A stretch of 34,775 bases of DNA from contig CACZPK010000116.1 of NCBI GenBank assembly GCA_902783035.1, positions 1 through 34,775 of the forward strand, in the 5' to 3' direction. The notes under the pieces are model-generated. The model was not told where the DNA came from. It worked only from the letters and a program-made list of their open reading frames with translations, and searched no databases. Below, one piece after another: positions 1 through 34,775 of this stretch. The stretch comes from Oscillospiraceae bacterium. Its GTDB lineage: Bacteria; Bacillota; Clostridia; Oscillospirales; Oscillospiraceae. Position numbers and translations under genes: made by a program. How positions within the stretch are numbered: the first letter of the stretch is position 1; each line of letters begins with the position of its first letter.

Positions 1-339
1 TCGAATCTCTCGCGCCTTTGTTGTTGCGCCGTACCAGCTTTGCCGTTGGGGGGTGTCAGTATTTCTCCCTAACGGTTGCCGCCCTCGGCACGTCGCTTTT
101 TGTTTGTCGTCGCCGCTGCGCGGCGAGTCAATTAAATCCATCGTGAAGGGAGTCCCCTCCCTTCACGGACCCAACCCATGCAAACTTGCGACGTCATGCA
201 AGAGTAGGAGTTTTATACGGCTGGCGCAATCAAAAACGACGGGTTACGGCCTGTCGTTTTTTCTTGGCGGCACGCTTCGGCGCGCAATGACTTCATGCTG
301 CCGTGCATTTTTATTTTTTAAAAATATTTATTATACCTA
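1..339. other. gene-free left edge with hairpins
   Basis: I find no credible gene here: open frames are short, lack a ribosome site and have no protein-like composition. It holds a 6-bp GC hairpin at 110-126, an 11-bp perfect hairpin with a 4-base loop at 142-167 and a terminator-like stem at 232-261, followed by an AT-rich stretch (307-340) leading into the promoter of the next gene. It may be the tail of a transcription unit lying to the left. Confidence 0.5.
232..262 (+). terminator. Rho-independent terminator-like hairpin
   Basis: A 12-bp stem (232-243 with 250-261, one G-U pair) encloses a 6-base loop and ends in a run of six T on the + strand; the mirrored A run means it could also work leftward. 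It probably ends a transcript entering from outside the window. Confidence 0.65.
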
Positions 340-368
340 TTGACAAGATAGGGATTAAAGGCTATACT
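340..368 (+). promoter_or_regulatory. sigma-A promoter of the C39-like peptidase gene
   Basis: TTGACA at 340-345 and TATACT at 363-368 are separated by 17 bp, and the upstream stretch is AT-rich. Predicted transcription starts near 375, giving a leader of about 110 bases before the GTG start at 485. One of the closest matches to consensus in the window. Confidence 0.8.
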
Positions 369-484
369 TGCATCAATCCATCTCTCTTGCCAGAGTTGTA
401 CCTCCAATATGGCAAACGCCTGCGCGGTCTCATTTGCCGCTGCGGGCGTTTGCCGTAAATCGAGACCTAAAAGGAGGGGTAAGT

Positions 485-1102
485 GTGAAAACACCGCTGC
501 GCTACCAAATCAGCGAATACGACTGCGGCCCGACTGCGTTTCTCAACGCCGTGAGTTTTTTGTTTGAACGGGAGCAGATTCCACCGGAACTGATTCGAAA
601 CGTCATGCTTTACAGCCTCGACAGCTACGGCATGGATGGTGAAAGCGGCAAGAGCGGCACGTCCCGCACGGCGATGATGTTTCTCAGCCATTGGCTCGAC
701 GGTTTCGGCAACGTCGGGCGCCTGCCGGTGTCAAGCCGCTATCTGACTGGCTCTGCCGTGCGCTGCGGTGTTGCAGGCGAGTTGACCGACGCGCTGCGGC
801 GCGGCGGTGCAGCGGTCGTGCGGCTGATGCTTGATGTGGATCACTATGTTACGCTGACGGGAATCCGGGACGACAGGATTCTGATGTTTGATCCGTATTA
901 CGACAACGGGTTTGGCGAAAATGCCATTCAGTCGACGCAGGAGCATCCGTTTTCTTTCAACCGTATCATACCGGTTTCCCTTTTGGACCGGGAGGACAAT
1001 GCGCCTTACGCACTCGGAAAAATGGAGCAGCGTGAGGCGGTGCTGATCTTCAACAATGACAGAACGCTGACGGCGGAAAAAACCATCAAATACTTTATAT
1101 GA
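485..1102 (+). CDS. stand-alone C39-like cysteine peptidase
   Basis: A 205-residue protein with the pattern of the C39-like (papain-fold) peptidase family. The N-terminal YDCGPTA motif places the likely nucleophile at Cys14, followed by a candidate His120 (DHYVTLTG) and Asp136 (FDPYYD), the order expected for a Cys-His-Asp triad. I see no signal peptide, membrane segment or fused ABC transporter, unlike bacteriocin-exporting C39 proteins, so it is probably cytoplasmic with an unknown substrate. The GTG start at 485 is chosen because AGGAGG at 472-477 sits 7 bases before it; the frame is open further upstream, but that part overlaps the promoter and lacks a ribosome site. No candidate leader peptide gene is visible nearby. 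The fold call is fairly safe; activity is inferred. Confidence 0.75.
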   Translation: MKTPLRYQISEYDCGPTAFLNAVSFLFEREQIPPELIRNVMLYSLDSYGMDGESGKSGTSRTAMMFLSHWLDGFGNVGRLPVSSRYLTGSAVRCGVAGELTDALRRGGAAVVRLMLDVDHYVTLTGIRDDRILMFDPYYDNGFGENAIQSTQEHPFSFNRIIPVSLLDREDNAPYALGKMEQREAVLIFNNDRTLTAEKTIKYFI

Positions 1103-1316
1103 GAGCCTGTAGATGGCGGGGAGTGTGTGACTTCCGCTCTCCCGGTACGGCGTGAAAGCGCACCGGCCGCTGAGACATTCAGACACATCGGCTGTGTGGC
1201 GATCCTGCCCGCTTTTGCCCTTGTGCTTGACAAAAAAGCGGTTTTCCAATAAAACTGATGGGGAAACCCTTGGGGGAAGCAGGCTTCCCTTAACGCAAGG
1301 CTACGGAGGTGCGACC
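1103..1316 (+). promoter_or_regulatory. intergenic leader with two hairpins before the molybdoenzyme gene
   Basis: This 214-base gap contains a bulged stem-loop at 1142-1166 (CCGGT/ACCGG outer stem plus GCG/CGC inner stem) and, within the predicted transcript, a hairpin at 1271-1292. The first lies upstream of the predicted promoter and may be the end of the peptidase transcript, though it lacks a T run. I could not match the region to a molybdenum-cofactor riboswitch with any confidence. Confidence 0.35.
1227..1255 (+). promoter_or_regulatory. putative sigma-A promoter of the DmsA-like gene
   Basis: A perfect TTGACA (1227-1232) is followed after 17 bp by TAAAAC (1250-1255), four of six matches to the -10 consensus. 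The resulting leader of about 55 bases would carry the hairpin at 1271-1292 just ahead of the ribosome site GGAGG (1305-1309). Confidence 0.6.
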
Positions 1317-3554
1317 ATGGCGGAAGAGACCAGAATCGTCCATACGACAGGCAGAAACAATTGCGGCGGACGCTGCATTATCCACGCCCATGTGCGGAAC
1401 GGTGAGATCATCCGCCTCACGACCGATACGCCTGAGTGCGCCGGGAACAACGTTCCGTTGACTGCCTGCGTCCGGGGCATGAATTACCACAAGACTTTTC
1501 TGGGGGAAGACCGGCTGCGGTATCCCATGAAACGGGTGGGGCCCCGCGGCGAGGGGAAGTTTGTGCGCATCACCTGGGAGGAGGCGGTGGACACCATCGC
1601 CCGGGAGTGGGTGCGAATCCGGGATACCTACGGCCCCGGATCGCGTTATGTGAATTATTCCACCGGCGTCAGCGCGGTGTTTCGCCCGGATCGGCTGGCC
1701 ATGCGCCTTCTGAGTCTGGACGGTGGTTTCCTATCCTATTATAACTCTTACAGCTCGGCCTGCATACGGCAGGCGAGCATTCTGATGTACGGCACCGCCA
1801 ATACAGGAAACGCCCCGGCGGATTGGCTCAACAGCAATCTGATCATTTTATGGGGGCACAATCCCGCCGCAACGAAATTTGACTGCGATACCATGTATTA
1901 CCTGCGAAAAGCGCGGGACAGGGGCGTTCCCATTGTTGTGGTCGATCCGCGGGAAAATGAGACCGTGCGGCAGTTGAAGGCCGAGTGGATACCCATTCGC
2001 CCTGCCACCGACAGTGCCATGCTGGACGCCATGGCATGGGTGTTGGTCGAGGAGGGGCTTGCGGATCAGGCCTTTTTGGATCGCTGCTGTGTCGGCTTTG
2101 ACCCGGCGCATATGCCGGAGGGCGTTGATCCCGGAGAGTCGGTGCTCTCCTACCTTACCGGAGAACAGGACGGTGTTCCCAAAACGCCGGAGTGGGCTGC
2201 GGCCATTACTGGCGTTCCCGCCGGGACGATCCGGGATCTGGCCATTCGTTACGCCGGCGCCAAGCCCGCCGTTCTTTATCAGGGCTGGGGGCCCCAACGG
2301 AACGCCTGCGGGGAGCAGAGCGCCCGGGGCGGTATCCTTCTGGCCTGCATGACGGGAAACGTAGGCGTTCACGGCGGATACGCCTGTGGAGCCGGGGACT
2401 ACGCTGAACACAAGCGTCCCGCTCTCCCGATGCCGAAAAATCCCTATCCGGTCAGGATACCGGTGTTTCTCTGGACCGATGCCGTTCTTCGCGGTACGGA
2501 ATTGGGCGAGGCCGACGGCGTGCAGGGCGGGGAGCATCCTTTGTCCAATATCAAGATGATCCTGAATCTGGCAGGCAATACGCTGGTCAACCAGCATGGG
2601 GACATCAACCGGACCAAAGAGATTCTGCGGGATGAGAACAAATGCGAGTTTATCGTGTGCAGCGATCTCTTTATGACCGCCAGCGCCAAATTTGCCGATA
2701 TCCTTCTGCCGGGGGTGTCCATGTTTGAGTGTGAAAACATCACCAAACCCTGGCAGTACGGGGAATTTCTGGGCTTTTGCAATCAGGTGATCGAGCCGCT
2801 CTACGAGGGACGCTTTGAGTACGAATGGCTCTGCGAAGTGGCACAGAGGCTGGGGCTCCGCGATGCCTTTACCGAGGGAAGAACCCACGGCCAATGGCTG
2901 GAGCACATCTACCGGGAGCTTCAAAAAAGCGAACCGGAGCTGCCGGATTATGCGCAATTCAAGGAGGACGGGATCTATCGCTATCGACAGACCCACGTTG
3001 GCGTGGCCTTTGAAAAGGAAGCGGCCGATCCGGAACGATATCCCTTCCCTACGCCTTCAGGGAAGATTGAACTCTACGCTGAGCGGGTCAACCACATGAA
3101 GTTTCGGGAGCCTTTTCCGCCCATTCCCCGGTATGTGGCCCCGCCCGAGGGACCGGAGGACCCCATTGCCCGGCGATACCCGCTTCAGCTGGCAGGCTGG
3201 CATACCGTACGTCGGTGCCACAGCATCCATGACAACAACCGCGCGATGCATGCGCTGGACCCGCAGGCACTTTGGATACACCCGCGGGACGCAGCCGTAC
3301 GCGGCATTCACGAAGGGGATACGGTGCTGGTTTTCAATGACCGGGGCCGGACCAGAGTCCCGGCCCATGTGACCGAGCGGATCATGCAGGGGGTGACCGC
3401 TCTTGCTCAGGGAGCGTGGTATGATGCGGACGAGGACGGAGTGGATCGGGCCGGTTCCATCAACGTCCTGACTTCGGCACGTCCCACACCCTATGCGCGG
3501 GGAAACGGGCAGCACACCAATCTGGTGGAGGTTAGGAAACTCTCCCCGGTGTGA
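1317..3554 (+). CDS. DmsA-like molybdopterin oxidoreductase, orphan catalytic subunit
   Basis: A 745-residue DMSO-reductase-superfamily protein that follows E. coli DmsA along its length: YPMKRVG near residue 70, YSS near 145 (region of the serine molybdenum ligand in DmsA), GWGPQR, INRT, SSAKYADILLP-like and TPSGKIE blocks, and a C-terminal cofactor-binding domain ending near NLVEV. Two features stand out. There is no twin-arginine signal, so the protein should stay in the cytoplasm. The N-terminal [4Fe-4S] motif reads G12-x3-C16-x3-C20 with a later Cys at 51; Gly12 stands where the first cluster cysteine is expected. No DmsB- or DmsC-like electron-transfer partners follow; a terminator does. 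ATG 1317 is chosen for the GGAGG 7 bases upstream. Codon choice (many GGG/CGG) looks different from its neighbours and suggests acquisition. The substrate cannot be told from sequence; DMSO itself is only one possibility. Confidence 0.85.
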   Translation: MAEETRIVHTTGRNNCGGRCIIHAHVRNGEIIRLTTDTPECAGNNVPLTACVRGMNYHKTFLGEDRLRYPMKRVGPRGEGKFVRITWEEAVDTIAREWVRIRDTYGPGSRYVNYSTGVSAVFRPDRLAMRLLSLDGGFLSYYNSYSSACIRQASILMYGTANTGNAPADWLNSNLIILWGHNPAATKFDCDTMYYLRKARDRGVPIVVVDPRENETVRQLKAEWIPIRPATDSAMLDAMAWVLVEEGLADQAFLDRCCVGFDPAHMPEGVDPGESVLSYLTGEQDGVPKTPEWAAAITGVPAGTIRDLAIRYAGAKPAVLYQGWGPQRNACGEQSARGGILLACMTGNVGVHGGYACGAGDYAEHKRPALPMPKNPYPVRIPVFLWTDAVLRGTELGEADGVQGGEHPLSNIKMILNLAGNTLVNQHGDINRTKEILRDENKCEFIVCSDLFMTASAKFADILLPGVSMFECENITKPWQYGEFLGFCNQVIEPLYEGRFEYEWLCEVAQRLGLRDAFTEGRTHGQWLEHIYRELQKSEPELPDYAQFKEDGIYRYRQTHVGVAFEKEAADPERYPFPTPSGKIELYAERVNHMKFREPFPPIPRYVAPPEGPEDPIARRYPLQLAGWHTVRRCHSIHDNNRAMHALDPQALWIHPRDAAVRGIHEGDTVLVFNDRGRTRVPAHVTERIMQGVTALAQGAWYDADEDGVDRAGSINVLTSARPTPYARGNGQHTNLVEVRKLSPV

Positions 3555-3574
3555 CGCGGCAGAATAAAACGAAT

Positions 3575-3605
3575 AAACGACCACCTCAATGTGAGGTGGC
3601 CGTTT
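3575..3605 (+). terminator. hairpin terminator after the DmsA-like gene
   Basis: A 14-position stem with one A-C mismatch (5 bp AT-rich base plus 8 bp GC-rich top) and a 3-base loop starts 21 bases after the stop codon. The T run is short (three T), so termination may be partial. Confidence 0.65.
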
Positions 3606-3627
3606 GGCATATAAGGACGCTTCCCAA

Positions 3628-3665
3628 ATTGGCGAATATGACAAAGCTTGCCTTATTTCGCCAAT
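3628..3665. promoter_or_regulatory. perfect 9-bp inverted repeat over the sigma-factor promoter
   Basis: ATTGGCGAA at 3628-3636 is matched by its exact reverse complement at 3657-3665, with a 20-base spacer. The left arm lies just upstream of the -35 and the right arm lies between -35 and -10, with centres about 29 bp (close to three helical turns) apart. This geometry suits a repressor operator. No regulator is encoded beside it other than the sigma factor and its partner. Confidence 0.6.
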
Positions 3666-3675
3666 GTGCTATACT
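3648..3675 (+). promoter_or_regulatory. promoter of the ECF sigma operon
   Basis: TTGCCT at 3648-3653 and TATACT at 3670-3675 with a 16-bp spacer. It resembles a housekeeping sigma-A promoter more than an ECF autoregulated one. It is interleaved with the inverted repeat at 3628-3665. Confidence 0.65.
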
Positions 3676-3700
3676 GTTTCGGACGATCCCCTGTGAGGAG

Positions 3701-4225
3701 GTGAATGCAATACTCATATATCTCCAGATGCTCGAAACAGATGCGGACAAAAGCAAGTTTGAGCGCATATATGTGCAATACCGGGGCCTGATGCTGCGCG
3801 TGGCAAACAGCATTCTGCACAATGAACAGGATGCTGAAGATACCATCCATCAGGCTTTTTTGGCGATTTTGAACAATCTTGACAAAATATCTGCGGTCGA
3901 CTGTCCGGAAACGCAATCCTATATCGTTATTATTACAGAGCACAAAGCTATCGATCTGATCCGCGATCGCAAGAAGGTCGTCAACATCGGTGACGATGAA
4001 ACGGAACTCGGGCTTGAGGTTCCGATGCCGGGGGACAGCCCGCTTGCCGACGCGCTTGCCAAGCTGCCGCCGCGCTACCGTGAGGTGCTGCTCCTGCGTT
4101 TCGACAACGGCTACAGCACGCGGGAGATCGCAGCGATGCTCGGCATGGAGCACGGTGCGGTACAAAAGCTGATCTGGCGGGCGAAGGATGCGCTCGAAAA
4201 ACACATGGAGGAGGATGCCGTATGA
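3701..4225 (+). CDS. ECF-type RNA polymerase sigma factor
   Basis: About 170 residues with sigma region 2 (YRGLMLRVANSILHNEQDAED, then a segment on either side of HQAF) and region 4 near the C terminus (LPPRYREVLLLR, then an REIAAMLGM recognition helix). This is the layout of sigma-70 family ECF factors that direct RNA polymerase to a small regulon. The start is unclear. GTG 3701 is the only standard in-frame start near the ribosome site, yet it overlaps that site (AGGAGGTGA, 3696-3704). The conserved N-terminal IYLQM segment seen in relatives begins at an ATA codon (3710) ideally spaced from the site, and ATG 3728 would cut into that segment. The gene overlaps the next by four bases (ATGA), so the pair is translationally coupled. 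Confidence 0.85.
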   Translation: MNAILIYLQMLETDADKSKFERIYVQYRGLMLRVANSILHNEQDAEDTIHQAFLAILNNLDKISAVDCPETQSYIVIITEHKAIDLIRDRKKVVNIGDDETELGLEVPMPGDSPLADALAKLPPRYREVLLLRFDNGYSTREIAAMLGMEHGAVQKLIWRAKDALEKHMEEDAV

Positions 4226-4944
4226 AGCAATACCGCTTTTCTGACGACGAGTTGCGGTCGGCGGCAGCTTCCGTGCGCGCGTCGATGCTCGCTGCGGCAC
4301 AGGCGCTTCCAAACGGCGAGCGGGAGTTCTCCGAGAGTTTTCTTGCGGAAATGGATGCGCTGGTCGCTGCAGGCAAGCGCCGCGGCAAACGGCGGTTCAT
4401 CCGGAACCGTGTCGCGGGCGTGGCCCTTGCACTTCTGGTCGGTGCAAGCATGTGGGGCATTGCAGATGACGGCGCGCGGACCTCGTTCCGGAATTGGGCG
4501 CGCGGCGTGTGCGAGAACAGCGTGGTCTATGAGTTATTCGGACGGCCGCCGGAGACCGTTTTGCGCTATGAGCTGAACTGGTTGCCGGAAGGCTTTGTGC
4601 CGGAGAGCGAACTGGATGAAACGGACGAGAAAACAAAGCGCAAAGACATGCGCTATGAAAACGCGGAGACGGGCGACGCCGTTTGCTTTGCCTGCCTTAC
4701 CATATCCAAGGATGTTTCAGTGCAAATTTCGGACTTGCTCGGTGTTCCTCTGACAGAGGCGGAGCCCTGTACCGTCAACGGACTCATGGGGCGGTATCAT
4801 GCTGCTGACGGAGAAACGCGCACGAATACGCTGATCTGGGTGGACGAAGAGCGCGGTATTGTGTATTCGCTGTCCGGTACATTGGAGCGGGATGTGCTGC
4901 TGCGTATTGCGCAGAACGTCGTTCCGGTGAGCACGGCGCGATAA
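4222..4944 (+). CDS. DUF4367-type membrane protein, probable anti-sigma factor
   Basis: A 240-residue protein: a charged cytoplasmic N-terminal segment of about 63 residues, one membrane span at roughly 64-81, and an extracellular domain containing the YELNWLPEGF motif typical of DUF4367 proteins. Proteins of this type commonly sit directly after ECF sigma genes in Clostridia. The ATGA overlap with the sigma gene and the topology suggest that the N-terminal part holds the sigma factor at the membrane while the outer domain senses a signal. The N-terminal part lacks a visible zinc-binding anti-sigma motif (H-x3-C-x2-C), so the anti-sigma role is inferred from position. AGGAGG at 4207-4212 lies inside the sigma gene at suitable distance. 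Confidence 0.75.
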   Translation: MKQYRFSDDELRSAAASVRASMLAAAQALPNGEREFSESFLAEMDALVAAGKRRGKRRFIRNRVAGVALALLVGASMWGIADDGARTSFRNWARGVCENSVVYELFGRPPETVLRYELNWLPEGFVPESELDETDEKTKRKDMRYENAETGDAVCFACLTISKDVSVQISDLLGVPLTEAEPCTVNGLMGRYHAADGETRTNTLIWVDEERGIVYSLSGTLERDVLLRIAQNVVPVSTAR

Positions 4945-4955
4945 AGGAGGCTTCT

Positions 4956-5579
4956 GTGAGAAGACGAATTTCACTTCTTGTTCTGCTGAGCTTGCTCTGT
5001 ACGCTCGCGGCGTGTCATGAGGCGGACGAGCCGCCCGCTTTTGCGGTGGACGAGGCGGCAATTACCGCCGCACTGGAGCAGACCGGCCTGCCGGGCAGGA
5101 TCTCTGAAGAAGAGACCATCGTCCATGAGCAAGGCAGCCCTACCTATGTCGTGCGCGATCCGGATACGACCTACAACGGCACCGATAATCCGGTGCTGAT
5201 CGCCGGCGTGTGCGGCACGAGCTATGAAGGGGAACGGATGCTGTTGGCCAACTTCGATCAGAGCGTCGCTTCGGCGCAGATCAACTGGGAGGACTGGAAG
5301 AGACAGCTTGCGTTTGCTGCGGTGCTCTATGGCGCGCTTGCGGATAACGAGGAAATCTATCGGACCTTTTCCGCAAAAGAAGTTCCTGCCGGCCAGGATC
5401 GCTGCCAGTGGGAAGCGCAGCTTACAAATGCGTATTGTGTGATAAAGTGGTCTCACAGAAGCAGCAAAACGTATGACGCGGCGCAATTTGAGGTATGGAA
5501 GCACAGCGCCGGGTTGTGGGTGAACCTCTATGAATCGCAGGAGCTGTATCAAAAAACAGTCGCACTGCGGCACGAATAA
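4956..5579 (+). CDS. predicted lipoprotein in the sigma operon
   Basis: A 207-residue protein starting with GTG after AAAGGAGG (4944-4950). It has a short basic N terminus, a hydrophobic stretch and a lipobox LAAC with the lipidated cysteine at 20, so it should be anchored to the outer face of the membrane. The rest is soluble, rich in W, Y and E, and matches no family I recognise. It lies 11 bases after the DUF4367 gene and is probably the third member of the same transcript, perhaps part of the signal-sensing complex or an effector of the response. Function unknown. Confidence 0.7.
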   Translation: MRRRISLLVLLSLLCTLAACHEADEPPAFAVDEAAITAALEQTGLPGRISEEETIVHEQGSPTYVVRDPDTTYNGTDNPVLIAGVCGTSYEGERMLLANFDQSVASAQINWEDWKRQLAFAAVLYGALADNEEIYRTFSAKEVPAGQDRCQWEAQLTNAYCVIKWSHRSSKTYDAAQFEVWKHSAGLWVNLYESQELYQKTVALRHE

Positions 5580-5641
5580 AATTATGGCGCTGTTGCGCTG
5601 TGTAGATAGATATAAAAATCATATTTGGGAGGACTGTTATC

Positions 5642-7159
5642 ATGGAATTCATTCGCTACATACCCATCGCCGCGGCCGTTGTGCTGTTGCTGCTCCTGAT
5701 CGCCGCGGGCTACGTCAAGGCGCCGCCCGATCAGGCGTACATCATCAGCGGCATGGGGAAAGAGGGGCGCGTACTCATCGGGCGCGCGGGATTGCGTATT
5801 CCGTTCTTTGAAAGGCTCGACAAGCTCTATCTCGGGCAGATGACCGTCGATATCAAGACCGAGCAGTCGGTGCCGACCAACGACTTTATCAACGTCAACG
5901 TGGACGCGGTGGCGAAGGTGCGCATCTCCCCGACCCCGGAGGGCATCCGCCTCGCGGCAAAGAACTTCCTCAACAAGCGCTCCGCCGACATTACGGAAGA
6001 CCTGAAGGACTCCCTGCAGGGCAACATGCGTGAGATCATCGGTACGCTGAGTCTCAAGAGCATCAACACCGACCGTGACTCCTTCTCCGATCAGGTCATG
6101 AGCAAGGCAAGCCGCGATATGGAGAAGCTCGGCATTGAGATCCTCTCCTGCAACATTCAGAACGTCACGGACGAAAACGGCCTGATCAAAGACCTCGGCG
6201 CGGACAATACCGCGCGCATCAAGAAGGACGCCGCCATCGCCAAGGCGCAGGCGGAGCGCGATATTGCCATCGCGCAGGCGGAGGCGAACAAGGCGTCCAA
6301 CGAGGCGGAGGTCGCCTCCGAACAGGAGATCGCCCAGCGCAACAACGACCTCGCCATCAAGAAGGCGGGCCTGCAGGTCGAGGCGGACACCAAGAAGGCC
6401 ATTGCGGACGCCGCGTATGAGATCCAGAAGCAGGAGCAGCAGAAGACCATCGAGGCCGCGACCGTCAACGCGCAGATCGCCAAGGCGGAGCGTGAAGCGG
6501 AGCTGCGTGCCAAGGAGGTCGACGTCAAGCAGAAGACGCTCGACGCCGAGATCCGCGCCCAGGCGGACGCCGAGCGCTACCGCCAGCAGCAGGAGGCGGA
6601 GGCCGACCTCTTCCGCCGCCAGAAGGACGCCGAGGCGAAGAAGTATGAGCAGGAACAGGCGGCGCTCGCCATGCGTGCGCAGGCGGAGGCCGCGAAGTTC
6701 GCCAAGGAGCAGGAAGCCGAGGGCATCAAGGCGGTCGGTGAGGCGGAAGCTGCGGCGATCCGTGCCAAAGCCGTCGCGGAGGCCGAGGGTATCGACCGTA
6801 AGGCGGAGGCCATGAAGAAGTACGGCGAGGCGGCGGTGATCGAGATGGTCATGAACGCCCTGCCCGAAATCGCGAAGAACGTCGCGGAGCCGCTCTCCAA
6901 GGTCGACCACATCACAATGTACGGCGAGGGCAACAGTGCAAAGCTCCTGCAGGACATTGTCAACGGCACCACGCAGGTCACCGAGGGCATTTCGCACTCC
7001 ATGGGCATCGACTTCAAGTCGCTTGTCGCGGGCATGGTCGGCGGTAAGCTGATGGCAGACGGCGGTAAGGCCGCGCCGCAGGTCATCGTTCAGACCGGCG
7101 AGAGCAAGGCGGAACCGAAGAGCGATGCGAAAAAAGAGGAAACCGAGAGCGAGGCGTAA
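5642..7159 (+). CDS. floT: flotillin-like SPFH domain protein
   Basis: A 505-residue protein, close to the length of B. subtilis FloT (YuaG). It has an N-terminal membrane-associated hydrophobic segment (residues about 5-26), an SPFH/band-7 domain at roughly 27-200, and a long Ala/Glu/Lys-rich coiled coil at about 205-400 with EA-type repeats typical of flotillins, then a variable charged tail. Flotillins form oligomeric scaffolds in functional membrane microdomains and affect membrane fluidity and signalling. ATG 5642 follows GGGAGGA with suitable spacing. The DUF2500 gene starts 3 bases after its stop, so the two are cotranscribed. The bacterial partner of FloT is usually an NfeD protein; the short DUF2500 protein takes that position here. 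Confidence 0.88.
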   Translation: MEFIRYIPIAAAVVLLLLLIAAGYVKAPPDQAYIISGMGKEGRVLIGRAGLRIPFFERLDKLYLGQMTVDIKTEQSVPTNDFINVNVDAVAKVRISPTPEGIRLAAKNFLNKRSADITEDLKDSLQGNMREIIGTLSLKSINTDRDSFSDQVMSKASRDMEKLGIEILSCNIQNVTDENGLIKDLGADNTARIKKDAAIAKAQAERDIAIAQAEANKASNEAEVASEQEIAQRNNDLAIKKAGLQVEADTKKAIADAAYEIQKQEQQKTIEAATVNAQIAKAEREAELRAKEVDVKQKTLDAEIRAQADAERYRQQQEAEADLFRRQKDAEAKKYEQEQAALAMRAQAEAAKFAKEQEAEGIKAVGEAEAAAIRAKAVAEAEGIDRKAEAMKKYGEAAVIEMVMNALPEIAKNVAEPLSKVDHITMYGEGNSAKLLQDIVNGTTQVTEGISHSMGIDFKSLVAGMVGGKLMADGGKAAPQVIVQTGESKAEPKSDAKKEETESEA

Positions 7160-7162
7160 ATA

Positions 7163-7564
7163 ATGGCGATGGGATTTGGTTTTGGCGGCTTTGAGATGCT
7201 GTTCACCGTTGCGTTTCTGTTTGTGTTCGGCATGATCGCCGTTACGGTTATGCGCGGCATCGGTGAGTGGCACAGGAACAACAACTCTCCGCGCCTCGTC
7301 GTGGATGCGGAGGTTGTTGCAAAGCGTGAGAACGTCTCCCACAGCAGTATGCCCGCCGCCGGTGACGCCACCGGCGCGCACGGATTCCACACCACATCGA
7401 GCACGACCTACTACGTCACCTTTGAGGTCAAGGGCGGCGACCGGCTGGAATTTGATGTGTCCGGTGCGGAATACGGGCAGCTTGTCGAAGGGGACCGCGG
7501 TGAGCTGACATTTCAGGGTACGCGGTACATCGGCTTTGACAGAAGACAAACGGAAGGAAATTGA
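7163..7564 (+). CDS. DUF2500 family membrane protein
   Basis: A 133-residue protein with one N-terminal membrane span (about residues 10-31) and a C-terminal beta-rich domain carrying the family signatures NNNSPRLVVDAEVVAKR, TTYYVTFEV and GELTFQGTRYIGF. DUF2500 proteins are small membrane proteins of unknown function found in Bacillota and enterobacteria. Its fusion-like spacing (3 bases) with the flotillin gene suggests that the two work together at the membrane. The tip of the soluble domain includes a His/Gly/Ala-rich loop (SSMPAAGDATGAHGFH), which is variable in this family as I remember it. Confidence 0.8.
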   Translation: MAMGFGFGGFEMLFTVAFLFVFGMIAVTVMRGIGEWHRNNNSPRLVVDAEVVAKRENVSHSSMPAAGDATGAHGFHTTSSTTYYVTFEVKGGDRLEFDVSGAEYGQLVEGDRGELTFQGTRYIGFDRRQTEGN

Positions 7565-7581
7565 CCACGCCCATTCTGGCG

Positions 7582-7619
7582 ACCATTCCTTTCTGTGGCG
7601 CTGTCCATAAAGGAATGGT
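7582..7619. repeat. 11-bp hairpin in the convergent intergenic region
   Basis: Bases 7582-7592 pair perfectly with 7609-7619 around a 16-base loop; GCCCA (7569-7573) and TGGGC (7619-7623) could extend the structure. It is the first of three hairpins packed in 145 bases. Probably an RNA stability or dispersed repeat element. Confidence 0.5.
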
Positions 7620-7652
7620 GGGCATTTGTGCTTCCGGTCTGCCTTTCTGGCA

Positions 7653-7690
7653 CACAGGGGCTCCATCCCGTACGGGATGGAGCCCCTGTG
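7653..7690. repeat. perfect 38-bp palindrome
   Basis: Every base from 7653 to 7671 pairs with 7690 back to 7672, with no central spacer. It has no T run on either side, so it is not a classic terminator. A perfect palindrome of this length between convergent genes is what dispersed palindromic repeats look like, but only one copy is seen in this window. Confidence 0.7.
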
Positions 7691-7694
7691 CTGT

Positions 7695-7727
7695 AACCGC
7701 CGCGGCTTTTCAAGCTGCGGCGGTTTT
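7695..7727 (+). terminator. terminator of the floT-DUF2500 unit
   Basis: A 14-bp stem (7695-7708 with 7712-7725, one G-U pair) with a 3-base loop, followed by a short T run on the + strand. Its right arm encodes the C terminus of the convergent DUF4832 gene, whose stop codon (7710-7712) lies in the loop and first stem base. The same structure could slow polymerase coming from the right. Confidence 0.7.
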
Positions 7728-9119
7728 GTCGTAATGGTAGATGAGCTGAACGTCTCCCGCGAATTCAGCCTTCTTCCCGGCGTCGATCGCGAGCCTGACA
7801 TGATCCGTTCCGTCGGGGGATGTGATCGAAACGCCGACATAGAACGCATCCTCGATGGCGTCGGAGACCGGTACGCAGGCCTCGGCGCTGATTTCGTCCC
7901 CGGTGTTGAGCGAGCGCAGGTCAAGCGGCAGGATTTCCGTATACACCGCTTTTTTGTTGCGGTCCCAGATTGACACCGTGACGGGCCAATCAAAGAAAAA
8001 TCCGGCATTTCCGGCGTTGCGGAACGAAAGCGTGAGGCGGATTGCCTGATTGGCAAAGTCGTACTGCGTCCTGAGGCGGGAGACATAGATGCGGTATCCC
8101 ATCCGGCGCAGCACCGATTGAGCGGCGAGCGCGTATTCCTCCGCATTGGGGTCGGGAACCATTGGGCCGATGAAGGTCATGTTGGAAAGGGAAACAGAGG
8201 AGAGCACCTGGCCGATATCACTGCCGAGCATTACGTCCATCGGGGTGCTGCTGGTGAACTCGCCGCCGACCGGCGCCGTCCTGCCCCACGAGCCGGCGGG
8301 CTTCAAGGTCAGCGCTTCACCGCTTGTGCGCTGCGAACCGCCGTTTTGCAGCCATCCGAGCCACTCTTCCGTATCTGCCTCATCGCCCACCATATCGTTG
8401 AAAAATCCCACGCCGCCATCGACCGCAAAGTCGTAATTGCGCCGCGTGAGCAGTTTGGCATTGGTGAAATGCCCGGCATACAGTGCCGCATAGTCCGCGC
8501 AGACGCGCTCGTCCGGCATCAGGGAGCGGTCGCCGGCGTCGGAGGCATGCCATTCGCCCCAGTGCCCGAGGCTGCCCAGCTGCACAAAGGCGACGAAGTC
8601 GTCGCGATTGCAGTATTCCGCCAGCGCAGCGAGCGCCTTTTCATGATATGCCCGGAACGTTTCATCCGCATAATCCGGCGAATAACCCTTTCCCAGCGCG
8701 GTGTCGTAATGCGTTCCGTTTCCCGTTTTTTCGTAGAGCCAGCGGGGAATATCCAGATGATCCTCGCCGCGCGGAATGTCGCAGATAAAACGCAAAACGG
8801 CGTGCTTTCCGTCTGCGCGCCAGCGCGCAAGATGGTTTGCGCGCTCCAGCGCGTCCACGGCGAAAACTCCTTCACGCGGTTCCCACTCGGCCCAGGTCAG
8901 GGAGACGTAGACCAGCCGGCTTTTTTCGCAATAGGCAATGTTCTGTGCGTCCGGCGCAAAGCCCATCAGGGGATTGTCGATCACGGTGTGGTCGGGCGCG
9001 AAAGTGACGTCCGCGTTCAGGCGGGAGCGAAACAGAATATAGGATACAAGCCCGGCGATTGCGGCGCCCAGCACAAGAATGAGCGCATACTGCACGGCAA
9101 TGCTTTTATGCTTATCCAT
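7710..9119 (-). CDS. DUF4832-like membrane-anchored glycosidase-like protein
   Basis: A 469-residue protein with a cytoplasmic basic start, one membrane anchor (about 10-30) and an extracellular domain. Motifs NPLMGF (49-54), LTWAEWEPREGVF (74-86) and GHWGEWH (185-191) fit the DUF4832/glycoside-hydrolase-like TIM-barrel proteins; Glu188 in the last motif is a candidate acid. The C-terminal 120 residues look like a beta-sandwich. It is the last gene of the Pel-like operon and overlaps the DUF4956 gene by 8 bases. Because the PelA-like protein here lacks an N-terminal hydrolase domain, this protein is a reasonable candidate for the polymer-trimming or polymer-binding role. Enzyme activity is inferred, not shown by motif alone. 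Confidence 0.65.
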   Translation of the reverse strand: MDKHKSIAVQYALILVLGAAIAGLVSYILFRSRLNADVTFAPDHTVIDNPLMGFAPDAQNIAYCEKSRLVYVSLTWAEWEPREGVFAVDALERANHLARWRADGKHAVLRFICDIPRGEDHLDIPRWLYEKTGNGTHYDTALGKGYSPDYADETFRAYHEKALAALAEYCNRDDFVAFVQLGSLGHWGEWHASDAGDRSLMPDERVCADYAALYAGHFTNAKLLTRRNYDFAVDGGVGFFNDMVGDEADTEEWLGWLQNGGSQRTSGEALTLKPAGSWGRTAPVGGEFTSSTPMDVMLGSDIGQVLSSVSLSNMTFIGPMVPDPNAEEYALAAQSVLRRMGYRIYVSRLRTQYDFANQAIRLTLSFRNAGNAGFFFDWPVTVSIWDRNKKAVYTEILPLDLRSLNTGDEISAEACVPVSDAIEDAFYVGVSITSPDGTDHVRLAIDAGKKAEFAGDVQLIYHYDKTAAA

Positions 9120-9795
9120 TGTATTCCCCGTTGTACTGGATCAGGTTGACATTCTGCACGCCTGCCAGCGCGTCGATCTTTTCAACAAACGCCAGATTGT
9201 CGTGCCGGGACGCAAGCTCGACCGTCAGCTCGACCTGCCCCTTGCGGAGGGTTTTGGAACGAATCTGGTAGCGCTGCCGGCCAAAAAGGCGAAGGATCTC
9301 TGCGCCGGTTTCCTCGCCCTCATAGTGCACGACCAGAATGTAGATGATGCCCGCTTGCCTGCGCGCAAAAAACACATGGGCGAGGATCGCCATGACCAGC
9401 ATGGTCAATATGGCCAGCGGATAGATCCCCGCCGCCGTGATGATGCCGATTGAGATAGCCCAGAACAGGTAAAGCAGATCGATCGGGTCCTTGACCGCCG
9501 TGCGATAGCGGACAATGGACAGCGCGCCGACCATGCCCAGGGAGATCACGATATTGCTGCTGATCGCCAGCGTCAGCGCGCAGGTCAAAACCGTCATGCC
9601 CACCAGTGTCATGGCAAACGACGAGGAATAGACGACGCCCCCGTAATACCGGCGGTAGGTCGCGTAGATCAAAAGCCCGAGGACGACGGCGGCGGCCATC
9701 GCGATCAGAGCGGAAATCAGGAAATCGAGCGTGAGCGCCTTGCTCGACGCAAACGATTCCAGAACAGAATTCTTAAAATAGTCTCTTGCGTTCAT
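9112..9795 (-). CDS. DUF4956 integral membrane protein
   Basis: A 227-residue protein with about four membrane spans between residues 22 and 143 and a cytoplasmic ferredoxin-like tail of about 80 residues. The segment GALSIVRYRT (90-99) followed by KDPIDLLYLFWAISIGI is the hallmark of DUF4956. Genes of this family are often found beside VTC-like and CotH-like genes, as here; no reaction is known. It starts at ATG 9795, one base after the stop of the VTC-like gene, with GGAGG upstream. A longer open frame to 9843 runs into that gene and is not used. Possible roles are a channel or a membrane platform for the VTC-like enzyme; this is inference. Confidence 0.78.
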   Translation of the reverse strand: MNARDYFKNSVLESFASSKALTLDFLISALIAMAAAVVLGLLIYATYRRYYGGVVYSSSFAMTLVGMTVLTCALTLAISSNIVISLGMVGALSIVRYRTAVKDPIDLLYLFWAISIGIITAAGIYPLAILTMLVMAILAHVFFARRQAGIIYILVVHYEGEETGAEILRLFGRQRYQIRSKTLRKGQVELTVELASRHDNLAFVEKIDALAGVQNVNLIQYNGEYNG

Positions 9796-9796
9796 T

Positions 9797-10543
9797 TCAT
9801 TTCCTCCATCCCATGTGTGTCTTGCTGATCCCGGCGCACACATCCGTCAGGTGATGCGCTGCATCATAACACGCAACATACTTTGAAAACGCGGTGAATT
9901 CCTGTCCCTGCGACGGAAGCAGCCGCCCGATGAGTTGGGGAAGGAACTCCGTATACTTGACTTCCAGGATCACACGGCCCGGCTCCAGCGCGGGGAGCTG
10001 CGGCAGCGTGGGGTCAAAGATATCAAATCCGCCGATCGCCGCGCGCACATCGCTGTCAAAGGTGATCCGCACCGTACCCGCGTCCATGACCAGCGGGATG
10101 CGATCGTAGTCCACGATCACCACGGGACGCAGAAGGTTGCACATACACTCGGCGTAGAACTCCCGGAGCAGATTCGATTTTGCATCGAGCAAAAAGCGGT
10201 AGTCGCCGGTTAGAATCTGCTCAAATTCCTCGCGTGTGATGTCGGCGGATTCCTTGTAGATGTACGCCCCGCGTTTCGTTTTGCGCTCCAGCGCGATTTT
10301 GCCGTCACTGTAATTGTAGATCCGTATCCGCCATTTTTTTCGGGCGTATATGCCCATGCGCTTTTGCGAATAGGCGGATCGCGCCAGATCGTCAAAATAC
10401 AGGCTGCGGATGGTGTATCCGCCTTCCGCGGCGTGCGGGTCGAGCGACAAATGGGGTGTGAGGCGCCGCTTGAGCACTTCCGCCTCGCTGCGCGAGAGAA
10501 GATATTTCCATTCGTGCCGGTACCGCTGTGCCGGTTCAGTCAT
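9797..10543 (-). CDS. VTC-domain (polyphosphate polymerase-like) protein
   Basis: A 248-residue protein made almost entirely of a VTC (CYTH-like tunnel) domain: RHEWKY at 9-14, KKWRIRIY at 69-76, LERKTKRG at 85-92, YDR at 146-148, TFDSD at 161-165 and LEVKY at 193-197. These basic and acidic strands line the active tunnel in the yeast Vtc4 polyphosphate polymerase, which makes polyphosphate from ATP with a divalent metal. ATG 10543 is chosen because GGAAGGTGA lies just before it; a longer open frame overlaps the CotH gene. It is followed one base later by a DUF4956 membrane protein, a common pair. Bacterial members have no firmly known product, so polyphosphate synthesis is plausible but not certain. 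Confidence 0.8.
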   Translation of the reverse strand: MTEPAQRYRHEWKYLLSRSEAEVLKRRLTPHLSLDPHAAEGGYTIRSLYFDDLARSAYSQKRMGIYARKKWRIRIYNYSDGKIALERKTKRGAYIYKESADITREEFEQILTGDYRFLLDAKSNLLREFYAECMCNLLRPVVIVDYDRIPLVMDAGTVRITFDSDVRAAIGGFDIFDPTLPQLPALEPGRVILEVKYTEFLPQLIGRLLPSQGQEFTAFSKYVACYDAAHHLTDVCAGISKTHMGWRK

Positions 10544-10559
10544 GCGCGTCACCTTCCAT

Positions 10560-12293
10560 TCAGAGTTCGGGGGCGGGTACCGCGACGGTACCGTCCGGCA
10601 GAACGTAGAAGCACAGAACGCCGTGTACGGTGGTCTTCTTTTCTGTGCTGTAATGCTCGTACGCTTCCTGCGAACGGCCGCTTTCGGCATTCGCCGTGAC
10701 GCGGACAAAGTATTGCCCGGCGGGAAGCGCACCGGCTTCACAGGACGTCCCGGTGATGAGGTGCCTGTCGAGCAGCTTTTCCTGAAAATCCCAGGAGCCG
10801 GACAGCTCCACGGTGTAATGCACCGTTCCCGAGAGCGCGGAGGAGGATTCCCATGCCAGCGTCACCGTGCCGTCCGCGGTTGTCGGCGTGAGGATGTGGA
10901 AAGGCTGCGGCGTTTCCAGCGAATCATAGTAGGCGCGGTAATTGCGTTCGATTTGAGCGGAAAACTGCGCCAGAAGACGGTCGTAGTTGTTTTCCGTCAC
11001 GCGCGCGAACGCCGCGTCCGGCAAAGCGTAAAGATATGGACGCACGGTTTCGGCGAGCGCTTCGGCCCGTTCGGCCACATGCGTGCCCGAGAGCACGGAG
11101 GCGTGCAGCGTTTCGACGTATCCGCTCAGAGCCTCAACGCAGCGCGGGCTTTCCAAAATGCGGCGGAACAGCACAGACGATGCGTACAGGTGGATGCCTT
11201 TCCTCCAGCCGGGCGAATAGTCGGCGTCGCGCAAACGTTCATAGTCGGCGCGGAATGTGCCGTCAAGATCCCAGGGAATGATAGTGAACCGCTCTGTTCC
11301 GGTGGGACTGTAAAGGTAGAAATTTTCCGTGCCGGTATCCTGATTGCCTGTCAGGATATTGAACGCCATCCAGCCATACAGGTTGTCCGGGTCAAAATAG
11401 CGCGCAACGATGTCCTCAATGGCAACGGAACCGTCATTGACCGCGTCCAGCAGGGTGAACAGCGACGTATAATCGTCGCTTCCCTTTGCCTGCAGCAGCG
11501 TTTCAAACTTTGCTCTGTCATACGCGGGGGAGGTGGGCTGGACGAGCACATCCGCGTGGCGGGCAAAATCGAAATTAACCGCCTGATACAGTTCGCCCGA
11601 CTTGTCCAGATCGCGGTTGGACAGATAGCGCTTGTTGACCGGCTCGATCATCGTATAGAGCCCGCAGTCCACATAGAGCGCGTCCGGCCCTTCCGAGCGG
11701 TCTTTTACATAAAGGTGGACGAAACCGGTCCGGGTCGAAGGAACGCCGTCGACCTCCGTCAGCAGATCAAAGCACAGCTTGTTCGTAAAGCGGAACGGAT
11801 CGGTGAAGCTCTTGGCCAGCACAAAGGATTTCATTCCGGACAGACTGCCGCTGCCGGGGTTAATGTCGATCCGGTAACTTTTCTGCTGGCGCGTGGAGGC
11901 GTTTGCGCCGCTCAGGCGTATCGTGGCGTTGGGGGAGAAGCTGTCATAACCGAAGCTGCCGGGCGTGGCGCCCTCCTCGTTTCCGAACTGCACCAGCGCA
12001 TCGCACGTAAAAGGCTCCTCGCCGCGCTCCGCGTACCAGGACAGGCTGTGGGCGTTGAGCTGTGCCCATGTGTGCGCGACAGCGTCCCGCCCGTTCCCGA
12101 CGCACAGATACAGCACGCTTTCCCAGTTCTGCTCGGCATAAAGGGACGCCTTGTCCCGCACGGTAAAGGCCGCGGCGGAGGGGGCCTTCTCATACGGGTC
12201 GGGCAGCGTGATGCCGCAGCCGGAAAGCAACAGCGCCGTACACAGCGATATGAGCAGCGGGGTGTGTACCTTGCGTTTTTGATATCCGATCAT
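10560..12293 (-). CDS. CotH-like kinase lipoprotein (second copy)
   Basis: A 577-residue lipoprotein with lipobox LSGC (Cys26). The CotH kinase domain (about 55-450) keeps the residues expected for catalysis: GNQD (Asp319), a following Asn324, and IPWDLDGTF (Trp341, Asp342, Asp344), a counterpart of the metal-binding motif in B. subtilis/B. cereus CotH, which phosphorylates spore coat proteins. A fibronectin-III-like region follows (about 470-577). Facing the outside as a lipoprotein, it would need an external phosphate donor, which is odd for a kinase. It overlaps the first CotH-like gene by four bases (ATGA), and the VTC-like gene starts 16 bases after its stop. Substrate unknown; the operon suggests a secreted protein or the polymer itself. 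Confidence 0.82.
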   Translation of the reverse strand: MIGYQKRKVHTPLLISLCTALLLSGCGITLPDPYEKAPSAAAFTVRDKASLYAEQNWESVLYLCVGNGRDAVAHTWAQLNAHSLSWYAERGEEPFTCDALVQFGNEEGATPGSFGYDSFSPNATIRLSGANASTRQQKSYRIDINPGSGSLSGMKSFVLAKSFTDPFRFTNKLCFDLLTEVDGVPSTRTGFVHLYVKDRSEGPDALYVDCGLYTMIEPVNKRYLSNRDLDKSGELYQAVNFDFARHADVLVQPTSPAYDRAKFETLLQAKGSDDYTSLFTLLDAVNDGSVAIEDIVARYFDPDNLYGWMAFNILTGNQDTGTENFYLYSPTGTERFTIIPWDLDGTFRADYERLRDADYSPGWRKGIHLYASSVLFRRILESPRCVEALSGYVETLHASVLSGTHVAERAEALAETVRPYLYALPDAAFARVTENNYDRLLAQFSAQIERNYRAYYDSLETPQPFHILTPTTADGTVTLAWESSSALSGTVHYTVELSGSWDFQEKLLDRHLITGTSCEAGALPAGQYFVRVTANAESGRSQEAYEHYSTEKKTTVHGVLCFYVLPDGTVAVPAPEL

Positions 12294-14083
12294 GTTTCAC
12301 CTGATTCCAAAGCGGTTATGGTTCCGTCGGCGTGGACGACAAAGGCGTAACAGCCGTAGCTCTTGCCGTAATCATCCACATTGTAGTAGTCGAAGCACTC
12401 CATGGAGCGGCCCGACGCGTTTGTGGCAACGACCCGGAGGAAGTAGGTTCCCGGCGTAAGGCTGCCCGTGACGGCGAGCGGCACCCGAAGTCCGTCTTCC
12501 CGGTCGATCACGTCCGTAAACAGGGGGTCCCGCGCGAGAACGTAGCGATAGGTGATCTCTTCTCCCCGGCAGTCATAGGATGCGCCCCAAGTCAGCACAA
12601 GACCTTCGCCGTCCGGATCGGCTGCGGGTACGCCGACAAAAAACGGCCAGGGTTTTTGCAGGCTTTCCTGAAAGACGGCGTAGTTTGCATCGACCTCGGA
12701 GCCGATCCGGGCGGTCAGCCTGTCGTATACGGCGCGGTTTCGGATCGGTGCGTTGCCCAAATCCGGCTGCGCAAAGAGGAACGGCGCCGTGACCTGCCGG
12801 CAGCGCTCCACCTTTTCCGAAACAACGGCGGCGGTGATGTGGTTTTGATACAGGTCGTCCACCGCGCGCATCAGCATTTGCCGGTACGCTGGCGCCTGCA
12901 TCATGCGCCGGATCAGCGTCAGCCCCAGATACTGCGTCAGCCCGTGTTCCCACGATTCTGCTTCGTGATAGCCCGTTTCGGCGAGATAGGAGGTGCGGAA
13001 TGCGGCATCCATATCCCAGCAGATCATGTAAAACTTTTGCGAATTCAGCGGGCTGTATAAGAACAGATTGCGGGCGCCGACGTCATAGTTCCCGATCAGG
13101 ATATTGAACGCCATCCAATAGCAGATGTTCTCCGCGTCAAAATGTTCGTCGATGATCCGCTCGATCGGAATGGCGTAGTTGTTGACCTGCTCGATCACGG
13201 ACTGCAGTTTTCCGAGGTCCTCGTCGCCCTTGATCTCCAGATAGCTCTCCAACTGCGCACGGTCAAATTCCGGATCGTCCGGGGACATCATGACCGCTTC
13301 ATATTTGCCCCATTCAAAGAAGTTCACCTTGTAGAGCTGCCCGTTTTCATCCAGCCCATGGCTGCGCAGATAAGTGCGGTTGACCTGCTCGACCATGGTG
13401 TAAAGGCCGTAGTCCGCAAAGCCCTGCGCGTGATCCTCCGTCCGGTCATCGACGTAGAGGTGGACGAACTGCGTCCGGCCGCTGAGCAGCTGCGGGATCG
13501 AAGTCAGAAGGTCGTAGCTCAGCTTGTTGAGAAAGCGGTACGGGTCGTTCTGGTGCTTGTTCAGATTCAAGGTGCGCTGCCCGCGGAATGTGCCCCTGTC
13601 CTCCTTGATCCGTATTTTGTAATTCTTCTGGGCGGATTGGGAAGACGCCTGCCCGCGAATCTGCACGGATACGTTTGGCACCGTTTCGCCGTAGCCGAAA
13701 GAACCTTCGCCGACGCCCTCGCCGGTTTCGTCGATCTGCAAAATGCCTTCCGCCTTATAACGGTCGATCCCCTTCGCATTGTAATAATAAGCGGAGTGGG
13801 CGTTGACTTCCTCCCAGGTGTGGTCGCTCCCGTCGGCGCTGTTGCCGCGGCTGACCGTCAGGTACATGGTGATGACGGAGAGGTTGTCCTCCGCCTCATA
13901 GAGCGCACGGTTGTCCCGAAGAACGCCCTCGGTTGCCTCAGCCTTTTCAATCGGGCGGACCGTTTCCGGCACACTTTCCTCCGCACGCTCCGCGTCGGCG
14001 GCGGGAAAAACTGCGGCGCAGCCGGCGGCCAGCGACAGCATCAGCGCGGCGAAGGCAAACAAGATCGCTTTTTTATGAATCAA
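12290..14083 (-). CDS. CotH-like kinase lipoprotein (first copy)
   Basis: A 597-residue lipoprotein with lipobox LAAGC (Cys22), a linker rich in Glu/Ala, a CotH kinase domain (about 65-470) and a C-terminal fibronectin-III-like region ending in a short CYAFVVHADGT strand. Key residues are kept: GNYD (Asp334), Asn339 and CWDMDAAF (Trp356, Asp357, Asp359). It shares order and many short blocks with the adjacent copy but has clearly diverged, so the two are old paralogues rather than a recent duplication. The start is TTG at 14083, overlapping the pelG stop as TTGA, with AAGGAAGGG upstream; no ATG gives a full signal peptide. Tight coupling to pelG ties this kinase to polymer export. Confidence 0.82.
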   Translation of the reverse strand: MIHKKAILFAFAALMLSLAAGCAAVFPAADAERAEESVPETVRPIEKAEATEGVLRDNRALYEAEDNLSVITMYLTVSRGNSADGSDHTWEEVNAHSAYYYNAKGIDRYKAEGILQIDETGEGVGEGSFGYGETVPNVSVQIRGQASSQSAQKNYKIRIKEDRGTFRGQRTLNLNKHQNDPYRFLNKLSYDLLTSIPQLLSGRTQFVHLYVDDRTEDHAQGFADYGLYTMVEQVNRTYLRSHGLDENGQLYKVNFFEWGKYEAVMMSPDDPEFDRAQLESYLEIKGDEDLGKLQSVIEQVNNYAIPIERIIDEHFDAENICYWMAFNILIGNYDVGARNLFLYSPLNSQKFYMICWDMDAAFRTSYLAETGYHEAESWEHGLTQYLGLTLIRRMMQAPAYRQMLMRAVDDLYQNHITAAVVSEKVERCRQVTAPFLFAQPDLGNAPIRNRAVYDRLTARIGSEVDANYAVFQESLQKPWPFFVGVPAADPDGEGLVLTWGASYDCRGEEITYRYVLARDPLFTDVIDREDGLRVPLAVTGSLTPGTYFLRVVATNASGRSMECFDYYNVDDYGKSYGCYAFVVHADGTITALESGET

Positions 14084-15567
14084 CGCGGTGCCCTTCCTTT
14101 CCCGGCTCCGATCCCGCGCGCTTCCTGCCGCAGATCGAGCCGCCTGCTGAGCGCCGCAAACAGACCGCGCTCCAGACCGGGAACCAGATTTTGCCTGGAC
14201 AGGAGAAAATACGGCAGCCGTCTGCTGTACCAGTCCAGACGCGCCAGCGCAAAGAAATAAAAACAGATCGCGCCTGCAAAAAAGCCTGTCCCGAGAAACT
14301 GCGGATTTCCGTACCGGATCTGCCAGATCGAAACGCCGGTGCTGACGAGCGCAAACGCTGCGGAACCGACGAGAGCGCCGGCGTAATCCTCAAAATACAG
14401 CTCAATGAGCATCAGAGAGTTGGCGATGGCGTAAGCGCCGTACCCCACGCATAAGAATTTGTAGATCATCATCGACAGAGAGCTGATGCCGGGGACAAGG
14501 TACGTCACCACGGGCGGGCCGAGAACGATGAACAGGATCGTCGTGAAAACCTGCTTGCAGCCGAGATAAACGGATTCGCGCCGAAGCATATCGAGCATTT
14601 CTTTTTCCGCAAGCCGGATGTCCCGGATCGCGCCGCGGTCGTTGAACAGGGCATAGTAGTTGCTGTACTTGGGATAAAAGTTGACCTCCATCGAGACGAC
14701 AAAACCGACGGTTGTGACCAACAGCGAAAAGAATGCGAGCAGGGCGGGGACGTCGTACGCCGGCGCACCATAGAAAAGTCCCTGGATCTGTACCCGTAGC
14801 GGCCCGAAATACATGACCACGATGTGACCGAAAAGGCCGAGCCGGATCATGCCGCCGGAAAGAGCGAGCGAGGGATATTTGTCAAACCAGCGCAGGAAGG
14901 AAAAGTGGCTGCCCTCGCTGCGCGGAAAGTAGTCGAGCATCAGCTTGAGGTACCGGACGGCGAGCAAACCGTAGGCGGCGATCACGCAAAGCAGGAGACT
15001 TTCCGTGCTGACGATTCCGAGAAAGACCGTCAACAGCGCCAGCAGAAAGCCGAGCATCAAAGAGATGGCAAAGGCCAGAACGATCGCCTGAAAGTCCCGC
15101 AGCGCGGTCATATAAATCATTTCCGTCCATACGACGATCAGTACCAGCGCGAGCCACAGGCACAGTACGCTCGGCACGGCGCCGCCGCCGGCAAAAAGCA
15201 AAAAGCCGCCGTAGAGCGCAAAACACAGCACAAGCTCGACGGCCAGCGCCCCGAAAAACGACGGCATGACCTTTTCTTCCCTTTGCTCATAGATCATATC
15301 CGAGACAAAGCGGGTGAGCACCATGTTAAACCAGGTCGTCACAAAAAGCGCGGCGAGAAGACTGTAGGTCAGCATGCAGCTCAACAGTTCCTGCTCATGC
15401 TCCGCCATGCCGCCGACGCGCGCGACAAAGGAGACGCCGACGAGCAGGAAAATACCGAGAAACGTCGGCCCGATCGTGACGATGCCGGAGTACCCGTATG
15501 CCTTGCACAGGTTCAAAATGCCCTTTTTTTGAAACAGCCTTCTCAGACTGAAGCCGATTCCTGCCAT
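14080..15567 (-). CDS. pelG: PelG-like exopolysaccharide export membrane protein
   Basis: A 495-residue protein with about 12 membrane spans and the MAGIGFSLRRLF N terminus typical of PelG. PelG belongs to the MOP flippase superfamily and, with PelD, PelE and PelF, forms the inner-membrane synthase complex that moves the growing Pel chain through the membrane. Charged loops such as RFVSDMIYEQREEKVMPS are in the cytoplasm. Length is a little above that of P. aeruginosa PelG (about 456). It overlaps pelF by 25 bases and ends in a TTGA overlap with the first CotH gene. ATG 15567 follows GAGG within the pelF tail. Confidence 0.92.
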   Translation of the reverse strand: MAGIGFSLRRLFQKKGILNLCKAYGYSGIVTIGPTFLGIFLLVGVSFVARVGGMAEHEQELLSCMLTYSLLAALFVTTWFNMVLTRFVSDMIYEQREEKVMPSFFGALAVELVLCFALYGGFLLFAGGGAVPSVLCLWLALVLIVVWTEMIYMTALRDFQAIVLAFAISLMLGFLLALLTVFLGIVSTESLLLCVIAAYGLLAVRYLKLMLDYFPRSEGSHFSFLRWFDKYPSLALSGGMIRLGLFGHIVVMYFGPLRVQIQGLFYGAPAYDVPALLAFFSLLVTTVGFVVSMEVNFYPKYSNYYALFNDRGAIRDIRLAEKEMLDMLRRESVYLGCKQVFTTILFIVLGPPVVTYLVPGISSLSMMIYKFLCVGYGAYAIANSLMLIELYFEDYAGALVGSAAFALVSTGVSIWQIRYGNPQFLGTGFFAGAICFYFFALARLDWYSRRLPYFLLSRQNLVPGLERGLFAALSRRLDLRQEARGIGAGKGRAPR

Positions 15568-16970
15568 CTTTTGAATACCTCGTCGTATGTGTCCAGATAC
15601 TTCCGGATCATGTCTTCATGCAAAAAGTATTTTGCCACGCGCTCCCTTGCGGCAATGCCCATCCGATAGCGCCTTTCCGGGTGGATGCACAGCGTCGTCA
15701 TCGCACCCGCCAAAGCCTCGATATCCATCGGCGGGACGCAAATGCCCGCGCTGCCGAAATCGTCGTCCTCTGCGACCTTGCTCATCAGTTCCTTGCAGTT
15801 GCCGACGTCCGTCGTCACACAGGGACGGCCCGCGGCAAAGGACTCCAGCACCGACAGCGGCATGCCCTCCGAAATGCTGGAGAGCACCGTGAAGTCAAAA
15901 TCGCCCATTCGCTCGATGACGTTTATGGGGCCGGTAAAAACGATGTCCCGCACACCGAGACGCTTCACGAGCGCACGGCACTCTTCGGCGTACTGCGTAT
16001 CGTCCTCCGGCCCGGCGATAAACAGCCGGGCGTTGCTCACGCGCTCCTTTACACGGGAGAACGCATAGATCATGGTCTTGACGTCCTTGATCGGGGCAAT
16101 GCGCAGGATCGCGCCGATGTCGATATATCCGTTCGGCTGCTTGGACGCGATATCGCGAAAACGCTCAAAATGTATCCCGTTGCCGATGCAAACGCATTTG
16201 CCGGGATCGCATCCCATTTCGATTTGCATGGCTCTGGCACCGGGGAAAAGGCTTGTGATCATCGACGCCTTTTCATATGCGCCTGCCGAGAGCATGAAAA
16301 AGAAACGTACCCAGAATTTCTTAAAGGCGGGTATGACCCAGCCGGCGCGAATGATCTCTTCCTCGCGCTCGCGCGTGTAGATGCCGTGCTCGGTAATTAG
16401 ATACGGCACATGGTACTTATAGCTTCCCAGCCGCGCGAGAATGCCGCTGTAGCCCGTCGCGATCGAATGGTACAGGTCGGCCTTCGGGATTTCGGTGTGG
16501 AGGATGTAAAGCACGGGGAGGAACATGGAGCGGATCGTGTGGAAGAAGTCGGAGAAAGCCGTGTAGGCGTATTCCGCTTCACAGATATTGGTCAGGATAT
16601 CCAGAAATTCCCGGCTCATGAGAAAGGAGAGCGGGTCGATCCGGTCGTCGGCATACATGCGAAACAGCGTTTCCCAGTCGGGGTCGGCACAGTCGATAAA
16701 ACGGTGCAGCGTGTCGATCTCCCCGGCGGAAAAACGGTATTTTCGGGCGTGCTTCGTCTGCTTCAGCGCGTCGTCCAGAAAGACCTCGTGGATCTCAACC
16801 ACGTTGTCCGGAAGGGTGTAGCGGAATTTGCCCCGCATGGAGGAATTGGCGGCGACCGCCCAGATGACGAACTCGTGCTGCGGCATTGCCTGAATATACT
16901 GATGGATCCAGGTGGAAACGCCGCCGGTGACATAGGGGTAACAGCCTTCCAGTATGACACAGATTCTCAT
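15543..16970 (-). CDS. pelF: PelF-like GT4 glycosyltransferase
   Basis: A 475-residue soluble glycosyltransferase of family GT4 (GT-B fold). The N terminus MRICVILEGCYPYVTGGVSTW and the HTEIPKADLYHSIATGY region are characteristic of PelF; the C-terminal domain has the EX7E motif in EGMPLSVLESFAAG, where the nucleotide-sugar is bound. In Pel systems this enzyme polymerises the GalNAc/GlcNAc chain from UDP-sugars in the cytoplasm, docked to PelD/E/G. It starts at ATG 16970, overlapping the pelA-like stop as ATGA. The precise sugar cannot be read from the sequence. Confidence 0.93.
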   Translation of the reverse strand: MRICVILEGCYPYVTGGVSTWIHQYIQAMPQHEFVIWAVAANSSMRGKFRYTLPDNVVEIHEVFLDDALKQTKHARKYRFSAGEIDTLHRFIDCADPDWETLFRMYADDRIDPLSFLMSREFLDILTNICEAEYAYTAFSDFFHTIRSMFLPVLYILHTEIPKADLYHSIATGYSGILARLGSYKYHVPYLITEHGIYTREREEEIIRAGWVIPAFKKFWVRFFFMLSAGAYEKASMITSLFPGARAMQIEMGCDPGKCVCIGNGIHFERFRDIASKQPNGYIDIGAILRIAPIKDVKTMIYAFSRVKERVSNARLFIAGPEDDTQYAEECRALVKRLGVRDIVFTGPINVIERMGDFDFTVLSSISEGMPLSVLESFAAGRPCVTTDVGNCKELMSKVAEDDDFGSAGICVPPMDIEALAGAMTTLCIHPERRYRMGIAARERVAKYFLHEDMIRKYLDTYDEVFKRWQESASV

Positions 16971-18850
16971 GAGACACCTTGCTCCAAATGGATTTCAACC
17001 GTATCCGACCGGCACTCGATCAGATACAGCCCGTCCGCGACGGCGCGGAAAGAGCCGCCGCTGACGCTGCCGATCTGTGCGCCGTCGTTCACGCGCAGCA
17101 ACATCCACGCCTCGTCCGTGAGCCGATCCAGCGACAGATGAATCGTATCGCCGCTGCGCTCGCGTGAGACGCCGAGCAGATCATAACGCTGCACGGCGGC
17201 GGCCAGCTCGGAACCGGTCAGGTTCCGGATGGCGGGGTAACTTTCATACAGCCAGTCCATGTAGCGCTCCAGATTGCCGAAGAGCGTTTTCCAGCCGAGC
17301 GCTGCGCCGCGGTCCTCGTCGAGCACGTCGTCCGGGTGGAGAAAATGTGTGTTGACCAGATGAAGGTTCAGCTCGGAGAGCGCGGCAATTTTCATGTAAT
17401 CGTCGATCACGCAGCCCGACGTGATGCGGGGCGTGTTGATGATCCCGTCCGCTGCGGAAACGTCAAATTCCTGCTCGTAGGACATGTCCACCGGGAAGTA
17501 GACCGCGGCGATCGAACGCACCGAGGTGTCGCCCAGAAGGTCGCGCCCCTCTGCGGACAAGACGTTGGACGGGGGCACATAGACCTGCAGGCTCTCATCC
17601 GGAAACAGACCGTGCGTAAAGGCAAACACCTCGTCGAGAGAGCGGCGCATGTCCGACACGGACGGCCAGTGGACGTAGGAGTCGTACTGGTCCTTATAGT
17701 CGAAATTTTCCAGCACGAGCGGCATGTGATTGTATCCGTGAATACCGATCTCGCCGCCGGAGCGCAGCAGCAGATTGCCGAAATACAAAAACCGGCCGGT
17801 TTCTGCGTTCCGCCGGAACGTGCCGCTGACCCGATCGGAATAATCCTCGATGACCAGACCCGTAAAGCGGATGCCGCGGGCGTTTCCGAGACGGTATATG
17901 TCGTTCCACCAGATGCGGGAATAGAAATCGCTGATTGAAACATTGTAGTCCCGCGTGATGTAAGCGGCATCCCCTTCCGGAACGGGAGAGGGGAAATCGT
18001 CGATAAAAAAGGCGGCGCCGTTGATAACGGGATATGCGCAATAATCGCCCAGCAGGCTGTAAGCGGCGCAGTGGATGCCGCGGTACGCTTTTTCCATAAT
18101 GCCGAAGTTGTCGACAACGACCGTGCCCCGCCCCACCGTGCGCCGCCAGATCAGCGGTATGGGGTATTCGCCCGTGGATTCCAGATACACCGCGCAGTCG
18201 TCCGTGAGCGACAGGCTCAACGAAGATTCGTACGCATCCATAATGGCATAGACCCGCGCCTGAGCGCCGATCATGAAATCCCGCGTAAAATGAATGCCCT
18301 CCACAAGCGCCGGCTCACCGCTGCCGATGATGCCCAGCGTCGTGTACAGGGTTTCAAAGTTGCCGGAGACTTCAGGCGGATAGGCGATCATCAGGCTGCC
18401 GCCGTCCCGGACCCACGAGCGGATGTCCGCGACGGTCTCGCGCAGTTTGGCATAATGCGTAACGGCAAGCACGATCCGCGCATACTGCCCGAGCGTTTCC
18501 GCGCGCAGGTCAGACACGCTGCATGTGTCGTATGCCTCCCGCATTTGCTCCAGCACAGGCATGTAAACGCCCTTCGCCTTCCGGCTCGTCGCATCGCCGT
18601 CCTCCGTGACCAGCAGGCACCGGATGCCTTGCGCGTTGGAAGGCGCTTCGGACTTCAAACGGATCAGTTCCTCCCGCGGAAGAAGGCTGAGGCTTTCGTC
18701 ACGCAGCGAGTAGCGGACATTGTGCTGCACCGCAACCAACGCCGCCGCAAGCAGACAAAACACGACGCCGAGCAGATACATGCCGCCGAACCGGCTCCGG
18801 TCGGGCGAAGCTGTACTTTTATTGCTTTTTTTAGCCAACAAGCTGTCCAT
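16967..18850 (-). CDS. PelA-type polysaccharide deacetylase (DUF2194-like)
   Basis: A 627-residue protein with a single N-terminal membrane anchor (about 23-42), a flavodoxin/amidotransferase-like domain (about 75-265), a carbohydrate deacetylase domain (about 270-500) and a C-terminal beta-sandwich. Metal-site signatures are FFIDDF (Asp284/Asp285) and EIGIHGYNHMP (His371, His375), as in PelA-type deacetylases that remove acetyl groups from Pel polymer outside the membrane. Unlike P. aeruginosa PelA it has no N-terminal glycosidase domain and is membrane-tethered, matching the deacetylase-only PelA of Gram-positive pel operons. Its 5' end overlaps pelE by 20 bases and its 3' end overlaps pelF by four. 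Confidence 0.85.
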   Translation of the reverse strand: MDSLLAKKSNKSTASPDRSRFGGMYLLGVVFCLLAAALVAVQHNVRYSLRDESLSLLPREELIRLKSEAPSNAQGIRCLLVTEDGDATSRKAKGVYMPVLEQMREAYDTCSVSDLRAETLGQYARIVLAVTHYAKLRETVADIRSWVRDGGSLMIAYPPEVSGNFETLYTTLGIIGSGEPALVEGIHFTRDFMIGAQARVYAIMDAYESSLSLSLTDDCAVYLESTGEYPIPLIWRRTVGRGTVVVDNFGIMEKAYRGIHCAAYSLLGDYCAYPVINGAAFFIDDFPSPVPEGDAAYITRDYNVSISDFYSRIWWNDIYRLGNARGIRFTGLVIEDYSDRVSGTFRRNAETGRFLYFGNLLLRSGGEIGIHGYNHMPLVLENFDYKDQYDSYVHWPSVSDMRRSLDEVFAFTHGLFPDESLQVYVPPSNVLSAEGRDLLGDTSVRSIAAVYFPVDMSYEQEFDVSAADGIINTPRITSGCVIDDYMKIAALSELNLHLVNTHFLHPDDVLDEDRGAALGWKTLFGNLERYMDWLYESYPAIRNLTGSELAAAVQRYDLLGVSRERSGDTIHLSLDRLTDEAWMLLRVNDGAQIGSVSGGSFRAVADGLYLIECRSDTVEIHLEQGVS

Positions 18851-19871
18851 CTTTTTCCTTTGCTTCTTCGTCCCAAAAACGCAGCATGCCCTTTAGCTCC
18901 GGCGAGGCATAGATATCCCTTGCCCGGATCTCGTCAATGACCTCTTTCATTCGGGCGCTGTCTTTTCGCAGCATGGCGCTTTGCATTTTGAACAGGAAGA
19001 TGCGCTCCCGGTCGGGCCAATGCTCCGTCATACGCTCAATGTCCCGGTCAAGGGCTGCCGCGTCGCCAAGCTGCAGGTCGATGTCCGCCTTCTGGTTCAA
19101 TAGCGTCCATCGCCCTTTGCGCTCGCCTTTTGCAAGTTTTTCCTCCAGCAGTGCGGCAAATTGCCGCAGCTGTCCTTTGAGCGCATCTCCCGCCAGAAGA
19201 CCGCTTGCGATATACTTTTCCAGCACCGCCCGATACTCGTCGTTGAGCGCCTCGTCCTGCGGCGACTGTTCCTTCCGCCGCAGGATGTCCTGAAATGCCA
19301 GATCAAATTCCTTCTGTATTTCCGCCAGCGCCGTGGCGGCGTAGTGCACGACCTCCGTGTCCCCGTTCGCCTTGGCCGCGTAAAGCTGGGAAATGTAGTC
19401 GCCGGGATTCGTGTAGAGCACGTCGATGATGAGCGCCCGCCTTGTGGCGGTGTCGTTTACGATGAGCGCTTCTTCCAGCGGGACGACGGTTTCGGTCAGG
19501 GTGTCTTCATCCATGACGATGCTCCGGCTGACGTCGTAGAGGCTGTCTGCCGACGCATCCTCCGGCGCCTCGCCTTCCTGATACGAAATTGCCTCCGCCA
19601 GCGGGACGACGGCCTTGTCCTCCAGGCTGAACGGAGTGCTTAGCACCGTTTCATCCGAGCGCGGACGCAGAGCCTCCGTAACGACGCCCGGACGGTCTGC
19701 ACGCCGGTCGGAAATACCCCTGCACAAGAGAAGGGCGGCACCCCAGACGGGAAGGAAAAGGGCGTTGAAGAGCATGATATATTCGCACCCGATCACCCGG
19801 GCGCGGCGCAGCACGAGCAGGGCGAGACAGAAAACCATATGAAAACCGAGAAAAAACAGTAAGAGTTTCAT
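18831..19871 (-). CDS. pelE: PelE-like membrane/TPR protein
   Basis: A 346-residue protein with two N-terminal membrane spans (about 1-22 and 28-51), an acidic linker, and a helical C-terminal region (about 135-340) whose repeated helix pairs look like TPR motifs. This matches PelE, the scaffold that binds PelD's cytoplasmic part and helps hold PelF at the membrane. Sequence conservation of PelE is low, so the call leans on position between pelD and pelA and on the domain layout. It begins three bases after the pelD stop and overlaps the deacetylase gene by 20 bases. Alternative: an unrelated TPR membrane protein recruited to the operon. Confidence 0.75.
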   Translation of the reverse strand: MKLLLFFLGFHMVFCLALLVLRRARVIGCEYIMLFNALFLPVWGAALLLCRGISDRRADRPGVVTEALRPRSDETVLSTPFSLEDKAVVPLAEAISYQEGEAPEDASADSLYDVSRSIVMDEDTLTETVVPLEEALIVNDTATRRALIIDVLYTNPGDYISQLYAAKANGDTEVVHYAATALAEIQKEFDLAFQDILRRKEQSPQDEALNDEYRAVLEKYIASGLLAGDALKGQLRQFAALLEEKLAKGERKGRWTLLNQKADIDLQLGDAAALDRDIERMTEHWPDRERIFLFKMQSAMLRKDSARMKEVIDEIRARDIYASPELKGMLRFWDEEAKEKDGQLVG

Positions 19872-19874
19872 GCG

Positions 19875-22037
19875 TCACATGCCTTCCGCGATCGTGTAGT
19901 CGATCCCGCTTTGCGTCAACCTGTCTCCGATGATGCGGAAAATTTCCCGGTCGGTCTGCGTGAGCAGCAGGTAGTGCTTCCCGTCCGTGCCGTTTCCGAT
20001 GATGTCGCTGTGCCGGATCATGCTTTGCAGACGGCTGCCCGTTTCCGTAAAGTCGTCCGTGTGGATGTCCAGCAGCAAGTAACTCGCGACGCCGGCCTCC
20101 GCCATCTTCCGCTGGGAGTCCAGCTCGATCACAAAGTATTCCGGCAGAAGGATTTCCGTCCCCGGATAGAACTTTTCGCGCTCGATTGCGTTTTGATAAG
20201 CCAACGCCCGCATAAATGCCAGACGGATCAGGTGGCACAGGATCGTGAACAGGTTCATGTAGTAAAGATCCATCTGGCTGGACGACGCCTCGTATATGCA
20301 GATCAGCAGGCGGACGGCATCCCCCTCCACGATCGCGTAGGCATAGGCGGGCAGCCCTTCCCGGAACGAGGTGTTTTTCCACGTTTCGCGGTTGCGCACG
20401 ACTTCGTACATCTCACGGCATGCGCCGATGTTCAGCGACTTCCTCAGACGGGTCGACATTTCCCGCGAGCAGGCGACCAGACGTCCGTACTTCTGATAGT
20501 CGTCCATGATGTAAATGGCGATCGTGTGATTGTCCAGAATGTGCTCCAGCGTTTCGATGCCATTCATGAAGATGCTGGCGGGCGTGGCGCTGTTGAGCTT
20601 CTCGACGGCGTCAAAGATCTTGCCGAAACTGTCCTTATAACCGAGGATCTGCCGCTTGTAGGTTTCTTTGTTCTCGATTACGGACAGGTATACGCTGTTG
20701 AGAAAGCGATATTTCTCCCGCAGCGTGCGTGCCTGTTCCTCCGCAAAATGGAGCTTTTGGCTGCGTGCGGCGCTTACATAGCCGGTGATCGAACCCGCCA
20801 TCAGGTAGATCGCGAACGGGAGCCAGTAGTCCATGTTGTAGAAAAGCATCGCGCCCGTGACGCCGATCTTCGCGTAATCGAACAGCAGGGAAACGCATTC
20901 CAGCAGGCCGGCAAGCGCGCCGATCAGCATGCCGTGCGTCGTGCCCAGAATGACGACAAAAAAGAGACGCAGATCAACGTAGCGGAAATAGACGGAATCG
21001 GCGGTGTATCGGAGCAGAAGCTGGACGAGCGCAAACAGAATGATCAACTCGGCCAGCTTGCGCACCGGCTCGGACAGCGCGGAGAAGAACGCGGCAAACC
21101 TTTGCCGGAGACCGGGCTTTTTCGACCGGGCGCTTTGATAAGCGCCGTATAAAAGCGGCAGGTCGCCGACAACGTCGTCGGATGCGATGAAACCGTAATC
21201 CTGACGGAGCTTGCGCGCCTCGGCGTCTTCGTTGAGAACAAAGGAACAGGATGCATCCTCATACGAAATGCTGGCTTCGGCGGCGCACTTTTGCAGTTCG
21301 CCGCCCAGCTCACCGCAGGTGCGGCGATAGCCGCTGAGCGCGGTGTAGACCCCACCCTGCGCCATCGTTTCCTCCGTGACGGAGATCAAAAGCTCCGTGA
21401 GGTTGTGGTTGGACAGGAAATCCACGCGCTGGGACGCACGGCAGGGAAGCTGAAGCGGCTTGCCGTCGGCGATCGTTTCAAAGAGCCGGCCCAGATAATT
21501 GCCGCGGTTGAACATCTTTGCAATATACGGGGCGCGGATGATGACGCACTGAACGCCGTTTCGTTCGGCGGCAAATTGAACGAGCGCTTCCATTTGCGCG
21601 CAGTCGAAGGACTGCTCGGAGTCGTATATCTTTTTGCCGAAGTCGTCAGTGCTTTCGGACAGCGTGTAGCGCAGGCTGTTGACCGAGGAAACCACTATGA
21701 GCCTGCCAACCGCACAGGATGCGCAGCGCCGCACAAGATTTTCAATCATCTCGCGTTCGTTCGCCAGCCCGTCCCCACCGTCGGCATAACCGGAAAAATA
21801 CCACACCGCATCCGGTGCGTAAGCGTACAGGAGCCGTTCAAAGTCCTCGGACGCCGGGTCCCTGCGATAGATATGTATCCGTTTGGACACGGAGTGGCGG
21901 GGCGCTTCGCTTTCGCCGCACACGACCACGCGATAGTACTGCGCGGCGAGCCCCAGAGACTCACGGTCCAGCAGCTCTGTTTTACCGCAGATCAGCACGC
22001 ATGAGGGCTGCGCGGAGTTTTCGCTTTTGCGATGCAA
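19875..22037 (-). CDS. pelD: PelD-like cyclic-di-GMP receptor with N-terminal SDR-like domain
   Basis: About 720 residues in four parts: an SDR/epimerase-like domain (1-250), membrane helices (about 327-425), a short coiled coil (about 427-460) and GAF (about 470-610) plus degenerate GGDEF (about 620-720) domains. The GGDEF signature is lost (GNGTDGK, 681-687), but the upstream RHSD (675-678) keeps the RxxD inhibitory-site pattern that binds cyclic di-GMP in PelD. The SDR part looks inactive: the Gly-rich loop is eroded and Phe144/Gln148 stand where the Tyr/Lys pair of an SDR is expected. Start: TTG 22037 lies 5 bases after GAGGTGA; GTG 22046 is too close to that site. Expected role: switch for Pel synthesis at the membrane. 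Confidence 0.85.
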   Translation of the reverse strand: MHRKSENSAQPSCVLICGKTELLDRESLGLAAQYYRVVVCGESEAPRHSVSKRIHIYRRDPASEDFERLLYAYAPDAVWYFSGYADGGDGLANEREMIENLVRRCASCAVGRLIVVSSVNSLRYTLSESTDDFGKKIYDSEQSFDCAQMEALVQFAAERNGVQCVIIRAPYIAKMFNRGNYLGRLFETIADGKPLQLPCRASQRVDFLSNHNLTELLISVTEETMAQGGVYTALSGYRRTCGELGGELQKCAAEASISYEDASCSFVLNEDAEARKLRQDYGFIASDDVVGDLPLLYGAYQSARSKKPGLRQRFAAFFSALSEPVRKLAELIILFALVQLLLRYTADSVYFRYVDLRLFFVVILGTTHGMLIGALAGLLECVSLLFDYAKIGVTGAMLFYNMDYWLPFAIYLMAGSITGYVSAARSQKLHFAEEQARTLREKYRFLNSVYLSVIENKETYKRQILGYKDSFGKIFDAVEKLNSATPASIFMNGIETLEHILDNHTIAIYIMDDYQKYGRLVACSREMSTRLRKSLNIGACREMYEVVRNRETWKNTSFREGLPAYAYAIVEGDAVRLLICIYEASSSQMDLYYMNLFTILCHLIRLAFMRALAYQNAIEREKFYPGTEILLPEYFVIELDSQRKMAEAGVASYLLLDIHTDDFTETGSRLQSMIRHSDIIGNGTDGKHYLLLTQTDREIFRIIGDRLTQSGIDYTIAEGM

Positions 22038-22084
22038 TTCATTCACCTCAAATACATTGGGACGCCGTGGAAACGAGGGGCTGC

Positions 22085-23041
22085 TTAATCGGCGGAGTGG
22101 TTGAGAACACGTCGGTTCTCCAGCGCAAAGATGCGGTTGCTGAAAGCGCCGGCGGGCGTCTGTGCCAGCGTTTCGCGGCAAATCTCCGCGCGGCTGTCGA
22201 GCATGTCGATGTATGAGAGCAGCTCGGCTTCCGCACAGGCCGGACGTACGGCCGCGCCGAACTCCGGCTGGCCGTGGTGTGAAAGGATCAGGTGCTGCAA
22301 CAGCACGGCCTTCTCCTCGGGCACGTCCAGCGCGCGGGCAAGCTCGCCCACTTCCTCGGCGCACATGACCAGATGCCCCAGCAGCTGACCCTTGCGCGAA
22401 TAATCCACCGCCAGACCGAGGGGGGAGAGCGCGAATTCCTGCTCCTTTCCAAAATCGTGGAGCAGGGTGCCCGCCAGCAGAAGACTGCGGTCGACAACAT
22501 CGGGATAGAGTCCCGCGACAAAATCCGCGAGGGCGAGCATGTTTGCCGTGTGCATCAAAAGACCGTTCAGAAAGCCGTGATGGACGCTTTTGGCGGCGGG
22601 GATGGAAAGAAACGCCTGCTTGTGGCGCGCGAGCATTTCCCGGCAGAGGCGGCGATAGTCCTCGTCCTGTATCGAATCGACCAGTGACACGACATTCCGA
22701 AACACGTCGTCCGCGTCGATCGGCGCGGCGGGGACAAGAGAGGCGAGATCCACACGCTCGGCGTCCGCGGCGAGGCGGATCTGGTCAAGCGTGACCTGCG
22801 GGGTGCCGCGGTATTCGCCGACCGAACCGGAAACACGGACGATCCGGCCCGCATCCTTCTCCGTGAGCGGACCGCTGTAATCCCAAAACTTTGCCCCGAC
22901 CGACGCCGTCCGGTCGTTGAGCGTTGCGCTGAGGAACGGCTTGCCGCCGCTTGTCAGACGCAGCTGGACGTCCTGCAAAATGTAGAAGCCGCTTACGCGG
23001 CTACCGATGGTGAGATCGGCGATGGCCTGATGAGGCTCCAT
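22085..23041 (-). CDS. yhaM: 3'-5' exoribonuclease YhaM
   Basis: A 318-residue protein with an N-terminal OB-fold nucleic-acid-binding domain (about 10-95, with FLSATLNDRTASVGAKFWD) and an HD phosphohydrolase domain (about 150-300; His164, LLHDFGK with His195-Asp196, and HHG near 256). This is the layout and length of YhaM, a metal-dependent exonuclease that trims RNA and some DNA 3' ends. ATG 23041 follows CGGAGG. Its stop lies 47 bases before the pelD start and I see no promoter or terminator in between, so pel transcription may begin at or above yhaM. Confidence 0.88.
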   Translation of the reverse strand: MEPHQAIADLTIGSRVSGFYILQDVQLRLTSGGKPFLSATLNDRTASVGAKFWDYSGPLTEKDAGRIVRVSGSVGEYRGTPQVTLDQIRLAADAERVDLASLVPAAPIDADDVFRNVVSLVDSIQDEDYRRLCREMLARHKQAFLSIPAAKSVHHGFLNGLLMHTANMLALADFVAGLYPDVVDRSLLLAGTLLHDFGKEQEFALSPLGLAVDYSRKGQLLGHLVMCAEEVGELARALDVPEEKAVLLQHLILSHHGQPEFGAAVRPACAEAELLSYIDMLDSRAEICRETLAQTPAGAFSNRIFALENRRVLNHSAD

Positions 23042-23084
23042 AAGCTGATATCCTCCGTTTTTTGTGTCAAGCGGTGTAAGACGA

Positions 23085-23124
23085 GGCGACCCGCTGAGGG
23101 CATTGACTGCCTCGGCGGGTCGTC
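23085..23124 (-). terminator. hairpin between the PRTase gene and yhaM
   Basis: A 15-bp stem (23085-23099 with 23110-23124, two G-U pairs) with a 10-base loop lies 37 bases after the PRTase stop. There is no T run downstream on the - strand, so it may be a leaky terminator or RNA-processing site rather than a full stop. Confidence 0.5.
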
Positions 23125-23161
23125 GGTTGTCCTACCGAATTTATGGGAAATGGGTTCCCGG

Positions 23162-23722
23162 TCACTTGACCGTTCCGTCCGCGTTGAATACAGGGAGCTT
23201 TTCAAGGAACTTGATGTCATGCCGGTCGGCCGCGCCGCCCTCGGCGAGAACCGACATGCGGCCGGCAACTGTGCCGCCGGCTTTTTCGACCAGCGCTTCC
23301 ATAGCCTTGAGCGAGCCGCCGGTGGAAATCACGTCATCCACGATGAGGACCTTCTTGCCGCGGATGATCGCCGCGTCGTCGCTGCCGAGGTAGAGGCGCT
23401 GAAGCGAAAGCGTGGTGATGGACTGGTCGTCCACGCTGATGGGGTCGGGCATATAGACCTTGGGGCCTTTGCGGGCGATAAAGTACTTCTTCGCGCCGCT
23501 CTGACGCGCCATCTCATGGATGAGCGGGATGCTTTTTGCCTCCGCCGTGAAGAGATAATCGTACTCGATCTTCTCCGCCAGCTTCAACAGGTCGCGCGCG
23601 CAGGCGACGGTCAGCTCTGCGTCACCGAACATGATAAACGCGCCGATATACAGCTCGTCATTGACCTTGCAGATGGGCAGTTCACGGGTCAGGCCCGCAA
23701 CATGCATGGTATATGTTGCCAT
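23162..23722 (-). CDS. phosphoribosyltransferase (adenine/xanthine PRTase-like)
   Basis: A 186-residue type I phosphoribosyltransferase. The PRPP-binding motif is VLIVDDVISTGGS (125-137), and the flexible-loop region near 95-115 and the AEAKSIPL segment (60-67) resemble adenine and xanthine PRTases. The protein would transfer a purine base to PRPP to give a nucleotide. Substrate choice between adenine and xanthine/guanine is not clear from sequence; some Clostridia carry this kind as an apt-like paralogue. AAGGAG precedes ATG 23722 and a sigma-A promoter lies just upstream, divergent from pheST. Confidence 0.8.
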   Translation of the reverse strand: MATYTMHVAGLTRELPICKVNDELYIGAFIMFGDAELTVACARDLLKLAEKIEYDYLFTAEAKSIPLIHEMARQSGAKKYFIARKGPKVYMPDPISVDDQSITTLSLQRLYLGSDDAAIIRGKKVLIVDDVISTGGSLKAMEALVEKAGGTVAGRMSVLAEGGAADRHDIKFLEKLPVFNADGTVK

Positions 23723-23778
23723 AACGGAAACTCCTTTTTGTTCTGGAATCGGCCTTCAGCCAGCTCAAATACATTATA

Positions 23779-23806
23779 ATTATATAGCTGATGTGTGGAA
23801 AGTCAA
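23779..23806 (-). promoter_or_regulatory. promoter of the PRTase gene
   Basis: On the - strand, TTGACT (23806-23801) and TATAAT (23784-23779) lie 16 bp apart, about 57 bases before the start codon. A perfect -10 hexamer. It may also feed yhaM and the pel operon by read-through. Confidence 0.75.
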
Positions 23807-23829
23807 GCATTTCTCGGTCAAATTGCTGC

Positions 23830-23858
23830 TTGCAACCCAATTGCGGTTATGATATAAA
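23830..23858 (+). promoter_or_regulatory. promoter of pheST
   Basis: TTGCAA (23830-23835) and TATAAA (23853-23858) with a 17-bp spacer. The leader is only about 35 bases, so no T-box or attenuator can be fitted in it, unlike many amino-acyl-tRNA synthetase operons of Bacillota. Confidence 0.7.
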
Positions 23859-23900
23859 TACTATATATGTGATAATATCCCGCACAAAGGAGAAGGACAT

Positions 23901-24926
23901 ATGAGACAACAGTTGGAAGCCATCCGCGCGGCGGCTGCCGCGGCGATGGAAAAAGCGGCGAATGCCGAGGATCTGGAGGCCCTGCGCGTTCAGTACCTCG
24001 GTAAAAAGGGTGAACTGACCGCCATGCTCAAGCAGATGGGCAAGCTCTCCGCCGAAGAGCGCCCCATCATCGGGCAGCTGGCCAACGAGGTGCGCGCCAA
24101 GCTGGAAGCCGCCATCGAAACGCGGGCGGAGCAGCTTGCAAGCAAGGCGATGGCGATGCGCCTGCTTGCCGAGACGGTGGACGTGACCATCCCCGGCACA
24201 CCGCAAAAGCTCGGCAAGCAGCATCCGATGTACCAGGTGCTCGACGAGATCAAGGATATTTTCATCGGCCTCGGATTTGAGGTGATCGAAGACCGCGAAG
24301 TGGAACTGGCGGACTACAACTTTACCAAGCTCAATGTCGAAGAGGGCCATCCGGCCCGTGAGTGGAGCGATACGTTTTACTTTACCGAGGACAGCTCCAT
24401 CCTCCTGCGCACGCAGACCAGCCCCATGCAGATCCATGCGATGGAATCGCGCCCGCTGCCGATCCGCATGATCGCGCCGGGCCGCGTTTACCGCAAGGAC
24501 GAGGTGGATGCGACGCACTCCCCGATGTTCCACCAGATCGAAGGCATGGCGATCGACAAGGGCATCACGATGGCGGATCTCAAGGGCACGCTCAACACCG
24601 TCGTCCGCTCGCTCTACGGCGAAAACACGGTCACGCGCTTCCGCCCGCACCACTTCCCGTTTACCGAGCCGAGCTGCGAAATGGATATCCAGTGCTACAA
24701 GTGTCACGGCGCGGGCTGCCCCACCTGCAAGGGCGAGGGCTGGATCGAGGTGCTGGGCGCCGGCATGATCCACCCGAAGGTGCTGGAGGGCTGCGGCATC
24801 GACTCGACCGTCTATTCCGGCTGGGCGTTCGGCTTTGGCCTGGAGCGCCTTGCGCTGGGACAGTACAAAATCAGCGACCTGCGCCTCATTTTTGAAAATG
24901 ACGTGCGGTTCCTGGAGCAGTTTTAA
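23901..24926 (+). CDS. pheS: phenylalanine-tRNA ligase alpha subunit
   Basis: A 341-residue PheS that charges tRNA-Phe with phenylalanine as an alpha2-beta2 enzyme. An N-terminal coiled-coil arm (about 1-90) is followed by the class II catalytic domain, with motif 2 around RVYRKDEVDATH (196-207) and motif 3 in GWAFGFGLERLALG near the C terminus. Four cysteines in CYKCHGAGCPTC (265-276) form a CxxC-x4-CxxC insertion that probably binds zinc, a feature I associate with clostridial and related PheS. AAGGAGAAGG precedes ATG 23901, and pheT follows after 18 bases. Confidence 0.96.
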   Translation: MRQQLEAIRAAAAAAMEKAANAEDLEALRVQYLGKKGELTAMLKQMGKLSAEERPIIGQLANEVRAKLEAAIETRAEQLASKAMAMRLLAETVDVTIPGTPQKLGKQHPMYQVLDEIKDIFIGLGFEVIEDREVELADYNFTKLNVEEGHPAREWSDTFYFTEDSSILLRTQTSPMQIHAMESRPLPIRMIAPGRVYRKDEVDATHSPMFHQIEGMAIDKGITMADLKGTLNTVVRSLYGENTVTRFRPHHFPFTEPSCEMDIQCYKCHGAGCPTCKGEGWIEVLGAGMIHPKVLEGCGIDSTVYSGWAFGFGLERLALGQYKISDLRLIFENDVRFLEQF

Positions 24927-24944
24927 GAAAGGAGGGCGTTTGCA

Positions 24945-27365
24945 ATGATTCTCAGCAGAAAATGGCTCAATGAGTTTGTCGATCTCCGTGATGTGAGCGA
25001 CAAGCAGTTCAATGACGAGATGACGCTCTCCGGCTCCAAGGTGGAGACCATCGAGCGCGAGGGCAGCGAGATCCGGAACGTCGTGGTCGGCAGGATCGTC
25101 GAGATGGTCCGCCATGAGAACAGCGACCATATGTGGGTTTGCCAGATCGACGTGGGAAAGGGCGCACCCATTCAGGTTGTCACCGGCGCGCAGAACCAGA
25201 AAGAGGGTGACCTCGTCATTGTCGCGCTCGACGGCGCGGTCCTGCCCGGCGGCAAGACCATCACCGCCGGCAAGCTGCGCGGCGTGGACTCCAACGGCAT
25301 GTGCTGCTCCTATCAGGAGCTGGGCATGACGGAGCACGACTGGCCCTACGCCGCGAAGGACGGGTTGTTCATTCTCTCGACCGACGCCGACGTTATGGCG
25401 AAGAACCCTCAGCCGGGCGACGAGATCTGCAAGGTGCTCGGTTATGACGATTCCGTGGTCGAATTTGAGATCACGCCCAACCGTCCCGACTGCCTCTCCG
25501 TCATCGGCCTTGCCCGCGAGGCAAGCGCTACGTTTGAGCGCCCGCTCAAGCTGCACACGCCCGAGGTGCGCGGCTGCGGCGGCAGCATTGCGGAGCAGCT
25601 CGACATCGAGATCGAGGACGGGACCCTTTGCCCGCGCTACACCGCGCGCATGGTCAAAAACGTCCGCATCGGACCGTCTCCGCTGTGGATGCGCGAGCGC
25701 CTGCGTGCCAGCGGCGTGCGTCCGATCAACAACATTGTCGATATCACGAACTATGTGATGCTGGAATACGGCCAGCCGATGCACGCGTTTGATTTCAGCT
25801 GTGTGGAAGGCGGCAAGATCATTGTGCGTACCGCGCGCGAGGGCGAGAGCATCCAGACCCTTGACGGCAACGAGCGCAAGCTGACGACGAGCATGCTGTG
25901 CATCTGCGATGAGCACAAGCCCGTGTGCGTCGCCGGCGTTATGGGCGGCGCGAACAGTGAGATCGTCGGCGATACGGCGATGGTGCTCTTTGAGAGCGCA
26001 AACTTCAACGGCGTTTCCGTGCGCCGCACCGCAACGGCGCTCGGCATGCGCACCGACGCGTCTTCCCGCTATGAAAAGGGCCTTGACCCGATGAACACCA
26101 TCAAGGCCGTCGAGCGTGCCTGCGAACTTGTGGAGCAGCTTGGCTGCGGCGAAGTCGTGGACGGCGTGATGGATGTTATCGCCAAAGATCAGGCCGAAAC
26201 GGTCATACGCATGGAGCCGGAGCAGGTCAACGCCTTCCTCGGCACAGACATTCCCGCGGCGGATATGTACCGCTATCTTGCGCGTGTGGACATCTTTACC
26301 CGCGAAAAAGATTTCCCCAACGGCCCGGCGGACGTGATCGTTCCGTCCTGGCGCGGCGATGTGCAGGCGCTGTGCGATCTGGCGGAGGAAGTTGCGCGTT
26401 TCTACGGTTACAACAACATCCCCAATACGCTCACCAAGGGCGAGACCACCCGCGGCGGTTTTACCGACGTGCAGCGGTTTGAGCGTTCGCTGGGTGTTTC
26501 CTGCCGTGCGCTGGGCTACGACGAGATCATCACCTACTCGTTCATCAGCCCTTCCTATTATGACAAGATCCGCATGCCGGCGGACAGCCCGCTGCGCAAG
26601 AGCCTGAAGATCCTCAACCCGTTGGGCGAGGATACTTCCATCATGCGCACGACCATCCTGCCCTCGATGCTGGAGATCGTGACGCGCAACTACAACTACC
26701 GCAACAAGTCCGTGCGCCTCTATGAGCTGGGCAAGATTTACAAGCCCCGTGCCGACGGCCTTGCCGACGAGCCGAAGGTGCTTGCGCTGGGCGCTTACGG
26801 AGATGGGATCGATTTCTTCTCCTTCAAGGGCACGGTCGAGGGCATTCTGCGCGAGGCTAAGGTCTCGGATGTGCGTTTTGACATCTGCCAGGACAATCCG
26901 GCCTACCATCCCGGGCGCTGTGCGCTGGTTTACGCAGGCGACAGGCTGCTGGGCGTGTTTGGCCAGATCCACCCGCTGGTGGCGCTGGGCTACGGCATCG
27001 AGGCCGAGGTTTACGCTGCGGAGCTGTCCTTTGAGGCGCTGTACGAGGTGCGCGGAGGCAAGCCGGAGTACCAGCCCCTGCCGAAGTTCCCCGCCGCCAC
27101 GCGCGACATTGCCGTTGTTTGCGCCGAACCGGTGACGGTCGGCGCGCTGGAGTCGTGCATCCGCGACGCCGCGGGCGGATTGCTGCGTGAGGTGACCCTC
27201 TTCGACATCTACCGCGGCCCCGGTATCCTGCCCGGCTGCAAGAGCGTGGCGTTCTCGCTGGTGCTGCGTGCGGACGACCGCAGCCTTACCAGCGAGGAGG
27301 CGGATGCCGCGATGCAGTCCATTGTCGGCGCGCTCGCGGATAAGCTGGACGCGCATTTGCGCTGA
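24945..27365 (+). CDS. pheT: phenylalanine-tRNA ligase beta subunit
   Basis: An 806-residue PheT of full length: an N-terminal tRNA-binding OB domain (about 40-150), B3/B4 editing domain (about 200-390), B5 domain (about 405-475), a catalytic-like core (to about 690) and the C-terminal anticodon-binding FDX-ACB domain (about 714-806, [13 protein letters not shown]). It joins PheS in the heterotetramer and removes mischarged tyrosine. GAAAGGAGGG precedes ATG 24945. No frameshift or truncation is seen. No clear terminator follows; 27366-27413 shows only a T-rich stretch. Confidence 0.96.
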
Positions 27366-27413
27366 ACCCGGCGAAAGGGAGATTACGTTTTTGTTACAAC
27401 CTGCACAAAAGTC

Positions 27414-27442
27414 TTTACTTTTTTGGCGTGCCGCGCTATACT
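27414..27442 (+). promoter_or_regulatory. promoter of ireB
   Basis: TTTACT (27414-27419) and TATACT (27437-27442) with a 17-bp spacer, about 24 bases before the ATG. It gives ireB a transcript of its own. Confidence 0.65.
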
Positions 27443-27466
27443 GACTCGGAAGAAGGGGGTGTCTGT

Positions 27467-27712
27467 ATGGACGATTTCACCCGTAAGTTCGACGCCGTTC
27501 AGGAAAAGGACGCCGAGATTCATCATATCCTGACCACGGTCTACGCTGCGCTGGAGGATAAGGGTTACAATCCGATCAATCAGATTGTGGGGTATATCCT
27601 CTCGGAAGACCCTACCTACATCACCAATCACCACGAGGCGCGCACGTTGATCCGTAAACTGGACCGGGACGAACTGCTGCAGGTATTGCTGCGCAGCTAT
27701 TTGGGCAAGTAA
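27467..27712 (+). CDS. ireB: IreB family regulatory phosphoprotein (UPF0297)
   Basis: An 81-residue protein with the strongly conserved IreB pattern: [42 protein letters not shown] is split by short helices and ends in [22 protein letters not shown]. In Enterococcus, IreB is a substrate of the PASTA kinase IreK and links it to cephalosporin resistance; two threonines near the N terminus are phosphorylated there. Thr5 here may be the counterpart of such a site, which I cannot confirm. ATG 27467 follows a GAAGGGGG site. In many Bacillota ruvX (yrrK) follows ireB, but here a terminator ends the unit. Confidence 0.9.
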
Positions 27713-27732
27713 GCGCTGTTTCTGCTCCCAAT

Positions 27733-27771
27733 AAAACGACTTTCCGCGGAAAAGGCGGAAAGTCGTTTTTT
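27733..27771 (+). terminator. terminator after ireB
   Basis: A perfect 15-bp stem (27733-27747 with 27755-27769), 7-base loop and a T run (27766-27771), 20 bases after the ireB stop. A textbook Rho-independent terminator. Confidence 0.92.
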
Positions 27772-27857
27772 GCATTATGTCTACCATTTTCGCTTGGTTT
27801 TGGCAGGTTCCACAAGATATAGCGCAATTTCTCTACGCATTTTCCCATACGATGCGG

Positions 27858-27886
27858 TTGACAAGGCAGACAGCGAATGCTAAAAT
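27858..27886 (+). promoter_or_regulatory. promoter of the 97-residue gene and the SH3/NlpC gene
   Basis: A perfect TTGACA (27858-27863), 17-bp spacer and TAAAAT (27881-27886). The transcript would start about 35 bases before ATG 27929. Confidence 0.78.
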
Positions 27887-27928
27887 AGTTACAATTTGTA
27901 ACGAATTTCTTTGAGAGGAGCGATTACC

Positions 27929-28222
27929 ATGGCAGAGGCAAAGACCGGCCTGACTTATAACGGACACCCGCTGCGCCGCGCGGACAATCTCATCTATTAC
28001 GGCTCGATGGCGGATAAATATATCGTGATGATGCAGGTGCTCGACAGCGAGCCGCTGCAGGATATCACGCTGGCGAAGCGGATTTCCATTCAGCTTCAGT
28101 TGACGTCTCCCAACCTGAAATCCCGTGACCGTGTTGTGCGCAGTACGGAGAAAAACAGCATGGCGGAGGCGATGGAGTTCGCCACGATCTGGCTGGATCG
28201 CGCGCTGAGCGGCAAGATGTAA
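27929..28222 (+). CDS. conserved-looking protein of unknown function
   Basis: A 97-residue soluble protein with no signal peptide or membrane segment. The first half looks like a small beta-rich fold (LTYNGHPLRRADNLIYYG, YIVMMQVL), the second half ends in an amphipathic helix (AEAMEFATIWLDRAL). I do not recognise a named family. ATG 27929 follows GAGAGGAG by nine bases and the gene has its own strong promoter, so it is likely expressed. The SH3/NlpC-P60 hydrolase gene starts 27 bases after its stop, which suggests cotranscription and perhaps a shared cell-envelope role. Confidence 0.7.
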   Translation: MAEAKTGLTYNGHPLRRADNLIYYGSMADKYIVMMQVLDSEPLQDITLAKRISIQLQLTSPNLKSRDRVVRSTEKNSMAEAMEFATIWLDRALSGKM

Positions 28223-28249
28223 GGCGTGCGTTTTACGAAAGAGAATATT

Positions 28250-30004
28250 ATGAGACATATGCATCATCATCTCCTGCGCCTGCTGCTGTCCGCAGTGTTT
28301 GCCTTTGCCCTCACCGCGGGCGCTTTTGCCGCATCCAGCGGCGTTGTCACCGAAGATGTTGTCAACGCCCGTAAGGGTCCCGGCACGAGCTATGAGGTCG
28401 TTGAGATGCTTGCCAGGGGCAAGCAGGTCAGCATCGTCGGCGAAGAGGGCGGCTGGTACAAGGTCAAGTGGAACGACTCCACGGGTTACATTCTCAAGGA
28501 CTATATTGCAACGAACGGCGGTGCTTCCGCCTCCACGGCGCAGACGTCCGGCTCGGCCGCGTCTTCCGCCAACGCAACCATCACGGGCGGCTCCACGATC
28601 AACGTCCGTTCCGGCCCCGGCACGGAGCACAGCCGCGTCGCCATGGTGGGTGCCGGCAAGCGCGTTACGGTCATGGGCACCAGCGGCGACTGGTATCACA
28701 TCTCCTTTGACGGCAAGACGGGCTATGTCCTGTGCGATTATCTGATCAAGGACGGCAGCAATGCGCCCGTGCACTCCAACCAGACGGGCAGCCAGAGCAC
28801 CGAGACTGCCGCGAATACCGCGGCCAGTGCCAACGCCACTGTGACGGGCGGCTCCACGATCAATCTCCGCTCCGCGCCCAGCACGAGCGCCGAGCGTGTG
28901 ATGCTGCTCGCGGAGGGCAAACGTGTTGCGGTTCTGGAGCAGAGCGGCGAATGGTACAAGATCTCGGTCGACGGCAAGACGGGTTATATTTACGGCGATT
29001 TCATCCGCCGCGATGGCGCCGCTGCCGCGTCGAACGAGAGCAGGACGGGCAATGCGACCGTGAAGGATAACAACGTCAACGTGCGCGCCGCGGCATCTAC
29101 GAGCGCGAATCGCATCGCGTCGGTCTCCTCCGGCAAGCGCGTTACGCTGCTGGAAAAGGACGGCGGCTGGTACAAGGTTTCGTTCGATGACAAGACCGGT
29201 TATATCTACGGCGACTATATCACGGCGGACAACGGCGTGCTTGCCTCGCTTCCGACGGCGCAGCACGAACCCGAGCCAGCGCCTGCCGCCGAACCGGCTC
29301 CGCAGGAGATGGAGCAGGCCGGCGAGGAAACCGGACCCGATGAGGCGGCGATCCCCGCTGCCGCTGTGGAGACGAGCGCGGTGGAGGCGGGCAGCACGGC
29401 GGGCGTGTCCGCGGACGGCAGCGCCGGTATCATCACGGGCGGCACGATCAACGTCCGTTCCGGTCCCGGAACGGATCATGAGCGCTTGACGCAGGTCACC
29501 ACCGGCAAGAAGGTCACCATCCTCGGCGCGCTGGACGGCTGGACGCACATTTCCTTCGGCAATACGGAGGGTTACGTCCTCAGCGATTATGTGTGTGAAG
29601 GCGACACCCTGCCCGAGTCCGAGGGCGGTGTCGGCGCACAGGTCGCGGTGATGGCACCTCAGTACCTTGGCGTGCGCTATGTTTACGGCGGTTCCTCGCC
29701 CAGTGGATTTGACTGCTCGGGCTTTACGATGTATCTCTATAAGCAGTTCGGCTATTCCCTCCCGCACACCGCGTCCGGACAGTATGCCAACTGCGGTTAC
29801 AAGGTTTCGCGCTCCGATTTGCAGCCGGGTGATCTGGTGTTCTTCTCCAGCCCCAGCAGCGGCGGACGCATCAACCACGTCGGCGTCTACGTCGGCAACG
29901 GGAATGTCGTCCATGCACGCTACAGCATCGGCAAGGTCTACACGAACTCCCTGTCCGAGAGCTATTATTCCAAATACTATGTCGGCGCGGTGCGCATCGC
30001 GTGA
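28250..30004 (+). CDS. secreted SH3/NlpC-P60 cell-wall peptidase
   Basis: A 584-residue secreted protein: signal peptide (about 1-27, ending AFA), four bacterial SH3 repeats (about 31-87, 109-166, 197-252, 269-325), a Pro/Glu/Ala-rich linker (about 335-390), a fifth SH3 repeat (about 393-448) and a C-terminal NlpC/P60 domain (about 463-584). The catalytic Cys489 (FDCSGF), His543 (NHVGVYV) and His555 (VVHAR) are present. Such enzymes cut gamma-D-Glu-to-diamino-acid bonds in peptidoglycan stems while SH3 repeats bind the wall. ATG 28250 gives a proper signal peptide; GTG 28226 would add eight residues with no better ribosome site. A palindromic terminator follows. Confidence 0.93.
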   Translation: MRHMHHHLLRLLLSAVFAFALTAGAFAASSGVVTEDVVNARKGPGTSYEVVEMLARGKQVSIVGEEGGWYKVKWNDSTGYILKDYIATNGGASASTAQTSGSAASSANATITGGSTINVRSGPGTEHSRVAMVGAGKRVTVMGTSGDWYHISFDGKTGYVLCDYLIKDGSNAPVHSNQTGSQSTETAANTAASANATVTGGSTINLRSAPSTSAERVMLLAEGKRVAVLEQSGEWYKISVDGKTGYIYGDFIRRDGAAAASNESRTGNATVKDNNVNVRAAASTSANRIASVSSGKRVTLLEKDGGWYKVSFDDKTGYIYGDYITADNGVLASLPTAQHEPEPAPAAEPAPQEMEQAGEETGPDEAAIPAAAVETSAVEAGSTAGVSADGSAGIITGGTINVRSGPGTDHERLTQVTTGKKVTILGALDGWTHISFGNTEGYVLSDYVCEGDTLPESEGGVGAQVAVMAPQYLGVRYVYGGSSPSGFDCSGFTMYLYKQFGYSLPHTASGQYANCGYKVSRSDLQPGDLVFFSSPSSGGRINHVGVYVGNGNVVHARYSIGKVYTNSLSESYYSKYYVGAVRIA

Positions 30005-30024
30005 TTCCAGCAAACGGTTTACAT

Positions 30025-30056
30025 AAAAAACTGACGGCATATGCCGTCAGTTTTTT
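30025..30056. terminator. bidirectional palindromic terminator
   Basis: A perfect 32-base palindrome with A6 on the left and T6 on the right, so it ends transcripts both ways: the SH3/NlpC gene (stop at 30004) and trmD (stop at 30070). Confidence 0.93.
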
Positions 30057-30069
30057 GTTCGTATGCAGT

Positions 30070-30870
30070 TCAGTCCGCGGCTGGCTCATGCTCCCTGCGT
30101 TCCGCCTCAAATTCCGATTTGGCCTCCAGCAGCAGTTTCCGTTCCTGCTTGGTCGTCAGTTTGCTTTCGTCGAACTGCGCCCAGAGGTCGGGGCGGCGCG
30201 CCATGGTGCGTTTCCAGCTTTCCTTGCGCCGCCATTTTGCCACATTTTCATGGTGTCCCGAGAGCAATACGTCGGGGACCCGCCGCCCGTGCCATTCGTC
30301 GGGACGGGAATACTGCGGGTATTCGAGCAGGCCATCCCAATGGGACTCCTCCGTGAAACACGCTTCCTCGGGCAGCACGCCCGGCACCATGCGGCATACG
30401 CAGTCGGTCAGCGCCATCGCGGGGATCTCGCCGCCGGTGACGACGAAATCGCCCATGGAGATCTCCTCATCCACACATTCGTCGAGAAAGCGCTGGTCAA
30501 CGCCCTCGTAGTGCCCACAGACGAGGATCAGATGATGGTAGCGCTCCTTCAGCTCACGCGCCACCGCCTGCGTGAAAACGCGTCCGCAGGGTGAGAGGTA
30601 GATCGTGTGCCCCGCACCGAATTTCTCCACGATGTCGGCGTGGCAGCGGTAAAGCGGGTCGGCCTGCATGACCGCGCCGCGACCGCCGCCGTAAGGGTAA
30701 TCATCCACCTGCATCTGCTTGTTGGTCGTATAGGCGCGGATCTGGTGTGTTTGAATGGCAATGTGTCCCCGCTCCTGCGCGCGGCCGAGAATGCTGACGT
30801 TCAGCATGGCGTCCAGAGATTCGGGGAACAGCGTCATAATGTCGACCCGCAGGGAAGGCATGTCACTCAT
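30070..30870 (-). CDS. trmD: tRNA (guanine-37-N1)-methyltransferase
   Basis: A 266-residue TrmD that methylates G37 of tRNAs next to the anticodon using S-adenosylmethionine, preventing +1 frameshifts. The SPOUT trefoil-knot signatures are clear: LFPE near the start, YPYGGGRGAVMQADP, LSPCGRVF, LVCGHYEGVDQRF, EEISMGDFVVTGGE and the linker that joins the C-terminal domain with DVLLSGHH. ATG 30870 overlaps rimM by 8 bases; ATG 30861 (three codons in) is a possible alternative. It ends at the bidirectional terminator. The usual neighbour rplS is not downstream. Confidence 0.96.
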   Translation of the reverse strand: MSDMPSLRVDIMTLFPESLDAMLNVSILGRAQERGHIAIQTHQIRAYTTNKQMQVDDYPYGGGRGAVMQADPLYRCHADIVEKFGAGHTIYLSPCGRVFTQAVARELKERYHHLILVCGHYEGVDQRFLDECVDEEISMGDFVVTGGEIPAMALTDCVCRMVPGVLPEEACFTEESHWDGLLEYPQYSRPDEWHGRRVPDVLLSGHHENVAKWRRKESWKRTMARRPDLWAQFDESKLTTKQERKLLLEAKSEFEAERREHEPAAD

Positions 30871-31405
30871 CGTCGGTTTCCAGCCCTTCTATCATGTGTA
30901 CGGTGATTTCCCGCGCCGTGGTGTCGATGTCGGTGACAAAGATGTCCTTGACCGCAGGGATGAGATAGGTTTTTTCCGGGCCCTTGACCCGGTAGAGCTT
31001 ATGCGCGGGATAGGTCAGCACCTCGCTCACCGTGCCGACATAGGTGTGCGGAAAATAATTGAATACGTTCATGCCGACGATCTCTTCGTCGAAGTACTCG
31101 CCCTTGGGCAGGCGCACATCCGCGCGTTTGATGGACAGCACCTTTGTCTTGAGCGCAGCGGCTGCGTCCATGTCCTCGATCTCCGGCAGCGTCATGAGTA
31201 CCATTTCGCCGTGGACGCGCTTGGAAAGCGGGCGGAACGGCACGCCGTCCATGTAGAAGGTTTTGAAGGTTGCCAGCCGATCGGCGCTCACATCCCACGG
31301 CTGCACCTTGACTTCGCCGCGCACGCCGTGCGTGTTGACGATCTGCCCGACCTCAATGAAATCCGGTGCCGGAACCGGTGCCGGCGCCTTGTCAAAAATA
31401 CCCAT
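30863..31405 (-). CDS. rimM: ribosome maturation factor RimM
   Basis: A 180-residue RimM, which binds S19 and helps mature the 30S subunit head. The N-terminal beta-barrel carries VGQIVNTHGVRGEVKV, and the C-terminal PRC-barrel carries the IVGMNVF and YLIPAVKDIFVTDID segments. ATG 31405 is preceded by AAAGGAGC. The usual order rpsP-KH protein-rimM-trmD-rplS is broken: rimM has its own promoter and glgA lies upstream. Confidence 0.94.
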   Translation of the reverse strand: MGIFDKAPAPVPAPDFIEVGQIVNTHGVRGEVKVQPWDVSADRLATFKTFYMDGVPFRPLSKRVHGEMVLMTLPEIEDMDAAAALKTKVLSIKRADVRLPKGEYFDEEIVGMNVFNYFPHTYVGTVSEVLTYPAHKLYRVKGPEKTYLIPAVKDIFVTDIDTTAREITVHMIEGLETDDE

Positions 31406-31434
31406 GTGGCGCTCCTTTGTTTGTTATGGGATGC

Positions 31435-31463
31435 ATGATAGCACGAATCTGCGCGAATTGCAA
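31435..31463 (-). promoter_or_regulatory. promoter of rimM-trmD
   Basis: On the - strand, TTGCAA (31463-31458) and TATCAT (31440-31435) with a 17-bp spacer, about 30 bases before ATG 31405. It lies in the 69-base gap after glgA. Confidence 0.68.
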
Positions 31464-31474
31464 ACCTCCACCCG

Positions 31475-33310
31475 TCACGGGTGTTTTCCGGCGGCGTGGT
31501 GCGCGGGGCGCAGCAGCTTGCGCAGCTCCGCGCCTTTGGAGACGTTGCCCTCCACCTTGAGCTGCCCGTTCATATACAGCTTGTCCACCGACACCTTGCC
31601 CCGCGCCATGCCGAGGAGATTGTCGAAGCTGGCGGCGATCTCAACGTCTGCGCCGTGGTAGGTCGTCGGTTCAATTTCGATTTCCTGACTGCGCAGCACC
31701 ACATGGAACACGCCCGCGCCCTTGCCGAGGATCTGGATCTGTACCGAGCGGAAGTAGTCGTCCGGCAGCACTGCGCCGGATTTCAGATAGCGGTGATAGA
31801 GCCTGTCAAACGCCCGACGGAGCCGCGAAAATGCCGCGGTGAAGGATAACTCGCCGCTGCTGTTGCTGAAGTCGGCAATGTCGCTGTACATGCGATTGTA
31901 GATCGCGGCGCTCTTGTCCCAGGAGAGATCCTTTGCCATGCAGCGGTCGCCCAGGGTGCGGAACATCTCCGCGTCGGCAAAATAAAGCTTCACGGCCTCC
32001 TGCACGGCAAGATAGAGCGCCTGCGGCGAATAGCTGACGAAGGAGAACCCGTCGCCGATGCCGTCAAAATCGCTGTAGGGACGCACGGAGTCGCGCAGTC
32101 CGCCGGTTTCGTGGACGATGGGCACCGTGCCGTAACGCATCGCCATCATCTGCGACAGGCCGCAGGGCTCAAAACGCGAGGGCATCAGATATATGTCCGC
32201 GCCGGAGAAGATCTCGCTGGCAACATCTTCGCTGTACTCGTCGGAAAAACCGATCTGTTCCGGCCACTGCGACCGCGCCCAGCGGAAATAATCGGCGTAG
32301 CACTGCTCGCCCTGCCCGAAGACGATGAGCTGCACGCCCATCTTCATGAGATCGGGAAGGATTTGACGGATCAGCTCAATGCCTTTTTGCTCCACCAGCC
32401 GCGCCACGGAACAGAGCAGCGGCCACTCCGGCTCCACCGCGAGACCGAAGGCGCGCTGGAGCTGCGCCTTGCACAGCGCCTTGCCCGAGCGGTCGGCCCG
32501 GCTGAAATTGCAGGGAATGCGCGGATCGGTCTCCGGGTCGTAGAGCTTCATGTCGATGCCGTTCAAAATGCCGTAGAGCTTGCGGTCGACCATGCCGATC
32601 ACGCCCTCCAGCCCCTGCCCGAAGGCGGGGTGATGCAGCTCGCGGGCATAGGTGGCGGAAACCGTGGACACCGCGTCCGCCATCAGGATCGCGCCCTTCA
32701 TCAGGTTGATGTCGTGACGCCCCTCATATTCGTAACCCAGCCCGCCCTGATACCAGCCGCCCGGCAGGGCAAAGGTGCGCTCCAGCTCCGCTGCGCCGAA
32801 CTGGCCCTGATATGCGATGTTGTGGATGGTATAAACGGTCTTGACGCCGCGCAGATCGGCGCGCCATGCCTGATCGTTTTTGAGGTAGAGCACCGCCGCC
32901 GCGGTTTCCCAGTCATTGCAGTGAAGCACTTCCGGCATAAAGTCCAGCTTGGGCAGCAGGTCGATCACGGCGCGGCTGAAAAAGGCGAAACGCCGCGCGT
33001 CGTCATCGTAGCCGTAGAGCCGGGGACGGTCAAAAAACACGTTGTATTCCACGAACCAAACGGTGACGCCGCGATTTTTGGCACGATACAGCCCGCAGGT
33101 ATAGGATACCTGCCCCAGATAGACCGTATAGTTTCCAGCCTTGGTCAGCTTGTCGCCGAAACGTTCGCGTACGCACTGGTACAGCGGCGTGATGACGGCA
33201 ACCTCGTTGCCCGCCGCCTTGAGCGCGGGCGGCAGGGAATACGCCACGTCCGCCAGCCCGCCGGATTTGCTGAACGGCGCGCATTCGCTGCTCGCAAACA
33301 GGATCTTCAT
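31475..33310 (-). CDS. glgA: glycogen synthase with C-terminal SCP2-like domain
   Basis: A 611-residue protein. Residues 1 to about 480 are a GT5 glycogen/starch synthase: MKILFASSECAPFSKSGGLADV with the ADP-glucose-binding KSGGLADV (15-22), HCNDWET, and a GT-B C-terminal domain with SRFEPCGLSQM. It would extend glycogen from ADP-glucose. About 130 residues more than a usual GlgA follow: a helical linker, then an 80-residue SCP2/sterol-carrier-like fold (about 524-603, with FDNLLGMARGKVSVDKLYMNGQ broken across strands and LKVEGNVSKGAELRKLL). The start is ATG 33310; the longer open frame lacks a ribosome site and overlaps the promoter. No other glycogen genes lie in the window. Confidence 0.9.
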   Translation of the reverse strand: MKILFASSECAPFSKSGGLADVAYSLPPALKAAGNEVAVITPLYQCVRERFGDKLTKAGNYTVYLGQVSYTCGLYRAKNRGVTVWFVEYNVFFDRPRLYGYDDDARRFAFFSRAVIDLLPKLDFMPEVLHCNDWETAAAVLYLKNDQAWRADLRGVKTVYTIHNIAYQGQFGAAELERTFALPGGWYQGGLGYEYEGRHDINLMKGAILMADAVSTVSATYARELHHPAFGQGLEGVIGMVDRKLYGILNGIDMKLYDPETDPRIPCNFSRADRSGKALCKAQLQRAFGLAVEPEWPLLCSVARLVEQKGIELIRQILPDLMKMGVQLIVFGQGEQCYADYFRWARSQWPEQIGFSDEYSEDVASEIFSGADIYLMPSRFEPCGLSQMMAMRYGTVPIVHETGGLRDSVRPYSDFDGIGDGFSFVSYSPQALYLAVQEAVKLYFADAEMFRTLGDRCMAKDLSWDKSAAIYNRMYSDIADFSNSSGELSFTAAFSRLRRAFDRLYHRYLKSGAVLPDDYFRSVQIQILGKGAGVFHVVLRSQEIEIEPTTYHGADVEIAASFDNLLGMARGKVSVDKLYMNGQLKVEGNVSKGAELRKLLRPAHHAAGKHP

Positions 33311-33344
33311 GCTCTCACTCCCCCTCGTCGCATGCGTTTTTTCT

Positions 33345-33373
33345 ATTATACCGCGCGCCCGCGCATACCGCAA
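33345..33373 (-). promoter_or_regulatory. promoter of glgA
   Basis: On the - strand, TTGCGG (33373-33368), a 17-bp GC-rich spacer and a perfect TATAAT (33350-33345), about 35 bases before ATG 33310. Confidence 0.75.
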
Positions 33374-33460
33374 GCACTCCTGCGAATTTTGCGTTTTTTC
33401 GCTCTGTCCGGGCAAAACGCATGATTTTTGTACGTTTGTGTTACAATTTCATGATAAGGC

Positions 33461-33489
33461 TTGTGTACGGCAAAAAAGTGTGATATACT
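33461..33489 (+). promoter_or_regulatory. promoter of smpB-ppiB
   Basis: TTGTGT (33461-33466) and TATACT (33484-33489) with a 17-bp spacer, about 31 bases before the GTG start of smpB. Divergent from the glgA promoter. Confidence 0.62.
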
Positions 33490-33520
33490 GCTCAAGCGTC
33501 AGCAGCGGGAGGTGATTGCC

Positions 33521-33985
33521 GTGGCGGAGAAAAAGGGTATCAAGGTCATGGCGAACAACCGCAAGGCGTTCCATGACTATTTTGTCGAGGACAGATATGA
33601 GGCCGGCATTGAGCTCAAGGGCACGGAGGTCAAATCCGTGCGTGCGGGCACGCTCAACCTCAAGGACAGCTACGTCATTGCCAAAAACGGTGAAGCGTAT
33701 GTCCACAGCATGCACATTTCCCCCTATGACAAGGGTAACATCTTCAACCATGACCCCGACCGCCCCAAGCGGCTGCTGCTGCACAAGCGCGAGATCGTCA
33801 AGCTCGCGGCGCTGGCGGCGCAGGACGGCTACGCGCTGGTACCGCTGTCCGTATACTTTCGGGACGCGAAAGTGAAGGTGGAGCTGGGCGTGTGCAAGGG
33901 CAAGAAGAATTACGACAAGCGCGAGGCCGCCGCCCAGCGTGACGCCAAGCGCCAGATCGACCGCGCGATGCGCGAGCGTTATTGA
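33521..33985 (+). CDS. smpB: SsrA-binding protein SmpB
   Basis: A 154-residue SmpB, the partner of tmRNA in trans-translation, which rescues stalled ribosomes and tags the unfinished protein. The family blocks NRKAFHDYFVEDRYEAGIEL, GTEVKSVRAG, NLKDSYV and the KVKVELGVCKGKKNYDKRE segment are intact, as is the basic tail that enters the ribosome A site. GTG 33521 is chosen because GGGAGGTGA lies six bases before it and upstream residues are not SmpB-like. ssrA lies about 700 bases downstream. Confidence 0.96.
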   Translation: MAEKKGIKVMANNRKAFHDYFVEDRYEAGIELKGTEVKSVRAGTLNLKDSYVIAKNGEAYVHSMHISPYDKGNIFNHDPDRPKRLLLHKREIVKLAALAAQDGYALVPLSVYFRDAKVKVELGVCKGKKNYDKREAAAQRDAKRQIDRAMRERY

Positions 33986-34009
33986 AAAAAGATCAGAGGA
34001 GAAAAGACT

Positions 34010-34540
34010 ATGAGCAATCCGCTTGTGACCATTGAAATGGAAGACGGCGGCGTGATGAAGGGCGAGCTGTACCCCGAGCTTGCGCCGAACACCGTCAACA
34101 ACTTCATTGCGTTGGCGAACGCCAGCTACTATGACGGCCTGATCTTCCACCGCGTTATCCCCGGTTTTATGATCCAGGGCGGCTGCCCGGACGGAACGGG
34201 AATGGGCGGCCCGGGCTATTCCATCAAGGGCGAGTTTACAAACAACGGCGTTACCAATGACCTCAAGCACACCACGGGCGTTTTGTCCATGGCGCGCACG
34301 ATGATCCCGGACAGCGCGGGCAGCCAGTTTTTCATCATGGTTGCCGATGCGCCTCATCTTGACGGACAGTATGCCGCTTTCGGCAAGATCACGGAAAACG
34401 TCGACAAGGCGATCGAGATCAGCCGCGTGAACCGTGACATGTATAACGACAAGCCGAAAAAGCCGCAGACCATCAAGAGCATCCGCGTGGACACCCTCGG
34501 CGAGGAATATCCCGAGCCGGAGAAGCTGCCGGAGCGATAA
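34010..34540 (+). CDS. ppiB: cyclophilin-type peptidyl-prolyl isomerase
   Basis: A 176-residue cytoplasmic cyclophilin that speeds proline isomerisation during folding. Active-site residues are seen in FHRVIPGFMIQGG, a glycine-rich turn GTGMGGPGY, then LSMAR, SQFFIM and HLDGQYAAFGK blocks. It has no signal peptide. ATG 34010 follows AGAGGAG; the gap to smpB is only 24 bases with no terminator, so the two are cotranscribed. The tail after residue 160 is charged and proline-rich. Confidence 0.93.
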   Translation: MSNPLVTIEMEDGGVMKGELYPELAPNTVNNFIALANASYYDGLIFHRVIPGFMIQGGCPDGTGMGGPGYSIKGEFTNNGVTNDLKHTTGVLSMARTMIPDSAGSQFFIMVADAPHLDGQYAAFGKITENVDKAIEISRVNRDMYNDKPKKPQTIKSIRVDTLGEEYPEPEKLPER

Positions 34541-34690
34541 TGTTTTCCTGAAACATCCCGAAGGGATACCTCCGGTTTTCGAGCAAAGACCGGCACATGC
34601 GGCTTTGCGAAGAAACTGAGACGGTGCAGCGCAGTGAACGAGGGACCGCGCAAGCGCGACCACAAACGATATGCATCTGCACCGACATAT
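34541..34690. other. gap between ppiB and tmRNA
   Basis: A weak 8-bp hairpin (34572-34593, one G-U pair, no T run) may mark the end of the ppiB transcript. I see no convincing -35/-10 pair for ssrA; an AT-rich stretch at 34668-34674 is a possible -10 only with poor spacing. Confidence 0.3.
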
Positions 34691-34775
34691 GGGGGCGTAC
34701 CGGTTTCGACGGGGGTGTGGAGGCAGGATAAGCGGGCGGCGGCGCCTGACCGCCATAAAACGGGCAACTTATAAA
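34691..34775 (+). ncRNA. ssrA: tmRNA, 5' part only
   Basis: The sequence from 34691 begins GGGGGCGTACCGGTTTCGAC, which closely follows the conserved tmRNA 5' end (acceptor strand, then the GGTTTCGACGGGG D-arm-like segment). It continues with the purine-rich 5' domain and a TAAGCG stretch and runs off the window, so the tag reading frame and 3' half are not visible. It would act with the SmpB encoded nearby. Confidence 0.93.

Follow-up and report, generated by a model that had tools for sequence, protein, structure and literature searches.

Why does an operon for Pel exopolysaccharide carry two CotH genes, a VTC gene and a DUF4956 gene, and does this block belong to the Pel machinery or to a system of its own? 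The operon itself is known, whereas the accessory block has so far been without explanation. We examined both in a window of 34,775 nucleotides (the whole stretch of DNA analyzed) from an Oscillospiraceae bacterium. The open reading frame (ORF) listing of the window confirmed ten frames, all on the - strand, at 7710-22037, in the order pelD-E-A_DA-F-G, then cotH1, cotH2, VTC, DUF4956 and DUF4832 (Table 1). By their coordinates, the genes either overlap, by 8 (DUF4832/DUF4956), 4 (CotH2/CotH1), 4 (CotH1/PelG), 25 (PelG/PelF), 4 (PelF/PelA_DA) and 20 bases (PelA_DA/PelE), or are separated by 1 (DUF4956/VTC), 16 (VTC/CotH2) and 3 bases (PelE/PelD). The ORFs, coordinates and Pfam matches bear out the preliminary description, which had claimed ten overlapping or closely spaced - strand genes. 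The start of pelD is uncertain, as an in-frame ORF extends to 22364. Long + strand ORFs over the operon DNA were taken as shadows in DNA of 58% G+C, and two long ORFs running antisense (5582-8146 and 23847-27356, -) were rejected as genes since they overlie flotillin and PheST; the second of these had no Pfam match. A sequence scan for promoter-like sites (2 observed, 6.0 expected) and terminator-like sites (27 observed, 18.0 expected) was uninformative.

Table 1. Genes of the operon in the window and the evidence used to assign them.
Gene	Product	Coordinates	Strand	Evidence
pelD		19875..22037	-	Position; homologues at same place in other Pel loci; degenerate GGDEF tail with RxxD
pelE		18831..19871	-	Position; homologues at same place in other Pel loci
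pelA_DA	DUF2194 polysaccharide de-N-acetylase	16967..18850	-	Pfam DUF2194 1.1e-139
pelF	GT4 glycosyltransferase	15543..16970	-	Pfam DUF3492+GT4; NCBIfam PelF
pelG	Exporter	14080..15567	-	PF16933 3e-119
cotH1	Exported lipoprotein, CotH kinase domain	12290..14083	-	Pfam CotH; LAAGC lipobox
cotH2	Second CotH lipoprotein	10560..12293	-	Pfam CotH; LLSGC lipobox
VTC	VTC domain protein	9797..10543 (start taken at 10543)	-	PF09359 1.8e-39
DUF4956	Membrane protein, C-terminal ACT-like domain	9112..9795 (start taken at 9795)	-	Pfam 9.8e-11
DUF4832	DUF4832/DUF4874 protein, probable anchored/secreted glycoside hydrolase	7710..9119	-	Pfam DUF4832 5.6e-11

The preliminary description knew of no function described for the combined system, but such systems are already in print (PMC7112168, PMC12345266). 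In clostridia and streptococci, Whitfield et al. 2020 report pel genes together with cotH, a poly-P polymerase, DUF4956 and DUF4832; their pelDEADAFG systems match the window in all five core genes and all four accessory families, which are likewise contiguous (PMC7112168). Streptococcus intermedius C1365 likewise has the pel core with CotH (SIR_1594), VTC (SIR_1593), DUF4956 (SIR_1592) and a DUF4832 hydrolase (SIR_1591) (PMC12345266). The window operon is a clostridial version of this described Pel operon, here with two tandem CotH genes, where S. intermedius has one (PMC12345266). The window PelD also keeps its RxxD site, whereas streptococci are reported to have lost that domain (PMC7112168). 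Bacillus cereus pelDEADAFG shares the core genes and the PelA_DA active-site residues with the window, but its accessory genes are galE and pelA_H instead of the CotH block (PMC7112168, PMC13254593).

Sequence and structure comparison established the protein identities and catalytic residues. PelF scored 351.7 bits against NCBIfam PelF (cut-off 100), and PelG, whose gene adjoins pelF, 399.3 bits against PF16933 (cut-off 29). PelA_DA aligns to PDB chain 9zau_A (1.2e-66) and retains its catalytic residues in the motifs IDDFPSP, HGYNH, PRITSG and HFLHPDD; the residues of 9zau_A match, at an offset of 25, the numbering of PMC13254593, which gives their roles in the active site. PelD and PelE matched no curated family above cut-off in Pfam or NCBIfam. 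Only a profile built on the window PelE retrieved homologues of PelE in other Pel loci, and PelD gave one chance match only in a PDB sequence search. PelD consists of an N-terminal region, which by analogy with PMC7112168 may be SDR-like, a membrane segment and a degenerate GGDEF tail with an RHSD (RxxD) motif, the R and D of which are kept in 16 of the 16 rows reaching this region (17 rows aligned). The locus would make and finish a Pel-type GalNAc/GalN exopolysaccharide, with PelD sensing c-di-GMP via the RxxD site, PelF polymerizing, PelG exporting and PelA_DA de-N-acetylating the polymer.

The DUF4832 protein scored 43.1 bits against DUF4832 (cut-off 29.2) and 26.2 bits against DUF4874, under the cut-off of 30.1; a PDB sequence search gave only weak matches, to a fimbrial subunit. 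E189 (WGEWH) and E287 (GGE), conserved in at least 93% of 15 DUF4832 sequences, form a putative catalytic pair in what is probably an anchored or secreted glycoside hydrolase. The S. intermedius homologue is an active hydrolase (PMC12345266), and the window enzyme may trim or release the polymer.

Both CotH copies match the Pfam family (3.9e-56 and 1.2e-62) and have D/D/D at the catalytic Asp positions in the alignment to 5jd9, where D334/D357 of CotH1 align with CotH D228/D251 at the same spacing of 23; CotH D228Q and D251A are inactive (PMC7821199). Of the 26 Pel-locus CotH proteins longer than 350 aa, 24, including both window copies, keep the residues that B. subtilis CotH needs for activity, and these retained residues predict that CotH1 and CotH2 are CotH-type kinases. 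An N-terminal hydrophobic segment is present in all 26, a lipobox in 17. CotH genes were counted by a domain-based search; a full-length-protein profile also drew in Cthe_2159 proteins. In 20 Pel loci with the CotH/VTC/DUF4956 triad, CotH sits between pelG and VTC, and on the chromosome of Claveliimonas bilis c-25, PelG and CotH share a single 1088-aa open frame (1 case of 27). Since this frame contains an ATG and a lipoprotein signal, two separate proteins may still be made. The position of CotH and the shared frame would fit phosphorylation of the sugar polymer itself by CotH, giving a zwitterionic Pel, and sugar kinases do occur among secretory kinases. Against this, the CotH targets known so far are proteins (PMC7821199) and the same triad is also found with other polymer synthases and alone, and we consider modification of the polymer very unlikely.

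The VTC protein scored 136.1 bits against PF09359 (cut-off 23). As a single sequence it gave 0 matches against the PDB, but a profile search did match, with yeast Vtc4 as the nearest solved relative (6.5e-8). Vtc4 is also nearest by fold (3g3r, E 2.7e-13), and VTC proteins fill the first 13 rows of the fold comparison, with the other listed tunnel enzymes ranking below them. R9, E11, K13, K70, R72, E86, K88, R159, E194, K196, S220 and K221 are invariant in 72 sequences, and we take these basic, Glu and Ser positions to be the active-site positions of Vtc4. These comparisons point to a triphosphate-tunnel fold with a basic tunnel and metal-binding Glu, closest to the Vtc4 polyphosphate polymerase. 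PPK1 and PPK2 had no match in the window's genome, which is 85% complete. DUF4956 gave 0 matches in a PDB sequence search. Its C-terminal part resembles an ACT-like domain (2lqj is among the fold matches). The fold comparison covered this part, so that the lack of a Vtc1-like or channel match among the matches listed does not argue against such a relationship. A domain of this type favors a regulatory over a transport role, and might act as a sensor. We did not file DUF4956 as MgtC, because its scores were under the curated cut-offs (PF02308, 11.7 bits against 31.4; NF007431, 22.8 against 214) and the likeness is confined to the ACT-like domain. A plasmid search with DUF4956 returned 5 distant records. 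Besides PMC7112168, two further papers name DUF4956, in both cases in expression results.

The distribution of the block indicates where it belongs. As the preliminary description had stated, CotH, VTC and DUF4956 recur together in other genomes, and the triad is common outside Pel loci too. Of 391 genomes of the class, 196 have DUF4956 and 15 have PelG, both occurring in 12, so that 12 of the 196 DUF4956 genomes have PelG over cut-off. VTC adjoins 93 of the 94 DUF4956 genes examined, and VTC-DUF4956 is the constant two-gene core of the module. The surface partner of this core is either CotH or a protein of the Cthe_2159 family, which is annotated as carbohydrate-binding. The two are mutually exclusive, occurring together in 0/86 DUF4956 loci of the class sample and 0/80 named loci; neither lies within 6 kb in 26/86 and 6/80. 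Both sets are non-random: the 86 loci comprise 80 taken by score order, one per genome, from an incomplete list of matches, plus six from lower down (G035, G207, G092, G202, G098 and G262), and the named loci are those ranking highest, 80 of 581, against a query weighted toward Pel. The latter were found via the pattern GA[LF]SI[VI]R[FY]R[TSA], which makes conservation of that DUF4956 stretch partly a matter of construction. PelG lies within 10 kb of 0/86 loci chosen by DUF4956, a choice that disfavors Pel-type DUF4956 proteins, as these score lower on the family model; that of the window scores low on the class-survey model. The triad is missing within the fetched region in 4 of the 15 PelG loci of the class sample. 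It is also found within two further polymer-synthase operons, GT2-PilZ/MBOAT/AlgX and GT2/HEAT, and alone. Since the core of the block occurs mainly in genomes that lack pel, the block did not originate as part of Pel.

Operon extension was approximate, using greedy gene calling that truncated the chain of the window itself. The neighbor-gene family scan covered 43 of 49 unlabeled first downstream genes, and a second scan, of 57 proteins, covered 29 of 34 upstream, 26 of 28 second downstream and 2 of 49 first downstream genes; for the pel-free CotH loci, 65 of 74 genes were scanned, from 29 of the 30 loci (of 64) having any. Fisher p-values on the locus comparisons ignore shared descent, and one further comparison, in which loci cut by contig ends were counted as Pel-free, carries a warning of long branches.

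In loci that have both, the block does not stand next to pel incidentally. All 20 Pel loci with the triad have one common gene order, which most pel-free loci do not share; CotH-VTC-DUF4956 in exactly this order is found in 8 of 64 pel-free CotH loci. Two of these 8 (L107 and L110) are cut off by the contig end immediately ahead of CotH and could belong to Pel operons. Oribacterium sp. WCC10 (L104) and an Oscillibacter MAG (L105) have the same nine genes in the order PelE-A_DA-F-G-CotH-CotH-VTC-DUF4956-DUF4832, with pelD lying outside the region retrieved in both. A Clostridia MAG (L109) has this order from A_DA onward. This recurrence indicates that the arrangement is not due to chance, and the Pel-like operon with its attached CotH/VTC/DUF4956/DUF4832 block is confirmed as a unit conserved in other genomes. 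The block also tracks with pelFG where present: protein distances over 17 loci correlate with those of PelG at 0.91 (DUF4956), 0.86 (VTC) and 0.82 (CotH), values reached by 0/2000 permutations, with no vertical-descent baseline. The idea that pel and the block are only incidentally adjacent was borne out in one respect, the largely pel-free distribution of the core (12/196 with PelG), but not in the other, the single order of the Pel loci with the triad. That the block is unrelated to Pel would agree with the genome counts for DUF4956 and PelG and with the lack of PelG near the 86 loci, chosen as described above. The common order, the overlapping window genes, the distance correlations and the deletion phenotypes of S. 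intermedius (PMC12345266) argue against it, and make it highly improbable.

PMC12345266 remarks that the CotH/VTC/DUF4956 arrangement was not found outside Pel loci. This does not hold for the loci compared here, as the gene set is common without PelG and the exact order is rarer but present. In Clostridium perfringens NELoc-2, VTC, a ~225-aa membrane protein, CotH, a HEAT protein and a glycosyltransferase lie together (PMC2879425, PMC11677781), with a polysaccharide deacetylase in addition in the later paper (PMC11677781); unlike the window, the descriptions of the locus in these papers name no pel genes. We infer that the ~225-aa protein is DUF4956, and one of our loci (L103) has a NELoc-2-like layout with DUF4956. 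Judged by title and abstract, no paper among those listed in the literature searches dealt with a CotH/VTC/DUF4956 mechanism besides the Pel and C. perfringens papers cited, and none connected Cthe_2159 with VTC or DUF4956.

What the block does with Pel can be approached through the 2025 study of S. intermedius C1365, in which each accessory gene was deleted singly (PMC12345266). All four were dispensable for making Pel. The DUF4956 and CotH mutants aggregated >50% less in sputum medium, with Pel amount up in the former and down in the latter, and the VTC and DUF4832 mutants retained aggregation (PMC12345266). Our preferred reading, held tentatively and at somewhat less than even confidence, is that the locus makes Pel polymer and that a separate phosphate-based surface module tunes polymer amount and cohesion. 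The CotH-CotH-VTC-DUF4956 block would be this module, joined into the Pel operon, dispensable for polymer synthesis and tuning cell retention of the polymer and cell cohesion in this species. Cytoplasmic VTC, together with DUF4956, would make polyphosphate or a related phosphoanhydride at the membrane, and the exported CotH kinases beside PelG might use this product and act on a phosphate-bearing surface target. This reading draws on the Vtc4-like fold and residues of VTC, the lack of PPK1 and PPK2 matches, the retained CotH residues and export signals, the constant core with its exclusive partners, the triad in other synthase operons, the PelG-CotH frame and the S. intermedius deletions. Because aggregation survived loss of VTC or DUF4832 in S. 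intermedius, any contribution of the VTC step to cohesion is hypothetical, and the opposite shifts in Pel upon deletion of DUF4956 and CotH are not predicted by a single linear pathway. The PelG loci without the triad (4 of 15), the DUF4956 loci with neither partner, the regulatory rather than transport character of the ACT-like domain and the chance that the PelG-CotH frame yields two proteins also weigh against it.

Whitfield 2020 proposed instead that protein phosphorylation controls Pel synthesis independently of c-di-GMP: a Pel protein would be the substrate of CotH, and VTC/DUF4956 would adjust the supply of phosphate (PMC7112168). Consistent with this proposal, Pel amount is altered in the S. 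intermedius CotH and DUF4956 deletions (PMC12345266) and DUF4956 has an ACT-like sensor domain. CotH is exported by N-terminal signals, however, so only extracytoplasmic parts of Pel proteins would be within reach. The window's genome moreover keeps GGDEF proteins (33 matches) and an RxxD PelD, and the triad often occurs without Pel. We regard such control as unlikely, though it deserves some weight. Polyphosphate made and exported by VTC/DUF4956 could alternatively cross-link the cationic deacetylated polymer, with CotH or Cthe_2159 organizing the complex. The VTC fold and residues, the constant pairing of VTC with a membrane protein and the annotation of the alternative partner family as carbohydrate-binding argue for cross-linking; the aggregation of the S. 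intermedius VTC mutant (PMC12345266) and the fold matches of DUF4956, restricted to the ACT part and with no channel among those listed, argue against it and leave it doubtful at best. VTC-DUF4956 may, more generally, be a bacterial unit that makes polyphosphate at the membrane and passes it outward to a CotH or Cthe_2159 protein. Such a unit would work by itself in most genomes and would have been recruited independently into the exopolysaccharide operons of the Pel, GT2-PilZ/MBOAT/AlgX and GT2/HEAT types. CotH outside the cell would then need a phosphoryl donor, ATP being scarce there, and the Cthe_2159 alternative would be a polysaccharide binder; we consider this generalization rather improbable.

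What is new here is the comparison, which places a widespread VTC-DUF4956 core with a choice of surface partner beside Pel rather than among the Pel components by origin. It corrects the printed remark that no such three-gene arrangement had been found beyond Pel loci, and the role of the block becomes testable outside Pel. Overall, the comparison suggests that many Gram-positive bacteria have polyphosphate or phosphate chemistry at their cell surface.

The ten-gene operon of the window is a further example of an already described type, in which Pel genes stand together with accessory genes. An ORF check bore out the coordinates and spacings given in the preliminary description, with all ten genes overlapping or almost abutting. 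Curated profiles identified eight of them (DUF4832, DUF4956, VTC, two CotH, PelG, PelF and DUF2194), and the DUF2194 protein aligns to the Gram-positive PelA deacetylase (PelA_DA). PelD and PelE, for which a curated family search returned nothing over the cut-off, are named from their position and from homologues occupying the equivalent spot at other Pel loci. The preliminary description also knew of no function for the combined system, a statement made outdated by two papers. In streptococci and clostridia, according to PMC7112168, cotH, a poly-phosphate polymerase gene, DUF4956 and DUF4832 form one contiguous stretch with pelDEADAFG. In S. intermedius (PMC12345266), every gene of the operon was deleted singly; the five core genes were required for Pel and the four accessory genes were dispensable for it. 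Loss of DUF4956 or CotH lowered aggregation in sputum medium by more than half, with more Pel in the DUF4956 mutant and less in the CotH mutant, VTC and DUF4832 mutants still aggregated, and the protein encoded by DUF4832 showed hydrolase activity.

Coordinates of features in the window and in compared loci (L-numbers)
Locus	Coordinates	Strand	Feature
Window	3551-4944	+	Sigma-70-type (ECF-like) factor gene, then DUF4367 gene, 4-base overlap
Window	7710-22037	-	Ten-gene Pel operon
Window	22085-23041	-	HD-domain gene, weak OB-fold match
Window	31475-33415	-	Glycogen/starch synthase (PF08323, 5e-75) with C-terminal SCP2 sterol-carrier-like domain (PF02036, 1.8e-10, residues 558-635)
L004	13210-14526		DUF4832-profile match
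L010	13964-15685		Additional CotH after DUF4956
L014	232-2301		Additional CotH after DUF4956
L106	4179-7445		1088-aa frame, PelG (1-453) and CotH domain (633-962)

Judged by its conserved residues, the Pel core of the window looks functional. PelA_DA aligned over 502 residues (E 1.2e-66) to chain 9zau_A, which is annotated merely as a predicted membrane protein and whose residues match the numbering of the B. cereus PelA_DA paper at an offset of 25. The window protein retains the motifs bearing D262/D263, H350/H354, P405, R458, H488 and D491, residues with roles given for B. cereus in PMC13254593. The C-terminal end of PelD is a degenerate GGDEF domain that carries the motif RHSD, and R..D is present in all 16 sequences that reach this region (17 aligned); B. 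cereus PelD is described as binding c-di-GMP via an RxxD site (PMC7112168). The genome of the window has 33 GGDEF matches. At least 93% of the 15 sequences compared retain the DUF4832 glutamates E189 (WGEWH) and E287 (GGE), a pair that suits a glycoside hydrolase. At L004, a pel locus with CotH, VTC and DUF4956 absent nearby, two DUF4832-profile matches adjoin the pel genes; the one scanned gave strong DUF4832 and DUF4874 matches.

The HD-domain gene, which we take to be YhaM-like, has the orientation of pelD, ends about 50 bases ahead of it and may be transcribed together with it. The synthase-SCP2 protein elsewhere in the window is an odd fusion. Besides the sigma factor and DUF4367 gene pair of the window, a sigma and an anti-sigma gene have been reported for C. 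perfringens NELoc-2 (PMC2879425, PMC11677781).

DUF4956 was found in 196 of 391 genomes of the window's class (192 over the cut-off) and PelG in 15 over the cut-off (19 at E 0.001), 12 of these 15 also having DUF4956. Neighbourhoods were compared for 15 PelG loci, of which 14 were fetched and one is that of the window, and for 86 DUF4956 loci from as many genomes. Of 94 DUF4956 genes, 93 have VTC at most 400 bases away in the same orientation, and PelG was found within 10 kb at none of the 86 DUF4956 loci, whose selection by family score disfavours Pel-type DUF4956. CotH, VTC and DUF4956 all accompany eight of the 15 PelG loci; two more run into the contig end after CotH, one stops right after PelG, and in four the block was not found within the fetched region. 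Pel with all three is also present in Peribacillus acanthi (L125), Lysinibacillus telephonicus (L136) and Cytobacillus massiliigabonensis (L161). CotH precedes VTC in 20/20 Pel loci carrying the three genes and in 8/64 pel-free CotH loci, two of which (L107 and L110) are broken just ahead of CotH and may be Pel loci. Across 17 complete Pel loci, distances correlated with those of PelG at 0.91 for DUF4956, 0.86 for VTC and 0.82 for CotH, against a yardstick of 0.96 for PelF and with no species-tree baseline. On a quick tree of 170 VTC and DUF4956 pairs the Pel label changed 6 times, compared with 18.3 in shuffles. From the order, the distances and the label changes, we read this as a joining that happened few times and was then inherited together.

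Tandem CotH genes ahead of VTC occur in the window, Oribacterium sp. WCC10 (L104), an Oscillibacter MAG (L105) and a Clostridia MAG (L109). In Claveliimonas bilis c-25 (L106) one frame covers PelG and CotH, the single such case among 27 PelG frames, and a second CotH gene succeeds it; because the frame holds an internal ATG and a lipoprotein signal, its product may be a fusion or two separate proteins. All three acidic positions are kept in 24 of 26 Pel-locus CotH proteins longer than 350 aa (fused copy excluded). The two exceptions, the additional copies of L010 and L014, have K or G for the catalytic Asp and are likely pseudokinases. The L014 copy ends, by eye only, in a LysM-like tail.

VTC-DUF4956 has as its neighbour CotH or, alternatively, a member of the Cthe_2159 family (PF14262, carbohydrate-binding by annotation), the latter making up 37 of 43 scanned downstream genes. 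Within 6 kb, CotH, Cthe_2159, neither and both were counted at 15, 45, 26 and 0 of the 86 DUF4956 loci, and at 61, 13, 6 and 0 of the best 80 of 581 named loci. Loci with at least 3 kb on each side gave 11, 35, 21 and 0 of 67, and 42, 6, 3 and 0 of 51, respectively. Exclusivity had p = 3e-6 and 9e-11 in the full sets, shared descent being ignored; the loci with neither indicate that an adjacent partner is not obligatory. Other polymer operons join the block at two of the 64 pel-free CotH loci. At L103, the genes after VTC-DUF4956-CotH encode a 764-aa protein, a HEAT protein and, last, a family 2 glycosyltransferase, which is the arrangement reported for NELoc-2; at L082 VTC-DUF4956-CotH is followed by MBOAT, AlgX/DHHW-like and GT2-PilZ proteins, as expected for parts of an O-acetylated, c-di-GMP-responsive polymer system. 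No further operon gene was seen at 34 of the 64, and two-component regulators were the most frequent neighbours found at pel-free loci.

The predicted model of the window VTC (pLDDT 93.5) has yeast Vtc4 as its nearest fold (E 2.7e-13), above other tunnel enzymes among the matches listed, and neither PPK1 nor PPK2 had a match in the window's genome (85% complete). In the DUF4956 model (pLDDT 80.9), five helices lie in the stretch from residue 23 to residue 144, and residues 150-221 form an ACT-like domain, which matches regulatory domains including the M. tuberculosis MgtC C-terminal domain; a sequence search against solved structures found no relative of DUF4956. Its conserved SLGMVGALSIVRxR sits in the helical part, with conservation partly by construction of the set. 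The comparisons establish the identities, residues and gene order; we infer the chemistry and targets of the module. Most likely the window encodes a Pel synthase into which a phosphate-based surface module has been plugged, and this module would tune how much polymer is present and how cohesive it is.
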